Shown piece by piece: positions 1 to 64,000 of a stretch of 64,000 nucleotides of DNA (position 1 is its first letter; each line of letters starts with the position of its first letter). The notes under the pieces are model-generated. The model ran no database searches and was not told the DNA's origin. It was given only the letters and a program-made list of their open reading frames with translations. A program made the translations under genes and the position numbers. Source of the DNA: Betaproteobacteria bacterium (GTDB taxonomy: Bacteria; Pseudomonadota; Gammaproteobacteria; Burkholderiales; Ga0077523); the NCBI GenBank assembly GCA_016125475.1, contig WGLR01000036.1, positions 1-64,000 on the forward strand, given 5' to 3'.

Positions 1-63
1 GATCAGTCCGCCCGAAAGCGGCATGAACCACCAAGGGAAAGCCAAATGGCCTCGAGAAGTGGG

Positions 64-113
64 GCTCAGCTGGCGTGCTCCTATCTCGCTCGGGCGGTTC
101 TCGCCAGTTGGCT
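64..113 (+). repeat. possible attC-like hairpin at array start
   Basis: Two near-complementary 9-base arms (67-75 and 102-110, one mismatch) are followed by GTTGGCT, which resembles the GTTRRRY core of an integron attC site. The opposite box, GCTCAGC, departs from RYYYAAC. It lies just ahead of the first cassette gene, where a site would be expected. The match is weak and the site is uncertain. Confidence 0.28.
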
Positions 114-152
114 CCGAGAGTCCACCTTGTTCAGACGTTCCTTAGGCATCTT

Positions 153-806
153 GTGATCGTTTATCACCTTAGTGAGGCAAAGTGGGCCCTCGACAATTTA
201 CGTCGTGGTCGGCTCAAAGTATCGCGAATTAGTGACCTGAACGATCCGTTCGAGCTCTCCGGTCCGCACCTTCGAACGAAACAGCATCGGAACGAGTTTC
301 GGAATTGGCGTAGAACGATGGCCAAAAAATATGGACTACTTTGTTTCAGCCGCGACTGGAGTAATCCTGTGCTTTGGAGCCACTATGCTAAAAGGCACAC
401 CGGAATCGCCCTTGGGTTTGAGATACCTTCAGACATGCTAATGGATGTAATCTATACAGCAACTCGACCGCCGCCTGAATCAATCTATAGGGCGTACCAA
501 ACCCAGGCAGAAGGCGAAGCGTACGTACGGGAACTCTTGCTCACGAAGTTCAACGACTGGGCCTACGAAGACGAGGTGCGTGTGTTTACCGACCTCAAGA
601 CGCCCGATAAAGCTACAGGGTTACACTTTGTAGACTTCGGGGAAAACTTGAGACTTCGTGAAGTCATTGCAGGCCCGCTATGCAACACCAAGGTTTCGCA
701 GATACGTTCCGCGATTTCGGAATATGATCACGTGAATGTATTGAAGGCACGATTAGCGTTTGGTTCATTTCGCGTGGTCAAGAACGAGAAGGGGTTCGAT
801 GCCTAA
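153..806 (+). CDS. DUF2971 domain protein, cassette-borne
   Basis: This 217-residue protein matches the DUF2971 family: an N-terminal YHLSEAKWALDNL stretch, an LNDPFE motif, LLCFSRDWSNPVLWSHYA in the middle and the YEDEVRVF motif near residue 155. I chose the GTG at 153 because DUF2971 proteins normally begin just before the YHL segment; an in-frame start at 75 would add 26 residues with no family match. Its stop codon TAA lies inside the GCCTAAC box of the following attC hairpin, as in integron cassettes. The biochemical role of the family is unknown; some members occur in defence or mobile contexts. Base composition is lower in GC than the surrounding chromosome, consistent with transfer. 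Confidence 0.75.
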   Translation: MIVYHLSEAKWALDNLRRGRLKVSRISDLNDPFELSGPHLRTKQHRNEFRNWRRTMAKKYGLLCFSRDWSNPVLWSHYAKRHTGIALGFEIPSDMLMDVIYTATRPPPESIYRAYQTQAEGEAYVRELLLTKFNDWAYEDEVRVFTDLKTPDKATGLHFVDFGENLRLREVIAGPLCNTKVSQIRSAISEYDHVNVLKARLAFGSFRVVKNEKGFDA

Positions 807-895
807 CATAAAGTTGAAGTGGACGTGGCAACCTGTCGCGTCTTTTGCATTCGCAAAAGTCGCGCCAGAACGACCACGCCACTTAACTTGGTGTT
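801..895 (+). repeat. attC site interrupted by an insertion sequence
   Basis: The left box GCCTAAC is at 801-807. The outer stem pairs AAGTT (811-815), AAGTGG (817-822) and CGTGG (824-828) with 874-889. G816 and A823 are left unpaired, matching the extrahelical bases of attC sites. An inner hairpin near 838-865 forms the variable terminal structure. The right-hand box is reduced to GTT (893-895), because the IS begins at 896. The integrase crossover in this box lies next to that GTT. Confidence 0.8.
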
Positions 896-2627
896 GAGGC
901 TGTGCAAAAACCCCCGATCGACGGAGAATCGACCTGAGCCGAAGAGGGGGCCGCCATGCCGCGTTACAAGCCCGTCGATCGCAGTCCCAGGTTTCTCCCG
1001 GTGGTACTCGAAGAGCAGATCCAGCCCGGGACGTTCGAGTTCGCACTGGATCACCTGGTCGATAACGAACTCGATCTGTCGGGGCTGGATGCGAAGTTCC
1101 GCAACGACGAGACGGGTGCAACGGCCTACGACCCGCGGGTGATGCTGAAGATCGTGCTGCTGGGGTATAGCCGGGGTCTGATCAGCAGCCGGGCGATCGA
1201 GCGGGCGTGGCGGGACAACGTGGTGTTCATGGCGATCAGCGGCGACCAGGCGCCGGCGTACACGAGTATCGCGAGATTCGTGAGGGAACTGGGCCCGGAG
1301 ATCCGGCCGTTGTTCACGCAGGTGCTGCTGGTGTGTGACGAGATGGGTCTGATCGGCCGGGAGATGTTCGCGATCGACGGCGTGAAGCTGCCGTCGAATG
1401 CGAGCGAGGAAAGAAGCGGCACGCACGCGGAACTGGCCCACAAGGCGCAACGCTACGAGAAGGCGGCGCAGAAGATCCTGGCGGCACACCGAGTGCAGGA
1501 CGAAGGCAAGGCCGAGCCCAGGCTCGATACCCGCCGTCTCGACCGGGCAAAGGCGCTGAGCCGGGAAGCCGAGCGAATCCGGGCCTTCATCGGCTCGAAG
1601 GCGCCGAGAACGAATGCGAAGGGCCAGGAACTGAAGGACAACGTGACCGATCCGGACAGCGCGAAGATGGCCACGAGCAAGGGGGTGATCCAGGGCTATG
1701 CGGCGCAGGCGGCAGTGGATGCGAAGCACCAGGTGATCGTGGCCGCGGAAGTGATCGGGTCAGGCCCGGAACAGCAGGCGCTGATGCCGCTGATCGAGGC
1801 CAGTGACGAGGTCCGGGATGCGAACACACTGATCACGGCCGATGCGGGCTATCACAGCAAGGAGAACCTGAAGCAGCTGCGCGCGCGGGAGATCCCGGCG
1901 CTGATTGCCGATGGCGAGATGCGCAAACGGGACGAGCGCTTTGCAGACCAGGGCAAACACAAGGCCAAGCCGGATCCGCTATACGACAAGAGCGCACCGG
2001 GAGACAGAGGCCCGAAGAAATTCCAGCCCTCGGACTTCACGGTCGACGAGACGACGAACAGCTGCCTCTGCCCGGCGGGCGAGCGGTTGTACAGCAACGG
2101 GTCGAACTGCACAGTCAACGGACGGCGACACCACAAGTACACCGGCGCGGCATCGAGCTGCAGCCCGTGCCGGCTGCGGGAGCAGTGCCTGAGAACGCCG
2201 GAGAAGACCCGCGTACGGCAGGTGGCGATCTTCCTCAAGGGCCAGGCGGGGCCGCACGAGGAGATCGAACTGATGAAGAAAGCGATCGACTCGGAACGGG
2301 GACGACGACTATACAGTCAGCGGATCGGGACGGTGGAGCCGGTCTTCGGTAACCTGAGGCACAACAAGGGGCTGAGCCGGTTCACGTTGCGCGGGAAACA
2401 GAAGGTGGGCACGCAGTGGCGCCTGTACTGCCTGGTACACAACATCGAGAAGATCGCGGGAAGATGAGGCGACGCGACAGCGGGCAGACCCGCTAGATCG
2501 CTTGTGCAGATCGTCAAGAGTCGCTCCCAGGAAAGAGATCGAGGAGATCGTGAGATGGCAGTGATATTTGTGGCAGAACTCGCGCCACCGGCATCGGCGC
2601 GCCGGATTCGAGTTTCTGCACAGCCTC
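896..2627 (+). mobile_element. IS1182-family insertion sequence, complete
   Basis: The element is bounded by imperfect terminal inverted repeats, GAGGCTGTGCAAAAAC at 896-911 and its complement GTTTCTGCACAGCCTC at 2612-2627 (15 of 16 positions match). It carries one intact transposase gene. GTT occurs directly before the left end (893-895) and directly after the right end (2628-2630), which may be a 3-base target duplication. The insertion point is the core box of an attC site. A second, eroded copy with the same left end lies at 13996. Confidence 0.85.
956..2467 (+). CDS. IS1182-family transposase
   Basis: This 503-residue DDE transposase catalyses movement of the surrounding element. The N-terminal part (MPRYKPVDRSPRFLPVVL) is the family DNA-binding region. 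FAIDGVKLPSNAS (about residues 140-152) and ITADAGYHSKEN (about 294-305) carry the first two acidic residues. The C-terminal segment GTVEPVFGNLRHNKGLSRF (about 459-477) carries the catalytic Glu. Cys pairs near residues 373-412 (CLCPAGE, SCSPCRLREQC) form the putative zinc-binding insert typical of the family. The frame is intact and full length, so the element may be active. The ATG at 956 directly follows a purine-rich stretch (GAAGAGGGGGCC). Confidence 0.93.
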   Translation: MPRYKPVDRSPRFLPVVLEEQIQPGTFEFALDHLVDNELDLSGLDAKFRNDETGATAYDPRVMLKIVLLGYSRGLISSRAIERAWRDNVVFMAISGDQAPAYTSIARFVRELGPEIRPLFTQVLLVCDEMGLIGREMFAIDGVKLPSNASEERSGTHAELAHKAQRYEKAAQKILAAHRVQDEGKAEPRLDTRRLDRAKALSREAERIRAFIGSKAPRTNAKGQELKDNVTDPDSAKMATSKGVIQGYAAQAAVDAKHQVIVAAEVIGSGPEQQALMPLIEASDEVRDANTLITADAGYHSKENLKQLRAREIPALIADGEMRKRDERFADQGKHKAKPDPLYDKSAPGDRGPKKFQPSDFTVDETTNSCLCPAGERLYSNGSNCTVNGRRHHKYTGAASSCSPCRLREQCLRTPEKTRVRQVAIFLKGQAGPHEEIELMKKAIDSERGRRLYSQRIGTVEPVFGNLRHNKGLSRFTLRGKQKVGTQWRLYCLVHNIEKIAGR

Positions 2628-2677
2628 GTTCGGCGCTACCAGCCTGAGGCTTTCCGCATAGTTGCAAAGCAAGCCAC

Positions 2678-2701
2678 CATGTTGGTAATATCTCCAACAT
2701 G
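2678..2701 (+). promoter_or_regulatory. inverted repeat over the tumE start codon
   Basis: CATGTTGG (2678-2685) and CCAACATG (2694-2701) form a perfect 8-base inverted repeat around an AT-rich 8-base centre. The right arm contains the tumE ATG at 2699-2701. It could be the operator bound by the HTH antitoxin TumA, or an RNA hairpin that hides the start codon. Either would fit autoregulation of a toxin-antitoxin pair; this role is inferred. Confidence 0.55.
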
Positions 2702-2995
2702 AAGGCTATTCCCGTCCTCCGTCGTCGCGTGGTTGTCGCCATCGACGCATTCGTAGAAATGGCCGTATGGAGGGTGCCAGAGCCAGTTGAGCCTTCTGCC
2801 CACTTATTCAAGTATCGACTCGCCTACGTAGTAGGGGGTGTCTGTGTTCTTCGATACGACAACGAAAGAGGAAAGGGTGATCATAGGCATTTTTCTGGAA
2901 TCGAAAGCACCTACGAGTTTCGAGGTCCTGACAGATTGATCTCCGACTTCGAATTCGACATAGAGAGGTGGAATCGTGAGCATCGTCGTACTTGA
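2699..2995 (+). CDS. tumE: TumE-family toxin (DUF6516)
   Basis: This 98-residue protein carries the DUF6516/TumE signature: a YRLAYVVGG strand pair, VLRYDNERGKGDHRH (about residues 51-65) and YEFRGPDRLISDFEFDI towards the end. The conserved basic and His-rich GKGDHRH stretch is the likely active region. Family members are toxins paired with an HTH protein encoded immediately downstream, and here the reading frames overlap by 20 bases, which implies translational coupling. The start ATG is embedded in an inverted repeat. The gene lies in a cassette-like segment between the IS and the GTTAGGC box at 3419. The toxic target is not evident from sequence. Confidence 0.78.
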   Translation: MKAIPVLRRRVVVAIDAFVEMAVWRVPEPVEPSAHLFKYRLAYVVGGVCVLRYDNERGKGDHRHFSGIESTYEFRGPDRLISDFEFDIERWNREHRRT

Positions 2996-3323
2996 AGTTC
3001 GTTCGCTAAAAGATTCACTCGCTGACGTGGCCAAGGCCATGAAGGGTCAGCAAGTCGAAAAGGAAGCTCGAATCAGCTTCGACACTCCAGAGCTGCTTTG
3101 GGAAGTTCTTACAGCGAAGCGATGGGACATACTCAAAGCGCTGTGTGGCGCGGGTCCGGTGTCTATACGGGAGGCAGCGCGCCGAGTTTCACGTGACGTT
3201 AAGGCCGTTCATGGTGATGTCGTCGCACTATTGGCCGCTGGGGTGTTGCAGCGCACTGGCGATGGAAAGATTGAGTTCCCCTTCGACGCGGTGAAGGTAG
3301 AGTTCTTGTTGCGGGCCGCGTAG
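2976..3323 (+). CDS. tumA: TumA-family antitoxin, HTH protein
   Basis: This 115-residue protein matches the HVO_A0114-type DNA-binding family that serves as antitoxin to TumE. An N-terminal segment (LADVAKAMKGQQVEKEARISF) is followed by a winged-helix core, about residues 39-100 (LLWEVLTAKRWDILKAL, then VSIREAARRVSRDVKAVHGDV). The GTG start at 2976 lies within the end of tumE and is preceded by GAGAGGTGG at suitable spacing. It probably neutralises TumE and represses the pair through the inverted repeat over the tumE start. Both points follow from the family, not from direct evidence here. Confidence 0.75.
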   Translation: MSIVVLEVRSLKDSLADVAKAMKGQQVEKEARISFDTPELLWEVLTAKRWDILKALCGAGPVSIREAARRVSRDVKAVHGDVVALLAAGVLQRTGDGKIEFPFDAVKVEFLLRAA

Positions 3324-3356
3324 AGTGCAAGATCGATCAATGCAGCCAGCACCAAG

Positions 3357-3425
3357 CCTACCCTCAGAGAGAGTGTCGTGTTGCCGAGGCCGTAGCCCTC
3401 TGAATCAGCCGACATCAAGTTAGGC
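3357..3425 (+). repeat. degenerate attC site
   Basis: A perfect core box GTTAGGC lies at 3419-3425, directly followed by ATC as at the next cassette junction (4432). The partner box GCCTACC (3357-3363) has one mismatch from RYYYAAC, and only a short TGTCG/CGACA pairing is visible between them. The right box is convincing and the hairpin is not. Confidence 0.42.
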
Positions 3426-3440
3426 ATCAGAGGCAGCACC

Positions 3441-3929
3441 ATGGCCCGCGTTTCCCTGGCTCGCAACCTCCCTAATCCTCGTAGGACGAACACGTTCGTC
3501 GACACATGCGCATTCGACCCCAAGGTTGCACCTGAGCACAGTGCAGCGCAGAGGATTCGAGAGATTCGCAATGCCGGGAACATCAGCATCCTTCTGGCTC
3601 ACTCCAACCAAAAGGAGATCGAGCATCCGAATACGCCAGCGGACGTCAAGGCCGAGGCTCGGGATATGACGTACACGATCGCTGCCCCCCTGACGCCTGC
3701 AGAAATTGAACAGCGCGCTCTGGTCCGTCAAGTGATGACCGGTGAAGGCAACCCGGATCAATACGAGGCCGATGCGGACCACATCTTCGAGGCCGGGAAG
3801 TACGGAGGAGGCTACTTCGTCACAACAGACCCGCGAATACTCGGCCGCAAGGCTGAACTTGACGCCTTGTCGGGAGCAATCATCGTCAAGCCAACTGAGT
3901 GGCTAGCAATCTACGAGGCGGCAAACTGA
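3441..3929 (+). CDS. PIN-like domain protein, no partner antitoxin
   Basis: This 162-residue protein has the acidic residues expected of a PIN-type nuclease fold: TFVDTCAFD near residue 18, SNQKEIEHP near 54, YEADADHIFEA near 110 and FVTTDPRIL near 130. PIN proteins usually cleave RNA as VapC-like toxins. Here no antitoxin gene is present; the cassette holds this gene alone, 16 bases after a GTTAGGC box, and its stop is directly followed by the GCCTAAC of the next attC. It may be a solitary toxin-like nuclease, perhaps controlled by a distant antitoxin, or a cassette that has lost its partner. ATG at 3441 is the first start after the junction. Confidence 0.65.
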   Translation: MARVSLARNLPNPRRTNTFVDTCAFDPKVAPEHSAAQRIREIRNAGNISILLAHSNQKEIEHPNTPADVKAEARDMTYTIAAPLTPAEIEQRALVRQVMTGEGNPDQYEADADHIFEAGKYGGGYFVTTDPRILGRKAELDALSGAIIVKPTEWLAIYEAAN

Positions 3930-3930
3930 T

Positions 3931-4056
3931 GCCTAACCCCTCGGTCGAGGCGAGGCCCAACGGCAAAGCACCGGGCCCGCTTCCGGGCGCTGCTTATCAT
4001 CCCTCCAGCGGGCCTGGCGCCTCGCCGTCGGCCCCGCCTCACTTCGAACGTTGACC
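3931..4056 (+). repeat. attC site downstream of the PIN gene
   Basis: GCCTAAC (3931-3937) begins one base after the stop of the PIN gene. A long imperfect stem pairs 3946-3966 (GAGGCG, GGCC and ACGGC blocks) with about 4024-4041, with small bulges typical of attC. The right box GTTGACC (4050-4056) is slightly off the GTTRRRY consensus. The site is about 126 bases long, with a large central loop that has its own GC-rich pairing. Confidence 0.75.
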
Positions 4057-4059
4057 CCC

Positions 4060-4365
4060 ATGGAAACAAGCCAGCTAAAAAAGATGAAGCGCCACCGGAA
4101 GCTCTATCGGTTCATGGGCTTCATATGGGCTCTGATCGGAACCATGCTTCTGTTCGCCATTATGCCGCTGATCTTTGATCCAAACGGCACCAAAATATTC
4201 AACGGTGTTCTCACCACAGCTCTTGGCCCAAAGGTCTATGCTGCGCTTCTTGCGGCCGTATTTGTCGTAGCTGGCCTAGGCGTTCCTTTCGTTCCGAATC
4301 GTTTTCTCGACCGCTTTTTTGTATGGAGGCAGTCGCTATGGTCTTCCATTGCGTTCTGGCGCTGA
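4060..4365 (+). CDS. small two-helix membrane protein
   Basis: This 101-residue protein has a basic N-terminus (KKMKRHRKLYR) and two predicted membrane helices: about residues 19-40 (FIWALIGTMLLFAIMPLIF) and 62-83 (VYAALLAAVFVVAGLGVPFV). The basic and aromatic tail (RFLDRFFVWRQ) is probably cytoplasmic. I used the ATG at 4060; a TTG at 4051 overlaps the attC box. The gene is the only one in its cassette and ends next to the GCTCAAC box at 4367. I do not recognise a family. Such short membrane proteins are common in integron cassettes. Confidence 0.65.
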   Translation: METSQLKKMKRHRKLYRFMGFIWALIGTMLLFAIMPLIFDPNGTKIFNGVLTTALGPKVYAALLAAVFVVAGLGVPFVPNRFLDRFFVWRQSLWSSIAFWR

Positions 4366-4366
4366 A

Positions 4367-4438
4367 GCTCAACCCGCGCTTCCGGCCGACCGGCCACTCT
4401 GTGCACTCGCGGCCGTCGGCTTTAGCAGGGTGTTAGGC
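4367..4438 (+). repeat. attC site
   Basis: GCTCAAC (4367-4373) and GTTAGGC (4432-4438) frame a 72-base hairpin. The arms align as CCCGCGCT with the complement of AGCAGGG, and GCCGACCGGCC with the complement of GGCCGTCGGC, leaving one extra C unpaired. The left box starts one base after the stop codon of the preceding gene. Length, boxes and the bulged base fit a functional attC. Confidence 0.82.
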
Positions 4439-4464
4439 ATCCCAGAAACCATCGCTCCCGCGCC

Positions 4465-5091
4465 ATGACCATTGGAATACTCATCTTTCCCCAGGTCGAG
4501 GAGCTTGATTTCATCGGCCCTTGGGAAATGCTCACGATGTGGAATCTGGTCGCAGGTGGACCGAAGTGCCTCGTCGTTGCCGAAAGTCCAGGACCCGTGA
4601 CGTGCGCGAAGGGTCTCTCTGTCAACCCGCACGTCTCTTTTCAAGACTGCCCGGAGCTGGACTACCTTCTTGTGCCTGGCGGTCAGGGAACCAGAACCGA
4701 GGTCAGGAACACCAACCTTCTGGACTTCGTTGCCAAACGGGGTAGCAAATGTAAAGCGGTACTCTCCGTATGCACCGGTGCCTTCGTCTTGCATGCGGCG
4801 GGCCTGCTCGCGGGCAGGAAGGCAACTACGCATTGGGGGTCGCTGGATCGACTACGCGCACTAGGCGACGTCACGGTCATCGAAGAGCGCTTCGTTCAGG
4901 ACGAAAACGTATGGTCCTCCGCTGGTGTCTCGGCAGGAATTGATCTCACTCTTGCATTCATAGCCTCGGTCGCGGGCGACGAAGCGGCTGGGGAAGTTCA
5001 GTTCGCCTCAGAGTACTACCCATCATCCAGGCGGTATGGCTCGCACCACGACACACATCCTTCGGCACCAGCCTACGCCAGGGATGCCTGA
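4465..5091 (+). CDS. DJ-1/PfpI family protein (isonitrile hydratase-like)
   Basis: This 208-residue class I glutamine-amidotransferase-like protein has the DJ-1/PfpI layout. It begins with IGILIFPQVEELDFIGPWE, whose Glu is the acid of the active site. Next comes LLVPGGQGTR near residue 70 and the nucleophile elbow LSVCTGAFVLHAAGLLAG (Cys about residue 101), followed by ATTHW. The order and spacing resemble isonitrile hydratase and related stress or hydratase enzymes; the substrate cannot be told from sequence. It is a single-gene cassette starting 26 bases after a GTTAGGC box. Its stop TGA lies within GCCTGAC, the start of a decayed attC. Confidence 0.78.
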   Translation: MTIGILIFPQVEELDFIGPWEMLTMWNLVAGGPKCLVVAESPGPVTCAKGLSVNPHVSFQDCPELDYLLVPGGQGTRTEVRNTNLLDFVAKRGSKCKAVLSVCTGAFVLHAAGLLAGRKATTHWGSLDRLRALGDVTVIEERFVQDENVWSSAGVSAGIDLTLAFIASVAGDEAAGEVQFASEYYPSSRRYGSHHDTHPSAPAYARDA

Positions 5092-5143
5092 CCCCTTGGG
5101 CAATCTGACCTGCCACGCCACCTGCCTAAGCGGGCAGATTGCC
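5086..5143 (+). repeat. decayed attC site at the end of the first array
   Basis: GCCTGAC (5086-5092) overlaps the stop of the DJ-1 gene. GGCAATCTG-A-CC (5099-5110) pairs with GGGCAGATTGCC (5132-5143), leaving one extrahelical A. No GTTRRRY box follows, so the right half is lost. This probably marks the end of the cassette array. Confidence 0.5.
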
Positions 5144-5223
5144 GAGAACGCAATGCGGCAGACGGCTCCGCGCGGGGCAAGCGAGGGTTTCAAGGCGGAA
5201 CGTAGGTCTACTCGGGAGATATC

Positions 5224-6204
5224 GTGAAAGCGTGGGTCATCCGGGAACCCGGGGGGCCGGAAAAGCTTCGGCTGGAGGATATGCCGGTTCCGGAACCTCG
5301 TCGCGGCTGGGCCCTGATTCGGGTCCGAGCATTCGGGTTGAATCGGTCGGAATGGTTTACGCGACGGGGCGATTCCCCGACCGTGGCGTTTCCACGTGTC
5401 CTGGGCATCGAATGTGTCGGCGAAATCGTCGATCCGGGCGGTCTCGCCGTAGAGCCAGGATCGACAGTCGCCGCAATGATGGGAGGCATGGGCCGCCAGT
5501 TCGATGGATCCTATGCCGAGTACACGCTGGTGCCGCACGAATGCGTGTTCTCGTTACGTACCAGACTGCCATGGGAGAAGCTTGCGGCATTGCCGGAGAT
5601 GCTCCAGACCACTCATGGCTCGTTGTATGCGGCGCTGGAAATTGACCGCGCCAGATCCCTGCTGATTCGCGGAGGCACCTCATCGATCGGAATGGCTGCT
5701 CTCGCTTTGGGCAAGAAAGCTGGTCTCCGTGTCGGGACGACAACCCGTGATCCCAAGAAGGTCGCCGAGCTCACGGCCGCCGGCGCCGACGAGGTCTGGA
5801 TTGATCAGGGGGCGCTAGCGGAGCAGATCACATCTGGTGCGGGCAAGGCATATGACAGAGTGCTTGAACTCGTCGGTGCGACTACCCTGCTGGATTCGTT
5901 ACGGTGCGTTGGGCGAGGCGGGATCGTTTGCATGACAGGGATACTCGGCGGATCGTGGGTGCTCGATCACTTCCATCCGATGGGCGATGTTCCTACGGCG
6001 GTCATGCTCACTTCCTATAGCGGCGAGGCCGCCGATCTGACGCCGGCGCAACTGCAAGACTACGTCGATCTCGTGGAAACCGGGAAGCTCGTAATCAAGA
6101 CCGGCCCCGTCTTCAAGTTCGAAGAGCTGATGCAGGCTCACAAATTGATGGACGAGAACCAGGCAGGTGGAAAGATTGTCGTCCAAGGTTCTGCTGGCAC
6201 GTGA
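5224..6204 (+). CDS. zinc-free MDR-family oxidoreductase
   Basis: This 326-residue medium-chain dehydrogenase/reductase resembles the quinone oxidoreductases. The N-terminal GroES-like domain (about 1-125) opens with MKAWVIREPGGPEKLRLED and lacks the structural-zinc Cys cluster. The Rossmann domain carries LIRGGTSSIGMAALALGKK (about 149-167) for NAD(P)H binding, followed by TTTRDPKKVAELTAAGADE. The likely reaction is NADPH-dependent reduction of a quinone or enone; the substrate is unknown. The GTG start at 5224 has a GGGAGA element upstream. It follows the decayed attC by about 80 bases and has chromosomal-type base composition, so I read it as outside the array. Confidence 0.85.
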   Translation: MKAWVIREPGGPEKLRLEDMPVPEPRRGWALIRVRAFGLNRSEWFTRRGDSPTVAFPRVLGIECVGEIVDPGGLAVEPGSTVAAMMGGMGRQFDGSYAEYTLVPHECVFSLRTRLPWEKLAALPEMLQTTHGSLYAALEIDRARSLLIRGGTSSIGMAALALGKKAGLRVGTTTRDPKKVAELTAAGADEVWIDQGALAEQITSGAGKAYDRVLELVGATTLLDSLRCVGRGGIVCMTGILGGSWVLDHFHPMGDVPTAVMLTSYSGEAADLTPAQLQDYVDLVETGKLVIKTGPVFKFEELMQAHKLMDENQAGGKIVVQGSAGT

Positions 6205-6324
6205 AAGCGAGGGTGAGCCGCCGCATGACAACTCATTCCAGCAGACGCTCGCCCGAGACGTGGCCTCGCGCCGATGAATCTGAACGCTGAGCGACCCAGA
6301 TAATTCACTCCAAATTGCGAGCCT

Positions 6325-6669
6325 ATGGACAATTCGAAGCAACGGACGTTGTGGGTGGTCGCGATGATCGGTGGCTTCGCGCTGTCATTTGTCGGCCTGG
6401 GCGTTCTGTGGGCCGGTGCACCATGGCACTACCAAATCCTGATGTTCTTCCCGTTCCTGCTGCTGGCTTTCTCCGTCACGCGCTTCGGGACCAACGCGCT
6501 CCCTGTTCTGCTCGGTGCACTACCCATCGGCGCACTGCTGCTGCAATTCCGGGACAAAAACAACTCGCACCTCATGCCATTCGTTATAGTCGGCGCCTGG
6601 GTGGTCGGCATACTCCTCGGTCACTATGTCAGCATTCGCCTGAAGAAACGAGTGGCCACGTCCGGCTAA
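6325..6669 (+). CDS. three- or four-helix small membrane protein
   Basis: This 114-residue hydrophobic protein starts MDNSKQRTLW. Predicted membrane segments lie at about 9-29 (VVAMIGGFALSFVGLGVLW), 35-52 (YQILMFFPFLLLAFSVTRF), 57-73 and 83-103 (HLMPFVIVGAWVVGILLGHY). It ends with a basic cytoplasmic tail (RLKKRVATSG). I recognise no domain. It stands alone, with about 120 bases upstream and 95 downstream. Confidence 0.6.
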   Translation: MDNSKQRTLWVVAMIGGFALSFVGLGVLWAGAPWHYQILMFFPFLLLAFSVTRFGTNALPVLLGALPIGALLLQFRDKNNSHLMPFVIVGAWVVGILLGHYVSIRLKKRVATSG

Positions 6670-6763
6670 CCTTTCGCTGCGCACCGACGCGCTTCGACAG
6701 GCTTCGCGCCTCTCGGCGCGCGTCTGAACTTTGGCGGCCAGACATTACAGGGGGTAGGAGAAG

Positions 6764-7411
6764 ATGGGGCTATTACGCGTAGACAGCTTCAGCATCTCGC
6801 TCGATGGATACGGAGCTGGCCCGGACCAGGATCTCCAGAATCCGCTCGGTCGAGGTGGCACGGAACTGCATCAGTGGTTCTATCCGACCCGCACGTTTCA
6901 ACGGAACGTTCTCGGAAAAGACGGTGGCACGACCGGAATCGATGACGAGTTCGCCGCGCGCGGCTTCGAGAATGTCGGTGCGTGGATCCTGGGTCGCAAC
7001 ATGTTCGGCCCGATTCGAGGCCCCTGGCCGGACCTGGAATGGAAAGGCTGGTGGGGCGATGAGCCTCCGTATCACGTGCCGGTTTTCGTGTTGTCGCACC
7101 ATGCGCGGCCGGCGCTCGAGATGAAGGGCGGCACGACATTCCACTTCGTCACCGAGGGATTCCGCACGGCGCTCGATCAGGCGCGCCGGGCAGCGAATGG
7201 CAAGGATGTGCGAATCGGTGGGGGGGCCCACACCATCAACGAGTTCCTGCGTGCCGGACTCATCGATCAGCTCCACATCGTCATCTCGCCGGTTCTGCTT
7301 GGCGCCGGCGAGCGCCTGTTCGATGACGTCAACTTGCGGGAATCGGGATACAGGTGTGTCGAGCACGTGGCATCGAAGGCTGCCACGCACGTCGTTCTCC
7401 GGAAAACGTAG
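6764..7411 (+). CDS. dihydrofolate reductase-like (RibD C-terminal) protein
   Basis: This 215-residue protein matches the RibD C-terminal/DHFR-like reductase fold. It has the VDSFSISLDGYGAGPDQ opening, a WILGRNMFGPIRGPW segment near residue 75, DVRIGGGAHTINEFLRAGL near 148-166 (nucleotide-binding GG) and LHIVISPVLLGAGERLFDD towards the end. Members reduce small molecules with NAD(P)H, but most, like this one, have no assigned substrate. AGGAGA before the ATG is a good ribosome site. A shorter relative of the same fold occurs at 15734. Confidence 0.82.
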   Translation: MGLLRVDSFSISLDGYGAGPDQDLQNPLGRGGTELHQWFYPTRTFQRNVLGKDGGTTGIDDEFAARGFENVGAWILGRNMFGPIRGPWPDLEWKGWWGDEPPYHVPVFVLSHHARPALEMKGGTTFHFVTEGFRTALDQARRAANGKDVRIGGGAHTINEFLRAGLIDQLHIVISPVLLGAGERLFDDVNLRESGYRCVEHVASKAATHVVLRKT

Positions 7412-7521
7412 GCGAGCGACGCCCGACATGACGGTCCAGCCGATCCCCCTCGGCAGCGGCGGAGCGTTGGCGCTGGATTTCATGAATCGGGTTCATCATT
7501 ACGCCGAAGGCGTTTCGAAGG

Positions 7522-7764
7522 GTGGCGCCCACCGGCGTTTACGTGTTCGGTGGCGGCATCGACGAAGGCGTGCCGGCTGTGTTCGTCTCGGCCGACGGGT
7601 CGGTTGCCGAGGGTGGCTACCCGTGGGCACCGTCGCTCGACGGCGGTTTCACTGTGCTAGAACTGCCCTCGCGCGAGGAGGCCGTTGCATGGGCCGCGCG
7701 CGTTGCGAAGGCCTACCGATGCAAGCAGGAGCTACGCGTCTTCGGGTTCGATCCGCGGTCCTGA
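7522..7764 (+). pseudogene. YciI-like protein, N-terminally truncated
   Basis: These 80 residues (GTG start) match the C-terminal two thirds of YciI/DGPF-type ferredoxin-like proteins: GVYVFGGGIDEGVPAVFVS, GGFTVLELPSREEAVAWAA and a final QELRVFGFDP. Full-length relatives have about 110-120 residues and begin with a beta strand carrying the conserved His region, which is absent here. The 110 bases upstream read in another frame and do not supply it. It is probably a remnant left by a deletion or frameshift. If translated it would lack the usual active-site region. Confidence 0.55.
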
Positions 7765-7926
7765 AGGCCGCACCGACATGGCGCCGGCAGAGCAGCCGAG
7801 CGGTTCATTCGAGCCGACGCCGGTCCGCGGTGGGGCTCGATTCAGGCGTCGGACCGCCAGCGCGGGATCGACGGGTTCAACTGCGTGCGGCGCAGGCGCA
7901 AACTGTAGGCACGAGTGAGGAGCAGC

Positions 7927-8424
7927 ATGACGACGATCGCCAAGAACACGATCTGCCTCTGGTACGAACGCGATGCCGAAGAGGCGGCGCGGTTCTACGC
8001 CAGAACCTTTCCGGATTCATCCGTCGGTGCCGTGCATCGCGCACCAGGAGACTTTCCTTCCGGCACGGAGGGAACCGTCTTGACCGTGGAATTCACCGTC
8101 ATGGGCATTCCCTGCCTGGGGCTCAACGGTGGGCCTGCGTTCAAACACAATGAGGCGTTCTCGTTCCAGGTGGCCACCCAGGATCAGGCCGAGACGGATC
8201 GTTACTGGAATGCGATCGTCGACAACGGTGGCGAGGAGAGCGCGTGTGGCTGGTGCAAGGACAAGTGGGGCATCTCCTGGCAGATTACGCCAGTCGCGTT
8301 GACCAGGGCGTATACCAGTCCCGATCGCGCCGCCGCCAGGCGGGCGTTCGATGCGATGATGACGATGAAGAAGATCGACATTGCCGCGATCGAGGCGGCG
8401 GTTCGTGGCCAGCCGACAGCCTGA
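7927..8424 (+). CDS. VOC/PhnB-like (3-demethylubiquinone methyltransferase-like) protein
   Basis: This 165-residue protein has a vicinal-oxygen-chelate fold of the PhnB type: TICLWYERDAEEAARFYAR at the start, GLNGGPAFKHNEAFSF near 56-71, and WCKDKWGISWQITP near 104-117. Such proteins are often annotated as 3-demethylubiquinone methyltransferases but have no SAM site, and true activity is mostly unknown. I chose the ATG at 7927 because GAGGAG lies just before it; an upstream in-frame start at 7915 would add four residues. Confidence 0.83.
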   Translation: MTTIAKNTICLWYERDAEEAARFYARTFPDSSVGAVHRAPGDFPSGTEGTVLTVEFTVMGIPCLGLNGGPAFKHNEAFSFQVATQDQAETDRYWNAIVDNGGEESACGWCKDKWGISWQITPVALTRAYTSPDRAAARRAFDAMMTMKKIDIAAIEAAVRGQPTA

Positions 8425-8635
8425 CAACGGCGTGGAGCGGAACGGGCCTCGGGCCGTCGCGGATGCCGAGCGTCGGGCGACAGGGTAATCCCCGTCGCAC
8501 CCTCGCACCAGATTGGAGGGGCCCGTCCTGTTCCCTGTTGCCGATCGTGCCCCGTGCGGTGGGCGCCATGAAGCGCGCATGCGGATGGCCACGATCGATG
8601 GCCGGATCGCACGGAATGCAAGGAGCCCTGCCGCC

Positions 8636-9055
8636 ATGACTTTTCGACCGCTACGTCTTCCTCCCGGCGCCGATCTGAGGTGCGAACTCGAAAGAATCGT
8701 CATCGAGGGCGGCGTCTTCCCGGGTTTCGTGGTTTCCGGCATCGGCAGTCTCACCAACCCCCGCCTGCGTTTCGCGGGTTCCGACGCGGAAGTGTCGCTG
8801 GACGGGTCGTTCGAGATACTGTCCCTGTCCGGAACCGTCACGGCGGACGGTGCGCATCTGCACATGTCGGTGTCCGACGAGCAAGGCCGTGTCGTTGGCG
8901 GCCATGTCTGCCATGGCAACGAGATTCGCACGACCGCGGAGATCCTGATCGCCTGTGTGGCAGGCTGGCGACTGTCGCGCGAATTCGATGCAGGCACGGG
9001 CTATCGGGAACTGTCGGTCAGGCTCGCCGGCAAGGGGGAAGGAAATGCGACCTGA
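8636..9055 (+). CDS. PPC-domain (DUF296) protein
   Basis: This 139-residue protein consists of one PPC/DUF296 domain. Visible features are FRPLRLPPGADLR at the start, FPGFVVSGIGSLTNPRLRF (about 28-46), and the HLHMSVSDEQGRVVGGHV strand-loop (about 79-96) with the GGH motif typical of the fold. In plants the domain is found in AT-hook proteins; bacterial single-domain versions form trimers of uncertain function. ATG 8636 has AAGGAG upstream; earlier in-frame starts lack one. It sits between the VOC and RidA genes. Confidence 0.8.
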   Translation: MTFRPLRLPPGADLRCELERIVIEGGVFPGFVVSGIGSLTNPRLRFAGSDAEVSLDGSFEILSLSGTVTADGAHLHMSVSDEQGRVVGGHVCHGNEIRTTAEILIACVAGWRLSREFDAGTGYRELSVRLAGKGEGNAT

Positions 9056-9179
9056 CCTCTCGGTGCTTCGGGGCCCGGATGATCGCGGCCCGTTCATTTC
9101 GCGTGCCGTCGAAACGATTCCTCACCGCCTTCCAGTGCGCCCCAGTTGACGCACGGACCCATCTGACCACGGAGATGCC

Positions 9180-9563
9180 ATGAACATCGCAAGAAATGCA
9201 GGTATTGCCCGCCATATCGGAAAGTACAGCGATGCGGTCGAGGTCGTCGAGCCACGGCGAATCCTCTATGTGTCCGGTACCCCCGGAATCGACGCTGAAA
9301 GCGGCAGTCTTCCGGCGGGGTTCGCGGAGCAGGCGGAACTGGCGTGGAAGAACGTGATTGCGATCCTGGGTGCCGCGGACATGAGCGTGGCGAACATCGT
9401 TCAGCTCACGCAACACCTCATCCGTCGCGAGGATCTGGTGGCCTACCGCGAGATCCGCGCACGGTATCTGGGGAACTGTGAACCGGCATCGATGCTCACA
9501 TTCCTGCCCGAGCTGGTGTGGCCCGACATGCTCATCGAACTCGAAGTCGTGGCCGCTGCCTAG
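9180..9563 (+). CDS. RidA/YjgF-family protein
   Basis: This 127-residue single-domain protein of the RidA superfamily is likely a trimeric imine/enamine deaminase or a relative. The family pattern is seen in ILYVSGTPGIDAESGSLPAG (about 30-49), FAEQAELAWKNVIAILGAAD and the C-terminal PASMLTFLPELVWPDMLIE. The Arg that binds the carboxylate in canonical RidA is replaced here by the PASMLTF context, so it is probably one of the divergent subfamilies. Start ATG at 9180 follows a GGAG. Confidence 0.82.
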   Translation: MNIARNAGIARHIGKYSDAVEVVEPRRILYVSGTPGIDAESGSLPAGFAEQAELAWKNVIAILGAADMSVANIVQLTQHLIRREDLVAYREIRARYLGNCEPASMLTFLPELVWPDMLIELEVVAAA

Positions 9564-9710
9564 CCGGAGGGCGAAGGCAGCATTCAGCAGCTGAGTCCAG
9601 GCGGGTGCCGCTCGCCGTCGTGCCGGATCGCACGAACTGGCGTCCGCGTGATGATGGCGGTTTCCGTTGCGCATGCGACTGGCAGCCGGGGTTCGTGACA
9701 AGCCTGCCTC

Positions 9711-10727
9711 ATGGGTCAGATCACTTCACTGTTCGTGCACAAGGTCATCCGGCAGGTCGACGGCAGCCTCGACAGGCGGGCCTTGCTGGATCTCGTCGGC
9801 GTGGACCCGGACGCTGCGGTGGACCCCGCGTTCATGGTGGCCGATACGGCCTACTATGCGTTTCTCGAAGCGATTGCCCGGTCGGATCCGCGTGCGATCG
9901 ACCTGCCTCTTCGAGTGGGGGCAACCATGCGCTGCGACGACTACGGGGCGTTCGGCCTTGCGTGGAAGTCTGCCGTGAATCTCCGGAGTTCCTACGAACG
10001 GGCGGAAAGGTACGCACGAGCGCTCACGAGCGTATCTACCTATGAGGTCCGGGACACGGACGAGGGCGTGTACATGCACCTGCACCGTGAGGGGGAGCGT
10101 CATCTGGGGCTGAGACTCTCCAACGAAGCGACGATCGCCAGCATCGTGGCCATCAGTCAGGAGGTCTGCACGGCGAGATTTCAGCCGCGGGCGGTCTATT
10201 TCAGTCACAAGTCACCACGACACACGGCAGCGCACGAACACCACTTCGGTTGTCCGGTGCACTTTGGTGCGGGCATGGACGCGCTGCTCGTCTCCAGCGA
10301 GTTGCTGCAGCAGCCGAACCGTCTCGGCGATCCGGCCATCTCGAAGTTCTTCGACGCGCACCTGAAAGAAGCGCTGTCGAGCTACGACGACGGTGAATCC
10401 GTCGAGCATCGCGCCAGGGCGCACGTTTCTCGCGCCCTCAGCCAGGGGGTGCCGAGGATCTCGGACGTCGCGGGTGGCCTCGGACTGAGCGGGCGGACGC
10501 TGCAGAGGCGCCTCGCGGACAGAGGGTATTCCTTCCAGACGCTGGTGGATGAATCCCGCCGTGAACTCGCGCAGCGCCTGCTGAGGGAAACGAGGTACCC
10601 GCTCGCGGAGATCGCCTTCCTGACCGGCTTCTCGGAGCAGAGCGCGTTCAACCGCGCCTTCAGGCGATGGGCCGGGCAGACACCGAAAGCCTTCCGTCTC
10701 CAGGCGGGTTCCGAATCGGCGGGTTAG
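9711..10727 (+). CDS. AraC-family transcriptional regulator
   Basis: This 338-residue regulator has an N-terminal arabinose-binding-type sensor domain (about 1-210, PF12625-like). Its C-terminal AraC HTH (about 245-335) has two helix-turn-helix units: ISDVAGGLGLSGRTLQRRLA and YPLAEIAFLTGFSEQSAFN, the latter followed by RAFRRWAGQTPKAFR. It lies 100 bases upstream of an NmrA-like/DUF1772 pair in the same orientation, an arrangement common for local activators of such pairs. Two TGTC/GACA palindromes stand in that gap and may be binding sites. The inducer is unknown. Confidence 0.88.
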   Translation: MGQITSLFVHKVIRQVDGSLDRRALLDLVGVDPDAAVDPAFMVADTAYYAFLEAIARSDPRAIDLPLRVGATMRCDDYGAFGLAWKSAVNLRSSYERAERYARALTSVSTYEVRDTDEGVYMHLHREGERHLGLRLSNEATIASIVAISQEVCTARFQPRAVYFSHKSPRHTAAHEHHFGCPVHFGAGMDALLVSSELLQQPNRLGDPAISKFFDAHLKEALSSYDDGESVEHRARAHVSRALSQGVPRISDVAGGLGLSGRTLQRRLADRGYSFQTLVDESRRELAQRLLRETRYPLAEIAFLTGFSEQSAFNRAFRRWAGQTPKAFRLQAGSESAG

Positions 10728-10784
10728 CGCGTCGTGTGGCGCACGGCGTCAAAAGACAGACGCCTCGTGTCAAGAACGTCAGGG

Positions 10785-10819
10785 CTGTCGCCGGGACAAT
10801 TGGCCTGTCACCCGACAGG
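10785..10819 (+). promoter_or_regulatory. paired TGTC/GACA palindromes before the NmrA-like gene
   Basis: CCTGTC-ACCC-GACAGG (10804-10819) is a perfect 6-base palindrome overlapping the ribosome site of the gene starting at 10828. A second TGTC-N5-GACA lies at 10786-10798, 20 bases earlier. The repeated spacing suggests a regulator binding region, possibly for the AraC protein encoded upstream. No test of this is possible from sequence alone. Confidence 0.35.
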
Positions 10820-10827
10820 AGCAAGCC

Positions 10828-11691
10828 ATGACAGCCAAATCGCCGAACACCCGCGCACGGGAAGGATCGATCCTCGTCCTTGGCGCCACCGGAAAGACCG
10901 GCCGCCGGATCGCGTCACGTCTCCACGCCATGGGCATTCCTGTGCGTATCGGTTCCAGGTCGGCATCGCCGGCCTTCGACTGGCGCGACGAAACGACCTG
11001 GGACGAGTGTCTGGCCGGCGTCGACGCAGTCTACGTGAACTATGCACCGGATCTCGCCATTCCCGGTGCAACCGGTTCGGTCCGCGCATTCGTGGACAGG
11101 GCGAAACGGCACGGGGTCGGGCGGCTCGTGCTGCTTTCGGGGCGCGGCGAGGAAGAAGCGCAGGCCTGCGAGCGGATCGTGCAGGAGAGCCGTATCGACT
11201 GGACGATCGTTCGCGCCAGCTGGTTCAACCAGAATTTCTCCGAGGGGGCCTTCCTGGAGATGGTGCAGAAGGGGCAGATCGCGCTACCGGCGGCGGATAC
11301 ACCCGAGCCCTTCGTCGACGCCGGCGACATTGCCGACGTCGCGGTTGCCGCGCTGACCGAGCAGGGGCACGCCGGAAGGGTCTACGAACTCACCGGCCCC
11401 CGACTCCTCACCTTCGCGCAGGCGGTCGACGAGATCGCGAAGGTTGCCGGCCGCACGATCGAGTATGTCCGGGTCTCCCCCGAATCGTTCGCCGCGGGGG
11501 TGGCCGAGGCGGGTTTGCCGGACGACATGGCGTGGCTGCTCGACTACCTGTTCACCACGGTCCTCGACGGCCGGAACGCGCATCTGGGTGACGGCGTCCG
11601 TCGCGCGATCGGGCGCGAACCCCGCGACTTCGCCGATTACGCGCGGGAAGCCGCCGCATCCGGCGTGTGGCACGCAGCAGCACGATCATGA
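10828..11691 (+). CDS. NmrA-like NAD(P)-binding protein
   Basis: This 287-residue atypical short-chain dehydrogenase of the NmrA/ergot-alkaloid AgnL-like type has a Rossmann motif at ILVLGATGKTGRRIASRLHA (about 16-35) and RIGSRSASPAFDW next, the usual NADP discriminator region. VYVNYAPDL, LVLLSGRGEEEAQACE and DWTIVRASWFNQNFSEG (about 129-145) follow the family order. The substrate is unknown. It ends in a 4-base ATGA overlap with the DUF1772 gene, so the two are translated together. AGGAGCAAGCC precedes the ATG. Confidence 0.85.
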   Translation: MTAKSPNTRAREGSILVLGATGKTGRRIASRLHAMGIPVRIGSRSASPAFDWRDETTWDECLAGVDAVYVNYAPDLAIPGATGSVRAFVDRAKRHGVGRLVLLSGRGEEEAQACERIVQESRIDWTIVRASWFNQNFSEGAFLEMVQKGQIALPAADTPEPFVDAGDIADVAVAALTEQGHAGRVYELTGPRLLTFAQAVDEIAKVAGRTIEYVRVSPESFAAGVAEAGLPDDMAWLLDYLFTTVLDGRNAHLGDGVRRAIGREPRDFADYAREAAASGVWHAAARS

Positions 11692-12203
11692 ATGCGAGCA
11701 GCCTGATTCCACTTCTGGCGACCGCGTGCGCGCTCGGCAGCGGCCTGATGGCGGGGTTCTTCTTCGCGTTCTCCGTCTGCACGATGAAGGCGCTCGGCGC
11801 GCTCCCGCCGGAACAAGGCATATCGGCCATGCAGTCCATCAACGTTACGGTGATCAACCGGTGGTTCCTCGTTCCCTTCTTCGGCGTCGCCGGGTTGACC
11901 CTCGTTCTGAGCGTAATGGCTGTCCTGCACTGGTACGAGCCCGGTTCACCGCACGTCGTGGCCGGTGGCCTGTTCTACTTCATCGGAACATTTCTGGTGA
12001 CGGTCCTCTTCAATGTACCGCGAAATCGCAGGCTGGCCAGTGTGTCGCCCGCCAGTTCGGAAGGTGCCGCCCTGTGGGTCGACTACCTGATTGCCTGGAC
12101 GAGGTGGAACCATGTCCGCACGATTGCGGCGCTCGCGGGGGCTGCGTCGTTCACGATCGCGCTCGCACGCTGGACGCCAGTCCGGCATTCCTGGCCGTGG
12201 TGA
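11688..12203 (+). CDS. DUF1772 membrane protein (anthrone oxygenase-like)
   Basis: This 171-residue protein has four predicted membrane helices: about 5-30, 54-76, 84-107 and 141-160. It carries the DUF1772 pattern of SGLMAGFFFAFSV near 17-29 and an INRWFLVPFFGV segment near 58. The family includes fungal anthrone oxygenases; bacterial members are uncharacterised and often sit beside NmrA-like oxidoreductases, as here. Start is the ATG within the ATGA overlap at 11688; an upstream in-frame start at 11667 would add seven residues. Confidence 0.8.
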   Translation: MNASSLIPLLATACALGSGLMAGFFFAFSVCTMKALGALPPEQGISAMQSINVTVINRWFLVPFFGVAGLTLVLSVMAVLHWYEPGSPHVVAGGLFYFIGTFLVTVLFNVPRNRRLASVSPASSEGAALWVDYLIAWTRWNHVRTIAALAGAASFTIALARWTPVRHSWPW

Positions 12204-12496
12204 CTGCCGGGGCAGAACGCATCGTCACAGGCGCGAGAGGGCATAGGCGCCGACCGGTTGCTGCAGTAGCCACGGCACGATGGATGGATGCTGCGCTGCG
12301 TCGTCGTCATTCTCGACCTCGGCGGGTGTCTCAGGTCGTACTGCCAAACCGGTCGCCTTGCGTTCGTCGCGGCCCTCATCCCGATCCGATACCGACGTCC
12401 TCGTCCGCCGTGAACATCATCCAGATGGATGAGATATCGCCCCCAGCACACGATCGCGTTCCTGCGCGAGAGTCGCGTCTTGCCCCCCAACGACGA
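12204..12496. other. intergenic, no gene seen
   Basis: No reading frame here shows a recognisable protein, a ribosome site or sensible composition on either strand. The stretch separates the DUF1772 gene from a promoter-like sequence and the second cassette array. Confidence 0.5.
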
Positions 12497-12525
12497 TTGA
12501 CCGCGAAAACCCGCTCTGCCATATT
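12497..12525 (+). promoter_or_regulatory. promoter-like element, copy 1
   Basis: TTGACC (12497-12502) and CATATT (12520-12525) are spaced by exactly 17 bases, close to the sigma-70 consensus. The 17 bases CTCTGCCATATTGAAAC (12514-12530) recur identically at 14449-14465 with the same TTGACC and spacing. It could drive the cassette genes that start at 12758, about 230 bases downstream. Confidence 0.5.
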
Positions 12526-12680
12526 GAAACTCGTGTCGTTTAATCCCGGCGAGAACCATGCACGCACGCCACCTCAATCATTCCGCCGCTTGCCTTCGCG
12601 AACATCACGGCCTGCACGGTATCGACCGCGATTCATTCCCAAGATCGCCTTGTCCTGAACCCAGCGGTTTCGTTCGACTT

Positions 12681-12730
12681 CATTTATCCAAAGCGCTCGG
12701 GCATGTCGGATAAATGACTGTTCGTTGGAC
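12681..12730 (+). repeat. attC-like site at the start of the second array
   Basis: A perfect 9-base stem, CATTTATCC (12681-12689) with GGATAAATG (12708-12716), is followed by GTTGGAC (12724-12730), which fits GTTRRRY. No clean RYYYAAC partner is visible upstream. The gene starting at 12758 lies just after it, as expected for a cassette junction. Confidence 0.4.
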
Positions 12731-12757
12731 CGCACAACTGAGCTGGCAGGGATAGAC

Positions 12758-13417
12758 GTGGCATGTTCTCACCGCAGAATCGCTCATCGCATATGGCTGA
12801 TGGCCATGGGCATTTGCTTCGCTGTTAGTTGCTTTGCAGCGGACGGCGTGAGCGCCTTTGTGCGGCTCCAATTTGGAAATGACGCAGCCATTGAAGTGCC
12901 ACGCAACTGGTCGTTTTTAGATATGAACATCAGACAGCACCTCAACGCTTATAGTGAGGCCGTTGCCAAGTTCGCCGGTATCGACATGAATCAAGGAAAC
13001 AATCAAATTCTCGTAGCCGCGAACGCCTATACTAAGGACGAAAAGCCATCGGCGACCATGCGTCTCAGCGTACGAGTCGGTACCTTTCCTGCCCAAGCCT
13101 CAATTAAAGATGCTGATTCGAACGAACTGAGGCGGGAAGCGGAAATTGCTTTGAAGAACCTACAGGGCACGCTTCCTGAGAACGTGAAAGGCATGAGAAT
13201 ACTGGATGTCCGTGTGGAGAGGCTTGGCGACTACTACACGATCGTAACCGACAAACAAGTCGACTACTTATCCGGCCCAGAAGTCGATCGACTCGACGTC
13301 ATCTACGTTTCCAGCAAGGTATACAAGCTAAACACCTCTTACCGCAAGTCCGAGGCGTGGATGTTCGAGCCGGTAATTCGCCATATCCGTCAGTCACTCA
13401 CGATCAACGCCAAGTGA
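12758..13417 (+). CDS. secreted protein of unknown function, cassette-borne
   Basis: This 219-residue protein has a signal peptide: a basic n-region (HRRIAHR), a hydrophobic core (IWLMAMGICFAVSCFA) and a likely cleavage after FAA near residue 29. The mature part is mixed alpha/beta with segments such as IEVPRNWSFLD and YYTIVTDKQVDYLSG, and no recognised domain. I prefer the GTG at 12758 with CAGGGA upstream; an ATG at 12800 would shorten the signal. Its AT-richer composition differs from the flanking chromosome. A near-perfect hairpin follows the stop codon, so this is a single-gene cassette. Confidence 0.6.
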   Translation: MACSHRRIAHRIWLMAMGICFAVSCFAADGVSAFVRLQFGNDAAIEVPRNWSFLDMNIRQHLNAYSEAVAKFAGIDMNQGNNQILVAANAYTKDEKPSATMRLSVRVGTFPAQASIKDADSNELRREAEIALKNLQGTLPENVKGMRILDVRVERLGDYYTIVTDKQVDYLSGPEVDRLDVIYVSSKVYKLNTSYRKSEAWMFEPVIRHIRQSLTINAK

Positions 13418-13424
13418 ATGTGGT

Positions 13425-13499
13425 CTAAAAACGCCAGCCATAACCGGCGTGCAAAAGCCCCGCTCCGCTCTTGCGCGCCGGTTATGGCTGGCGTTGGGC
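13425..13499 (+). repeat. attC-like hairpin with a perfect 20-base stem
   Basis: The arm at 13430-13449 (AACGCCAGCCATAACCGGCG) is perfectly complementary to 13476-13495. The right box GTTGGGC (13493-13499) fits GTTRRRY. The left box is degenerate (TCTAAAAAC region). There is no extrahelical base, unlike the sites of the first array, and no T-run that would make it a terminator. Confidence 0.65.
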
Positions 13500-13528
13500 C
13501 TCGCAATTTCACCCTTTGGAGCTACCCT

Positions 13529-13831
13529 ATGTCCACGGCTAAGCGACTCCCTCCTGAACTGGCAGCAAAGGTAATGTCCCTTCTGCGTGAAGTCGATGGA
13601 GAATATGAAATCGTTGATATGCCTGCGCTTGTCGACTTGATCCTTGAGCATGGGCAGGAATACCCGTCGCTACGAGACCTCATTCAAGTCAACGACGATG
13701 CCCTCTTGGCGCACTATCGCGAAACAGGCGCGGTACCTCCAGGAATCAAGATTGTTGAGACCTCCACGCAAGAAGGCAGTAACGTCACCGAACTAAAGGT
13801 GTCGCACGGACCGCGCTCGCCGCATGACTGA
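13529..13831 (+). CDS. small hypothetical protein, cassette-borne
   Basis: This 100-residue acidic protein begins MSTAKRLPPELAAKVMSLL and contains EYEIVDMPALVDLILEHGQE and LLAHYRETGAVPPGIKIVE. It is probably helical; no family is recognised. ATG 13529 follows TTGGAG at suitable spacing and lies 30 bases after a GTTGGGC box. The in-frame extension to 13418 would read through the attC hairpin and is rejected. A GCCCAAC box follows about 70 bases after its stop. Confidence 0.55.
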   Translation: MSTAKRLPPELAAKVMSLLREVDGEYEIVDMPALVDLILEHGQEYPSLRDLIQVNDDALLAHYRETGAVPPGIKIVETSTQEGSNVTELKVSHGPRSPHD

Positions 13832-13902
13832 AATCCACGCTGTGCAAGATGCGGTCTCGTCGCCAAGTACAAGCGCGTCACCACGGCTTTGATCCGGCCG
13901 TG

Positions 13903-13995
13903 GCCCAACCATCGCTTCGAGGGGGGTCGCCGAGAAGCTGCGCTTTTCGGTACCCCGTCGCCTGCGGCGCCGGTCGGCCCCCCAAGCTAAACGTT
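13903..13995 (+). repeat. attC site abutting an IS remnant
   Basis: GCCCAAC (13903-13909) opens a hairpin in which GCTT-CGA-GGGGGGTCG pairs with the complement of CGGCCCCCCAAGC (about 13974-13987), leaving a CGA bulge. The right box keeps only GTT (13993-13995). The next base starts the left end of an IS1182-type remnant, exactly as at 895/896. Confidence 0.65.
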
Positions 13996-14202
13996 TAGGC
14001 TGTGTAAAAAACCCCCGATCGACGGAGACTCGATGCGTGCCGAAGAGGAGTTCGCCATGCCGCGCTACAAACCCGCCGTTCGCAGTCCGACGTTTCCGCC
14101 CATGGTGCTCGACGAGCACATTCACCCGGGACCCTTCGCGTCCGCGCCGGGTGACCAAGTCGATGAAGAGTGCGATCTGGCGGGGCTGGAGACGAGATTC
14201 CA
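13996..14202 (+). pseudogene. IS1182-family remnant, left end and transposase N-terminus
   Basis: TAGGCTGTGTAAAAAAC at 13996-14012 matches the left inverted repeat of the element at 896, and the leader CCCCCGATCGACGGAGA is identical in both. The coding part from ATG 14057 corresponds to about the first 50 transposase residues (MPRYKPAVRSPTFPPMVLDE, then CDLAGLETRF). After that the similarity stops. No right end was found, so the copy was truncated by deletion or recombination. Divergence from the intact copy suggests it is older or belongs to a related element. Confidence 0.82.
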
Positions 14203-14431
14203 GGAGCGCTCAGTCTGGGTAAGGGGTCGCGGAGCAACCTGATCTCGCAGACCGGGCGACGGTCCGCGGCACCTGCCCCCAGCCACAGGTTGCGCGACAG
14301 GTCGACGACTCCCCCACCGGCTCCGCAGCATCCCACTTCTCGACTCGACGCTCAATCAGGTGAATGAGGCGGCATATGTCCGGTCACCGGATCCGCCTCG
14401 CAGGCGGGCACTTCTCCTCGGCCACGCACCG
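14203..14431. other. intergenic, no gene seen
   Basis: The sequence between the IS remnant and the promoter-like element contains no recognisable gene. Reading frames across it are shadows with no ribosome site. It may include further eroded IS sequence, but no similarity to the intact copy is apparent. Confidence 0.45.
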
Positions 14432-14460
14432 TTGACCCGGTTCAACCCCTCTGCCATATT
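14432..14460 (+). promoter_or_regulatory. promoter-like element, copy 2
   Basis: TTGACC (14432-14437), a 17-base spacer and CATATT (14455-14460) repeat the arrangement at 12497. The 17 bases CTCTGCCATATTGAAAC at 14449-14465 are identical to that copy. It lies about 100 bases ahead of the gene at 14562 and probably drives it. Confidence 0.55.
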
Positions 14461-14561
14461 GAAACCGGTCCCGACTTTCAACGTCGGCCAACGTGAGGGC
14501 CTGCCGTTACGACGGGTCCGGCCTCACTTCTCAGCGAAAGCCGGCAAGGATGATCCGCCGA

Positions 14562-14947
14562 TGAATCAATACAACCCGGAAGAATCACCGAAGGCCGAGG
14601 ACTGGCTCGCTCTCGACGAGCAGGAAAGAGTGCTGCTCGTCGAGTACTTCCACCGGGACGCCCGCATTCCGCTGCCGAAACGTGCACGGCGCATTCACGC
14701 CTCGCTTCACGCAGTGGTGGAGAATCAGGTGGCTGTTCGGGATCAGCCGGTGGTTCAGGCCCTCGAACGTCTGACGGGCGAGGGAGTCACTCGTCACGAA
14801 GCCATTCATGCCATTGGTTCGGTTCTTGTCCGTGTGATGCGCGGCGTGATGAACAGCGAGTCTCCGGGGGCTTCCGCCAGTGAGGATTACTATGCAGAGC
14901 TAGCACGTCTGACAAGGCAGTCCTGCTACGGAGAGCAGGCTGGCTGA
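14562..14947 (+). CDS. conserved hypothetical protein
   Basis: This 128-residue protein begins MNQYNPEESPKAEDWLALDE and continues QERVLLVEYFHRDARIPLP, with HASLHAVVENQVAV and GVTRHEAIHAIGSVLVRVM further on. The repeated His-containing helices (HASLH, RHEAIH) are reminiscent of a family of small uncharacterised proteobacterial proteins, and metal binding is possible. I place the start at the ATG with the YNPEE motif; the longer frame to 14360 runs over the promoter. The function is unknown. Confidence 0.65.
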
Positions 14948-15076
14948 CCAGTGCATCGAGCCGCCCCGTGTCAGCGGCGCTTGCGGGTTTCCTTCGCGCT
15001 GCACCCACGGACGGCGGAGCATGCACGATGTCCGGGATGCGTGATCACCAGCGCAACTGACTTCAGGTACCAGGCA

Positions 15077-15598
15077 ATGAGCACGAATCGATTGGCGTTG
15101 TTCGCGGCGGTCAGCCTTGCTGCAGGTGCCCTGTTGGGCCTCGCCGGGTCTTTCTCGCCTCCTGCAATCCGCGGCGTTGCCTGGGGTCTCGATGGCACCC
15201 TGCTCGTCATGGGCGCACTCATTCTCGCAGTTCACCACGTCAAACTGGGCAACGAACAGTTGGCTGCCGGGTTCCTCACTTTCGTCGCCGGTCAGGCCCT
15301 GGTGGTTTCGAGCTCTGCGATGACCCTCGCGGCAAGTTCTCCTTCCTTCGGAGCGGGCGTCGGGCTCTGGGCTGCGGGGCTGGCACTGGTCAGTGCTTCC
15401 TCGAAAATGCCGGTCTTCGTGAGAGCCACGGGTGCGATTGCGTCCGTGTTGTTCGCGATAGTCGCATTGCGGATTTTCGGTGGGACGGCGCTCACGCCTC
15501 TGTCCAGTCCACTGCCTTTCGACGCGTACCCTTTGCTCGTGCTTACGCTGTTCGGTTGGGCGTGGGTTCACTACCGGTGCAGCCGAGGTGCGGTCTGA
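15077..15598 (+). CDS. multi-helix membrane protein, unknown
   Basis: This 173-residue protein has about six hydrophobic segments: LALFAAVSLAAGALLGLAG, GTLLVMGALILAVHHV, LAAGFLTFVAGQALVVSSS, GVGLWAAGLALVSASS, IASVLFAIVALRIFG and YPLLVLTLFGWAWVHY. A His-containing loop (AVHHVKLGNEQ) follows the second helix. No family is recognised with confidence. ATG 15077 follows a short purine run (CAGGCA). Confidence 0.6.
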   Translation: MSTNRLALFAAVSLAAGALLGLAGSFSPPAIRGVAWGLDGTLLVMGALILAVHHVKLGNEQLAAGFLTFVAGQALVVSSSAMTLAASSPSFGAGVGLWAAGLALVSASSKMPVFVRATGAIASVLFAIVALRIFGGTALTPLSSPLPFDAYPLLVLTLFGWAWVHYRCSRGAV

Positions 15599-15733
15599 TC
15601 GGGCGGGCGATGTGCGCGATCCGAACCACGGATTGCTGCCCTTGCGCATCTCCTCGGGCGCGATGGCCCGGAACGTCGCGATCGTCGATGACGTTCGGAA
15701 CTGCGCGGACATGCCGCGCGAGCAGGGGGTGAC

Positions 15734-16264
15734 ATGGCCAGGCTCGTATTCGGAATGAACCAGTCCCTGGACGGATACGTCGACCACATGGCATTCGGGC
15801 CGGGTCCGTCGCTGTTCCATCACTTCATCGAGGAGACTCGAAGACAGGCGGGCAGCGTCTATGGCTGGCGCATGTACGAGATCATGCGTTACTGGGACGA
15901 CGATCATCCCGGATGGGATGCGGCGGAACGCGCCTTCGCGGCGGCGTGGCGAGCCCAACCGAAATGGGTTGTCTCGCGTTCGTCGAAGTCGGTCGGCCCC
16001 AACGCGAAACTCGTCGAGGGGGATGTCGAGAGCGCGATCCGGGAACTGAAGGCCGGGATCGACGGAGAAATCGAAGTGGCAGGTCCGGAACTGGCGCACT
16101 TCCTCACCGGGCTCGGTCTCATCGACGAGTATCGAATCTACCTGCACCCCGTGGTGCTCGGGCACGGCAAGCCGTATTTTGCCGGGCCCCGGCCGCCGCT
16201 CCACCTCATGACCGTTGACCGGATTGGCGAGGATGTGATCAGGTTGACCTACGTTCCCGCCTGA
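15734..16264 (+). CDS. dihydrofolate reductase-like (RibD C-terminal) protein
   Basis: This 176-residue member of the RibD C-terminal/DHFR-like fold has MARLVFGMNQSLDGYVDHM at the start, YGWRMYEIMRYWDD near residue 44-57, and IEVAGPELAHFLTGLGLIDE (about 115-134), followed by YRIYLHPVVLGHGKPYF. It is smaller than the relative at 6764 and belongs to the common bacterial dihydrofolate-reductase-family group with unknown substrate. It was probably acquired separately from that relative, not by recent duplication. Confidence 0.82.
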   Translation: MARLVFGMNQSLDGYVDHMAFGPGPSLFHHFIEETRRQAGSVYGWRMYEIMRYWDDDHPGWDAAERAFAAAWRAQPKWVVSRSSKSVGPNAKLVEGDVESAIRELKAGIDGEIEVAGPELAHFLTGLGLIDEYRIYLHPVVLGHGKPYFAGPRPPLHLMTVDRIGEDVIRLTYVPA

Positions 16265-16402
16265 TTGCGCGAGACGGAAGGCGTCTCTGTCAGGTATTCC
16301 CGCGGTCAGCGCCGTGCGGCCTGGTTCATCCGTCGGGCGGACGACCGGGGAAATGCTGCGGCGCATCCTTGCCGCCACTCACGTCGAACGTCCGAGACCA
16401 TC

Positions 16403-17023
16403 ATGCAGACCGTCGAGTCAGTAGACAAGGACACCTTCGAGCGGGTCTGGAAGATCGCCGAGGAGATCGGTGTTCAGGAACGCCACTTCAACGGCCTGCA
16501 GACGAGCTACCGAAGCATGGCTTCCGTGTGGTTGCTGGCGGCATTCGGGGCGATCGGGTTCGTGCTCTCCCGGAAGCTCGAGGTCGATGTCGACCGTGAA
16601 CTGCTGGTCGGCGCGGTCGCCGTGGCCGGGTCCGTCGGTATCGCCCTTCTCTGAGTTCTGGACCTGCTCGTGTATCACAGGCTGCTCGACGCGTGCTTCA
16701 TCGAGGGGTTGATTCTCGAACGGCGCCATTCGTGGTTGCCGCAATGTCGGGGAAACATGATGAGAACGCAGAAGGGCGAAGGCGTCCTGTTCCGCACGGT
16801 CGGCTTCTATCTGGGCCCGATCGTTCTGCTGGTGCTCATCGCGGTTGGTGCGCTGGCCCTGTGGTGCTATCGAACGGGGTGGCCACTCACGGCCGGCCTC
16901 GTGCTGATCATGGGTGCGGTCGCTGCGTTTTCCGTGGGGAGCGTCGTTCGTTCCAGGACCGAGAATACTTCCGCGATAGAGGAGAGGCTCGAGTCGGCGA
17001 GAGTCCCGGACGACGTGAAATGA
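16403..17023 (+). pseudogene. membrane protein gene with in-frame TGA
   Basis: The frame from ATG 16403 encodes MQTVESVDKDTFERVWKIAE, a linker, and two membrane helices. It stops at TGA 16652-16654 after GIALL, then continues in the same frame for 123 codons with VLDLLVYHRLLDACFIEGL, two more helices and a charged tail (RTENTSAIEERLESARVPD). Codon use and hydrophobic pattern are continuous across the stop. The likeliest reading is a single 207-codon gene in which a Trp codon (TGG) became TGA; a sequencing error is the main alternative. Without read-through only an 83-residue fragment would be made. I do not know the function. Confidence 0.65.
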
Positions 17024-17147
17024 AATTTCTTTCCGCCTGTCCATGCAGATGATGCTCTCAGGCTGCGCCCGCCTGTGCGGTCGCCGCGAGGTGATACGCC
17101 ACTGCCGCGCAGACTGATCACTTCACACTCCGAGAGGAGGCGAATGT

Positions 17148-17306
17148 ATGAAGGTGCTAATTGCATTGTTTGCAGTCGCATGTTGTCTGGCGGGCTGTGC
17201 GGTGTACACCCCGGAAGGATCGGTCGTCGTCGATCCCGCCGGGACCCACAGGGCGGATGGCGGAAGTTTCTGCCCACCTGGTCAGGCAAAGAAGGGCAAC
17301 TGCTGA
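17148..17306 (+). CDS. small lipoprotein, 52 residues
   Basis: A strong ribosome site (GAGAGGAGG) lies 8 bases before the ATG. The peptide begins MKVLIALFAVACCLAGCAVY. Its lipobox LAGC predicts lipidation at Cys17. The mature part is short and Gly-rich and ends FCPPGQAKKGNC, a C-terminus with two Cys seen in other tiny proteobacterial lipoproteins. It is likely an envelope protein of unknown role. Confidence 0.75.
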   Translation: MKVLIALFAVACCLAGCAVYTPEGSVVVDPAGTHRADGGSFCPPGQAKKGNC

Positions 17307-17903
17307 GTGCGGTCCGTGCGTGGTTCCGCGTCGTGCGGATACGGATGGCACCACGCGCACGTCCGCGATCTGGCCCCCGTTTACGATCGTGCCCTGACCG
17401 CCGTGCGCCTGGAAATGCTGGACGCGTCCGTTCGCGCATAGGAGGCCGGCCGTGTCAGGCGGCGCATCCGCTGGCCGAACGGCACGCCCGCGAGGGGCCA
17501 TGGACAGGCTGCAGTCAGGAAGTTCAGCTGATACTGCACTGCTCCGCCGACTCCGGCGCGCTGCCTTGACTGCCGGAAACAGGCGGGTGAAGGGCGCCCG
17601 AACCCCAGGAGAACTTCCGCCGGGAAACTGTTTCCCCGGCCTTGGGCGGACGCGTGGAATCGACGCAGACTCGCCGTTCCCCTGATCGCGTGCAGTGCAC
17701 GATCAGTAGCGGGCGGTCAGTGATTGGTCGAATCCCGGTTCCGACGTTCATGGAGTACTGTCCGCGACGCGTAGATGCAGTGCGGACCGAAGCACGCGGG
17801 CGGAGCGATGTCGCACTGCGGCGCCGCTTCGCGCGACGGCTCACGGTCATGCGGAGCGTGAGCCGTCTTTCCTCCCCGATGTTCCAGGTCCTGGAGCCTG
17901 CAC
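17307..17903. other. intergenic, no convincing gene
   Basis: About 600 bases with no recognisable protein on either strand. A 44-codon GTG frame directly after the lipoprotein stop has protein-like composition but no ribosome site. The rest shows only shadow frames. It may be eroded coding sequence. Confidence 0.45.
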
Positions 17904-18329
17904 ATGAACACGTCGGAAATTCGCGTCGGCCAGCTCGTCATCCGGTATCTGATCGACGGATCGTCAACGGGGTCCGCGGGTATCTTCGAACTGACGATCC
18001 CTCCCGAATCCAACGTGCCGCCGCCGCACAGCCACACGAACACTGAAGAGATCATTTACGTTCTGGAGGGCATGCTGCGCTACACGGTCGGCGCGCAGAC
18101 ACGAGACCTCGGGCCGGGCGAGACCATGTACACCCCCAGAGGCACCGTTCACGCGTTCGCGAACCCCTTCGAATCGCGGGCGCGTGCGCTGGTCGTCAAT
18201 TCGCCTGACATCGGCGCACAGTTCTTTCGGGATGTCGCCGCCATACTCGGTGCCGGCAGGCCTCCCGACAAGGCAGCGCTTTCGCAGGTGATGGCCCGCC
18301 ACGGGCTCGTGCCGAGTGCCCCGCAGTGA
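17904..18329 (+). CDS. cupin-domain protein
   Basis: This 141-residue single cupin has motif 1 in PPPHSHTNTEEIIYVLEGML (about 33-52, His and Glu metal ligands) and motif 2 in PGETMYTPRGTVHAFANPF (about 72-90, final His ligand). Such small cupins bind a metal and act as isomerases, dioxygenases or sugar-binding proteins; no specific role can be assigned. A short helical C-terminal region (DVAAILGAGRPPDKAAL) extends beyond the barrel. Confidence 0.82.
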   Translation: MNTSEIRVGQLVIRYLIDGSSTGSAGIFELTIPPESNVPPPHSHTNTEEIIYVLEGMLRYTVGAQTRDLGPGETMYTPRGTVHAFANPFESRARALVVNSPDIGAQFFRDVAAILGAGRPPDKAALSQVMARHGLVPSAPQ

Positions 18330-18474
18330 TGCCCGGCCGTTCATTCAGGCGGGTACCTCCGCGCGACATGGTCCGCTGGAACGTCGGGCAGCGGTTTGCC
18401 GGTCATCAGCGCGAGGGCGCGGAAATGCGGACCTCGAACCGGCTGGCCGGACAGGCGCCCGGAAGGAATGACTG

Positions 18475-19500
18475 ATGACCGAGCAACTGAACCCCGCACA
18501 CATCATGCAGACCGCGACGGCGTTCTGGGCGTCGAAAGTCCTGCTCACCGCCGTGGAACTGGATCTGTTCACGACACTCGGGGACGGTGAGTGGTCCGCG
18601 TCGCAGCTCGGGCAAAGACTCGGGCTCCATCCCCGCGGGACCCACGATTTCTTCGATGCCCTGGTGGCCCTGAAATTCCTGGATCGCGATGGCGACGGAC
18701 CGGACGGGAAGTACCGGAACACACCTGAGACCGCGGCATTCCTGAACAGGAAGAGTCCCGCCTATATCGGCGGGCTGCCGGAAATGCTGAACGCGCGCCT
18801 GTTCGCCTTCTGGAATGACCTGGGCACCGCACTGAAGACCGGTCAGCCGCAGAACGAGGTCAGGCGCGGCGGCAAGCCGCTCTTCGAGGAGCTTTGTTCG
18901 AGCGAGGCTCGTCTGGGGACCTTTCTCGAAGCCATGTCCGGTTTCCAGGCAGCAAACTTTTCGGTGCTGGCGGAGAAATTTCCCTTCGACAACTACCGGA
19001 CGGTAAGCGACGTGGGTGGCGCCCTGGCGCTGCTGTCGAGGATAGTGGGAGCCCGGCACCCGCACCTGACGTTCACCAGTTTCGATCTTCGCCCTGTGGA
19101 GCCTCTGGCGCGGCACCACATCCGGGCAGCCGGGATGGACGGGCGCATCAACGCCGTGTCGGGGGATTTCTTTCGCGACGAGCTGCCCGGGGCGGATGTC
19201 GTCACCATGGGCAACATCCTGCACGACTGGAATCTGGACAGGAAGAAGCTTCTGATCCGCAAGGCCTACGACGCACTGACACCGGGCGGAGCGTTCATCG
19301 CGATCGAGAATCTCATCGACGACGCCCGTCGGGAAAACGCGTTCGGCCTGCTCATGTCCCTCAACATGCTGATCGAGACCGGAGACGGCTTCGACTATAC
19401 CGGGGCAGACTTCCAGGCGTGGTGCACCGAGGCAGGATTCACCCGGTTCGAGTTCATCGGTCTGGCGGGCCCGACCAGTGCCGCGATCGCCTACAAATGA
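18475..19500 (+). CDS. O-methyltransferase, COMT-like
   Basis: This 341-residue SAM-dependent enzyme of the plant/bacterial O-methyltransferase 2 class has an N-terminal winged-helix dimerisation domain (about 1-95; LGQRLGLHPRGTHDFFDAL) and a Rossmann domain with VSDVGGALALLSRIV (about 177-191). MGNILHDWNLDRKKLLIRKA (about 243-262) supplies the catalytic His before Asp. Family members methylate phenolic hydroxyls in secondary metabolism; the substrate is unknown. The ATG at 18475 follows GGAAGGAATG. It lies about 17 kb from the NRPS-PKS cluster and probably does not belong to it. Confidence 0.85.
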   Translation: MTEQLNPAHIMQTATAFWASKVLLTAVELDLFTTLGDGEWSASQLGQRLGLHPRGTHDFFDALVALKFLDRDGDGPDGKYRNTPETAAFLNRKSPAYIGGLPEMLNARLFAFWNDLGTALKTGQPQNEVRRGGKPLFEELCSSEARLGTFLEAMSGFQAANFSVLAEKFPFDNYRTVSDVGGALALLSRIVGARHPHLTFTSFDLRPVEPLARHHIRAAGMDGRINAVSGDFFRDELPGADVVTMGNILHDWNLDRKKLLIRKAYDALTPGGAFIAIENLIDDARRENAFGLLMSLNMLIETGDGFDYTGADFQAWCTEAGFTRFEFIGLAGPTSAAIAYK

Positions 19501-19616
19501 ACGCTCGTCCGGTGCGGGACGGCCGTTCGCCGCGACCACGCCATCGTGGCAGTCTCCGAATTACGGGGCCCGCAACGCGAGGCAGTGTCACGGTCTGACG
19601 GGGGAGGAGAACTTGC

Positions 19617-20480
19617 ATGGCCGAGGAGCAACCCGCATTCGATGCGGCTAAGTACAAGAACGCGCAACGCGAGCAGTGGAACAAGGACGGTGCCGCCTGG
19701 CGACGCTGGAACCCGATCCTGGACCGCTGGTATGGAGACGTGACACGCCGGATGCTCGATCTGGCCCGGATCCAGCCCGGTCAGCGCATCCTGGACATCG
19801 CTGCCGGCGCCGGTGAACCGGCCGTCAGTGCTGCCCTGCGAGTGGGTCCGGATGGTTACGTGCTGGCGACCGACATCTCGGAAGGGATCGTCGATCTCGC
19901 ACGCCAGGTCGCCCTCGAACGGGGGCTCGAGCAGATCGAGACGCGCGTCATGGATGGCGAGAATCCGGATCTGCCGGACGAGTCGTTCGATGCCGTGCTG
20001 TGCCGGCTCGGTCTGATGTACATGCCCCATCCCGTGACGGCGTTACGTGAGTGGCGCCGCGTCCTGAAAGCAGGCGGTCGGGTTGCTGTCGTCGTCTTCT
20101 CCACGCCCGAGCGAAACAGCTGGGGGGCCGTGCCGGCGACCATCATCCGCCGGCGCGCGCAGCTGCCTTCCCCGGTTCCCGGCCAACCGGGACCCTTCAG
20201 TCTCGGTGGTGCCGGCGTGCTCGAAGGGATGTTCCGTCAGGCGGGGTTTTCGGACCCTGCGGTGAGCGCCGTGCCCGTGCCTCATCGAATGGACAGTGCG
20301 GCCGACTACGTGCAGGTCGCACGCGAAGCCTTCGGTGCATTCAACGCCATGATGGCTCATCTGCCTCCCGGAGAACGCGAGTCCGTCTGGAACGAAATAG
20401 AAGGCGCGATGCGGAGTTTCGAATCGCCCGGCGGGTTCGAAGTGCCGGGCGAGTGCCTGATCGGCGCGGCCACGAAGTGA
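19617..20480 (+). CDS. class I SAM methyltransferase, UbiE-like
   Basis: This 287-residue methyltransferase has motif I ILDIAAGAGEPAVSAAL (about 60-76), ATDISEGIVDLAR (motif II region, about 84-96) and FDAVLCRLGLMYMPHP (motif IV, about 124-139), followed by REWRRVLKAGGRVAVVVF. The order resembles UbiE/COQ5 quinone C-methyltransferases, but such matches are generic. GGGGAGGAG before the ATG is a strong ribosome site. It is convergent with the PQQ dehydrogenase gene, with a hairpin between them. Confidence 0.82.
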   Translation: MAEEQPAFDAAKYKNAQREQWNKDGAAWRRWNPILDRWYGDVTRRMLDLARIQPGQRILDIAAGAGEPAVSAALRVGPDGYVLATDISEGIVDLARQVALERGLEQIETRVMDGENPDLPDESFDAVLCRLGLMYMPHPVTALREWRRVLKAGGRVAVVVFSTPERNSWGAVPATIIRRRAQLPSPVPGQPGPFSLGGAGVLEGMFRQAGFSDPAVSAVPVPHRMDSAADYVQVAREAFGAFNAMMAHLPPGERESVWNEIEGAMRSFESPGGFEVPGECLIGAATK

Positions 20481-20501
20481 GCCTTTGCCGGTTTGGTCAC
20501 C

Positions 20502-20535
20502 TCCGTTCGGCCGGGCGACTGGCCGGCCGAACGGA
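20502..20535. terminator. hairpin between convergent genes
   Basis: TCCGTTCGGCCGG (20502-20514) is perfectly complementary to CCGGCCGAACGGA (20523-20535), with an 8-base loop. It lies between the converging genes ending at 20480 and 20575, where a two-way terminator would be expected. There is no T-run on either side, so termination strength is uncertain. Confidence 0.5.
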
Positions 20536-20574
20536 CGGTCGATGGAGGGCGTCCATGGGCGGCCTGCACACGTT

Positions 20575-22362
20575 CTAGTTCACACCCAGGACCGAAACCT
20601 TCGCAGTCGTGATTTCGGTCGGCCAGAGAACCTCGGTGAGTCCGGTGGCGACTGCCACGCGCTCGCCGTGACCGGCGTCGTAGGCGATCACGCCACCACC
20701 GATTGCACCGCCGATCTTGTCACCCCACAGCTTCTCGCCCGTGTCGGCGTTCAGCGCATAGAAGTTGCCGCCCATGTCGCCGAAGAACACGACGCCGCCT
20801 GCGGTCGGTGTCACGCCGCTCTGCACCGGGTAGTTCGACTTCACGCGCCATTTCCACTGGCCGGTATCGGCATTGACGGCGTAGACCCACCCTGCCCAGT
20901 CGAACGTGGGGTCCGGCGTGCCCCAGGTGTCGAAGGGATTGCTGGAGTCGTTTGCCCCCCACGTGGTGCCGTTCTTCCTGTCGAGCACGCTCTTGGCGGG
21001 CGCGCGCGTGACCGTCGTGCAACGCTGGACCTCGCCTGCCAGGATGAGATTGTTCTCCCGGTCGTACGCAGGGCCGTTCCACTCGGCGCCACCGGTAGAG
21101 CCAGGGCAGAAGCGCACGGGTTTGCCGGTCTCGAAGCTGGCATCGGTGTTGAGCATCTTCGTCACCGGCAGGCTGTAGAGCTCTTCGTGAGTGTCGAGAT
21201 CGATGCCGTACAGATGGCCGTCCTTCGGCGCTACGGCCATGATCTTCTTGCCAGCCGCCGTCCGGATGATCGCCGGGGCTGCGGACACGTCCCAGTCGTG
21301 CCAGTCCTTCGGCACGATCTTGTAGTGTGTCTTGTACTCGCCGGTCATCGCGTCGAGGACCACGACCGATCCGGAGTAGAGGTTGCTTCCCTTTCGCAGG
21401 TTGGCCGCGAAGTCCGGTGCAGGATTGCCGCCGGGCACGTAGAGCAGTCCGGTCGCCGGGTCGATCGTGTACGACGTCCACGTGGCGCCGCCGGTGATCG
21501 GAGCGCCGTCCGCTTCGTTCCAGGTCTTGCCAGTCAGCGGGGATTCTGCTTCAGGTCCGTAAGACGGATCGTCCGGCGACTTCGGCACCAGATAGAACTC
21601 CCACTTGACCTTTCCCGTCTCGGCGTCGATGCCGTACATGCGACCCTTGACGCCCTTGATGTCGCCGCCGGCATTGCCGACGAACACCATGCCGTTCCAG
21701 GCGATTGGTGCTGCAGGAATGCTTTCCCCCTTGTTGGGGTTCGCGATGACCGTCTGCCAGCGTTCCTTGCCGGTTCTGGCGTCATACGCCAGCACACGGC
21801 CGTCCTGCGTTCCGCGGACGATCTCGCCGTCCACGTAGGCCGGCCCGCGGTTGACCGCCTGAGGTGTCGCAGGCGTGTAGTTCTCGTGAGCCTTCCAGTT
21901 GAGCTTGCAGGTTTCCGGGTCGATCGAATACAGATTGTGCTCGCTAGCGAACAGCAGGGCGCCGTCGACCTCGAGGATGCCCGTGTTGAAACCGGTGTAT
22001 TCGCCGGTGTCGAACGTGCACTTGACCTTCATCTCGTCGGCATTCTGCGGTGTGATCCCGTCGAGCGGTGAGTAGCGGTTCGACGTCACCGTCCGGTTGT
22101 AGCTCGGCCAGTCCTTGCCCGCATCCGCGACGACTGCCGCCTCGTGTACGTTCGAATCCGACGCTGCGTCGGTGCTCGGCGTCTGGTAATCCGGATCCAT
22201 CTCCGTCGTCAGCGTGCCTTTCGGTGCCGACATGTACTTCACGTAGTTGATGGTCCGGCTTCCATACTTGACCGCCGTGTTCCAGTAGTAATTCTTGACG
22301 ACGTAGCCGCCAAGCCCTGCCACCGCCACCAAGGCGACGATGACCGTTATCGCGCGCTTCAT
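20575..22362 (-). CDS. PQQ-dependent quinoprotein dehydrogenase
   Basis: This 595-residue protein has an N-terminal signal anchor (MKRAITVIVALVAVAGLGGY) and an eight-bladed beta-propeller of the PQQ alcohol dehydrogenase type. Blade motifs are frequent: DWPSYNRTVTSNRYSPL near the start, LNWKAHENY, TGKERWQTVIANP, GKVKWEFYLVP and TGQWKWRVKSNYP. RFCPGSTGGAEWNGPAYD (about 400-417) lies near the expected cofactor site. No haem c motif is present, so electrons would pass to a separate acceptor, perhaps quinone. Start is the ATG at 22362 with GGGAGG upstream. It is divergent from cyoABCD, whose product could oxidise the resulting quinol. Confidence 0.85.
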   Translation of the reverse strand: MKRAITVIVALVAVAGLGGYVVKNYYWNTAVKYGSRTINYVKYMSAPKGTLTTEMDPDYQTPSTDAASDSNVHEAAVVADAGKDWPSYNRTVTSNRYSPLDGITPQNADEMKVKCTFDTGEYTGFNTGILEVDGALLFASEHNLYSIDPETCKLNWKAHENYTPATPQAVNRGPAYVDGEIVRGTQDGRVLAYDARTGKERWQTVIANPNKGESIPAAPIAWNGMVFVGNAGGDIKGVKGRMYGIDAETGKVKWEFYLVPKSPDDPSYGPEAESPLTGKTWNEADGAPITGGATWTSYTIDPATGLLYVPGGNPAPDFAANLRKGSNLYSGSVVVLDAMTGEYKTHYKIVPKDWHDWDVSAAPAIIRTAAGKKIMAVAPKDGHLYGIDLDTHEELYSLPVTKMLNTDASFETGKPVRFCPGSTGGAEWNGPAYDRENNLILAGEVQRCTTVTRAPAKSVLDRKNGTTWGANDSSNPFDTWGTPDPTFDWAGWVYAVNADTGQWKWRVKSNYPVQSGVTPTAGGVVFFGDMGGNFYALNADTGEKLWGDKIGGAIGGGVIAYDAGHGERVAVATGLTEVLWPTEITTAKVSVLGVN

Positions 22363-22861
22363 GTCTGTACCTCCCTGGGTCTGACTCCCAAAGGCAATGT
22401 CGATACCCCGGAGGACCCCGTGCCCCGGGTTAAGTTCGTGAGCAGAAACGGGTGCGTCCGGAAATGCTTGCGGCCGCATGGCGTAAGTCGTTGATTGCCG
22501 GCACGGACGGCGTGCCGGCAGGGATCGCGAACACATCGCGTCACGATCGCGGGTGCTTTCGTCCGGAACTCCCGTGCGATTTCTGCATCCGTCAAGGAGC
22601 GAACCGACTTTCCGGTGGCGATGGCATATGCATATCGAGAACCTGACCCTGCGCGAACGGGGTCGAACCTGGTGAGGTGTTCCAGTCGCCAGCCGCATCA
22701 CGTCGCGGATCGGACTGACTGGCTGCGCGCCGCGGAGCCCTCCGTCCCGGTACCCCGGATAACTCCCGGCGCCGTGCCGGTCCTCGACGCAAAGGTCGTG
22801 GGCGCGAGCGCGTGGCGTTACCGGGCCGTAACCGGCATGTCGTCAGGCGGATGTCGCTGCC
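22363..22861. other. divergent intergenic region
   Basis: About 500 bases separate the PQQ dehydrogenase and cyoA, which are read outwards. Promoters for both must lie here, but no clear -35/-10 pair is visible. A 9-base inverted repeat, GCCGGCACG/CGTGCCGGC (22497-22519), is the best candidate binding site. No convincing gene is seen. Confidence 0.5.
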
Positions 22862-23884
22862 GTGAATAGGAGGTCTGCGACACCGCGGGTGTTGTCGCGC
22901 ACGGTGATCTCGGCAGGCCGCTGGCTCGTGCTGAGTGCCGTCGTGCCGATGCTCGCCGCCTGCACGGGCAACCTCCATCTCTCGTTCCTCGATCCGCAGG
23001 GCCCGGTCGCCGCTGCCCAGCGGTGGCACTTCTTCGAGGTGCTCGGGATCATGGCGGTCCTGGTTGCAGGACCGATCTTCCTCCTGCTCCCGTTCTTCGC
23101 GTGGCGTTACCGTTACGGCAACAAGGCATCCCGGTACGCGCCGCGATGGGAATTTTCCAGGCTGCTGGAGATCATGGCCTGGAGCGGACCGATCGTCATC
23201 GTGGTGGTGCTGTCCTTCATCCTGTGGCGCGACACGCACAGGCTCGATCCGTACAAGCCTCTCGCCTCCGACCAGACTCCGCTGCGCGTGCAGGTGATCG
23301 GCTACGACTGGAAATGGCTGTTCATCTATCCGGATCAGGGCATCGCCAGCATCGGCATGCTCGCGATGCCGGCTGGGCGCCCGGTGTCCATGCAGATCAC
23401 GTCGGCGACGGTGATGCAGTCGCTGTTCATTCCGGCGCTGGGTAGTCAGATCTATGCCATGGGCGGCATGGTGACCCGGCTGAACCTGGAGGCGGACAGG
23501 CCGGGGCGGTTCCTGGGCGAGAACACCATGTACAACGGCAACGGGTTCCATCAGCAGCACTTCACGGCAGCCGGGATGACGCCGGACGATTTCAGCGCGT
23601 GGGTGCAGAACGTGCGCGCCCACGGCACGCCGCTGGACGCACGGACCTTGCAGCTCGTCGCCGGGAGATCGACGCGCGCCGCGCTGATCGATGCGCTGCC
23701 CGGAAAGGCGACACACGACGGAAACCTTTACTTCACGCACGTGAGCGAGGCGCTCTTTCCGGCGGTGGTTCAGGCCACCCTCGACGGACGCGCACAGTTG
23801 CCACGGAGCGCTCTTGCGCACGCCGACCCGGACAGGCCGCGCAGCGCGGATGCACCGCATTCAGCGTCGGCGAGCACGCCATGA
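22862..23884 (+). CDS. cyoA: cytochrome bo quinol oxidase subunit II
   Basis: This 340-residue subunit II has a lipoprotein signal peptide with lipobox LAAC (Cys about residue 34), two membrane helices (about 57-80 and 101-122) and a periplasmic cupredoxin-like domain. WKWLFIYPDQGIASIG (about 151-166) is characteristic of quinol oxidases, and the copper-A Cys/His ligands of cytochrome c oxidases are absent. It ends with a low-complexity tail. The GTG start opens a four-gene operon with 4-base overlaps (ATGA) to cyoB, cyoC and cyoD. Confidence 0.92.
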   Translation: MNRRSATPRVLSRTVISAGRWLVLSAVVPMLAACTGNLHLSFLDPQGPVAAAQRWHFFEVLGIMAVLVAGPIFLLLPFFAWRYRYGNKASRYAPRWEFSRLLEIMAWSGPIVIVVVLSFILWRDTHRLDPYKPLASDQTPLRVQVIGYDWKWLFIYPDQGIASIGMLAMPAGRPVSMQITSATVMQSLFIPALGSQIYAMGGMVTRLNLEADRPGRFLGENTMYNGNGFHQQHFTAAGMTPDDFSAWVQNVRAHGTPLDARTLQLVAGRSTRAALIDALPGKATHDGNLYFTHVSEALFPAVVQATLDGRAQLPRSALAHADPDRPRSADAPHSASASTP

Positions 23885-25992
23885 GCATCGCCGGCATCTT
23901 CGAGCACCCCCTGGGGCGACTGGGTCCGGACGCACTGCCGTTCTGGCAGATGCTTCAGCATCCCACCGAAGGAAACATCATCAACGGATGTGTCGCGACG
24001 GGCGCCGCGTCGATGGTGGTGATCGGTGCACTCGTGATGGTGGTCCTGCTCACGCGCTACCGACGGTGGGGCGTGCTCTGGTCCGACTGGCTGACCAGCC
24101 CCGACCACAAGAAGATCGGCATCATGTACGTCGCCATCGCCTTCGTGATGCTCGCGCGGGCACTGATCGAGGCCGTTCTGATGCGCGCGCAGCAGGCCTT
24201 CGGGCTGAGCGGCGGTTTCCTTTCGCCGGACCACTTTGCCCAGCTGTTCAGCACGCACGGCACGATCATGATCTTCTTCATGGCGATGCCGTTTCTCACC
24301 GGCATCATCAACTACGTGATGCCCATGCAGATCGGGGCGCGCGACGTGTCGTTTCCCGTGCTCAACTCGATCAGCCTCGGACTGACCGCCGCCGGGGCAG
24401 GGCTCGTCATGGTGTCGCTCGTGATCGGGAAGTTCTCCACCGGGGGCTGGTTCGGCTATCCGCCCTTCACGGAAGCGAGCTTCAGCCCGGGCGTGGGGCC
24501 CGACTACTGGATCTGGTCGCTGACCCTGGCATCGCTGGGTTCGACGCTCACGGGCATCAACTTCGCCGTCACCATATACAAGGAGCGCGCACCCGGCATG
24601 ACGCTGATGCGAATGCCGCTGTTCACGTGGACTGCGCTCTGCACCAGCATCCTGATGATCTTCGCTATGCCGCCCCTGACCGTGGCCACGGCGCAGCTCG
24701 CGCTGGACCGCTACCTGGGCTTCCACTACTTCACGAATGCGCTCGGCGGCAACATGATGAACTTCGCCAACCTGTTCTGGCTGTTCGGTCACCCCGAGGT
24801 CTACATACTGATCCTGCCGTCGTTCGGCGTGTTCTCGGAAGTCATCTCGACTTTCTCCGGCAAGGTGCTCTACGGGTACCGGTCGCTGGTGATGGCCACC
24901 ATGGCCATCACGGTGCTGTCCTTCACCGTCTGGCTGCATCACTTCTTCACCATGGGGCAGAACGCGAACATGAACGCCGCGTTCGGCATCGCCTCGATGC
25001 TGATCGGCGTCCCGACCGGCGTGAAGATCTACGACTGGATGCTGACGATGTTTCGGGGGCGGGTGCGGTTCACCGTGCCGATGGTCTACTCGTTCGGTTT
25101 CATCCTCCTGTTCGTGCTCGGCGGGATGAGCGGCATCCTGCTCGCGAACCCGAGCGTCGACTACCAGGTGCACAACACGGTGTTCCTGGTCGCGCACTTC
25201 CACAACATGGCCGTGCCCGGCGTGCTGTTCGGCATGCTCGTGGCCTACCACTTCTGGTTTCCGAAGGCGTTCGGCTTCCGCCTCGACGAGCGCTGGGGCA
25301 TGGTCTCGGCGCTGTGCTGGATCTTCGGCTTCATGGCGGCGTTCTTCCCGCTCTACGTGCTGGGCGTCATGGGCCTGCCGCGCCGTACCGTCGCTTACAG
25401 CGAGGCTTCGTACGTGCCGCTGGAATGGGTGGCTTTCCTCGGCGCGCTGCTGATCCTCGTGGCGCTGGGGTCACTGCTCTGGCAGCTGCGGGTGTCGATC
25501 AGGCATCGCGACGAGAACCGCGTGGCTGCCGGCGACCCGTGGAACGGACGGAGCCTGGAATGGGCGACGTCGGCGCCGCCCCCCGAGTACAACTTCGCGG
25601 TCATTCCGTCGGTCGAGGGCCGCGACGCGTTCGCACGCGCAAAGGAGGAAGGCTGCGCCTACCAGAGTCCCGACACCTACCGTGACATCGAGCTGCCCAG
25701 GAACAGCGCCATGGGTCCCGTGACCGGAGCCATCGGCTTCGCGCTGGGCTTCGGCCTCGTCTGGCACATCTGGTGGCTGGTCATCCTGTCGTTCCTGGCC
25801 GCAGTCACGACGCTGATCGTGCGCGGCTTCGCGCGTGACACCACGCGCGTGGTCCCCGCGGACGAAGTGCGCCGGGAACACCTTCGCTGGATCGCGGCCG
25901 TGAACGCGACGACGGCGGTCTCGCGCGTGGACGAATGCAGGCCCGTCAACGACGGGCGCGCGCGATACGAAGCCATCGGGGTGGCGCCATGA
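23881..25992 (+). CDS. cyoB: cytochrome bo quinol oxidase subunit I
   Basis: This 703-residue subunit I is a haem-copper oxidase with about 15 membrane helices. The binuclear-centre motif HPEVYILILPSFG (about 304-316) carries the His-Tyr cross-link pair. HHFFTMG (about 354-360) has the two further copper ligands, and VAHFHNMAVPGVLFG (about 438-452) the two haem ligands. It reduces oxygen to water while pumping protons and takes electrons from ubiquinol. It is somewhat longer than the E. coli protein at the termini. Start is the ATG of the ATGA overlap with cyoA; the longer open frame runs back into cyoA. Confidence 0.95.
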   Translation: MSIAGIFEHPLGRLGPDALPFWQMLQHPTEGNIINGCVATGAASMVVIGALVMVVLLTRYRRWGVLWSDWLTSPDHKKIGIMYVAIAFVMLARALIEAVLMRAQQAFGLSGGFLSPDHFAQLFSTHGTIMIFFMAMPFLTGIINYVMPMQIGARDVSFPVLNSISLGLTAAGAGLVMVSLVIGKFSTGGWFGYPPFTEASFSPGVGPDYWIWSLTLASLGSTLTGINFAVTIYKERAPGMTLMRMPLFTWTALCTSILMIFAMPPLTVATAQLALDRYLGFHYFTNALGGNMMNFANLFWLFGHPEVYILILPSFGVFSEVISTFSGKVLYGYRSLVMATMAITVLSFTVWLHHFFTMGQNANMNAAFGIASMLIGVPTGVKIYDWMLTMFRGRVRFTVPMVYSFGFILLFVLGGMSGILLANPSVDYQVHNTVFLVAHFHNMAVPGVLFGMLVAYHFWFPKAFGFRLDERWGMVSALCWIFGFMAAFFPLYVLGVMGLPRRTVAYSEASYVPLEWVAFLGALLILVALGSLLWQLRVSIRHRDENRVAAGDPWNGRSLEWATSAPPPEYNFAVIPSVEGRDAFARAKEEGCAYQSPDTYRDIELPRNSAMGPVTGAIGFALGFGLVWHIWWLVILSFLAAVTTLIVRGFARDTTRVVPADEVRREHLRWIAAVNATTAVSRVDECRPVNDGRARYEAIGVAP

Positions 25993-26612
25993 ACCGGGAG
26001 GCGGTCAGGCATCCAGGCCTGAATCTGGGTGCCGCTCACGGCAGGGACGACGAGGCGGCCGAGCGCGTGATGTTCGGCTTCTGGGTCTTCCTGATGAGCG
26101 ACGCGATCCTGTTCGGCATGGTGTTCGCGACCTACGTGACCTCGGTTCATGCGACCGCGGGTGGCCCCGGGCCGCACCAGCTCTACGACATCACGAGCGT
26201 CTTCGTCGAGACCCTCCTGCTTCTCGCCAGCAGCTTCACGTTCGGCATGGCGTCGCTCGCCCTGAAGTACGGGCCCGGCAAGGGCCGCCTGGCGGGCTGG
26301 ATGATCGCGACGCTCGCGCTGGGCATCGGCTTTCTGGCACTCGAGGTGCACGACTTCACTGCCATGTTCGCCGCGGGCGGTGTGCCCAGCCGCAGCGGCT
26401 TTCTCTCCGCATTCTTCGACCTCGTGCCACTCCACGGCCTGCACGTCGCCGCCGGCTGTGTGTGGCTCGTCTGCCTGCTCGGGCAGATCGCGCGCTACGG
26501 CCTGGACACCCAGGCGAAGCTCGGCGTCATGCGACTGGCGCTGTTCTGGCACTTCCTCGACATCATCTGGATCATGATCTTCTCGGTGGTGTATCTGGCG
26601 GGGCTTGCATGA
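25989..26612 (+). CDS. cyoC: cytochrome bo quinol oxidase subunit III
   Basis: This 207-residue membrane protein has five helices: about 28-50, 66-88, 98-119, 140-162 and 184-205. FGFWVFLMSDAILFGMVFA and FFDLVPLHGLHVAAGCVWL are the subunit III signatures. It stabilises the catalytic subunit. Its start lies in the ATGA overlap with cyoB, and its end overlaps cyoD in the same way. Confidence 0.93.
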   Translation: MNREAVRHPGLNLGAAHGRDDEAAERVMFGFWVFLMSDAILFGMVFATYVTSVHATAGGPGPHQLYDITSVFVETLLLLASSFTFGMASLALKYGPGKGRLAGWMIATLALGIGFLALEVHDFTAMFAAGGVPSRSGFLSAFFDLVPLHGLHVAAGCVWLVCLLGQIARYGLDTQAKLGVMRLALFWHFLDIIWIMIFSVVYLAGLA

Positions 26613-26947
26613 GCGCGCCGCTGTCCGATCGCGACCAGGCGCGGCGTCGCGAATTCCACTCTTACGTCTGGGGGGCGGGTCTGGCGCTCGTGCTGACCGT
26701 CGTGCCGTTCGCACTCGTGCACTGGGGCGGAATCCCCCGCATCGACCTGCTGGTCACCATCGGGGTGCTCGCGCTGGTCCAGCTGCTCGTGCACTTCCGC
26801 TTCTTCCTGCACATCGGCTTCCGGCAGAAGCGCGAGGATCTGCAGCTGATCCTGTTTTCGGCACTGCTGCTGACCATAATGGTGTCGGGCACGATCTGGA
26901 TCATGGCCAGTCTGGCGCTTCGCATGACCCTGGCGGCGCAGCCTTGA
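26609..26947 (+). CDS. cyoD: cytochrome bo quinol oxidase subunit IV
   Basis: This 112-residue protein has three membrane helices, with FHSYVWGAGLALVLTVVPF at about 16-34, LVQLLVHFRFFLHIG near 59-73 and a final LLLTIMVSGTIWIMASLAL. It assists assembly of the oxidase. It is the last gene of the operon; no cyoE (haem O synthase) follows, so haem O must be made by a gene elsewhere. Confidence 0.9.
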   Translation: MSAPLSDRDQARRREFHSYVWGAGLALVLTVVPFALVHWGGIPRIDLLVTIGVLALVQLLVHFRFFLHIGFRQKREDLQLILFSALLLTIMVSGTIWIMASLALRMTLAAQP

Positions 26948-27005
26948 GCGCGGCAGGGCTTTCGATCGGCGTGGAGACAGGTTCGGGCGTGAAGACGTGC
27001 CGGGG

Positions 27006-28214
27006 TCACACCTCGATCGCGAGCTCGGGGATGTCCTCGAGGGCGAGCGCCACTTCGTTCAACAGGCGATCCGGACGCTGTTCGAGCTGCTCCGGTGTCC
27101 AGCCCTGTGCCGGGTGCGACTTCGCCTCGATGTAGGACCCGAGACGGCGTCCGCGCGCGACGCAGCGGCGTCCGAACTCGGTTCTCAGGCGGTCGTAGCG
27201 CGCCAGTGCCAGGTCGAGGGTCGGCTCCTTCAGCGAGTTGGCCAGGCACATCGCATCCAGTGCCGCCTTCGTCACGCCGGCGCCGATGTGCGGTCTCGCG
27301 ACGAACCCGGCATCGCCGAGCAGCGCCACGCGCCCCGCGACGAGCCCCGGCGACTCGATGTCGAACACCGCCTGGAAGAATGGTTGCGACAGCGCGACCA
27401 GGGTCGCGAGAGGTGGCGGGAGCAGTCGTTCGGCCTCCCGCCTGATCTCGTCGACGAACACCGTGCGTATGAGCGGTGGCGGGATGCTGCCACCGGCGTG
27501 GACCTTTCCTTCCGAATCCGTGCAGAGGTCGCGAAGTTCCTCGTCGCCGACGGGGTGGTACCAGACGAGATTCCAGTCGAGGCGCCCTTTGGCCGGGACC
27601 TGATAGCAGAGGAACATCTCGTTCGGCGGCAGCACGAACCAGTAGCCCCCGTCCAGCCACTCGTGCGCTTCCGCAGGCACGCGCCGCCCGTCGACGAGGC
27701 CGCGCCAGGCCACGTAGCCCGCGTACCTCGGCCGTACATCGGGAAACAGGATGCCGCGCACGGTGGAGCGAAGCCCATCCGCCCCGATCAGGAGATCCCC
27801 CGAGGCCGTCGTGCCGTCGTCGAAGCACGCGGTCACGCTGCCGGGATCTTCCCGGAAGGACGTCAGCGATTTCGAGAAGTGATAGCGATCCTCCGGAAAA
27901 CGGTCCTTGAGCGGGCGATAGACGTTCGCCCACGCGCTCATCACGTGGCCCCAGTAGGTGCGGTAGAGGACGGTGCCCTCGCGATCCACGCAGATGCGAT
28001 CGCCCGACCGGTAGCCGAGCGTCGTGTCCATGGGGATGCCGAGCCGCGCGAGCGTGTCGGCCAGGGCGGTGTGGGTCCCGATGCCGGCGCCGCGTGACGC
28101 GAGGTCGTCGGCGGCTCGCTCGAAGACGTGGACGTCCCAGCCCTGGTCGGCGAGCAGGTTGGCGGCGAAGAGTCCGCCGAGCGATCCGCCGATGACGAGT
28201 GCGCGCCCGTTCAC
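27006..28214 (-). CDS. FAD-dependent aromatic-ring monooxygenase
   Basis: This 402-residue class A flavoprotein monooxygenase has the ADP-binding motif IGGSLGGLFAANLLADQG (about 7-24), the DG motif IGADGLRSTVRGILFPD (about 148-164) and the GD motif VALLGDAGFVARPHIGAG (about 292-309). The overall pattern resembles 2,6-dihydroxypyridine 3-monooxygenase and salicylate-hydroxylase-type enzymes, which hydroxylate electron-rich rings using NAD(P)H and oxygen. GTG 28214 is chosen because the nucleotide-binding strand follows within six residues. The DehI-like gene upstream on the same strand may be in the same operon. Confidence 0.82.
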   Translation of the reverse strand: MNGRALVIGGSLGGLFAANLLADQGWDVHVFERAADDLASRGAGIGTHTALADTLARLGIPMDTTLGYRSGDRICVDREGTVLYRTYWGHVMSAWANVYRPLKDRFPEDRYHFSKSLTSFREDPGSVTACFDDGTTASGDLLIGADGLRSTVRGILFPDVRPRYAGYVAWRGLVDGRRVPAEAHEWLDGGYWFVLPPNEMFLCYQVPAKGRLDWNLVWYHPVGDEELRDLCTDSEGKVHAGGSIPPPLIRTVFVDEIRREAERLLPPPLATLVALSQPFFQAVFDIESPGLVAGRVALLGDAGFVARPHIGAGVTKAALDAMCLANSLKEPTLDLALARYDRLRTEFGRRCVARGRRLGSYIEAKSHPAQGWTPEQLEQRPDRLLNEVALALEDIPELAIEV

Positions 28215-28397
28215 GAGTGCGCCCCGGGTGCGGACGGCGTGAAGGGGTCGATCGGAGTCTGTGCCGGTTTCATCCGGAGTCTGGCCTCGCACCGGTGGAA
28301 GTGACCGTCGATTCTACCGATCGCCGTCGCGACCGACCGGGGTGTATCGAACGGGGGGGATTCGCGACGAGGCCCTTCCCGTTCGGTCTCACCGGCG

Positions 28398-29237
28398 TCA
28401 CTGCAGCGGTAACGACGCCTCGATCGCGGTGCCGACGACAGTCATGTGAGGGATCGCGAACAGGAACGTGTCCAGCGTTCGCGTCATTGCCTCGGGGTCC
28501 GCCAGGGGAGCCGGGGGCAGGCCCTTTGCACGCGCGCGTGCGATGACGTGCTGCACCAGTGGCGTCATCTCCCGCTCGAGTGCATGCGTGCGGGCGGGCA
28601 CCTCGCCGATCCTCACGGCTTCGAGAATGCCCGGCGCGAGCAGGCGGAGCAGGTCCGGCCACAGCGCGAGGTGCCGGTACAGGGTCGGGACCATCCCCGT
28701 GTGCGCGTCAGGAATGGCGGCGCCGAGCGCAGCGACGGTCTGCTGCAGATCGGCCGGCATGTCCCGAACCTTCACTGGTGGCGGGAGCTTCGGACACGGT
28801 TCGAGAGTCCTGCGCGATGGCGGAGGAAGGGGCGCGACGGCTTCCGCCTCGGCCTGTGGTCTCGCGATCAGGTCCCGGATGGCGGCGATCAGGCCGTGGT
28901 TCATCGGGTTCATCCGGTTGTAGCTGCGCAGCATTCCGGCGAGAAGTGCCCGGTCGGGACCGTCGAGACCCGCCGCGACGAGGGCCGGGTGCTCGACTCG
29001 CGGAAGCGCCACGCGCGGCGTGCGCGCGACGGCATCGAGCGCGTGCAGGACGATCCTGCCGCCGTCGAACTCGTCGCCGATGGCGCGCCAGGCCCAGTCG
29101 AGCAGGCCCGGAAAGACCGCGAAGTGACGGAAGATCAGGGCAGGTGTTCCGGTGCCGGAACACGTCATGATCCGGTCGAAGATGGCGGCGGTCTCCGCGT
29201 TTGCGTCGGCGACGGCGACTTCGGGGAAGTCGTTCAC
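28398..29237 (-). CDS. DehI-like (haloacid dehalogenase family) protein
   Basis: This 279-residue all-helical protein has an internal repeat like DehI-type D,L-2-haloacid dehalogenases: ALIFRHFAVFPGLLDWAW in the first half (about 30-47) and TLYRHLALWPDLLRLLAP in the second (about 185-202). DehI enzymes cleave haloacids by direct water attack, but many family members have no proven dehalogenase activity. The start is taken at GTG 29237 just before NDFPEVAVADANAET; the longer frame adds an Arg-rich segment with no family match. Confidence 0.65.
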   Translation of the reverse strand: MNDFPEVAVADANAETAAIFDRIMTCSGTGTPALIFRHFAVFPGLLDWAWRAIGDEFDGGRIVLHALDAVARTPRVALPRVEHPALVAAGLDGPDRALLAGMLRSYNRMNPMNHGLIAAIRDLIARPQAEAEAVAPLPPPSRRTLEPCPKLPPPVKVRDMPADLQQTVAALGAAIPDAHTGMVPTLYRHLALWPDLLRLLAPGILEAVRIGEVPARTHALEREMTPLVQHVIARARAKGLPPAPLADPEAMTRTLDTFLFAIPHMTVVGTAIEASLPLQ

Positions 29238-29377
29238 GATGGTCGGTTCTCCGGCTGATGGGGCGGCTGCCCGGACGGCGTAGCGTATGCGCTTTCGTCG
29301 CGCGCCGACACGCTGCCTCCGGCAGTGTGCGGGAGGAACCCGGGGTCGCCAGTGCTTCGCCCGACCGGCGTAACCGC

Positions 29378-29880
29378 CTACGGCGCGGCCAGGCTCGCGT
29401 CGAGATCCACGAGAATGCCCTGATGGCCGATTGCAGGGCGAGGGCAAGCGACCGGGCATGGGCGCTTTCGGTAGCGGCCCACGCCACGCCAGCGGATCCT
29501 TCGCCTGCGTAATGCCTGTTCAGCGCTTCCTTCCCGTCCTGATTGACCCGCGCGACCAGCGACACCTGGCCCGTGTAGTTGAAGTACATGTCACAGTAGA
29601 CATTCAGGATCTCGCCGGAGATCACTGCATCGCCTGCCGACACGTGGCTGTCCCGGGCGTCCCCCGCCGTCACCACGTACCCGTGGTTCCGGAGGTCCGA
29701 GCGCAGCGCCTCCATGATCCAGTCCGGGACAGTGTTCACCGGGCTGACGTCGGCCATCTTCAAGCCGAACGCATTGCGGGTCGTGCCGACTACCTTCCTG
29801 TCCGCACGCCGGTCGGTGAATGGACGGATGATCAGCCGGACGGTTCTCGCCTCCGGCGCGCACGCATTGACGGCGGTCAA
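29378..29880 (-). pseudogene. YajG-like lipoprotein gene with frameshift
   Basis: One frame reads EARTVRLIIRPFTDRRAD, then ISGEILNVYCDMYFNYTGQV and SLALALQSAI, resembling the YajG lipoprotein family. Around 29415-29424 it must shift by one base to reach the natural ending GILVDLDASLAAP and stop TAG at 29380-29378; the original frame instead runs on into an Arg-rich shadow. No signal peptide precedes it: the only in-frame start is a weak TTG at 29880, next to an upstream stop. I therefore read it as a damaged gene. A sequencing error at the shift remains possible. Confidence 0.5.
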
Positions 29881-29951
29881 CGGTCATCGGCCTCCTGGCA
29901 TGGGAGCATCGCTGTCGGGAGAAACGTTCTCGCCTGGAGCCGAATACGAAG

Positions 29952-30713
29952 ATGGACGCGTTTCGAACGACGGATGTCCGTCGCGCAGGCGGTGCCCGAT
30001 CTCGCCGCGCGGCATTGTGTCGCGCCTCGCGTCGGGCCCTTGCGGGCGTGTCTGCCGGTGTCCTGCTGGCTTTCGCGGGATGCGCGTCGAGTTCGGGCAA
30101 GCCAGCCTATCCCGCGGACTGGCCGTCGATCAGGTCGATGCCGGTGTTCGACGGGTGCCCGAACCTTCGGGGCACCTACGCAAACGACGCGTCGGCCGTG
30201 CTGCCCGCGACGGTCGATGTCCGGTCGAGACTGACGGATGTTCTCGGCACGCTCGCGCACGCGACCGGCCTCAACAGCCCGGCTGAGTGGAAGCAGTCGT
30301 GGCCGGTCATCCCCGATGGCGTGTCGGTGGTGACGATCGGGCAGACGTCCGAATCCCTCACCCTGTCGTTCCAGGGAGCCGCGGGTGACGCGGTGCGGTG
30401 GGACTTCCGGCGCCATCGCGTGCGGCTGTCCGAGAAGAGGGTGGACGACCTGTTCGCGTGCAGGACGCTCTACGCGGAGCCGAGCCTGCGGTTCTTCGCC
30501 GAACCCGAGAGCCACGGCAGCAAGTCCGTCATCGCGATCGAGGGCGGCGGAACCTTCGTCGTGATGCTGCGATCCGTGGATGGTTCGCTGGTCGTCAATG
30601 TCCGAAGCGATTCGGCGATCGTGACGTCGTTCGCGCTGGGTTCGGGGTATCGTGTCCGCAACGTCTGGTATCGGTACCCTGCCGTGGAGCCACGCTCCAC
30701 GATTTCGCGGTAG
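29952..30713 (+). CDS. lipoprotein of unknown function
   Basis: This 253-residue protein has a long basic N-terminus with Arg pairs, a hydrophobic stretch ALAGVSAGVLLAFAGCASSS and a probable lipidated Cys at about residue 44. The mature part contains Trp/Pro-rich and beta-strand-like regions (PAYPADWPSIRSMPVFDGC, VRWDFRRHRVRLSEKRVDD). No domain is recognised. The start is uncertain; a later initiation closer to the hydrophobic core is possible. It is divergent from the damaged YajG-like gene. Confidence 0.6.
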   Translation: MDAFRTTDVRRAGGARSRRAALCRASRRALAGVSAGVLLAFAGCASSSGKPAYPADWPSIRSMPVFDGCPNLRGTYANDASAVLPATVDVRSRLTDVLGTLAHATGLNSPAEWKQSWPVIPDGVSVVTIGQTSESLTLSFQGAAGDAVRWDFRRHRVRLSEKRVDDLFACRTLYAEPSLRFFAEPESHGSKSVIAIEGGGTFVVMLRSVDGSLVVNVRSDSAIVTSFALGSGYRVRNVWYRYPAVEPRSTISR

Positions 30714-30787
30714 CGAGACCCCCTCGACGAGCGCGCCGCACACATCCCGTGTCGGGCGCCGGTGACCGGAACCGCATCGGAGATGCC

Positions 30788-31141
30788 ATGGACAATCCTC
30801 GAAGACCCGTCAATGTGCACGAGGCCTATCACGCCCACGTGTATTTCGATCCCGCCACCGCGGACGCGGCCCGGAGGCTGTGCACCGAGGCGGCGAACCG
30901 GTTCGGTCTGGAGGTCGGCCGGTTCCACGAAAGGCTCGTGGGGCCTCACACGATGTGGAGTTGCCAGATCAGGTTCGGGGCCGGGGACTTCGACCGCTTC
31001 ATACCGTGGCTCGACGAGCACCGCGACGAGTTCACGATCTTCGTGCACGGTCTGACGGGTGACGACCTCAAGGACCACACGGAATACGCGTACTGGCTGG
31101 GCGACAGCGTGAATCTCGACCTGCGCGTATTCGGAAGCTAG
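30788..31141 (+). CDS. DOPA 4,5-dioxygenase-family protein
   Basis: This 117-residue protein matches the small DOPA-dioxygenase/aromatic-ring-opening-like family: EAYHAHVYFDPATADAARRL at the start (metal-binding His region), VGRFHERLVGPHTMWSCQI (about 42-60) and FTIFVHGLTGDDLKDHTEYA (about 80-99). Related fungal and bacterial enzymes cleave catechols such as DOPA. Start ATG 30788 is the first with the family N-terminus; the frame upstream is a shadow of the lipoprotein gene. Confidence 0.82.
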   Translation: MDNPRRPVNVHEAYHAHVYFDPATADAARRLCTEAANRFGLEVGRFHERLVGPHTMWSCQIRFGAGDFDRFIPWLDEHRDEFTIFVHGLTGDDLKDHTEYAYWLGDSVNLDLRVFGS

Positions 31142-31187
31142 CCACCGGTCGCGGGCAGGTCGCCCACCAGGCGGCGACGCGGGCGCA

Positions 31188-31595
31188 TCAGCGTACGGAA
31201 ATCGCGACGTCCGTGTCGGCGGATGCCGTATCCGGCGCCCGTGGATCCGGACCGAAACGATTGGCGGTGTGCTGGCCGCGCTGCGCCACGAACGCCAGAA
31301 GCACGAGCGGGCCGACGCCCGGGAGGAGACCCACCAGGGCTGCACGCCCGGACCGGTCGGTGTCGTGCAGCCGGCGAACCGTCACGGCGAGAGCTGGCAG
31401 CAGCGCGAACAGTGCGTAGGCGATACCGAGGATGCCGACCCCGAACCTCGCGCTGAAGCTGCCCGCCATGACGTCGAACGTCAGGAGCGACACGAAGAGA
31501 AACGCGCTGACGAGCATGAAATGCCAGAACTCCGAGCGGGTCGCCCGGCCGTCGAAGACGGCGTATTTCCTGAGAGCTGCGAGGTACCAGTGCAT
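31188..31595 (-). CDS. DUF805 membrane protein
   Basis: This 135-residue protein has the DUF805 hallmarks: the N-terminal MHWYLAALRKYAVFDGRATR followed by SEFWHFML, then helices at about 26-48, 54-74 and 85-105, with the conserved VRRLHDTDRSG loop between the second and third. The function of the family is unknown. ATG 31595 has GGAG upstream. The C-terminus is acidic and Ala-rich and probably cytoplasmic. Confidence 0.85.
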   Translation of the reverse strand: MHWYLAALRKYAVFDGRATRSEFWHFMLVSAFLFVSLLTFDVMAGSFSARFGVGILGIAYALFALLPALAVTVRRLHDTDRSGRAALVGLLPGVGPLVLLAFVAQRGQHTANRFGPDPRAPDTASADTDVAISVR

Positions 31596-31878
31596 CCGGT
31601 CGTCTCCTGCGTTCGTGTGCCTGGGGGCGCGCGAGCCGGAGTCGCGATCCGCGTGCCTGCCCCTTGGAGCATTTTCTCGAATGGGAGAAATTCCCGCATC
31701 ATCCAAAACGATGAGATGCTTCGCGACACGCGCATCGCGGCATCGTGCCGGCGCGGCGCGCGTCGACGGGCCGTCTGCATGCGGGCACGAGGCGATGCGC
31801 CGCTCCCGGATTCTTCCCGCGCGAGGATGTTCCGAGCGGTCACAACGGTTGTCGCGCGACGGGAACGAGGAGGTCGGG

Positions 31879-32409
31879 ATGCGGAAATACCCTCTGTCAG
31901 GCGTCTATCGGCTGATCGAACCGGGTCCCGTCGTGCTGCTCACGACGCACCACAGGGCGCGGTCGAACGCGATGACCCTGTCGTGGCACACGATGGTCGA
32001 GTTCGTGCCGCCGCTCATCGCCTGTGTCGTGAGTGGCGCGAACTTCTCTTTCCAGGCGTTGCGTGCGACGCGCGAGTGCGTGATCGCGATTCCGGCACGC
32101 CGCCTGGCCCGGAAGGTGGTCGCGGTCGGGAACATGTCCGGGCGCGACGGTGACAAGTTCGCCGCCGTGGGCCTCACGCCCGTGCCTGCGAAGACCGTCG
32201 CGGCACCGCTGGTGGCCGAGTGCTGCGCCAATCTCGAGTGCCGCGTGAGCGACGCGCGCCTGGTGAACCGCTACAACATGTTCATCCTGGAGGTGGTCGA
32301 AGCGTGGACGGACCCGGCGCAGAAGGCGCCGAAGACCATCCACCACCGGGGCTGCGGAGCGTTCGCCGCGGACGGCCCGACCTTCCGGATCGCGTCCCGG
32401 AAACCCTGA
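31879..32409 (+). CDS. flavin reductase-like protein
   Basis: This 176-residue protein of the flavin reductase-like/DIM6 family has a split-barrel FMN-binding fold: GPVVLLTTHHRARSNAMTLS (about 15-34) and VPPLIACVVSGANFSFQALR with the family flavin-contact residues. ECVIAIPARRLARKVVAVG and a C-terminal PKTIHHRGCGAFA complete the pattern. It probably reduces flavin or a substrate with NAD(P)H; the partner is unknown. Ribosome site GAGGAGG precedes ATG 31879. Confidence 0.82.
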   Translation: MRKYPLSGVYRLIEPGPVVLLTTHHRARSNAMTLSWHTMVEFVPPLIACVVSGANFSFQALRATRECVIAIPARRLARKVVAVGNMSGRDGDKFAAVGLTPVPAKTVAAPLVAECCANLECRVSDARLVNRYNMFILEVVEAWTDPAQKAPKTIHHRGCGAFAADGPTFRIASRKP

Positions 32410-32462
32410 CCGGGCCTCCGGGACGCCAGGCGTGAGCCGCGCGCAGGGGCCTGCGGTGGCGA

Positions 32463-32915
32463 CTACTTTCCGAGGGAACGGAGATAGGCCGCCACTGCGC
32501 GTGCGTCCCGTGCGGACATGCGGTACCGAGGCATCGGCGGTCGCGCAGGGGGCGTGCCCCTCGGTGTCGCACCGGTGCGCAGGAAGGCGACGAGGTCCGC
32601 TTCGCTCCACTCCTTGGCGAGCGTGACGAGGTCGACCGCGTCGCCGGCCCAGGCGGGCATCAGGTGCGTCGCTTCGAAACCGATCGGTCCGCCCCGCAAC
32701 CAGCGCGCCTGGATGAAATTGCCGTGCTCGTCGCGGGGGCTGTGGCAGTCGCCGCACATCCCCACGTCGTGCACGATGTAACGGCCGTGTTCCACGAGCG
32801 CGGCCGACGGCCCGGCGGCATGCGCGGGGCTCGATGCCGCAGCGAGGAGCGCGCCGAGTGCCATCAGGGATCGGATGCGACCGGCGGCGGGGTGCAACGG
32901 GCAGGGGCGTGCCAT
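32463..32915 (-). CDS. periplasmic class I cytochrome c
   Basis: This 150-residue protein has a signal peptide (SLMALGALLAAASSPAHAA, cleavage near residue 34). It has one haem c site CGDCH, about residues 54-58, in GRYIVHDVGMCGDCHSPRD, and a distal Met ligand probably in PPMPRYRMS near the C-terminus. The size and the single CxxCH fit a small electron-transfer cytochrome or a subunit of a membrane dehydrogenase. No partner dehydrogenase is adjacent; the PQQ enzyme about 10 kb away is one conceivable donor. Confidence 0.85.
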   Translation of the reverse strand: MARPCPLHPAAGRIRSLMALGALLAAASSPAHAAGPSAALVEHGRYIVHDVGMCGDCHSPRDEHGNFIQARWLRGGPIGFEATHLMPAWAGDAVDLVTLAKEWSEADLVAFLRTGATPRGTPPARPPMPRYRMSARDARAVAAYLRSLGK

Positions 32916-33188
32916 CGTTTCCTCATCGTTCGTATGGGGAGGTGAGCGGCACGTGCCGCGGCGTCGGGTTGCCACGGTGTTTCGACGCGTGGGCTCGAAA
33001 TGCTGGCAGGGAGCCCGGGCCGGCTGTGAGCGCTGGCGGGCCCCGCGAGAGTCATGGCGTCGTATCCGGTCCGCTGCCGCGACGTTCGTGTCGGGAGCAT
33101 CCGGCCTCGACGCCTGCCGGGTATGATGAGCGAGTCGCCGGCGGGCGGCTTGCGGCTGGGCGGGGTGCGTCTCACTCGTGGCGGGAAC

Positions 33189-33590
33189 ATGATCGAAGAA
33201 TCCTCCGGCAAACCTCTCGTTCGCGTCGTGACGACCGCCCTGGCTTTCGCGGGCGCGTATTTCGCGGGCACACTGTTCGCCACGATCCTTCTGGGTTCGG
33301 GCGCACTCGCGCTGGCGTTCCCGCTGATCGTGGCGGTGGTCTGTGCGCGCTTCGTCTGGACGCGCCCCGGCGAGCTCGCCGGGGGTCGGGCCGCTTTCGC
33401 CCTCGTCGGTGCCCTGCTGCTCGGCGGCATCGGATTCTGCGGCGGCTTCTTCGGGCCCATGATCCTGGCGCCGGACGCGAACCAGGGACCGCTCCTGGGC
33501 CTGTTCATCACCGGACCGGGTGGCGCGCTGATCGGGGCGGTGGCGGGGTACGTCTACGGCAGGGCAAGGGAGCGGCGCGACGACCGCTGA
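33189..33590 (+). CDS. small membrane protein
   Basis: This 133-residue protein has four likely helices: ALAFAGAYFAGTLFATILL, ALALAFPLIVAVVCARFVW, AAFALVGALLLGGIGFCGG and LLGLFITGPGGALIGAVAG. It ends in a basic tail (YGRARERRDDR). No family is recognised. I used ATG 33189 with GCGGGAA upstream; a start at 33123 would add a Gly/Arg-rich leader. The 296 bases after it, up to 33886, contain no supported gene. Confidence 0.6.
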   Translation: MIEESSGKPLVRVVTTALAFAGAYFAGTLFATILLGSGALALAFPLIVAVVCARFVWTRPGELAGGRAAFALVGALLLGGIGFCGGFFGPMILAPDANQGPLLGLFITGPGGALIGAVAGYVYGRARERRDDR

Positions 33591-33886
33591 GGCGAGGTGT
33601 CGCAGTCCGGGGGGCGTCTCGTGTCGGGTCATGTGCGGGACCCTGCCGTTCTTCCGCGGGATCGACGGGAATACGAGGCTCGCCACGCGGGTCCGCGAGC
33701 CGCCTGGCCGATCCTCCGCCATGTCGACCGTGAGGGAACGCCGGTGACCGACGGGTTCCGCCACGGCTGCGCGAATCCGGAGGCCGTGCGATGGCGCTGC
33801 GTGTTCGCCGAGGATGGTCCCGCGGTCGTCGGGAACTGCGCCGGCCGCAGGGTACGATACCGTGACGCCCTTACCGGAAATTCGAG

Positions 33887-34747
33887 ATGACTCACGAGAT
33901 CGCACGAGACTGGGCACGCCTGGACGAGGTGGTGATGCACTACCGCCACGCGGGAAGCGGGGATCCCGTCGTCCTCCTGCACGGCTGGCCGCAGTCGTCC
34001 CACGAATGGCGTCACGTGATGCCGCTCCTCGCTCCGCATCATCGGGTCATCGCGCCCGACCTCCGCGGACTCGGGGACACGTCCCGGCCCCTGGAGGGCT
34101 ACGACAGCCGCACGATCGCCGGCGATGTGGCGGATCTGCTCGCGACGCACCTGAGCGTCGACCGCTTCCATCTCGTCGGCCACGACTGGGGCGGACCCGT
34201 CGCGTTCGCCCTCGCCTGTCTGAGGCCCGAATCGGTGAGGACACTCACGATCGTCGACGTGACGATTCCCGGCATCGGTCCCGACATCTCGCAGGGCGGG
34301 CGGCGCTGGCACCACGCGTTCCACATGACCCCCGATCTGCCCGAACGGCTCGTGGCGGGGCGCGAGCGCGACTATCTGGCCTGGTTCTACAGGGCCTTCT
34401 CCTGGCAGCCGGGCGCAATCACGGACGCGGACGTCGACGAGTACGTGCGCACCTACTCCCAGCCCGGCGCCATGCGGGCCGGTTTCGCCTACTACCGGAA
34501 CATCCCCCGCAACGCCGCCGACAATCGCGTGCTGCTCGATTCCGGATTCCGTCTGCGGATGCCGGTGCTCGCGGTCGGCGGGGCAAGAACCGAAGCGCGC
34601 GGTCGTGCGGGGGAGCCCGAACTGTCGCTCAGGGAGATCGCGGCCGACGTGCGTGGTTTCGTCGTGCCGGACAGCGGGCACTTCGTGCCCGAGGAGCAGC
34701 CGCGGATGCTCGCGGACGCGCTCGTGCAGTTCTTCGCGGGCCGCTGA
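33887..34747 (+). CDS. alpha/beta hydrolase, epoxide hydrolase/dehalogenase type
   Basis: This 286-residue alpha/beta hydrolase has the oxyanion motif HGWPQSSHEWRHVMP (about 30-44), nucleophile elbow VGHDWGGPVAFALA (about 101-114, Asp nucleophile) and final His in VPDSGHFVPEEQPRMLADAL (about 260-279). The Asp nucleophile and HGWP motif point to epoxide hydrolase or haloalkane dehalogenase chemistry, and the absence of a second halide-binding Trp context favours epoxide hydrolase. It is convergent with the beta-hydroxylase gene, with only 11 bases between them. Confidence 0.84.
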   Translation: MTHEIARDWARLDEVVMHYRHAGSGDPVVLLHGWPQSSHEWRHVMPLLAPHHRVIAPDLRGLGDTSRPLEGYDSRTIAGDVADLLATHLSVDRFHLVGHDWGGPVAFALACLRPESVRTLTIVDVTIPGIGPDISQGGRRWHHAFHMTPDLPERLVAGRERDYLAWFYRAFSWQPGAITDADVDEYVRTYSQPGAMRAGFAYYRNIPRNAADNRVLLDSGFRLRMPVLAVGGARTEARGRAGEPELSLREIAADVRGFVVPDSGHFVPEEQPRMLADALVQFFAGR

Positions 34748-34758
34748 CGGTCGGTGCG

Positions 34759-35466
34759 TCAGTGCATGTCGCGCGCCGCGCGATCGACTTTCCGTTCCAC
34801 GTCGCGGGCGTGTTCGGACTGGCTGGTCCGCCAGATGACCATCCTGTTGACCAGATGAGGCAGAAGGGGCAGGGGGCGCAGGACGTCGACCGCAAGGACG
34901 GCCCGCAGTTCGTCCGCCTTGTTGTAGACCTCGTGTTCCCAGCTGTCGTCGAACAGAAAGCCCTCGCCTTCGGTCCACGTGTGCACATGATCCCGTACGC
35001 GGATGCTCGGGCGGTTTCTGGTGGGCACGATCAGGGCGAGGTGATAGCGCAGGACCCCGCGGTAGGGGCCGCAGTGTGCGGGGATCGACTTGCCCGGCTC
35101 CAGGATCGAGAAGAACGCGTTGACCAGATGCGGGACGCGGGCGAGCATCGCGGCCGTCGTCGGGCAGCGGGCGGCGTTCAGTGCGTTCGGCGTACCGATC
35201 GAATAGAGCACGAACGTACGCCAGGCGCTCTGTGTGTCCACGCTCGACGAGATGTAGGCCTGGTTGCTGTCGATCTCGTGGTATTTCGGGATCTGGTCCC
35301 GTCGGTCCAGCACCCCCAGGAGTTCGGTGCGGACGTCCACGTAACGTCGTTGCAGCTCGGACAGGGCGGGGCATGTCGCATCGACGTCGAAACTGACGGG
35401 GCGCGCCGCTCCGCCCGTGTGGCGGTCGAGGTAGCGGTTGACGACACGTAACCATTCACCACGCAT
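34759..35466 (-). CDS. aspartyl/asparaginyl beta-hydroxylase-like dioxygenase
   Basis: This 235-residue Fe(II)/2-oxoglutarate-dependent oxygenase belongs to the aspartyl/asparaginyl beta-hydroxylase family. IPAHCGPYRGVLRYHLALIV (about 127-146) supplies the first iron His and the conserved Arg. FLFDDSWEHEVYNKADELRA (about 170-189) supplies the second His and the 2-oxoglutarate Arg region. Relatives hydroxylate Asp or Asn on proteins, on lipid A acyl chains or on carrier-bound amino acids in NRPS pathways. ATG 35466 has GGAGGCG upstream. It lies 1.4 kb before the NRPS-PKS cluster on the other strand, so a tailoring role is possible but unproven. Confidence 0.8.
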   Translation of the reverse strand: MRGEWLRVVNRYLDRHTGGAARPVSFDVDATCPALSELQRRYVDVRTELLGVLDRRDQIPKYHEIDSNQAYISSSVDTQSAWRTFVLYSIGTPNALNAARCPTTAAMLARVPHLVNAFFSILEPGKSIPAHCGPYRGVLRYHLALIVPTRNRPSIRVRDHVHTWTEGEGFLFDDSWEHEVYNKADELRAVLAVDVLRPLPLLPHLVNRMVIWRTSQSEHARDVERKVDRAARDMH

Positions 35467-36058
35467 GGCACGCCTCCTTCGGCGGATGCCGTGCGATGCG
35501 CCCGACAGGGCTTCTGCTTCGTGCAGGAATCCGGGCACGGAGGTTTTCGTGGGCGTGCGCCACGCGGAGCGTGAGCGGCCGGGCGAATTCCTCGGTGTCG
35601 GTGCACTTGACAATGCGTCGCGCTGGTTTTTCTTATGGCTGAAAAATCGGTCGAATGTCGTGAACCAATGCGGGTCGCGACGGCTCGTACCGTGAGCCGT
35701 GATGCCGCTCCGGATGCAAGCAAGTTTCGCACGCGAAATGAACGGAGGTGTCCGGCTTCCGCGAGCGATACCGGGGGCCCGACGCCGGACCGAAGAATCT
35801 GCGGCTTTTTCTAGGTTTCCGTCTTGCTATCGAGTCCAAACGCGCATAGGATTGGCTCGCAAAACTAACATTTCGGTGCATTTGCCCTGCGCCGGGTCGG
35901 AAGTCGCAGCAAGGCTCGTCCAGGGTGGTGTGGAAATGTTCAGGAAGAGTACATAACGATAATTGACCCGTTTTTCGGAAGGTCGGGGGCTACGGCGGGC
36001 GGCTCGGGTGCTTGTTTTTCATGGGCATTTTTTTCCACTCTCCTCAGGGGACCTTGCA
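35467..36058. other. intergenic region before the PEP-CTERM gene
   Basis: About 590 bases, AT-richer than the neighbourhood near 35800-36040, without a supported gene on either strand. It must contain promoters for the beta-hydroxylase (leftwards) and PEP-CTERM (rightwards) genes. A TTGACC at about 35963 could be a -35, but no matching -10 at 17 bases is clear. Confidence 0.5.
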
Positions 36059-36583
36059 ATGAACAACCTGAAATTGAAGCCACTGGCCGTAGCGGTTTCG
36101 CTGCTGGCCGGTTCGGTTCTCGCAGCAAATGCGTCGGCCGCGGTCAATGTGATCGATGCCAATCCCTATGTTTTCGTGTCGCCGCTCGAGGCGGCGGGTG
36201 CCGCGATCGAGGACGCCTTCACGTTCTCCGTCGGTGCGCAGCCGATGAGCTTCACCGTGTCGGTCACGTCGCTGAACAACTCCATCGGGGCCACGTCGAT
36301 CCTCGGCATCAGCGATGGCATGATCGACCTGGTCAAGTCCGATGGTGGTGGCGGCTTCACGGTCGTCGCGCCTGCGGCGTCCTGGGGCTCGGACATGGCC
36401 TTCAACAACCTGACGACGGGCGACTACGGTTTCCGCGTCACGGGTACCGCCAGCGGTGCCGCCGGTGGTCTCTACTCGTTTGCGTCCCAGGCCGCGCTCG
36501 TGCCGGAACCCGGTACATGGGCCATGCTCGCAACGGGTGGCGTGCTGCTCGGCTTCGGTCTTCGCCGCAAGGGCAAGGCCTGA
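36059..36583 (+). CDS. PEP-CTERM exported protein
   Basis: This 174-residue protein has an N-terminal signal peptide (LKPLAVAVSLLAGSVLAANA, cleavage near residue 27) and a C-terminal PEP-CTERM sorting tail: VPEPGTWAMLATGGVLLGFG followed by a basic RRKGKA. The tail is the recognition signal for an exosortase, which cuts near the PEP motif and releases the protein to the cell surface. The body is rich in Ala, Gly, Ser and Thr, typical for surface proteins of this class. The exosortase is not in the window. It has its own terminator and is transcribed separately from the cluster. Confidence 0.9.
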   Translation: MNNLKLKPLAVAVSLLAGSVLAANASAAVNVIDANPYVFVSPLEAAGAAIEDAFTFSVGAQPMSFTVSVTSLNNSIGATSILGISDGMIDLVKSDGGGGFTVVAPAASWGSDMAFNNLTTGDYGFRVTGTASGAAGGLYSFASQAALVPEPGTWAMLATGGVLLGFGLRRKGKA

Positions 36584-36618
36584 CCTGCAAGCGTCGCGAC
36601 TCGCGTATTTGTCGTAGG

Positions 36619-36649
36619 GATGGCCCGCGCAAGCGGGCCATCTTCTTTT
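36619..36649 (+). terminator. Rho-independent terminator
   Basis: GATGGCCCGC (36619-36628), loop GCAA, and GCGGGCCATC (36633-36642) form a perfect 10-base stem, followed by TTCTTTT. It lies 35 bases after the PEP-CTERM stop codon and isolates it from the biosynthetic cluster downstream. Confidence 0.92.
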
Positions 36650-36891
36650 CCGAGGTGCGATTTCGACTGCCGTAACGGCGTGTCGTGCGTCGGCTTCCGC
36701 TGCGTCTCTCCTGCGAACGGGGGTACGATTCAGCGTTCGCGGAAGCGGCCCCCACGGGGCCGTCCGTGGACCCTCTCCCTCTGGTACGGGTCGTGCGTCG
36801 CCGGACCGGAGCACGCCGTCCTGAAGGCCCGGACGACAGGGGTGCTCCTGGGGACGCGACCCCTCGAACGGATCGAACACGGACGGACAGC

Positions 36892-37641
36892 TTGGATACC
36901 CCCTGGATTCTCAGACACTCGAGGCCGCCACGGGTCTCGCAGCGCCTGTTCTGCTTTCCCCATGCCGGGGGCGGATCGGCGATGTTCCTGCAGTGGGCGG
37001 GCAGGCTCGGCGCGGAAACCGAAGTGGTGCCGGTCCAGCTGCCCGGGCGCGAGACGCGCATGCGCGAGGAACCCTACGCCAGTCTCGACGAGCTCGTAGG
37101 GCCGTGCCTCGGAGCGCTGGCTCCCTTTCTCGATCTTCCGTTCTGCGTCTACGGTCACAGCATGGGGTCGCTGATCGCCTACGAATTCACGCGCGAACTC
37201 GTGCGCCGGGGGCTGCCGCAGCCGCGACGACTGCTCGCCTCCGGCCGCAAGGCCCCTCACGTGACCGATGACTTCCCGAAGCTCAGCTATCTGTCCGACC
37301 CGGAACTCCTCGCGGGGCTGGAGGAGAGGTACGGTGCGCACTTTCCGGATTCGATGCGTGAACTCGTCGAACTGATGCTCCCGACCATCCGTGCCGACGT
37401 GCGGCTCGTGGACACCTACGCACACCGACCCGAGCCCGCTCTCGCCGTGCCCGTCTCGGTATTCTCGGGGCGGGACGACGCGAGTGTTCCGGAGGACTCG
37501 GCCCGCCGCTGGAGCGAACTTACGCGAGGTCCCTTCGACATCCAGTTCTTCGACGGCGGGCATTTCTTCACGACGACCGCACAGGACCGGTTCCTCGAGG
37601 CGCTGCGTGGCGCGCTGGCGGAGGCCGGCGGTGCATCGTGA
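36892..37641 (+). CDS. type II thioesterase of the NRPS-PKS cluster
   Basis: This 249-residue alpha/beta-fold editing thioesterase opens with LFCFPHAGGGSAMFLQWAG, the standard N-terminal motif of TEII. The nucleophile elbow is YGHSMGSLIAYE (Ser about residue 90), the acid is in FSGRDDASV, and the catalytic His is in DGGHFFTTT (about 224). TEII enzymes clear wrongly loaded acyl groups from carrier proteins. The start is a TTG at 36892, the only in-frame start near the family N-terminus; a longer frame reaches 36685 without family match. It overlaps the next gene by 11 bases and opens a coupled three-gene set. Confidence 0.87.
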   Translation: MDTPWILRHSRPPRVSQRLFCFPHAGGGSAMFLQWAGRLGAETEVVPVQLPGRETRMREEPYASLDELVGPCLGALAPFLDLPFCVYGHSMGSLIAYEFTRELVRRGLPQPRRLLASGRKAPHVTDDFPKLSYLSDPELLAGLEERYGAHFPDSMRELVELMLPTIRADVRLVDTYAHRPEPALAVPVSVFSGRDDASVPEDSARRWSELTRGPFDIQFFDGGHFFTTTAQDRFLEALRGALAEAGGAS

Positions 37642-38398
37642 CGGCTTGCCGCTCACGCTGTGGGTGATCGATCTGAACGTGGATCCCGCCCGCCTGGCAT
37701 CGTTCGAGCGTGACCTCGACGACGACGAAAGGCACCGGGCTGCGCGATTCGCGTTCGAACGGCACCGCAGACGGTTCATTGTGCGCCGGTCAGCGCGGCG
37801 CAGGATCCTCGCCGCGCTGACCGGCGCCAGTCCCCGGGACGTTGCCTGCCTCGAGGGGCCGACCGGAAAGCCCCGACTCGCGGGCGGCGGCCCCGGGTTC
37901 AGCTGCTCGCATTCGGGTGACGTCGCCGTACTGCTGGCGGCCCGCGACGAACGCGTCGGCGTGGACGTCGAGACGCTCGACGATTCCCGCGTCGACGTGG
38001 CGGCGCTCTCGGGTTTCGTGGATCCCCTGGCCATCGCCGAAGTGGCCGCGCTGCCGGCAGGCGGTACGCGCGTGACCGCCTTCTTTCGCTGGTGGACCCG
38101 GGTCGAGGCACTCGGCAAGGCGACGGGCACAGGCATCACGCAGTGGCCCGACGCGGTACTGCCTGCGTCGCTGGGCGTCGAGGCTGAGCTCGAGTGGCCG
38201 CCGCTTGGCGGGGCGGGTCCCCGCTGGCGCCTGCGCACGTTCCGGCTCGCTTCCTCGCATCTCGTCACCGTGGTCACTGCCGCCGATGCGGGCGATCGTG
38301 CGGACGCCCCCGTGGTGATTCACGTGCCGGACGACCTCGGCACGATCCCGCTTCCGGGTGGTTCGGCGCCCGGGGCGGTCGAGGCGAGCGCGGCGTGA
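37631..38398 (+). CDS. Sfp-type 4'-phosphopantetheinyl transferase
   Basis: This 255-residue enzyme attaches the phosphopantetheine arm to carrier domains. Its magnesium-binding motif is VGVDVETLD (about 109-117), and the second signature is FFRWWTRVEALGKATG (about 150-165), in which the usual Lys before Glu is replaced by Val. FSCSHSGDVAVLLAA precedes the first motif, as in Sfp-like enzymes. It presumably activates the carrier domains encoded downstream. The GTG start lies inside the thioesterase gene, and its stop overlaps the next GTG (GTGA). Confidence 0.87.
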   Translation: MHRDGLPLTLWVIDLNVDPARLASFERDLDDDERHRAARFAFERHRRRFIVRRSARRRILAALTGASPRDVACLEGPTGKPRLAGGGPGFSCSHSGDVAVLLAARDERVGVDVETLDDSRVDVAALSGFVDPLAIAEVAALPAGGTRVTAFFRWWTRVEALGKATGTGITQWPDAVLPASLGVEAELEWPPLGGAGPRWRLRTFRLASSHLVTVVTAADAGDRADAPVVIHVPDDLGTIPLPGGSAPGAVEASAA

Positions 38399-39426
38399 AC
38401 GTTTCCGGGTTCCTCAGGAAGGCGGCGAGTCCCGTCCGCTACGCGATCGGTGCCTACGGTCGCGAATGGGCGCGAGCCGTCGCGGCTGCCGGCGGGGGCG
38501 GCGTGGTGCTCTGCTACCACCGCATTCTTGCCGAGGCGGATTGCGAGGGGCGCCGCGTTCCGCCCGAGGAAGGTCTCCCGGCGTCCGTGTTCGAGGCACA
38601 GCTGCGTTTCCTGCTCAGGCACTTCGAGCCGGTGGAGGCCGCGAGGATCCGCGAGCCCGCCGGGGCATCGCGACGTCCGCGGTTCGCGGTGACCTTCGAC
38701 GACGGTTACGCCGACAACCGGCTCGTTGCCGCGCCGATCCTCGCGAGACTGGGGGTGCCCGCGACGTTCTTCGTCGTGAGCGGGTACGTGGGCACGCAGC
38801 GTCAGTTCTGGTGGGATCGCGCGATGCACCTCGTCATGAACGCGCGCGTCGACCACATCGAGATCGAACGCGTGCTCGGCACGACGGGTACGGCGCCCGA
38901 CCGTCTGTCCCTGCGTACGCCCGCCGAACGGGAAGCCGCGGCGAGCCGTCTGTGCCGGGACATCCGCCACGGTCCGCCCGGCGAGATCGCCGGTGTGCTG
39001 ATCCGCCTCGAGCAGGCCTGCGGGGTCGTGACCGACCACACGTCACCGATCCCCCTCATGACGTGGGAACATTTGCGCGAACTCGTCGCGCAGGGGTTCG
39101 AGATCGGTGCGCACACCGTGGAGCACCACAGCCTGTCCCGCCTTGCCGATGACGAGGTCCTGCGCGAAGTCTCGGCCTGCAAGGCGGATCTCGAAGGGAA
39201 GCTGGGCAGAGCGATACGGTCGTTCGCCTATCCCTACGGTTCCGAGGAGGATTTCGACGATCGCGCGGTCGAGGCCGTGCGCCGTGCCGGTTACGCGGCC
39301 GGCTTCTCGTTCGTCAAGGGTTTCGCGTCGCCACGTTCCGACGCGGCACGCATTCCGCGGATCTGCCTCCATCGCGCCTGGCCGGCCGCAAATGCCTACG
39401 CGGTTCACGGAGCGCTTGCCGGCTGA
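38395..39426 (+). CDS. polysaccharide deacetylase-family protein
   Basis: This 343-residue CE4-fold enzyme has motif 1 FAVTFDDGYADNRL (about 97-110, Asp catalytic base and metal Asp) and HTVEHHSLSRLADDE (about 239-253, metal His pair), followed by FAYPYGSEEDFDDRAV. It removes N- or O-acetyl groups from sugars or related substrates. It is translationally coupled to the phosphopantetheinyl transferase by a GTGA overlap. Its place in the cluster suggests a tailoring or deacylating step on the peptide-polyketide, or a role in an exported polysaccharide. Neither can be settled from sequence. Confidence 0.82.
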   Translation: MNVSGFLRKAASPVRYAIGAYGREWARAVAAAGGGGVVLCYHRILAEADCEGRRVPPEEGLPASVFEAQLRFLLRHFEPVEAARIREPAGASRRPRFAVTFDDGYADNRLVAAPILARLGVPATFFVVSGYVGTQRQFWWDRAMHLVMNARVDHIEIERVLGTTGTAPDRLSLRTPAEREAAASRLCRDIRHGPPGEIAGVLIRLEQACGVVTDHTSPIPLMTWEHLRELVAQGFEIGAHTVEHHSLSRLADDEVLREVSACKADLEGKLGRAIRSFAYPYGSEEDFDDRAVEAVRRAGYAAGFSFVKGFASPRSDAARIPRICLHRAWPAANAYAVHGALAG

Positions 39427-39663
39427 CTCCGCAGAAACGTTGGGCGCGAACCTTGCATCACCCCCCTTCGTGGCGGAAGGACTCCACGGCGAACGCGCGC
39501 CGTGCCGTGGTCATGCTCAGGCGGCCCGTGCGCGCGTGACGGCGCGCACGGGCCGGCCGGTATCGCGGTCGTTTTCAGTGTCATCCTGCGAACGCTACGC
39601 ACGCGTTCGTGAACAGTGGCGGCGATGCCGACCCCGCCGCCAATCTGGTTTAATCGAAGGGCC

Positions 39664-42600
39664 ATGACAAGCAAAACGGACATCGAACTGCTCGAACGCG
39701 CACTCCTTTCCGCAGAACCCGTCGCGGACTGCCGGGTCATCGCGCACTCGCCTTCCAATGGCGCAACCGGGTGGCTCGCCTATCTCGTCCTGCTGCGCCC
39801 CTGGACGGACGAGGAGGCCCGCGCGCACCTGCGGCACCTCGGACAGGACGATGCCCGAATCGGACACTTCGTGCCGGTGTCGGCGATCCCGCTCGGGGAC
39901 GATGGCGCGTGCGACACGGCAGGACTCGACGATGCGCGGGTGGTCGACGAGGCCGTTCTGTCCCGGATCGAGGCGCGCGCGCTCGGCCTGCCGGGCGTGG
40001 AACTCGCGGCGGCCGTTCGTGCGAATGCCGACGACGCTCCGCTTCCGGTTCACGTGTCCGACATGCTGCCGGACTGGGGTGTGCAGCACGCCCCGGACGA
40101 GGGCGGCGACACGGCGCGGCCCGTCGACGAACAGGCACGGACCCGTTCCACGACGCCGGCCGAGAGTCACGGCGGCGAGCTCGACTTCGGTGACGTACCG
40201 GTCGAGGTGCTGGACAGGATGCTGGATCGCGCAGCCGACGTCACGCCGGCCGCGCGACTCGTGTTCGTGAACGGAGCCGGCAGGCGGCGCGAGAGCACCT
40301 ATGCCGGGATTCGTGACCGGGCCCGGCGGATATGCGCGGGGCTGCGCGCCGACGGTCTGCAGCCGGGTGCGCGTGTCCTGCTGCAGTTGCGCGAGGAGTT
40401 CGATTTCGTCTGCGCGTTCTGGGCGTGCCAGCTCGGCGGATTCATCCCGGTGCCGGTCTCGATCGCGCCGAGCTACACCGAGGAGAACGCCGCGCTCACG
40501 CGCCTGCGCAGTGCGTGGACGCTCCTCGAGCGGCCGCCAATCCTCACGACTGACGGCATGCAGGCCGAGATGCGGCGCGGATGCGAGATTCTCGGTATCG
40601 AGGACGCGCGCGTGCTCACGGTCGAAGCGCTCGGGGCGCACGGAGACGGCGCGGGGGAAGCCGCGCACGAGGCCGCGCTCGACGACGTCGCGCTGATCCT
40701 GCTCACGTCGGGCAGCACCGGTGGTCCCAAGGGCGTGATGCTCACGCACCGGAACATCCTCTCGCTTTCGGCAGGCCTGCGCCAGGCGAACGGATTCAGG
40801 TCGGACGAGACGACGCTCAACTGGGTCCCGCTCGATCACGTCGGCGGCATCGTCATGTTTCACCTGCACGACACGTTCGACCATCGCCCGCAGGTGCTCG
40901 TGTCCGCCGAGTACATCCTCGCGGATCCGTTGCGGTGGCTGGACCTCGCGGACGAGTTCCGTGCGATCGCGACGTGGGCCCCGAACTTCGCCTACGCGCT
41001 CGTGAACGACCACGCGGACGAGATCGCCGCACGGAACTGGGATCTCTCGAAGCTGCGCTACATGCTGAACGGCGGCGAGGCCGTCGTCGCGCGCACGGCA
41101 CGTACCTTCCTCCGGCTGCTCGCGCCGCACGGGCTGCCGTCGACGGCGATTCGTCCAGCCTGGGGCATGTCGGAGACGTCCTCGGGTGTCGCGATCTCGC
41201 ACCGATTCCATCCGGACTCCGCGCGGGACGACGACGCCTTCGTGAGCGTCGGGGCACCGCTGCCCGGTGTCGCGTTCCGGATCGTCGACGCCGACGACAG
41301 GGTCGTTTCTGAAGGCGAGGCGGGACGGCTCCAGGTGGGTGGCGCGACGATCACGCGCGGCTATTTCGGCAACCCCGAAGCCACGGCCGAGGCGATCACG
41401 GCCGACGGCTGGCTCGACACGGGGGACCTCGGTTTCCTCGACGATGGCCAGCTCACGATCACCGGTCGTGCCAAGAACGTCATCATCATCAACGGCGTCA
41501 ACTACAACAGCCACGAGATCGAGACCGCCGTCGACGAGACGCCGGGCACGCTGACGAGCTTCTCCGCGGTCTGTGGCGTGCGCCCGCCGGGCGAGAACAC
41601 CGAGACGCTCGCCGTGTTCTTCTGTCCCGAGCGTCACGATCACGATTCGCTGCGCGACACGCTGCGCGCGGTGCGCGAGAGTGTCCTGCGCAGCGCGAAC
41701 ATCGCACCCGCCTATCTCGTCGCGCTCGATCCCGCACGCATCCCGAAGACCTCGATCGGCAAGATCCAGCGCGCCCAGCTCCAGGCCGAATTCGCGGCGG
41801 GGCGCTTCCAGCGCGAGATCCGCCTCGCCGAAGTGCTGCTCGGGGGCGCGAACGTGCTGCCGCGCTGCATGTTCCGGCCCGTCTGGCGGCGCTGCGCGCT
41901 GCCCCCGGTCGCCTGGTCGCGGCCGGCCGGTGCCACGTTTGCCGTCGCCGGTGACGCCGCGCTGCTGGCCGCCGTGACGCGGATGGCGCGGGACGAAGGC
42001 ACCGACTGCCTCGACTGGGAGGCCGTCTCGCCTGTCTCGCGCGACGCGGCGCTCGAGCGCCTGCGCGAGATCGTTTCCCGCAGCGGGAGCGTGGGCCGCG
42101 TGCTCTGGCTCGTCGCCGGCGCGGGGAGCGACGCCGGCGTGGGCGATCGCGCGCGTGCGGCCTGTTCGGACATGCTGGCCCTCTACCAGGCGATCTGCGC
42201 GATCAATCCCTCGCGGCGGCCGATGCAGTGGCTCGTCGCGACCCGATACTCGGAACCGGTTCGGGATGCCGACGACATCGATGCCGGTCACGCCGCGCTC
42301 GGGGCGCTCGTGCGTACCGTCTGTCAGGAAAGTCCGTGGCTCGACTGCCGGCTCGTCGACCTCGGCGATGCCGACGCGACGCAGGCTGCACGCGTCCTCG
42401 GCGCCGAATCCGCCGCGCATCCGCGTGACACGGAGGTCGCCTATCGTGGGGGCGATCGCTTCGTGTCCGGGCTCGCACCGGTACCCATGGACCCCGCAAC
42501 GCTCACCACCGATGTGCCGCGCCGCAACGGCACGTACCTGATCACCGGCGCATCCGGCGGGGTCGGGGCCGTGCTCGCCGAACATCTGGCGACGGCATTC

Positions 42601-45600
42601 GGTGCGCGGCTCATCCTCGTGGGCAGGCGGGCGGCCGCCGACGAGCACGCGGGCGGCCGGCGTGGCGGGCCGCTCGCGCGGCTGGCCGAGCAGGGGGCCG
42701 ACGTGCGGTACGTCCGCGCCGACGTGACCGACGCACCGGCGCTGGGCGAAGCGGTGTCGGCGGCGCTCGAGGGTTCGACGGCCGGCCTCGACGGGATCTT
42801 CCACCTCGCCGGCAGCTATCACGAGCGTTCCCTGCAGGACGAGACGGCCGACAGCCTTGCCGAGGTCATGGCGGCGAAGACGTTCGGCATCGACGCCGTG
42901 CTTGCCCTGCGCGACCGCCTCGCGCCGGATGCCTTCGTGTGTGCGTTCTCGTCGCAGATCGGCGTGTTCGGTGCGCCGCTCGCGGGTGCCTACGCGGCCG
43001 CCAACCGCTGTCTCGATGCCGCAATCGCGCGGAGCCGCAGCCGCGGGCGTCCGGACTACTCGGCTGCGTGGACGGCCTGGCGCGCGACCGGCATGAGTGC
43101 CGGGCAGGAGACGCACAACGCGATGCGCGCGATGGGCATCCTGGACCTCGCGGTCCCGCACGCGCTGGCGGCGCTGCGCATCGCGCTCCGTGCCGGCCCC
43201 GGTGCGTTCGTGATCGGTCTCGATCCGGGCAAGCCGTTCGTGCAGCGGCACGGCATCGCTCCGCTCGTCGACGGCGGCGTGACCGTGCACTACCAGGCGA
43301 AGCGCACGCTTCCGGACGGCACGACGTTCGATGCGGACACCGACGCGTTCGGGCGCCCGCTCGCGATCCGGTGGCGGCGCATCGAGCGCATGCCGCTGGA
43401 TCATTTCGGACACGTGGACCGCCAGGCGCTCGCGCGCGGTGCGCACTCCGCGGCCGGCGGGCACGGCACGGCTCCGCGCAATCCCGTCGAACGGCGGCTC
43501 GCCGAGATCTGGGCCCGCGTGCTCAACCTCGACGAGGTCGACGTCAAGGCGAACTTCTTCGACCTCGGCGGCCAGTCGCTGCTTGCGACACGCCTGCTCG
43601 CAGGCATCAGCGAGACGTTCGGTCTCAACTGGACGCTGCGCGAGGTCTTCACGAACCCGACCGTCGAGGAGCAGGCGCGCGCGATCACGTCCGGTCCGCG
43701 CGATGGTGCGGGCGACGAGATCCCGCGTGCCGATCGTTCCCGGGTCCTGCCGCTGTCGTTCGCGCAGGAGCGGCTCTGGTTCCTGGACCGGCTCGAGCCG
43801 GGCAATCCGATGTACTACGTGCCCGCGACGCTGCGCTTCACGGGCGCGCTCGACGTTCCCGCGCTGAAGCAGGCACTCGCGTGGGTCGTCGCGCGGCACG
43901 AGACGCTGCGCACGGTCTTCCCGGCCGACGGGGGCGCACCCGCGCAGAAGATCCTCGAGCCCTTCGTGCCCGAGCTTCCCCACGACACGCGCGACATGCC
44001 CGCGGCCGCGGTCTTCGAGGATGCCGTGATCGCGCTGAGCGCCCAGGAGGCGCATCACCCCTTCGACCTGGAGCGAGGGCCGCTCATTCGCGCGCGCCTC
44101 GTGAGTTTCGGGGCGGAGCACCACGTGCTGCTGCTCACGATTCATCACATCATCACCGATGGCTGGTCGATGAAGCTCCTGTTCGGCGAGATCCCCGAGT
44201 TCTACGAACTCGCGCGCGCGGGCGGGCGCCCGCCCCGCACGCCGGAGATCCAGTACGCGGACTACGCGGTCTGGCAGAAGGCGTGGTGGGAGTCGCCGGC
44301 GCGCGAGCGTCAGCTCGCGTACTGGCGCGAACGTCTCGCGGGCGTCGGCTCCGGCGTGGAGATTCCGACCGACCGGCCGCGCCCGCCCGTGCAGAGCTTC
44401 CGCGGCGCGCGTCACGTGACCATCGTGCCGCCCGCGAGCGCGAACCGCATGGAGGTGCTCGCGCAGCAGCACGGCGTCACGCCTTTCATCGTCGCCGTCG
44501 CGACCTTCGCGGTCCTGATCCAGCGGCTGACCGACCAGGACGACATCGTGATCGGAACGGTCGCGGCGAACCGGCAGCACGCCCAGGTCGAGGACATGTT
44601 CGGGCTGCTCATCAACCTGCTCGTGCTCCGCACGGGCCTCGAGGGCAATCCGTCGTTCCTGGAGGTGCTCGAGCGTGTGCGCGTGGCCGTGATCGGCGCC
44701 TACGAGCACCAGGAACTCCCGTTCGAGCGCCTCGCCGAGGAACTGCAGGTCGGGCGCGATCTCGCGCGTGCACCGCTGTTCCAGATCGCGTTCGATTTCC
44801 GGGATCCCGGGATCACCGTCGCCCCGCGGCCCGACGTCCAGGTCGGCGTGATGGAGCCCGACCTCGGCATCGCGAAGTACGACCTGCACCTCACGCTGCA
44901 CTACCGTGCCGACGGGCTCGCCACGATCTGGGAGTACGCGACGGCTCTGTTCGATCCCGACACGGTGCGGCGCATCGCGAGCCAGTACTCGCGACTGCTG
45001 GAGGCCGCGATCGAGAATCCGCGCAGCCGCATCCGGGAACTCCGGCTCACCGACCGCGACGAGGCCGCGGAGATCCTCTCGCGCTGGTGCGGCACCGGCG
45101 AGCGCGTGCCGGGCACGGAAGCCTGCGTCCACGGGATGTTCCGCGACGTCGTGCGTCGCTCTCCTGACGCGCCTGCGGTGGAGGATGTCGACGGCGCGCT
45201 CACTTACGCCGAACTCGACGCCGCGTCCGACCGTTTCGCGGGCCGGCTGCGCGCGGCCGGCGCGGGGCGCGGGCACATCGTCGCGCTCTGCGTCCCGCGC
45301 GGTCGCGGCATGATCGTCGCGCTGCTCGGCATCCTGAAGGCCGGCGCCGCCTATCTGCCTCTCGACCCGGCGTATCCGAAGGACCGACTCGCCTACATGC
45401 TCTCGGACTCGGGCGCGCAGCTGCTCGTCGCCGCGCGGCGCGTCGAGGCGTCGCTGCCCGACGGGACGCCGGCCGTCGTCTGGATGGACGAGACCGACGC
45501 GGTCACGGAGGATGCCTCCGGTGCATCGCAGCAGGACCCGGTCGGTCCGCGCGACCTCGCGTACGTGATCTACACGTCGGGTTCCACGGGACGCCCCAAG

Positions 45601-48027
45601 GGCGTGATGATCGAGCACCACAGCGCGTGCAACCTCGGTCTCGCGTTCGGCGAGGGCCTCAACATCTTCCCGGGCAAGCGCGTGATCCAGTTCGCGGCGT
45701 TCGGGTTCGACGCGTCGGTCGAGGAGATCCTGACCGCGCTGCTGCGCGGCGCCACGCTGTGCCTGCCGTCGTCGGAACAGGTCATGCCGGGCGCACCGCT
45801 GCTCGCCTATCTGCGCGATCGCCGCATCACGACGGCCACGCTGCCGCCTCCCGTGCTGCGTGCGCTGCCGGACGCCGACCTGCCCGACCTCGACACGCTC
45901 GTGAGCGCGGGCGAGGCGTGCGACGCCGAACTCGTGCGCCGCTGGGCGCCGGGTCGCTGCTTCATCAATGCCTACGGGCCGACCGAGGCGACGGTCTGCG
46001 CCACGCTCGGCGTCTGCGATCCCGCCGCGGAATCCGCACCCTCGATCGGTTTCCCGATGGACGGCACGCGCGTCTACCTGCTCGACGACGCGCTGCAGCC
46101 GGTACCGGCCGGCGTGCTCGGCGAGATCTGGGTCGGCGGGGTTGGCGTCGCGCGCGGCTATCTCGGACGCGACGACCTCACGCACGAGCGTTTTGCGCAG
46201 GATCCCTACGCCGACGCGCCCGGGGCGCGCATGTACCGCACGGGCGACGTCGCGCGCTACCGTCGCGACGGCAGCATCGAGTACGTCGGGCGCCGCGACG
46301 AGCAGCTGAAGCTCCGCGGGTTCCGTATCGAACTGGGCGAGATCGAATCCGCGCTGCGCGCGCATCCGCTCGTGACCGATGCCGCGGTCGTCGCGCTCGA
46401 GGCACCGGACGGCGAGCGCCGTCTCGCGGCGTACGTGGTTCCGGCGCGCGTCGAGGACAGCCTCGGTGCCGACGACGGATCGGGCACGCCGGAGCTCTGG
46501 CCCTGGGTCGATGCGACCGACGACGACGTCGCCGCATTCGTGCAGGAGCACGAGCCGGTCCGTCTCGCGGCCTTCCGTGCCGCGCTGCGGGGCCGCGTCG
46601 CGGACAAGGTCGTGCTGGATCTCGGCGCGGGACGCGATCTCCTGCTCGCGCGCACCTGCGTCGAGGAAGGCGCGCGGAAGGTGTTGCTGGTCGAGCCGGA
46701 CGCGGAGGCCGCCGAAGCACTGCGCGCGGGTGCCGGGCGTCTCGGTCTCTCCGCGCGTGTCGAGATCGTGCGTGCCGAACCTGCCGACCTGACCCTGTCC
46801 GAAGTGGCGGACGTGGTGGTCTCGGAGGGGCGCGTGTTCACGGACGACGTGGCGGCCCTGTTTGAGGGCATCGACGAGCGCAGGGTCTGCGCCTCCGATG
46901 TCCTGAGGGTGCCGTCCCGTGCGAGCCTGAAGGTCGCAGCGGTCGCGCTGCCGGACTCGGTCGCCGCCGCACCGGCACTCACTGCGGCGGGGGCACGCAT
47001 CGCGGAGCGGATCTTCGAACGGAACGGACGTCGTGCCGACCTGCGGCTCGGCGTGCGGCGCGTGCGTGACGAGCACGTCCTGTCCGCGCCCGCAGAGATC
47101 GGTGCGGAAGGGGGTGAACCCGCGGACATCCGGCTCCCGGTCACACGGGAGGGCGTCGTCTCGGGCCTCCTGCTCTGGCTCGACCTCGAGACGGCGCCCG
47201 GACACGTCGTCGACGGCCGGAGCGGACCGGGCGGTCTGCTGCCCCTGTTGCTGCCGGTGTTCGACACGCCCGTGCCGGTGCGCCCGGAAGACGTCATCGA
47301 GGTCGCCGTCGTCCGTACCGGCCAGGGCGATCTCAGGCAGCAGGACATCCACGTGCGGGGCGTGGTACGCCGTGGCGGCACCATTCTCGCCACGTTCGAC
47401 CACGTGTCCCGTGCCGACGCCGACGCCGTGGGGGCCACGGCGCTTCACGGGCGGCTGTTCGGCGCGGACGGCATCCCGGTGCGCGAGGGCGGCGAGGATC
47501 TCTCGGAGGCGGGCGTGCGCCGGTTCCTGTCGCGGACGCTGCCGGAGTGGATGCTGCCGGCGGACGTCGTGCTGATGGCCGCGCTCCCGCTCACCGCGAA
47601 CAACAAGACGGACCGCAAGGCACTTCCGCCGCCGCGGCGCCGCTCGGGTGCCGCGACGGCCGGCGGAGCCGCGGCTCCGCAGGGCAGCACGGAACGAGAG
47701 ATCGCCGCCGTCTGGCAGGAGGTCCTCGGCGTCGAGCGCGTCGCACGTACCGAGAACTTCTTCGACCTGGGCGGACACTCGCTCTCGATGAGCCGCGCGC
47801 ACGAGATGATCCGCGCGCGACTGAAGCGCGAGGACATCACGCTCGTGGACATGTTCAAGTACCCCACCGTCGCGGGCATCGCGGCGTTTCTGGACGGCGG
47901 CGGCGCGCAGGGCGACGCCGGCACCTCCCGCGAAGCCGCGCGGGAGCGTCTCGGTCAGGGGCGCGACCGCCTGCAGCAGATGGCGGCGCGTCGGGCACCG
48001 CGACGGAAGGCGACGGAGCAGGGATGA
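39664..48027 (+). CDS. NRPS megaenzyme: AL-KR-T-C-A(MT)-T
   Basis: This protein has 2,787 residues. Residues 1-190 look like an A-domain C-terminal subdomain without its catalytic Lys (IPLGDDGACDTAGL). An acyl-AMP ligase domain follows (about 195-700; LTSGSTGGPKGVMLTHRN), then a ketoreductase (about 950-1190; ITGASGGVG, FSSQIG, GAYAAAN) and a carrier (FFDLGGQSLL, about 1297). Next is a condensation domain (about 1360-1810; HHIITDGWS). The A domain (about 1825-2660; YTSGSTGRPKG) is interrupted between motifs A8 and A9 by a PRMT-like methyltransferase (about 2270-2605; VVLDLGAGRDLL), and its A9/A10 motifs are LPEWMLP and NNKTDRKAL. A final carrier has LGGHSLS (about 2700). The AL-KR-T part should load a carboxylic or alpha-keto acid and reduce it. 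Its stop overlaps the next start (ATGA). Confidence 0.9.
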   Translation: MTSKTDIELLERALLSAEPVADCRVIAHSPSNGATGWLAYLVLLRPWTDEEARAHLRHLGQDDARIGHFVPVSAIPLGDDGACDTAGLDDARVVDEAVLSRIEARALGLPGVELAAAVRANADDAPLPVHVSDMLPDWGVQHAPDEGGDTARPVDEQARTRSTTPAESHGGELDFGDVPVEVLDRMLDRAADVTPAARLVFVNGAGRRRESTYAGIRDRARRICAGLRADGLQPGARVLLQLREEFDFVCAFWACQLGGFIPVPVSIAPSYTEENAALTRLRSAWTLLERPPILTTDGMQAEMRRGCEILGIEDARVLTVEALGAHGDGAGEAAHEAALDDVALILLTSGSTGGPKGVMLTHRNILSLSAGLRQANGFRSDETTLNWVPLDHVGGIVMFHLHDTFDHRPQVLVSAEYILADPLRWLDLADEFRAIATWAPNFAYALVNDHADEIAARNWDLSKLRYMLNGGEAVVARTARTFLRLLAPHGLPSTAIRPAWGMSETSSGVAISHRFHPDSARDDDAFVSVGAPLPGVAFRIVDADDRVVSEGEAGRLQVGGATITRGYFGNPEATAEAITADGWLDTGDLGFLDDGQLTITGRAKNVIIINGVNYNSHEIETAVDETPGTLTSFSAVCGVRPPGENTETLAVFFCPERHDHDSLRDTLRAVRESVLRSANIAPAYLVALDPARIPKTSIGKIQRAQLQAEFAAGRFQREIRLAEVLLGGANVLPRCMFRPVWRRCALPPVAWSRPAGATFAVAGDAALLAAVTRMARDEGTDCLDWEAVSPVSRDAALERLREIVSRSGSVGRVLWLVAGAGSDAGVGDRARAACSDMLALYQAICAINPSRRPMQWLVATRYSEPVRDADDIDAGHAALGALVRTVCQESPWLDCRLVDLGDADATQAARVLGAESAAHPRDTEVAYRGGDRFVSGLAPVPMDPATLTTDVPRRNGTYLITGASGGVGAVLAEHLATAFGARLILVGRRAAADEHAGGRRGGPLARLAEQGADVRYVRADVTDAPALGEAVSAALEGSTAGLDGIFHLAGSYHERSLQDETADSLAEVMAAKTFGIDAVLALRDRLAPDAFVCAFSSQIGVFGAPLAGAYAAANRCLDAAIARSRSRGRPDYSAAWTAWRATGMSAGQETHNAMRAMGILDLAVPHALAALRIALRAGPGAFVIGLDPGKPFVQRHGIAPLVDGGVTVHYQAKRTLPDGTTFDADTDAFGRPLAIRWRRIERMPLDHFGHVDRQALARGAHSAAGGHGTAPRNPVERRLAEIWARVLNLDEVDVKANFFDLGGQSLLATRLLAGISETFGLNWTLREVFTNPTVEEQARAITSGPRDGAGDEIPRADRSRVLPLSFAQERLWFLDRLEPGNPMYYVPATLRFTGALDVPALKQALAWVVARHETLRTVFPADGGAPAQKILEPFVPELPHDTRDMPAAAVFEDAVIALSAQEAHHPFDLERGPLIRARLVSFGAEHHVLLLTIHHIITDGWSMKLLFGEIPEFYELARAGGRPPRTPEIQYADYAVWQKAWWESPARERQLAYWRERLAGVGSGVEIPTDRPRPPVQSFRGARHVTIVPPASANRMEVLAQQHGVTPFIVAVATFAVLIQRLTDQDDIVIGTVAANRQHAQVEDMFGLLINLLVLRTGLEGNPSFLEVLERVRVAVIGAYEHQELPFERLAEELQVGRDLARAPLFQIAFDFRDPGITVAPRPDVQVGVMEPDLGIAKYDLHLTLHYRADGLATIWEYATALFDPDTVRRIASQYSRLLEAAIENPRSRIRELRLTDRDEAAEILSRWCGTGERVPGTEACVHGMFRDVVRRSPDAPAVEDVDGALTYAELDAASDRFAGRLRAAGAGRGHIVALCVPRGRGMIVALLGILKAGAAYLPLDPAYPKDRLAYMLSDSGAQLLVAARRVEASLPDGTPAVVWMDETDAVTEDASGASQQDPVGPRDLAYVIYTSGSTGRPKGVMIEHHSACNLGLAFGEGLNIFPGKRVIQFAAFGFDASVEEILTALLRGATLCLPSSEQVMPGAPLLAYLRDRRITTATLPPPVLRALPDADLPDLDTLVSAGEACDAELVRRWAPGRCFINAYGPTEATVCATLGVCDPAAESAPSIGFPMDGTRVYLLDDALQPVPAGVLGEIWVGGVGVARGYLGRDDLTHERFAQDPYADAPGARMYRTGDVARYRRDGSIEYVGRRDEQLKLRGFRIELGEIESALRAHPLVTDAAVVALEAPDGERRLAAYVVPARVEDSLGADDGSGTPELWPWVDATDDDVAAFVQEHEPVRLAAFRAALRGRVADKVVLDLGAGRDLLLARTCVEEGARKVLLVEPDAEAAEALRAGAGRLGLSARVEIVRAEPADLTLSEVADVVVSEGRVFTDDVAALFEGIDERRVCASDVLRVPSRASLKVAAVALPDSVAAAPALTAAGARIAERIFERNGRRADLRLGVRRVRDEHVLSAPAEIGAEGGEPADIRLPVTREGVVSGLLLWLDLETAPGHVVDGRSGPGGLLPLLLPVFDTPVPVRPEDVIEVAVVRTGQGDLRQQDIHVRGVVRRGGTILATFDHVSRADADAVGATALHGRLFGADGIPVREGGEDLSEAGVRRFLSRTLPEWMLPADVVLMAALPLTANNKTDRKALPPPRRRSGAATAGGAAAPQGSTEREIAAVWQEVLGVERVARTENFFDLGGHSLSMSRAHEMIRARLKREDITLVDMFKYPTVAGIAAFLDGGGAQGDAGTSREAARERLGQGRDRLQQMAARRAPRRKATEQG

Positions 48028-51000
48028 CCGATCCGAACCGTGTTCCCACCGGCCTCGAGATCGCCGTGGTCGGACTGGCGGTACGCATGCCCGGCGCAGC
48101 CGACGCAGACAGCTTCTGGGCCGGTCTCGCGAGCGGCACGGAATCGATACGCTTCCACACCCGTGACGAACTGCGCGCATTCGGGGTCGATCCCGCGCTC
48201 TGCGAGGATCCCGCCCTCGTGCCCGCGCACGGCACGCTCGACGGGCACGACCTGTTCGATGCCGGCCTGTTCGGCATCACGCCCCGCGAGGCAGAGGTCA
48301 TGGATCCGCAGCAGCGCCTGTTCCTCGAGGTGGCCTGGGAGGCACTCGAGAATGCCGGCCACGAGCCCGGAGATTTTCCGGGGCCGATCTCCGTCGTCGC
48401 GGGAACCAGCGCGAACGACTACCTCGACGCGCACGTGCGCCGCAGCGCGGCCGGCCGGCGCGTGACGGGATTCCAGGCGAACATCGGCAACGGCCCGGAC
48501 TTCACCGCGACGCGCCTCAGCTACAAGCTCGACCTGCGCGGGCCGAGCCTTACCGTGCAGACGGCCTGCTCGACGTCCCTCGTCGCGATCCACCTCGCGT
48601 GCCAGCAGCTGCTGAGCGGTGCATGCGACATGGCGCTCGCGGGCGGTGCGTCGGTGTCGCTGCCCTCGAAGCGCGGCTACCGCTACGAGGAGGGGATGAT
48701 CTTCTCGCCCGACGGGCACTGCCGGGCATTCGACGCGCGCGGCGCGGGCACGCTTAAGGGCGACGGCGTGGGCGTGGTGGTGCTGCGTCGTCTCGAGGAC
48801 GCGCTGCGGGATCGCGACCACATCCACGCGGTGGTGCTCGGGACCGCGATCAACAACGACGGCGGGCGCAAGGTCGGCTACACCGCGCCGAGCGTGGCGG
48901 GGCAGGCGGAGGTCATTCGCGCCGCGCAGCTCATGGCCGACGTGGATCCGGCTTCCATCGGCTATTTCGAGGCGCACGGCACCGCGACGCCCATGGGGGA
49001 TCCGATCGAGATCGCGGCGCTGTCGCAGGCCTGCGCGGAGGACACCGACCGGCGCCAGTTCGCCGCGATCGGTTCGGTCAAGACGAACATCGGCCATCTC
49101 GACGCCGCGGCGGGCGTCGCGGGATTCACGAAGGCCGTTCTCGCGCTGGCGCACGGCGCGCTGCCGCCGAGCCTGCACTTCGAAACGCCCAATGCGGCCA
49201 TCGACTTCGCCGCGAGCCCCGTCTACGTGAACCGGGAACTGAAGCCGTGGCGCCGAAACGCGGACGCGCCCCGTCGCGCGGCGGTGAGCTCGTTCGGCAT
49301 CGGCGGCACGAACGCGCACGCGATCCTCGAGGAAGCCCCCGCGCCCGCGCCGCGTGTCGCGCGCCAGGGCGGACGGCCGCGCCTGCTCTCGCTGTCCGCG
49401 CGGTCGGACGGGGCGCTCGAGCGCGCACGGGATCGCCTGCGCGCCCACCTGGATGCCAACCCCGGCATCGACGTGGGGGACGCCGCGTTCACGCTGCAGT
49501 GCGGGCGCCGCACCTTCGCGCATCGCGGCATCGTGGCGTGCGCGGACCCCGGCGATGCCGTGACCGCGCTCGGCAACGACGGCCGATGGGTGACGGGTGT
49601 TGCGCCCGACACGGCGCGTGACATCGTCTTCCTGTTCACCGGCCAGGGGGCCCAGTACGTCGGCATGGGTCGCGGTCTGTACGAAGCCGAGCCGGTTTTC
49701 CGGAGCGCCGTGGACGAGTGCGCCGCGCTGTTCGAACCGGAACTCGGCTTCGACCTGCGCGACGTGCTGCACGCACGCGAGGACGATGCCACCGCCGCAG
49801 CGCGTCTCGTCGACACCGCGATCGCGCAGCCCGCCATCTTCACGATCGAGATCGCGCTCGCGCGCCTGTGGGCGCATCTCGGCGTGACGCCCGTCGCCGT
49901 GATCGGTCACAGCATCGGCGAGTTCGCGGCAGCCGTCGTGGCCGGCGTTTTCTCCCTCCCCGATGCCGTGGCGCTCGTCGCACTGCGCGGACGCCTCATG
50001 GGCGCGCTGCCACAGGGCGACATGGCCGCGGTCGCGCTCCCGCCCGCGGAAGTCGAACCGCTGCTCGGGCCGGGCGTGTCCGTCGCGGCGGTGAACGCAC
50101 CGACGCAGTCCGTCCTCGCGGGGGCACCGGCCGCGCTCGCCGCGACGCTCGAGCGCGTGCGCGAGCGCACGGGTGTCGAGGGTCGCGTGCTCGAGACCTC
50201 GCACGCATTCCACTCGCCGATGATGGATCCGGCGGTCCGGCCGTTCGTGGCGGCAGTCGCCGCGCGCACTCGAAGCCGGGCCACAGTGCCGATGATCTCC
50301 ACGGTGCTGGGGCGCGTGGCACGCGAGGACGAACTCGTGGATCCCGCCTACTGGGGGCGCAACCTTCGAGACCCGGTGCGGTTCGCCGATGCGATGGCTT
50401 CCGCTGCCGCGGCCTTCGAGGCCGTGTACCTCGAGACGGGGCCGGGCAACACGCTCGCGACGCTGGCGCGACGTCAGGGCGGCACGTCTGCCGTGACCGT
50501 GCCCAGCCTCCCTGCCGCCAGGGAACGCGGGCGTGACGCGTCCGTGTTCCTGGTCGAGGCGCTGGGCCGGCTCTGGGTGTCGGGTGCTCGGGTGTCGCTC
50601 GCGTCGCTGCACGAGGGGGACGAGCGTCGCGTGCCGCTGCCGACGTATCCGTTCGAGCACCGCCGCTTCTGGCTGGAGCCCGAACCGGTGGAGGCCGGGA
50701 CCCGCGCGGGACGACTGCCGTTCGCGCAGTGGTTCCACGTCCCGGGCTGGCGCAGTCTTCCGCCCCTTCCGGCCTCCGCGCGAGGCGGGAGCGGCGAGGT
50801 CTGGCTCGTGCTCGATCCCGGCGAGCCCTGGTTGGCTGCGCTCGTCGAACGGGGCCGGGCCCTCGGGCACCGGGTCGTCGTGGCGCGCGCGGCGGACGCA
50901 CCACGCCGCATATCGGACGACGTGTTCGACCTGCGTGCCGGTGTCGGCGAGGATCTCGTCTCGCTCCTGCAGGATCTGGTCGCGGCGGGCGCCTGCCCGG

Positions 51001-52568
51001 ACCGCGTGCTGCACGGATGGCTGCTGCCGCGCCTCGACGGCGAACCGGACGCCGACGATGCGGGGCTCGCGAGCGGACTGACGAACGTGGCGCCCGCGGT
51101 GGCCGCGCTGGCCGCGACATCCGGAAGGGCGACGCACTGGATCGTGCTCGCACGGGAGGTCTGCGACGTGTCCGGCGACGAGACCGTCGTGCCCGCGAAG
51201 GCGGCCGTCCTGCCGCTCGCTGCGGTGGTCGCGCAGGAACATCCCGGTCACACGTGCCGCGTGGTCGACGTGGGCGCGGGGCACGATCCCCTCGTCGACG
51301 CGCTCGTCGCGGAGGCGTGCGCCGATTCGGACGCCGGGGTCGTGGTACTGCGCGGCGAGCGTCGCTGGGCGCGTACGGTGGACGCGCTGCCGATGCCGAC
51401 CGGGGAGCTTCCCGCCTGGAAACAGGGGGGCACCTACCTGATCACGGGCGGCGCGGGCCAGCTCGGCATCGCGCTGGCCGAACACCTCATGAGCCGTCAC
51501 GGCGCGAACGTCGTGCTCCTGAGCCGGCGCGCCTTCCCGCCGCGCGAGGCGTGGGCTGCGCTCGCGGACGGCCCGGGTGACGGGGACACGGAGCGCGCGA
51601 TCCGGCGGCTGCTGGCTGCAGGCGCGGGCGACGTGCTCGTACTGTCCGCCGACGTGACCGACGAGACCCGGCTGGCCGCGGCCGTGCGCACGGCGGTCGA
51701 ACGCTTCGGGGCGCTGGACGGCGTCGTGCACGCAGCCGGCAGCATCGACGCGGACACGCTCGCACCACTTTCCGCGCTTTCGTCCGCGGCGGTCGCGAAG
51801 CAGTTCGCGCCGAAGCTCGAGGGCGCGCGCGTGCTGGAGCGCGTCCTTCGGGACCAGCCTGCAGCGCGCATCCTGGCCGTCTCGTCGACGGCGTCGCTGC
51901 TCGGGGGGCCGGGCTATGCGGCCTACGCCGCCGCGAACGCCGCGCTCGAAGCGTGGGTGAACGCGGCCCGGCGACGGGGCGTGCGGGCCGGAGCCATCGC
52001 GCTCGATGCCCTTGATCTGCGCGAAGGCGCCGCACCGGCCGCCGGGGGCGTCGTGGCCGCGGCGATCCGGCGCGACGAGATCGGTGCGGTGTTCGACGCC
52101 GCCCTGAGGATGCCGGGCGTGCCCGCCCTCGTGGTCGCCACGACGGACCTCCAGGCGAGGCTCGCGCCACAGGCTGTCCCGGCCGCGGGCGAGGACGCCA
52201 CGCTCGACGAACCGGAAACGTCGGTGTCCGGGCAGGAGGATGTCCCCCACGTCGCACCACGCGACGCGCGCGAGCAGGCGATCGCGCGGGTCTGGGAAGA
52301 CCTGCTCGGCATTCCCCGGATCGGCGTCGACCGGAACTTCTTCGAACTCGGCGGAGACTCCGTGATCGGCATCCAGGTCGTCGCGCGCCTCAAGCAGGCG
52401 GGCATCGTCGTGAGCCCGCGGGACCTCTTCGAGCATCCGACCGTGGCGGCTCTCGCGGCGGTCGCTGCCGACGCTGCGCCACCGTCTCCGGCGCCGGTGT
52501 CCCCGGCGGCCGAAACGGTCGGCGAGGACGATCTGGCGCAGCTGTCCCGGTTGCTCGGAGGGGCGTGA
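48024..52568 (+). CDS. type I PKS module: KS-AT-KR-ACP
   Basis: This 1,514-residue protein has a ketosynthase (about 10-440) with Cys in VQTACSTSLVAIHL (about 181) and His in EAHGTATPMGDPIE and NIGHLDAAAG. Its acyltransferase (about 530-830) has GHSIGEFAAA (about 628) and HAFHS (about 725), which indicates malonyl-CoA. The ketoreductase (about 1135-1330) has TGGAGQLG, a Ser in VSSTASLLG and Tyr in GYAAYAAANAA, so it looks active. An acyl carrier (LGGDSVIG, about 1441) ends the protein. With no dehydratase or enoylreductase, the module adds a beta-hydroxy two-carbon unit. It is separated from the next gene by one base. Confidence 0.92.
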   Translation: MTDPNRVPTGLEIAVVGLAVRMPGAADADSFWAGLASGTESIRFHTRDELRAFGVDPALCEDPALVPAHGTLDGHDLFDAGLFGITPREAEVMDPQQRLFLEVAWEALENAGHEPGDFPGPISVVAGTSANDYLDAHVRRSAAGRRVTGFQANIGNGPDFTATRLSYKLDLRGPSLTVQTACSTSLVAIHLACQQLLSGACDMALAGGASVSLPSKRGYRYEEGMIFSPDGHCRAFDARGAGTLKGDGVGVVVLRRLEDALRDRDHIHAVVLGTAINNDGGRKVGYTAPSVAGQAEVIRAAQLMADVDPASIGYFEAHGTATPMGDPIEIAALSQACAEDTDRRQFAAIGSVKTNIGHLDAAAGVAGFTKAVLALAHGALPPSLHFETPNAAIDFAASPVYVNRELKPWRRNADAPRRAAVSSFGIGGTNAHAILEEAPAPAPRVARQGGRPRLLSLSARSDGALERARDRLRAHLDANPGIDVGDAAFTLQCGRRTFAHRGIVACADPGDAVTALGNDGRWVTGVAPDTARDIVFLFTGQGAQYVGMGRGLYEAEPVFRSAVDECAALFEPELGFDLRDVLHAREDDATAAARLVDTAIAQPAIFTIEIALARLWAHLGVTPVAVIGHSIGEFAAAVVAGVFSLPDAVALVALRGRLMGALPQGDMAAVALPPAEVEPLLGPGVSVAAVNAPTQSVLAGAPAALAATLERVRERTGVEGRVLETSHAFHSPMMDPAVRPFVAAVAARTRSRATVPMISTVLGRVAREDELVDPAYWGRNLRDPVRFADAMASAAAAFEAVYLETGPGNTLATLARRQGGTSAVTVPSLPAARERGRDASVFLVEALGRLWVSGARVSLASLHEGDERRVPLPTYPFEHRRFWLEPEPVEAGTRAGRLPFAQWFHVPGWRSLPPLPASARGGSGEVWLVLDPGEPWLAALVERGRALGHRVVVARAADAPRRISDDVFDLRAGVGEDLVSLLQDLVAAGACPDRVLHGWLLPRLDGEPDADDAGLASGLTNVAPAVAALAATSGRATHWIVLAREVCDVSGDETVVPAKAAVLPLAAVVAQEHPGHTCRVVDVGAGHDPLVDALVAEACADSDAGVVVLRGERRWARTVDALPMPTGELPAWKQGGTYLITGGAGQLGIALAEHLMSRHGANVVLLSRRAFPPREAWAALADGPGDGDTERAIRRLLAAGAGDVLVLSADVTDETRLAAAVRTAVERFGALDGVVHAAGSIDADTLAPLSALSSAAVAKQFAPKLEGARVLERVLRDQPAARILAVSSTASLLGGPGYAAYAAANAALEAWVNAARRRGVRAGAIALDALDLREGAAPAAGGVVAAAIRRDEIGAVFDAALRMPGVPALVVATTDLQARLAPQAVPAAGEDATLDEPETSVSGQEDVPHVAPRDAREQAIARVWEDLLGIPRIGVDRNFFELGGDSVIGIQVVARLKQAGIVVSPRDLFEHPTVAALAAVAADAAPPSPAPVSPAAETVGEDDLAQLSRLLGGA

Positions 52569-52569
52569 G

Positions 52570-54300
52570 ATGCAGCAGCTCCAGAACGTCGAAAGTGTGT
52601 ACGCGCTCACGCCGCTGCAGCGGCTGATGCTCGTGAACGTCGTCCTTGCAGGGGGATCGGGCACACACATCGACCAGGTGCACCTCGAGCTCGAGGGTGC
52701 GCTCGAGCCCGCGTGCTTCCGGGACGCCTGGACGACGGTCGTCGCCCGACACCCGGCGTTGCGCACGGCCTTCTTCTGGGAAGGGCTCAGCACGCCGATG
52801 CAGGTCGTGCGGCAGACCGTGGACCTCCCCTGGGTCGAAGAGGACTGCCGGTCGCTCGACGACGAGGCGCGCGAGGCGTACGTCGCCCGGCGTCTGCGGG
52901 AGGAAGCGGAGAGACCGCTCGAACTCGACAAGGCGCCGGTCATGCGTCTCGTGCTGCTGCGAACCGGCGCCGACCGGTACGAGTTCATCTGGACCTATGC
53001 GGTGATGCTGCTCGACGGCTGGTCCGTGGCGACCGTCATGCGCGAGGTCTTCCGGCTGCACGAGGCGAACCGGACCGCCCGGCCGGTCGAGCTTCCGCCG
53101 GCCGGACCGTTCAGGGCGTTCACGCAGTGGCTCGCGACGCGCGACGAGGCCGAGGCCGAACGGTTCTGGCGCGAGGCGTTCGCCGGGGTCGCGGCGCCCA
53201 CCCCGGTCCCCTTGTCGGGGGCGCTGCCCGCGGTGGTCACGGAAGCCGAGGCCTCCGTGGAGTGCCTGCTCGACGACGCCGATCTCGATCGCCTGCGCGC
53301 GGCCGCGACGGCCACCCGTGTCACGCTCAGCACGCTCGTGCAGGGCGCGTGGGCACTCGTGCTCGCAGGGCACGCGCACCTCGACGACGTCGTGTTCGGC
53401 ATCGGGTCGGCGGGGCGGCCCGGCGAACTCGAAAACGTGGGCTCCATCGTGGGGCAGTTCACGACGAACGTCCCGGTACGGGTGCCGGTGCGCGCCGCGA
53501 CGCCGGTGGCCGAGTGGCTGCGCGAGGTCCAGCGGGCCCAGCTCGATGCGATCGAGCACGAGTACGCGCCGCTCGACCGCATCGAGCAGTGGAGCGGCCT
53601 GAGCGGCCAGCGCCTGTTCGAGTCCATCGTCCAGATCCACAACTTCCCGCTCGACGGCACGTTCTGGGACGAGCGCGGATTCACGGTCACGGGCCTGCAC
53701 AAGGTCGTGCGCACCAACTACCCGCTCGCCCTCGTCGCGATTCCGAAGCCCGGTCTCACGCTGCGCCTCGTCCACGACGAGACGCTGCTCGGGCGCACCG
53801 GTGCGGAAGCGCTGCTCGCGGAAGTGCGGTCCCTGCTGCTGCAGATTGCCGTCCGGCACTCGGAGTCGGTGGAAAGCCTGCGGGCGTCCGTGCCGCTCGC
53901 GCAGGGCGTCGCACCGGCGCGACGAACGGTTGGCGCAGCGCGAAAGGCACCCGTCGCGCCGGTCCCGCTCACGCCGCTCCAGTCCCGTCTCGCGCGGATC
54001 TGGCACGACGTGCTGGGTGTGGAGGTCACGAGCCCGGACGACAACCTGTTCGAACTCGGCGGGCGTTCCGTGCACGCGGTGCGCATCCACGAGCGCATCG
54101 TGGCCGAAGGCCTCGGCAAGCTCTCGGTCGTGGAACTGTTCCAGCATCCGACCGTGGCCCTGCTCGCGGCGCACCTGTCGCCGGACGCGCAGGGCGCACC
54201 GCCCACGCTCGCGGAGGCCGAGGCACGCGGCCGCCAGCGTGCCGACGCCGCGCGGGAGCGTCGCGACAGACTGCGCAATGCGAGGTCGCATGGCGAGTGA
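52570..54300 (+). CDS. stand-alone C-T protein with degenerate condensation motif
   Basis: This 576-residue protein has a condensation-type domain (about 10-440) opening with YALTPLQRLMLVNVVL and a carrier domain (about 460-535; NLFELGGRSVHAV). At the HHxxxDG position it has AVMLLDGWS (about 144-152), so both His residues, including the catalytic one, are missing. There is no A domain, so the carrier must be charged by another protein or only receive the chain. It may be a structural spacer, a non-catalytic docking module or an enzyme with altered chemistry. It ends in a charged helix (RGRQRADAARERRDRL) that could be a docking segment. The next gene starts 11 bases before its stop. Confidence 0.83.
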   Translation: MQQLQNVESVYALTPLQRLMLVNVVLAGGSGTHIDQVHLELEGALEPACFRDAWTTVVARHPALRTAFFWEGLSTPMQVVRQTVDLPWVEEDCRSLDDEAREAYVARRLREEAERPLELDKAPVMRLVLLRTGADRYEFIWTYAVMLLDGWSVATVMREVFRLHEANRTARPVELPPAGPFRAFTQWLATRDEAEAERFWREAFAGVAAPTPVPLSGALPAVVTEAEASVECLLDDADLDRLRAAATATRVTLSTLVQGAWALVLAGHAHLDDVVFGIGSAGRPGELENVGSIVGQFTTNVPVRVPVRAATPVAEWLREVQRAQLDAIEHEYAPLDRIEQWSGLSGQRLFESIVQIHNFPLDGTFWDERGFTVTGLHKVVRTNYPLALVAIPKPGLTLRLVHDETLLGRTGAEALLAEVRSLLLQIAVRHSESVESLRASVPLAQGVAPARRTVGAARKAPVAPVPLTPLQSRLARIWHDVLGVEVTSPDDNLFELGGRSVHAVRIHERIVAEGLGKLSVVELFQHPTVALLAAHLSPDAQGAPPTLAEAEARGRQRADAARERRDRLRNARSHGE

Positions 54301-57300
54301 CCAGGATCTCGACCTCGACAGCGCGGTAGCCGTCGTCGGGCTCGCCTGCCGGTTTCCGGGGGCTCCCGACCCGGATGCCTTCTGGCGCAACCTTCGTGAC
54401 GGCGTCGAGAGCATCCGCACATTCTCGCGCGACGAGTGCGTGGCCGCAGGCGTACCGCCCGAACTCGTCGACGATCCCGCCTTCGTGCGTGCGGGTGCTC
54501 CGGTCGAGCATGCGGAGGACTTCGACGCAGGCGTGTTCGGCATGACCCCGCGTGAAGCGGATTTCATGGATCCCCAGCACCGGGTGCTGCTGGAGTGCGC
54601 GTGGGAGGCGCTCGAGCGGGCAGGGTGCGATCCGGACCGTTTCGACGGGCCGATCGGGCTGTTCGCGGGCACGACGACCAGCACTTACCTCATGAACCAG
54701 CTCGTGCCGAGCCGGTCCTGGCAGGACGGTGCGTTCCGGGACCAGGCGATCTACGAGAACTTTCCCGGCTTCCTCGCGACACGCATCTCGTACAAGCTCG
54801 ACCTGCGCGGCCCGAGCGTCATGGTGCAGAGCGCGTGCTCGACGGCCCTGGTCGCCGTGCACCTCGCGGTCCGGAGCCTGCTCGATTTCGAGAGCGATCT
54901 GGCGCTCGCGGGCGGCGTCACCGTGCAGGTGCCGCAGACGCGCGGCTACCTGTACGAACCCGATGGCATCCTGTCTCCGGACGGGCACTGTCGTCCGTTC
55001 GACGCGAACGCCCAGGGCACCGTATTCGGCAACGGGGCGGGCATCGTCGCGCTGAAGCGTCTCGAGGACGCACTGCGCGACGGCGACACGATCCACGCCG
55101 TGGTCCTCGGCACCGCCGTGAACAACGACGGGGCCGCGAAGGCGGGCTTCACGGCACCGAGTCCGAACGGGCAGGCGGAGGTCGTCGCGACCGCCCAGGC
55201 CGTCGCGGGCGTCGATCCCCGCTGGATCACGTTCATCGAGACGCACGGAACCGGCACGGCGCTCGGAGACCCGATCGAGGTCGCCGCACTCTCGCGCGTG
55301 TTCCGCGCGAAGACCGCCGACACGGGGTTCTGCGCGCTCGGTGCGGTCAAGGGAAACGTCGGGCACCTCGACGCGGCGGCGGGCATCGCGGGCTTCATCA
55401 AGGCGGTTCTCGCGATCCGCCACGCTGTCATTCCGCCGACGCTCCACGTGGCGTCGCCGAATCCGAAGCTGGAACTCGCGGCGAGTCCGTTCTTCGTGAA
55501 CACCGACTGCCGCACGTGGTCGGACGGCGCGCACGGCCGCATCGCGGGCGTCAGCGCGTTCGGCTTCGGCGGCACGAACGCGCACGCCGTGCTCGCGCAG
55601 GCGCCCGCGCCGGCCGCCCCGGGTGCGCGCGATGCCGGCGGACCACAGGTCCTGGTCCTGTCCGCGGCGTCGCAGGCGGCCCTGGATGCGGTCGCGGAAC
55701 GCCTCGCGCAGCATCTCGAAGGCGACGGCGTCGCCGATCTCGCGGACACTGCCTTCACGCTGCAGACCGGGCGCCGCGTGCTGCCGTTCCGGCGACACGT
55801 GGTCGCGACCGACGTCGCGGATGCCGTTGTCAAGCTGAAGGAGCGCGCGACGGTTCGCGCGATGCCCGTGCGCAGTCGCAACGCGTGTTTCCTGTTTCCG
55901 GGGCAGGGTTCGCAGTTCGCGGGGATGGGCGCGGTGCTGTACGGGCGCGAACCGGTCTTCCGCGATGCCGTGGACGCGTGTGCGCGGATGCTCCAGCCCT
56001 TCCTCGGCGAGGACATCCGGGACGTGATGTTCGCGACCGGCGACGACGCCGGAGCCCGGCTCGCGCAGACGCGCTACACGCAGCCCGCCCTGTTCGTCGC
56101 GAGTCACGCGATGGCGCGCCTCTGGATGTCGTGGGGGGTCGACCCTCGCGCGCTGATCGGTCACAGCGTCGGCGAGTACGTCGCCGCCTGTGTCGCGGGC
56201 GTGATGAGTCTCGAGGACGCGCTCGCCGTCGTCGCGGAACGCGGCCGCCTCATGCAGTCCATGGAACCCGGCGAGATGCTCGCGGTGCTGGCCCCGGCCG
56301 GCGACGTGTCGCCGCGGCTCCCGCCCGGTGTCGAGATCGCCGCGATCAACTCGCCGGACGTGACCGTCTGCGCCGGCCCTTCGTCCGCGATCGCGGTCGC
56401 GCGCACGGCATTCGCGGACGCGGAGATCGAATGCCGGCCGGTCCGCACCTCGCACGCGTTCCACAGCGCGATGATGGCGCCGGCTCTGGCGCCGTTCCGC
56501 GCACGACTCGCGACGGTGACACTGTCGGCGCCGCGAATCCCGTTCGTCTCGAACGTCACGGGGGCCTGGATCACGGACGCGCAGGCGACGGACCCGGACT
56601 ACTGGTGCGCGCACCTGCGCGGCACCGTGCGTTTCTCGGATGGCGTCGAGACGCTGCTCGCGGATGCCACCGCCGTCCTGCTCGAATGCGGACCGGGCAA
56701 TGCACTGACTTCACTCGTCCGGCGCCGGGTCGCCGACAGCGGGCCCGTGGCGATCGCCACGATGGCCGGTGTCCGTGACGGCGCGGACGAGACGCACGCG
56801 CTGCTCGGTGCCGTGGGTGACTACTGGGCGGCCGGTGGCAGGCTCGACTGGAAGGCGCTGCACGGCACGCCGCGCCGGCGGGTGGAACTTCCGACGTACC
56901 CGTTCCAGCGCCGGCGCCACTGGCTCGAGCCGGGCACGGGCGGGAGGCGCGTGACCGATCTGCGGGAACCGCGCCACTGGTGTCACGTGCGCACCTGGGA
57001 GGGCCGGCCGTTCGCCGCGCCGCCCGGCGCGCTGCCCGACGGCCCGTGGCTCGTGATGTCCTCCCCGGATCCGGTCGACGTGGCCGTGGCCGAAGCTCTC
57101 GCGTCGATCGCCCCCGCAGCCGTTACGCGCGTGGTCACCGGCGTCGACGGAAGGTCGACCGCCGACGACGTGGAGCGGGCCTGGACGCAGTGCGCGGAGG
57201 CCGGCGCGACGCCGAAGACCGTATTCCGCATCGGTCTCGGCCCGCTGCCGGCCGACGCGACCGACACGGCCGGACTGCACCGCGAGCTCGATGCAGGGCT

Positions 57301-58822
57301 GCTCGGCTGGCTCGCGCTCGCACGCGCGGCGGGACCCGCGGCGGACCCGGGCGCGCCGGTGCGGATCGTCGAAGCGACCTGCGGCGCGTCCGCACTCACG
57401 AGCGACGAGCCGGTGAGCGCGGGGCGGGCTGCCGGGCTCTCGGCCGTCCGCGGGATCGGGCTCGAATACGAAGGACTGCGGTGCACGAGCGTGGACTTCG
57501 GGCCGGCCGCGCGCGGGCGCGATGCGCGCGAGATCGCGCGGCTGCTGTGTCGGGAAGCCGCGCTGCCGTCTCCGGTGCCGGTCGTGGCGATCCGCGGCGC
57601 GACACGGTGGGAGCCCGTCGTGCAACGTCTGTCGATGGCCGAAGACCGTCCCGATCCCTCCCGGCTGCCGCTGCGGCGCGGCGGGAGCTACCTCGTCACG
57701 GGCGGCTTCGGCGGCATCGGCCTGACGCTCGCGCGGTACCTCGCCGCGGAGTGGGGCGCGAAGCTCACGCTCGTCGGCCGCAGGCCGCCGGCGGACGGCG
57801 AAGTCGCCGGCGAACTCGAGCGCCTCGGCGCGGAAGTGCTGGTCGCCGCGGCGGACGTCTCCGATCCGGATGCCCTGCGCGCGGCAGTCGCTGCCACGGA
57901 CCAGCGCTTCGGCCGCCTGGACGGCGTGATCCACGCGGCCGGCATCGCGATGAGCGGCGTGATCGACGGCGCGACGCACGAGCGGCTGGACGACGTCATG
58001 CGCCCCAAGGCGGACGCGATGCTGGTGTTCGCGCAGGTCCTCGGCGAGCGGCCGCTCGACTGGGTGTTCGTCTGCTCGTCGCTCGTCACCGCCGTTCCCG
58101 TCGCGGGCCAGGTCGAATACACGGCCGCCAACGCCGTCCTCGACGCGCTGCCCGCGGCCCTGCAGACGCGCGTGCGGTGGCCGATCCGCGTGGCGGCGTG
58201 GGACAGATGGCTGGATGCCGGCATGGCGGCGCGCGCGCAGGCCGATGCCTCCCGGGGCACTCCGACGCCACGCATGGGGGCGGGCATCTCCGGCCCGGCA
58301 GGCATCGAGACGTTCTGCCGGATACTCGCATCGGACGAGTCGCTCGTGTACGTGGCGACGTTCGATCTCGTCGCGCAACAGGCGGCGAACGACGACGGAC
58401 TCCCGGTATCCGGCGAGAGAGATGTCGCGGAAGCGATCGCGGGGACCGACGCCGGGACGCCGCGTACGACCGACACGCCTTTCAGGGCGCCCGAGTCCGA
58501 ACTGCAGCAGCGGCTCGCGGCGATCTGGGAGGGCCTGCTCGGCGTCGCGCCGGTCGGCGTCGACGACAACTTCTTCGAACTCGGCGGCGATTCGCTCGTC
58601 GCGCTGCGTGTCGCGGCGCGCGTGCGACGCGACCTCCAGTGCGAGATGAAGCCCAATCTGCTCTTCGAGGCTCCCACGATCGCGGCGCTCGAAGCGCGGC
58701 TGAAGCCGCCGGCGCCGAACGAGGCGGACACCGCGGCGTCGCTGCGCGCACGGATCGACGCGATGTCGCCCGAAGAGGTTCGGGCGATGCTCGCGCAGAA
58801 ACGCGGGAAGCCGGCCGGCTGA
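54290..58822 (+). CDS. type I PKS module: KS-AT-KR-ACP
   Basis: This 1,510-residue protein has a ketosynthase (about 12-440) with Cys in VQSACSTALVAVHL (about 181) and His in ETHGTGTALGDPIE and NVGHLDAAAGIAG. The acyltransferase has GHSVGEYVAA (about 623) and HAFHS (about 722), a malonyl-CoA pattern. The ketoreductase (about 1130-1320) has TGGFGGIG, a Ser in VCSSLVTAV and Tyr in VEYTAANAVL. The acyl carrier has LGGDSLVALR (about 1428), followed by a helical C-terminal tail (LRARIDAMSPEEVRAMLAQK) that is probably a docking domain. It is very similar in layout to the module at 48024 and should likewise install a beta-hydroxyl. Confidence 0.92.
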   Translation: MASDQDLDLDSAVAVVGLACRFPGAPDPDAFWRNLRDGVESIRTFSRDECVAAGVPPELVDDPAFVRAGAPVEHAEDFDAGVFGMTPREADFMDPQHRVLLECAWEALERAGCDPDRFDGPIGLFAGTTTSTYLMNQLVPSRSWQDGAFRDQAIYENFPGFLATRISYKLDLRGPSVMVQSACSTALVAVHLAVRSLLDFESDLALAGGVTVQVPQTRGYLYEPDGILSPDGHCRPFDANAQGTVFGNGAGIVALKRLEDALRDGDTIHAVVLGTAVNNDGAAKAGFTAPSPNGQAEVVATAQAVAGVDPRWITFIETHGTGTALGDPIEVAALSRVFRAKTADTGFCALGAVKGNVGHLDAAAGIAGFIKAVLAIRHAVIPPTLHVASPNPKLELAASPFFVNTDCRTWSDGAHGRIAGVSAFGFGGTNAHAVLAQAPAPAAPGARDAGGPQVLVLSAASQAALDAVAERLAQHLEGDGVADLADTAFTLQTGRRVLPFRRHVVATDVADAVVKLKERATVRAMPVRSRNACFLFPGQGSQFAGMGAVLYGREPVFRDAVDACARMLQPFLGEDIRDVMFATGDDAGARLAQTRYTQPALFVASHAMARLWMSWGVDPRALIGHSVGEYVAACVAGVMSLEDALAVVAERGRLMQSMEPGEMLAVLAPAGDVSPRLPPGVEIAAINSPDVTVCAGPSSAIAVARTAFADAEIECRPVRTSHAFHSAMMAPALAPFRARLATVTLSAPRIPFVSNVTGAWITDAQATDPDYWCAHLRGTVRFSDGVETLLADATAVLLECGPGNALTSLVRRRVADSGPVAIATMAGVRDGADETHALLGAVGDYWAAGGRLDWKALHGTPRRRVELPTYPFQRRRHWLEPGTGGRRVTDLREPRHWCHVRTWEGRPFAAPPGALPDGPWLVMSSPDPVDVAVAEALASIAPAAVTRVVTGVDGRSTADDVERAWTQCAEAGATPKTVFRIGLGPLPADATDTAGLHRELDAGLLGWLALARAAGPAADPGAPVRIVEATCGASALTSDEPVSAGRAAGLSAVRGIGLEYEGLRCTSVDFGPAARGRDAREIARLLCREAALPSPVPVVAIRGATRWEPVVQRLSMAEDRPDPSRLPLRRGGSYLVTGGFGGIGLTLARYLAAEWGAKLTLVGRRPPADGEVAGELERLGAEVLVAAADVSDPDALRAAVAATDQRFGRLDGVIHAAGIAMSGVIDGATHERLDDVMRPKADAMLVFAQVLGERPLDWVFVCSSLVTAVPVAGQVEYTAANAVLDALPAALQTRVRWPIRVAAWDRWLDAGMAARAQADASRGTPTPRMGAGISGPAGIETFCRILASDESLVYVATFDLVAQQAANDDGLPVSGERDVAEAIAGTDAGTPRTTDTPFRAPESELQQRLAAIWEGLLGVAPVGVDDNFFELGGDSLVALRVAARVRRDLQCEMKPNLLFEAPTIAALEARLKPPAPNEADTAASLRARIDAMSPEEVRAMLAQKRGKPAG

Positions 58823-58856
58823 GTGCGGGCCGTTTCCCGAGGACGAACAGGCAACC

Positions 58857-61800
58857 ATGACGACTACCAGTACCGAACCCGTTCCCGGCGCGGAGGAAGA
58901 CCTCGATGCCGCCCGGCGCGAACTCCTCGCGCTCATGCTCGCGGAGGAAGCGGGTGCGGCCGCGTCCGCGGCTGAGACGATTCCGCGGGCCGACAGATCC
59001 GTTCCGCTGCCCCTGTCGAGCGCGCAGGAACGCATCTGGTTCCTCGAACAGTTCGAGCCGGGCAGTCCGCTCTACAACTTCCACGGCGTGCTGCGTCTCC
59101 AGGGCCCCCTGGACGCAGGCGCGCTCGGGCGTGCACTGGGCGCACTGGTCGACCGCCACGAGATCCTGCGCACCGAGATCGGCGAGACGGACGGCGTCCC
59201 TTTCCAGCGCGTGCGGGTGGCCGAGTCCGTGCCGCTCGAGGTCGTCGATCTGTCTGCCCTCCCGGCCGCGGACCGCGAGGCCGAGGCGCGCCGCGTCTCC
59301 CGTCGGGTGGCGCGGGAGCCATTCGACCTGCACGCGGGGCGGCTCCTGCGCGCATCCCTGCTCCGGCTCGCGCCGGAGGAGCACTGGCTGCTCGTGACGC
59401 TGCACCACATCGCCGCGGACAGCTGGTCGAGCGGCATCGTGTTCCGGGAACTCGCGGAGCTCTACGCGGCGACGGTCGAGAACCGGCCCGCCGAACTCGC
59501 GGACCTGCCCGTGCAGTACGGGGATTTCGCGTGCTGGCAGCGACGGCGCTTCGATTCCGGCGTGATGGACGCGAGTCGCGACTACTGGCTGAACAAGCTT
59601 GCCGGCGACCTGCCGCCGCTGGAACTGCCGGCGGACCGGCCGCGTCCGCCCGAGATCGCCTTCGACGGCGACGAAATGCCCGTGTCGATTCCGTCCGCGA
59701 CGGGCGCCGCGATGCGCCGGCTCGCGACGGCGGCGGGCACGACACCGTTCGTGGTGCTGCTCGCGGCCTTCCGCGTGCTGTTGTGGCGCTACAGCGGCCA
59801 GGCCGACACGACGATCGGCTCGCCGTTCGCGGACCGCCCGCATGTCGACACCGAAGCACTCATCGGGACATTCGTGAACAACGTCGTCCTGCGCACGCCC
59901 GTCGGCGCGGACGCCTCGTTTCGCGACCTGCTGTCGGCCGAGCACCGCACGTTCGTCGAGGCGACCGAGCACGGCGAGATGCCGTTCGAGCGACTCGTCC
60001 AGGCCATGCAGCCGGAGCGCGACCGGAGCCGCACGCCGCTCTTCCAGGCGATGTTCGCGTACCTCAATGCCCCGCAGGGCGCCGCGCGCCTGAAGGGCCT
60101 GACGCTCACGCCGCTCGTCGAGCATCCCGGCACGTCGGAGTTCGACCTGAGCCTGTACCTCGAACCGGATCCGGCCGGAACGGGCGCGTTTTCCGGTCGC
60201 ATCGAGTTCGCGACGGCACTGTTCGACCGGGAGCGGATGGCGTCGATGGCACGGCACTTCGTCCGGCTGCTGGGGGCGGCCGTGGCGACACCGGACGCGG
60301 CGCTGGCCGCGCTGCCGCTCATGGACGAGGAGGAGTGGACGCGTGTCGTGCGCGACTGGAACGCCACGCAGACCGTGTTCGACGGGCCGGGGACCGTGCA
60401 CGCGCGCTTCGAGCAGCAGGCGCGCGCCACGCCCGACGCGGTCGCGCTCGTGGCGGGCGACGTCGTGCTGGATTACCGGGCGCTGAACGAGCGCGCGAAC
60501 GCGATCGCGCATCGCCTGCGCGAACTGGGCGCGGCACCCGACGCGGGCGTCGGCATCATGATGCATCGCTCGGCGGATCTGGTGGCGGGTCTGCTCGGCA
60601 TCCTGAAGGCCGGGGCGGGATACGTGCCCCTCGATCCGTCGTTCCCGGCGGCCCGCATCGACTACATGCTCGACGACAGTCGCGTCGACCTCGTGCTCAC
60701 CGAAGCGGCGTTCGCGGACCGTCTCGCGACGGCCCGCGCACGCGTCGTCTGCGTGGACCGGGACGTTCCGTCCGGGGAAGAGCGTTTCCGCCAGGACCCG
60801 GCACCGACGGCAGCGCCCGAAAGTCTCGCCTACACGATCTACACGTCCGGTTCCACGGGGCAGCCGAAGGGCGTGCAGATCGAGCACCGCAACGTCGTCA
60901 ACTTCATCGGCTCCATCCTGGAGACCCCGGGCCTCGCCCGCGGCGACCGGCTGCTCGCCGTCACGACGGTGTCCTTCGACATCCACGTGCTCGAGATCTT
61001 CGGCCCCCTGCTCGCGGGCGGGACCGTGGTGCTCGCGACGCGCGACGACGCCATCGACGGGCGCAGGCTGCACGACCTGATCGTGGATCACGGCGTGACC
61101 GCGATGCAGGCCACGCCCGCGACGTGGCGTCTGCTCCTCGAGGTCTGGTCCATTCTCGAACCACCCCGTCTCGCGAAGATCCTGTGCGGCGGGGAGGCAT
61201 TCCCGCGTCCGGTCGCCGATGCGTTGCTGCCGCTCGCGGACGAGGTCTGGAACATGTACGGTCCCACCGAAACGACCGTGTGGTCCACGTGCGGACGCGT
61301 CACCGCGGGTCCGCAGGCACCCGACGTCGGCCGGCCGCTCGCTAACACCACGGTCTACGTACTGGACGAGCGATCCCGGCCCGTTCCCGCGGGAGTCTGG
61401 GGCGAACTCCACATCGGTGGCCAGGGGGTTGCGCGGGGGTATCTGCGGCGTCCGGAACTCAATGCCGAGCGCTTCGTGCCGGATCCCGTCGAGCCCGGCG
61501 GTCGCGTCTACCGGACCGGCGATCGCGCACGGTTCCGGCGGGACGGCACGCTGGAGATCGGCGCGCGCACCGACACGCAGATCAAGATCCGGGGCTACCG
61601 GGTGGAACTCGGCGAGATCGAGTCCGCGCTCGCGGCGCACGCCGCGGTCGGCGAAGCCGTCGCGCTCGTGCGGGAGGACCGTGCGGGTGACCAGCGTCTG
61701 GTCGCGTACCTGACCCCGCGCGGCACGGACAGACCCGACGCGGCGGCGCTGCAGCAGGCACTGCAGCAGAACCTGCCGGACTACATGATCCCGGGCGCGT

Positions 61801-62228
61801 TCGTCTGGCTGGACGAGATCCCGAGAACGCCCAATCGCAAGGTCGATCGCAAGGCCCTCCCGGCTCCGAGCGGTGAGGCGGCCGCCTGCGCGTCGGGCTA
61901 TGCGGAACCGCAGACGGACATGGAGAAGCTCGTCGCGGGCATCTTCGCCGAGGTGCTCGCGGTCGACCGGGTGGGACGCTACGACAACTTCTTCGACATC
62001 GGCGGGCACTCGCTGCTCGCGATGAAGGTGGTGGACCGCTTCCGGAAGGCGACGGGGCGCAGCATGCAGCCCGGCGAACTGTTCCAGCAGACCGTCGGCC
62101 AGATCGCCGCGCACCATTCGGCCGCCGGCCAGGCACCTGCGACACCGGCTCCGGCCGAGGCCGCGGCGTCCGCAGGCGGGCTGCGGTCCGTGTTCGGGAA
62201 ACTCTTCGACAGGAAGGGCCGGGGATGA
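58857..62228 (+). CDS. NRPS module C-A(Gly)-T
   Basis: This 1,123-residue protein has a condensation domain (about 50-480; LPLSSAQERIWFLEQ) whose active motif is HHIAADS, with Ser for the usual Gly. The adenylation domain (about 510-1000) has YTSGSTGQPKG (about 661), and a carrier has FFDIGGHSLLAMK (about 1044). Reading the pocket residues against the GrsA template gives D-I-L-Q-L-G-M-V-W-K, a known glycine code. It therefore probably adds glycine to the growing polyketide. No thioesterase or reductase domain follows, so release must occur through another protein. It starts with an acidic helical linker (EEDLDAARRELLALMLAEEA) and overlaps the next gene by 4 bases. Confidence 0.92.
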   Translation: MTTTSTEPVPGAEEDLDAARRELLALMLAEEAGAAASAAETIPRADRSVPLPLSSAQERIWFLEQFEPGSPLYNFHGVLRLQGPLDAGALGRALGALVDRHEILRTEIGETDGVPFQRVRVAESVPLEVVDLSALPAADREAEARRVSRRVAREPFDLHAGRLLRASLLRLAPEEHWLLVTLHHIAADSWSSGIVFRELAELYAATVENRPAELADLPVQYGDFACWQRRRFDSGVMDASRDYWLNKLAGDLPPLELPADRPRPPEIAFDGDEMPVSIPSATGAAMRRLATAAGTTPFVVLLAAFRVLLWRYSGQADTTIGSPFADRPHVDTEALIGTFVNNVVLRTPVGADASFRDLLSAEHRTFVEATEHGEMPFERLVQAMQPERDRSRTPLFQAMFAYLNAPQGAARLKGLTLTPLVEHPGTSEFDLSLYLEPDPAGTGAFSGRIEFATALFDRERMASMARHFVRLLGAAVATPDAALAALPLMDEEEWTRVVRDWNATQTVFDGPGTVHARFEQQARATPDAVALVAGDVVLDYRALNERANAIAHRLRELGAAPDAGVGIMMHRSADLVAGLLGILKAGAGYVPLDPSFPAARIDYMLDDSRVDLVLTEAAFADRLATARARVVCVDRDVPSGEERFRQDPAPTAAPESLAYTIYTSGSTGQPKGVQIEHRNVVNFIGSILETPGLARGDRLLAVTTVSFDIHVLEIFGPLLAGGTVVLATRDDAIDGRRLHDLIVDHGVTAMQATPATWRLLLEVWSILEPPRLAKILCGGEAFPRPVADALLPLADEVWNMYGPTETTVWSTCGRVTAGPQAPDVGRPLANTTVYVLDERSRPVPAGVWGELHIGGQGVARGYLRRPELNAERFVPDPVEPGGRVYRTGDRARFRRDGTLEIGARTDTQIKIRGYRVELGEIESALAAHAAVGEAVALVREDRAGDQRLVAYLTPRGTDRPDAAALQQALQQNLPDYMIPGAFVWLDEIPRTPNRKVDRKALPAPSGEAAACASGYAEPQTDMEKLVAGIFAEVLAVDRVGRYDNFFDIGGHSLLAMKVVDRFRKATGRSMQPGELFQQTVGQIAAHHSAAGQAPATPAPAEAAASAGGLRSVFGKLFDRKGRG

Positions 62229-63052
62229 CGCACGCCGACACCGTCGTTTCCGCGGCCGCTTCGGCGCGGGACCGCATCGAGCCGGTACTGGTCGGTGATC
62301 CCGGAAGCCGGATCTTCGTGTGCCGGCACGTTCCGCAGACGCCCCGTCACCCGGCGCGACTTGTCGTGCTCTGCTATCCGCTCGCGCACGAATACGAACG
62401 CTGTCACCGCGCCGTCCGCCAGCTTGCCGTCGCGCTCGCGCGGGCCGGTCTGCACGTCGTGCGATTCGACTATCGTGGCACCGGCGATTCCGATGGCGAA
62501 CCCGAAGACGTCTCCCTGGACGCGCTCTGCGAGGACGCGAACCGTGCGATCGCGCACGGCCTGCGACTGTCGGGGGCATCGGACGTCGCGCTGTTCGGCG
62601 TCCGGGCCGGCGCGACGGTGGCGGCGCGCGTCGCGGCAGCGCGCACCGACGTGACGGACGTCGTCTTCTGGAGTGCCGTGACGGACGGTGCCGCGCTGCG
62701 ACAGGAGTGGCTGGAACTCCAGCACCGCTTCGAGGCGGGCATGGGTTTCCCGGCCAGTGACGACCCCCCGCCCGAGATTCTCGGCATGCCCCTGTCCCGC
62801 GCGCTCGTGGACGGACTCCTGGCCGGCCCCGTCGCCTGTCCCTTCGGTGAAAGGGGCAGCGTCCGGCGCGCGCTCTGGCTCGGAGAAGCCGTGGACGGTG
62901 GCTGGGACGAGGCGATGCGTCGCGCCGGCATCGCCGTCACGCGCAGCGACACCGACGTTGCCGTACCCTGGCGTCAGGAACCGTCGGAGGCCGTCGTGCC
63001 CGTCCCCCTGCTGAACGAGATCGTGTCATGGCTCTCGACATCGAAGGCGTGA
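62225..63052 (+). CDS. alpha/beta hydrolase-like protein lacking the nucleophile
   Basis: This 275-residue alpha/beta-fold protein resembles the serine-aminopeptidase-like hydrolases of PKS/NRPS and exosortase-A loci: LVVLCYPLAHEYERCHRAVR (about 42-61) and VVRFDYRGTGDSDGEPED (about 79-96). At the nucleophile elbow it reads FGVRAGATVAA (about 121-131), with Arg where Ser or Cys is expected, and no catalytic His is visible at the C-terminus. It is probably non-catalytic and may support the neighbouring hydrolase. The start lies in the ATGA overlap with the NRPS gene, and it overlaps the next gene by 25 bases. Confidence 0.75.
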   Translation: MTHADTVVSAAASARDRIEPVLVGDPGSRIFVCRHVPQTPRHPARLVVLCYPLAHEYERCHRAVRQLAVALARAGLHVVRFDYRGTGDSDGEPEDVSLDALCEDANRAIAHGLRLSGASDVALFGVRAGATVAARVAAARTDVTDVVFWSAVTDGAALRQEWLELQHRFEAGMGFPASDDPPPEILGMPLSRALVDGLLAGPVACPFGERGSVRRALWLGEAVDGGWDEAMRRAGIAVTRSDTDVAVPWRQEPSEAVVPVPLLNEIVSWLSTSKA

Positions 63053-63969
63053 AGGAACGCGTCGTCCGGCTGGGACCGGACAGGACGCTCGTGGGCATTC
63101 TCACCGAGCCCGCCGGCCGTGCGCGTGCCGGTGACACCGCGCTCGTGCTCCTCAATTCCGGCCTGATCCACCGGGTCGGGCCCTCGCGTCTGTACGTCCG
63201 TCTCGCGCGCCGGCTCGCGGCGCTCGGCATGCCCGTCCTGCGGCTCGATCTGTCGAGCCTCGGCGACAGCGACGTGCGCGCGGACAACCTGCCCCTGCTC
63301 GAGGCGATCGTGCAGGATCCCCGCGACGCCATGAACGACCTCGCGGTCGCCGGCTATCGCCGGTTCGTCCTGTTCGGCATCTGCTCCGGGGCCTATGCGG
63401 CGTTCAAGACTGCCTGCGCCGACGAGCGCGTCGCGGGCGCGATACTCGTGAACCCGCAGGACTTCGTGGGTGACCCGGAATGGGTTTCCCACGCGTGGGC
63501 GCAGCGCTACTGGTCGAAATCCCTGTTCAGCCCGCGAGCGTGGCTGAATCTTCTCACCGGTCGCATCGAGTACCGGCGCCTCTTCACCGTGCTCTGGCGG
63601 CAGGCGACGCGGCTCGTGCGCGGCGGCGGGTCGAAGGTCGAGGACACGACCCGCGGCCTGAAGGCCGAACTGGATGCCGTGCTGGCCCGTGGCGCGCGAT
63701 TGCAGATGATCTTCTCGGCCGGGGACGTGAGCGTCGAGCAGTTCAGCATGATCCTCGGGCGGGACCTGTTCGACGCGTCCGCGCCGGACGAACTCGCCGC
63801 CCTGCAGCTCGACGATACCGACCATCTCTTCAGCCGCAGGGCTGACCAGGACCGGCTCGTCGACGGCGTCGTGGCGTGGCTCGAGTCGGGCCGTGAACTG
63901 GGGACGGCGTCGAGGGAAGGCTCTGCGCAGACCGGAAGTCCGTCGCCCGCGCGTGCCGCGGCGTCCTAG
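63028..63969 (+). CDS. alpha/beta hydrolase with Cys nucleophile
   Basis: This 313-residue alpha/beta hydrolase relative has VLLNSGLIHRVGPSRLYVRL (about 39-58), LRLDLSSLGDSDVR (about 71-84) and the nucleophile elbow FGICSGAYAAFK (about 113-124), in which Cys replaces Ser. A candidate acid is in IFSAGDVS (about 229-236), and the His is in LDDTDHLFSRR. Cys-containing hydrolases of this type occur in exosortase-A-linked loci and beside lipid or polyketide genes. It could hydrolyse or transfer the finished chain, since the last NRPS module has no thioesterase. It ends in a low-complexity Ala/Ser/Pro tail 31 bases before the window edge. Confidence 0.75.
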   Translation: MALDIEGVKERVVRLGPDRTLVGILTEPAGRARAGDTALVLLNSGLIHRVGPSRLYVRLARRLAALGMPVLRLDLSSLGDSDVRADNLPLLEAIVQDPRDAMNDLAVAGYRRFVLFGICSGAYAAFKTACADERVAGAILVNPQDFVGDPEWVSHAWAQRYWSKSLFSPRAWLNLLTGRIEYRRLFTVLWRQATRLVRGGGSKVEDTTRGLKAELDAVLARGARLQMIFSAGDVSVEQFSMILGRDLFDASAPDELAALQLDDTDHLFSRRADQDRLVDGVVAWLESGRELGTASREGSAQTGSPSPARAAAS

Positions 63970-64000
63970 CCCGCGTTTGTCACAGGTCGGCTCCGCCATG

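Follow-up and report, generated by a model that had tools for sequence, protein, structure and literature searches.

A predicted PRMT-fold methyltransferase interrupting an NRPS adenylation domain, with SAM-side residues kept and the family's acceptor-side residues changed

The stretch of DNA that was analysed (the window; 64,000 nucleotides) carries an NRPS gene encoding a protein of 2803 aa, followed by two PKS genes and a second NRPS gene. From Pfam matches and the translation, the 2803-aa NRPS has the domain order AL (acyl-AMP ligase type)-KR-PCP-C-A[PRMT-fold insert]-A(C-terminal part)-PCP, the insert-bearing A domain being the second adenylation domain of the protein. The genes and domains are as follows.

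39616..48027, + strand: NRPS gene, 2803 aa (Pfam and translation)
45139..46470, + strand: A-domain core of the interrupted A domain, aa 1842-2285 (Pfam AMP-binding)
46492..47460, + strand: predicted PRMT-fold methyltransferase insert, aa 2293-2615 (profile match, AlphaFold2 model and fold search)
47488..47660, + strand: remaining C-terminal A-domain segment, including A10 (NNKTDRKAL; by eye)
47683..47895, + strand: PCP with DLGGHSL, carrier of the loaded amino acid (Pfam, two PP-binding stretches for the whole NRPS; position by eye)
47547..52568, + strand: following PKS gene, KS-AT-KR-ACP (Pfam; its ORF begins within the end of the NRPS gene, with KS from ~48057)
53801..58822, + strand: second PKS gene, KS-AT-KR-ACP (Pfam)
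58857..62228, + strand: second NRPS gene, C-A-PCP (Pfam)

Motif A8 (LKLRGFRIELGEIE, aa 2231-2244) was recognised by eye upstream of the insert, and 3' of it LPEWMLP...NNKTDRKAL (A10) and the PCP with DLGGHSL, so that the insert lies in frame within the second adenylation domain, after A8 and before A10. A preliminary description of this DNA had proposed a PRMT-like methyltransferase within an A domain, between A8 and A9, and all the strings that it quoted are present in the ORF 39616-48027, in frame: VVLDLGAGRDLL at aa 2332-2343, VVVSEGRVF at aa 2400-2408 and LLLWLDLETAPGH at aa 2518-2530. A profile of 49 relatives, built without the window sequence, matched the insert over 2-334 of its 336 positions with a score of 183 bits, and did so in one of the six frames only, the ORF's own. 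Judged by sequence comparison, the match of the insert to the PRMT-like family is far beyond chance. The idea of a frameshifted copy, in which a locally wrong frame would lie behind the residue losses described below, was rejected as the other five frames gave no match.

Structural comparisons gave the same family. A single-sequence search of the PDB gave 37 rows headed by 29 PRMTs (best E 1.6e-4), with matches to the Rossmann part only, and in a profile search of the PDB PRMTs were found throughout the best 60 of 222 rows. When an AlphaFold2 model of the insert (pLDDT 88) was used for fold searches, residues 22-321 of 342 matched PRMTs over both the Rossmann and the barrel halves; among the matches listed, all 50 PDB rows of each search were PRMTs (Z ~23), and yeast HMT1 aligned with the predicted model over 273 residues with a Z of 23.4 and an rmsd of 3.5. 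The PRMT succession of a Rossmann domain and then a beta-barrel is present in the predicted model, and we conclude that the insert has a predicted PRMT fold, barrel included. This was the outcome anticipated in the preliminary description. In a BLASTP comparison with the canonical N-MT of a Tistrella protein, the one N-MT compared, there was no significant match (E 1.4), whereas the PRMT-like MT of that protein matched the insert over its full length (E 4e-39). A canonical backbone N-methyltransferase was rejected on these two grounds, the PRMT-only structure rows and the E of 1.4.

The proposal thus stood for fold and site, but not for novelty: A domains interrupted by a PRMT-like MT have been described before (PMC10127204), and full-length relatives occupy the same A-domain site in many phyla. 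The LynB3/LynB5 OMT of lyngbyapeptin B (Moorena bouillonii) is described there as an arginine methyltransferase-like MT inside an A domain, as in the window, and LynB3-OMT as a presumed Tyr O-methyltransferase; LynB3 differs from the window protein in its extra N-MT and presumed action on Tyr (PMC10127204). HcaA-MT1 and VatN OMT are likewise predicted in print to act on Tyr. The side-chain O-MT (Ms) domains of KtzH and ColG share with the window insert, again by description, the A8-A9 interruption (PMC11355689), and both are reported to act on Ser (KtzH, PMC11355689; ColG, PMC10127204).

The relatives compared here comprise 80 loci out of 146 stretches matching the patterns DE[ILT]LY[QYH]AM or E[LFM]WP[CS]..., a search that would miss degenerate members without these motifs. 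Eight members were reached without the patterns (L003, L004, L043, L044, L045, L046, L171 and L172), the first six of which also occur in the 83 aligned rows, where three appear under the names L051, L052 and L098. Among the 12 plasmid matches, H1, H2, H3 and H5 were examined. The window protein by itself found no relative among the genome contigs and no match among the plasmids, and within 12 genomes of the bacterial family the only full-length match was in the window's own genome (G710 gave a partial match, E 2.3e-5), so that no close orthologue suited to dN/dS was found. The window copy resembles the methyltransferase family in sitting after A8 and before A10 and in being homologous along the full length of the profile; what it lacks are five acceptor-side residues and the usual, though not universal, Tyr-type host code. 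The residues concerned are these.

46519..46536, + strand: Asp2302 and Ala2307 (Tyr and Tyr in 83/83 relatives), with Asp2303 kept (alignment)
46561..46695, + strand: SAM-side residues Arg2316, Asp2335, Gly2337, Gly2339 and Glu2360 (alignment; PRMT equivalence by homology)
46825..46848, + strand: double-Glu loop, with Glu2404 kept and, in the larger alignments, Asp2411 for the second Glu and the loop two residues shorter (Glu2417 in a three-row alignment)
46999..47001, + strand: Ile2462 (Tyr in 83/83 relatives; alignment)
47236..47238, + strand: Leu2541 (Trp in 83/83 relatives; THW-loop position; alignment)

The SAM-binding side is kept in the window at all five listed positions, which correspond by homology to SAM-binding residues of PRMTs, and the insert would be expected to bind SAM. 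On the acceptor side, Tyr2302, Tyr2307, Glu2411, Tyr2462 and Trp2541 (window numbering) are invariant in 83/83 relatives and read D, A, D, I and L in the window. Because the loci were found with motif patterns, the invariance at Tyr2307 and adjacent positions is to some extent a product of the search; Glu2411, Tyr2462 and Trp2541 lie outside the patterns. All five residues are present in seven of the eight pattern-free members, and L172 lacks one of them, its second Glu being replaced by Asp. As the five were picked after seeing which invariant positions had changed, a less biased figure is that for the sites with 80% or higher conservation among the relatives, of which the window keeps 55/102 and loses 47/102, compared to 72 to 102 kept by the other 83 rows. 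The double-Glu loop that the preliminary description had placed at VVVSEGRVF was borne out for the first Glu, Glu2404, which is the only clear one; the second is Asp2411 in three alignments and Glu2417 in a three-row alignment, and the AlphaFold2 model has its lowest confidence in this loop. The THW loop also departs from PRMTs, with Leu2541 for Trp. Compared to PRMT1, PRMT6, PRMT7 and CARM1, the insert thus shares the Rossmann domain and beta-barrel, motif I and the first Glu, but has no clear second Glu and no THW, and it would act on an amino acid carried by a PCP. By these alignments, what sets the window copy apart is the loss of acceptor-side residues common to the examined relatives, with the SAM side kept.

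The host A domain has the aligned code DAETVAAVCK, that is the Tyr-type code DASTVAAVCK with nine of ten letters the same and one position different, Ser239 being replaced by Glu (aa 2036; 45721-45723). Position 239 presumably lies at the far end of an aromatic side chain. The A domains nearest to the window's have Tyr- or Phe-type codes, and the nearest interrupted host, L090 (A identity ~54%), is Tyr-coded. Among the 66 host A domains for which a code could be read, 51 have Tyr-like codes and 15 have others. Loss of the first Glu was seen in L059 and L064 (Ala; 2/83 rows) and in L172 (Gly), none of which has a Tyr-like A code, and in 0/51 Tyr-like hosts; for 2/15 other-code against 0/51 Tyr-like hosts the Fisher value is 0.049, or 0.012 with L172, a precedent that amounts to few events because L059 and L064 lie next to each other in the tree. 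The first Glu is kept in 13/15 hosts with non-Tyr-like codes, so that a non-Tyr code is not as a rule accompanied by loss. A Lys code of bacitracin probably also has Glu239. A literature search for pocket codes, including the bacitracin-type string, found none, which says little because it missed the common Tyr codes as well.

The insertion site is shared with the Tistrella and Nostoc proteins. The terminal NRPS of Tistrella mobilis pTM3 (L043/L098; C-A-PRMT-like MT-N-MT-PCP-TE by eye) has an MT 32% identical to the window's over its full length, but differs in its Tyr-type code (DASTLAAVCK), in having the five acceptor residues and in an extra canonical N-MT; its layout would fit DidJ of didemnin. 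The NRPS of Nostoc sp. ATCC 53789 (WP_159402678; L044), presumably CrpC of the cryptophycin cluster, differs from the window in its code DASTIAGIGK, its intact acceptor residues and a condensation-like domain seen by eye after the PCP. The Acanthopleuribacter pedis NRPS (L117/L118, the MT rows of which are identical) has the window's domain order, AL-KR-PCP-C-A[MT]-PCP, and is followed by a PKS KS-AT-KR gene and then a gene starting with a PKS module; it differs in its Tyr code (DASTIAAVCK), intact MT and later genes.

The MT of the window has changed much faster than its host A domain. Its identity to the MTs of L117 and L075 is 29.0 and 30.2%, whereas these two are 48.6% identical to each other; for the A core the corresponding values are 43.5, 47.5 and 42.1%, so the window A core is as conserved as those of L117 and L075. 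The pairwise residuals were -3.1 to -4.1 sd for the twelve pairs listed. In the tree the window falls inside the family on a branch of 4.15 (median 0.25), a placement marked unsure by the tool, with the nearest fork at 89/85. Second-position GC was 0.497, against neutral expectations at 60% residual identity of 0.51 (L090, L100), 0.61 (L126) and 0.60 (L098) that depend on the assumed ancestor, and the profile score of 184 bits compares with neutral simulation means of 175 to 216. For the hydrophobic pattern, the window retains 82/99 positions against neutral means of 72 to 74 (sd ~4); this leans towards constraint, though the best of 40 neutral runs per start (82 to 84) equal the window count.

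We favour, with moderate confidence, the explanation that the module stopped loading Tyr and that the domain is now non-methylating or much weakened. The insert descends from side-chain (mostly Tyr) O-methyltransferases lodged in A domains downstream of A8, which work in cis on the aminoacyl-PCP; the pocket change at 239 (Ser to Glu) would have taken the module away from tyrosine, and because of this switch the ancestral phenol O-methylation would have lost its substrate. All five acceptor-side residues differ while the predicted fold and the SAM-side residues are kept, and its integration in the A domain may be why the insert was retained. The intact SAM-side residues and first Glu count against this, because simple decay predicts otherwise; the host code departs from a Tyr code at a single position, and Asp at the second Glu is compatible with activity, to judge from the description of PRMT7 E181D, which gains dimethylation (PMC12153873).

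These kept features, with the predicted fold and a hydrophobic pattern above the neutral mean, would suit an enzyme that has been retargeted, the pockets of A and MT having changed together so that the SAM methyl goes to another side-chain atom; with a basic or amino side chain (Lys-like or p-amino-Phe) this would be side-chain N-methylation, as suggested in the preliminary description. Glu239 offers a possible partner for a cationic side chain, and Asp2302 and Asp2411 are new acidic residues. However, six Glu239-coded relatives (L055, L056, L058, L060, L076 and L109) keep all five acceptor residues, so a substrate change alone needs no such loss, and a p-amino-Phe pathway was not recognised among 17 distinct flanking proteins, most of them scanned with one library. 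We therefore consider retargeting doubtful. An ordinary Tyr O-methyltransferase, making O-methyl-Tyr on the PCP from a loaded Tyr with a diverged but working site, would agree with the family function in print, as far as LynB3-OMT, HcaA-MT1 and VatN OMT are described, with the nine code letters shared with DASTVAAVCK, and with the Tyr codes of L090 and of L117 and L075, which have the same layout; it is unlikely given the changes at five residues invariant in 83/83 relatives and the loss of 47/102 conserved positions. A backbone N-methyltransferase of the ordinary NRPS (TioS/Mb) class would agree with the A8-A9 site of the insert, the usual one for that class, but with PRMTs as the best 60 of 222 profile rows and all 50 fold rows listed per search, and no significant BLASTP match to the Tistrella N-MT, its probability is negligible. 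Even side-chain methylation by the window copy is uncertain, because the acceptor-side residues differ from the family, for which the Tyr phenol oxygen is the acceptor proposed in print; N-methylation of a side chain would be a speculative alternative. The specific proposal that the PRMT-fold domain methylates a side-chain nitrogen (Lys-like or amino-aryl, chosen by Glu239) from a pocket rebuilt from that of a Tyr O-methyltransferase seems quite improbable; if true, arginine-methyltransferase chemistry would be back on a nitrogen acceptor, now carrier protein-bound.

The window copy offers a natural experiment on the response of an embedded tailoring domain to a change in the substrate of its host A domain. 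Should copies of this kind prove inactive, the acceptor-side residues would be a simple guide to which of the embedded methyltransferases truly methylate; activity of this copy on another atom would represent a new specificity for NRPS tailoring.

The methyltransferase domain (MT) of the window lies inside the second adenylation (A) domain of a nonribosomal peptide synthetase (NRPS):

39616–48027, + strand: NRPS gene, 2803 aa, with two AMP-binding domains, KR, two PP-binding domains and one Condensation domain (Pfam).
46492–47460, + strand: PRMT-fold insert, about aa 2293–2615 (profile match).

The Pfam match to AMP-binding_C in this A domain (aa 2242–2277) breaks off at position 36 of 76, and by eye LPEWMLP...NNKTDRKAL, with A10, follows the insert; the sequence strings quoted in the preliminary description are all in frame in this gene. 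The first module, AL-KR-PCP, is without a PRMT-like MT, and 3′ of the gene Pfam found two KS-AT-KR-ACP genes and one C-A-PCP gene. A separate gene between the two PKS genes (52570–54300) is 32% identical to the start of an Acanthopleuribacter NRPS and appears to be a free-standing C domain. After the cluster come two hydrolases, similar to hydrolases 2 and 1 of the exosortase A system with scores under the curated cut-offs, and then exopolysaccharide-type glycosyltransferase genes (62225–63969 and onward from locus L047). Elsewhere in the genome (G000:C22:22256-22528, L002) another PRMT-like protein matches the insert weakly (38% over 92 residues).

With Pfam, the window MT alone gave sub-threshold matches to generic methyltransferases only; PRMT5 was matched at E up to 0.1 by 48 of the 50 family-alignment members, the window MT being one of the two that did not match. 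A Phmmer search of the PDB gave 37 rows, of which the top 29 were PRMTs (best E 1.6e-4), and a family profile that had the window MT among its sequences found PRMT7 (1.6e-28), PRMT6 and CARM1 among the best 60 of 222 rows. An AlphaFold2 model built from a 50-row alignment (pLDDT 88, pTM 0.86) resembled PRMTs across both halves: the best Foldseek hit was PRMT6 (1.4e-17; whole-chain TM-score 0.60, rmsd 7.4), and VIA-align against yeast HMT1 gave Z 23.4 over 273 residues (rmsd 3.5). As the alignment contained relatives, the model indicates that the sequence is compatible with the family fold and is not an independent test of it. The insert described earlier is real, and the PRMT-type fold proposed for it is upheld. 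The canonical N-MT class was rejected. The Tistrella mobilis pTM3 NRPS bears both kinds of MT: its PRMT-like domain aligned with the window MT from end to end (32%, 4e-39), and its N-MT, the one canonical N-MT compared, gave no match (E 1.4).

Scanning named genomes with a profile of four sequences gave at least 80 loci, which with three plasmid loci made 83 rows. By script, an A8 motif lay within 120 aa upstream of the MT in 53 rows, and A10 also lay within 70 aa downstream in 28; eight rows were short ORFs, and the other 22 comprised 17 with a variant A8, recognised by eye, and five in modules lacking A8, where the MT comes after KR in the one checked (L102). Counting both script matches and variants, about 70 of the 83 are positioned after A8. 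Of the 66 host A domains with a readable pocket code, 51 had DA[SAL]T[IVLAT]A[AG][VI][CGA]K, which is Tyr-like by code tables. By strain, layout (by eye) and neighbours, the Tistrella protein would be the terminal module for didemnin, and the Nostoc protein (WP_159402678) the cryptophycin module. The class is known, and the novelty attributed to a PRMT-like MT in an A domain is not supported. The published LynB3 OMT domain, which lies inside an A domain, is described as resembling arginine methyltransferases (about 30% similarity) and as presumably methylating the Tyr hydroxyl (PMC10127204). Hectoramide HcaA-MT1 clusters with the VatN OMT of the vatiamides, whose predicted target is Tyr, and a Tistrella OMT is the outgroup; the passages make no mention of a PRMT fold (PMC10949194). 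KtzH and ColG are given as A8–A9 side-chain O-MTs (PMC11355689).

In phylum and class samples (398 and 369 genomes; family profile, E 1e-15), full-profile matches besides the window numbered four: L182 and L183, from the genomes of L004 and L003 respectively, L171 and L172. The remaining rows were partial matches, resembling general PRMT-like proteins where read. Among 12 genomes of the window's taxonomic family, only its own had a full-length match, with a partial one in G710. Six relatives (L068, L082, L086, L088, L102 and L171) have the MT outside any A8 site; L102 reads AMP-binding, KR, MT, PP-binding, then KS-AT-DH-KR (Pfam), and the other five look similar by eye. The Magnetococcales loci L051 and L052 (the same as L003 and L004) encode a stand-alone MT with an N-terminal TubC docking domain next to NRPS genes, which may be a version of the embedded MT that works in trans. 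On Streptomyces linear plasmids (L045, L046), stand-alone relatives have an arginine deiminase family gene nearby, and in L045 also an inosamine-phosphate amidinotransferase; a PRMT-fold enzyme acting on a small guanidine compound is a possibility here.

The NRPSs of Acanthopleuribacter (L117) and Hyella (L075) have the same order as the window NRPS, AL-KR-PCP-C-A[MT]-PCP, but in both the MT is intact and the A domain is Tyr-coded; Hyella has an extra C-terminal C domain. In both L117 and the window the next gene is KS-AT-KR, followed by one opening with a PKS module. Between L117 and L075 identity was 48.6% for the MT and 42.1% for the A core, compared with 29.0% and 43.5% for the window against L117, and 30.2% and 47.5% against L075. 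Across the three comparisons the AL, C and PCP domains spread by at most about 7 points (one PCP, 9), the window fell 6 to 7 points short in KR, and over the short A10 piece its identity was 52% to L117 and 38% to L075, against 52% between those two. In the relation of MT to A identity (2145 pairs, 66 hosts), the window MT fell 3.1 to 4.1 sd under prediction in the twelve pairs listed, and its tree branch was 4.15 against a median of 0.25. By these measures, the window MT has diverged more quickly than the NRPS that hosts it.

The host code, DAETVAAVCK, is of Tyr type, position 239 being Glu. The closest A domains among those compared are that of L090 (54%), which is Tyr-coded with an intact MT, and one from Eleftheria terrae (52%), which has a Phe-type code. 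Five other loci (L055, L056, L058, L060 and L109) have non-Tyr codes, DVE[ND]xGAITK, and intact acceptor residues. Of the 102 alignment positions that 80% or more of the relatives share, the window MT retains 55, where the other 83 rows retain 72 to 102. Tyr2302, Tyr2307, Glu2411, Tyr2462 and Trp2541 (window numbering), found in 83/83 relatives, are replaced in the window MT by Asp, Ala, Asp, Ile and Leu respectively. Arg2316, Gly2337, Gly2339, Glu2360 and Glu2404 are retained, a set identical in 75/83 relatives (Asp at 2360 in six, Ala at 2404 in two). By homology with PRMTs, on residue equivalences that we assume, the changed residues would be on the acceptor side and the retained ones on the SAM side, together with the first Glu. 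The second Glu is the least certain position, being Glu2417 in a three-row alignment and Asp2411 in larger ones, and the model is weakest in this double-Glu loop. The PRMT motifs used were those in the consulted part of PMC12153873.

In the ancestral module, the A domain would have loaded Tyr onto its own PCP and the embedded MT would have transferred methyl from SAM to the phenol oxygen; in the window the pocket has most likely altered at 239, together with the MT's acceptor side. That the ancestral reaction was lost is, in our estimate, evenly balanced. Precedent for first-Glu loss in a non-Tyr host is, at sequence level, provided by L059 (code DAFFLGVTFK) and L064 (DAWTIGAVCK), where this Glu is Ala and the MTs are probably inactive, and by L172 (G1113), an interrupted A domain by eye without the usual Asp235, whose MT has Gly and Asp at the two Glu positions and is perhaps another dead insert. 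The first Glu is missing in none of 51 Tyr-like hosts (Fisher 0.049 without L172, 0.012 with it, on few independent events). The counter-cases are 13 of 15 non-Tyr hosts that retain it and six Glu239 hosts whose MTs retain all five acceptor residues.

We therefore prefer a lost reaction over retargeting to another side-chain atom, which seems unlikely, and over plain O-methyl-Tyr synthesis, which we regard as more doubtful still. Against simple decay, the SAM-side residues are intact and the hydrophobic pattern is kept above the neutral mean, yet the best simulations come as high. Methylation of a side-chain nitrogen, as suggested in the preliminary description, is possible but unsupported. 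The window copy is a strongly diverged variant, useful for testing how function is lost or altered in embedded MTs.
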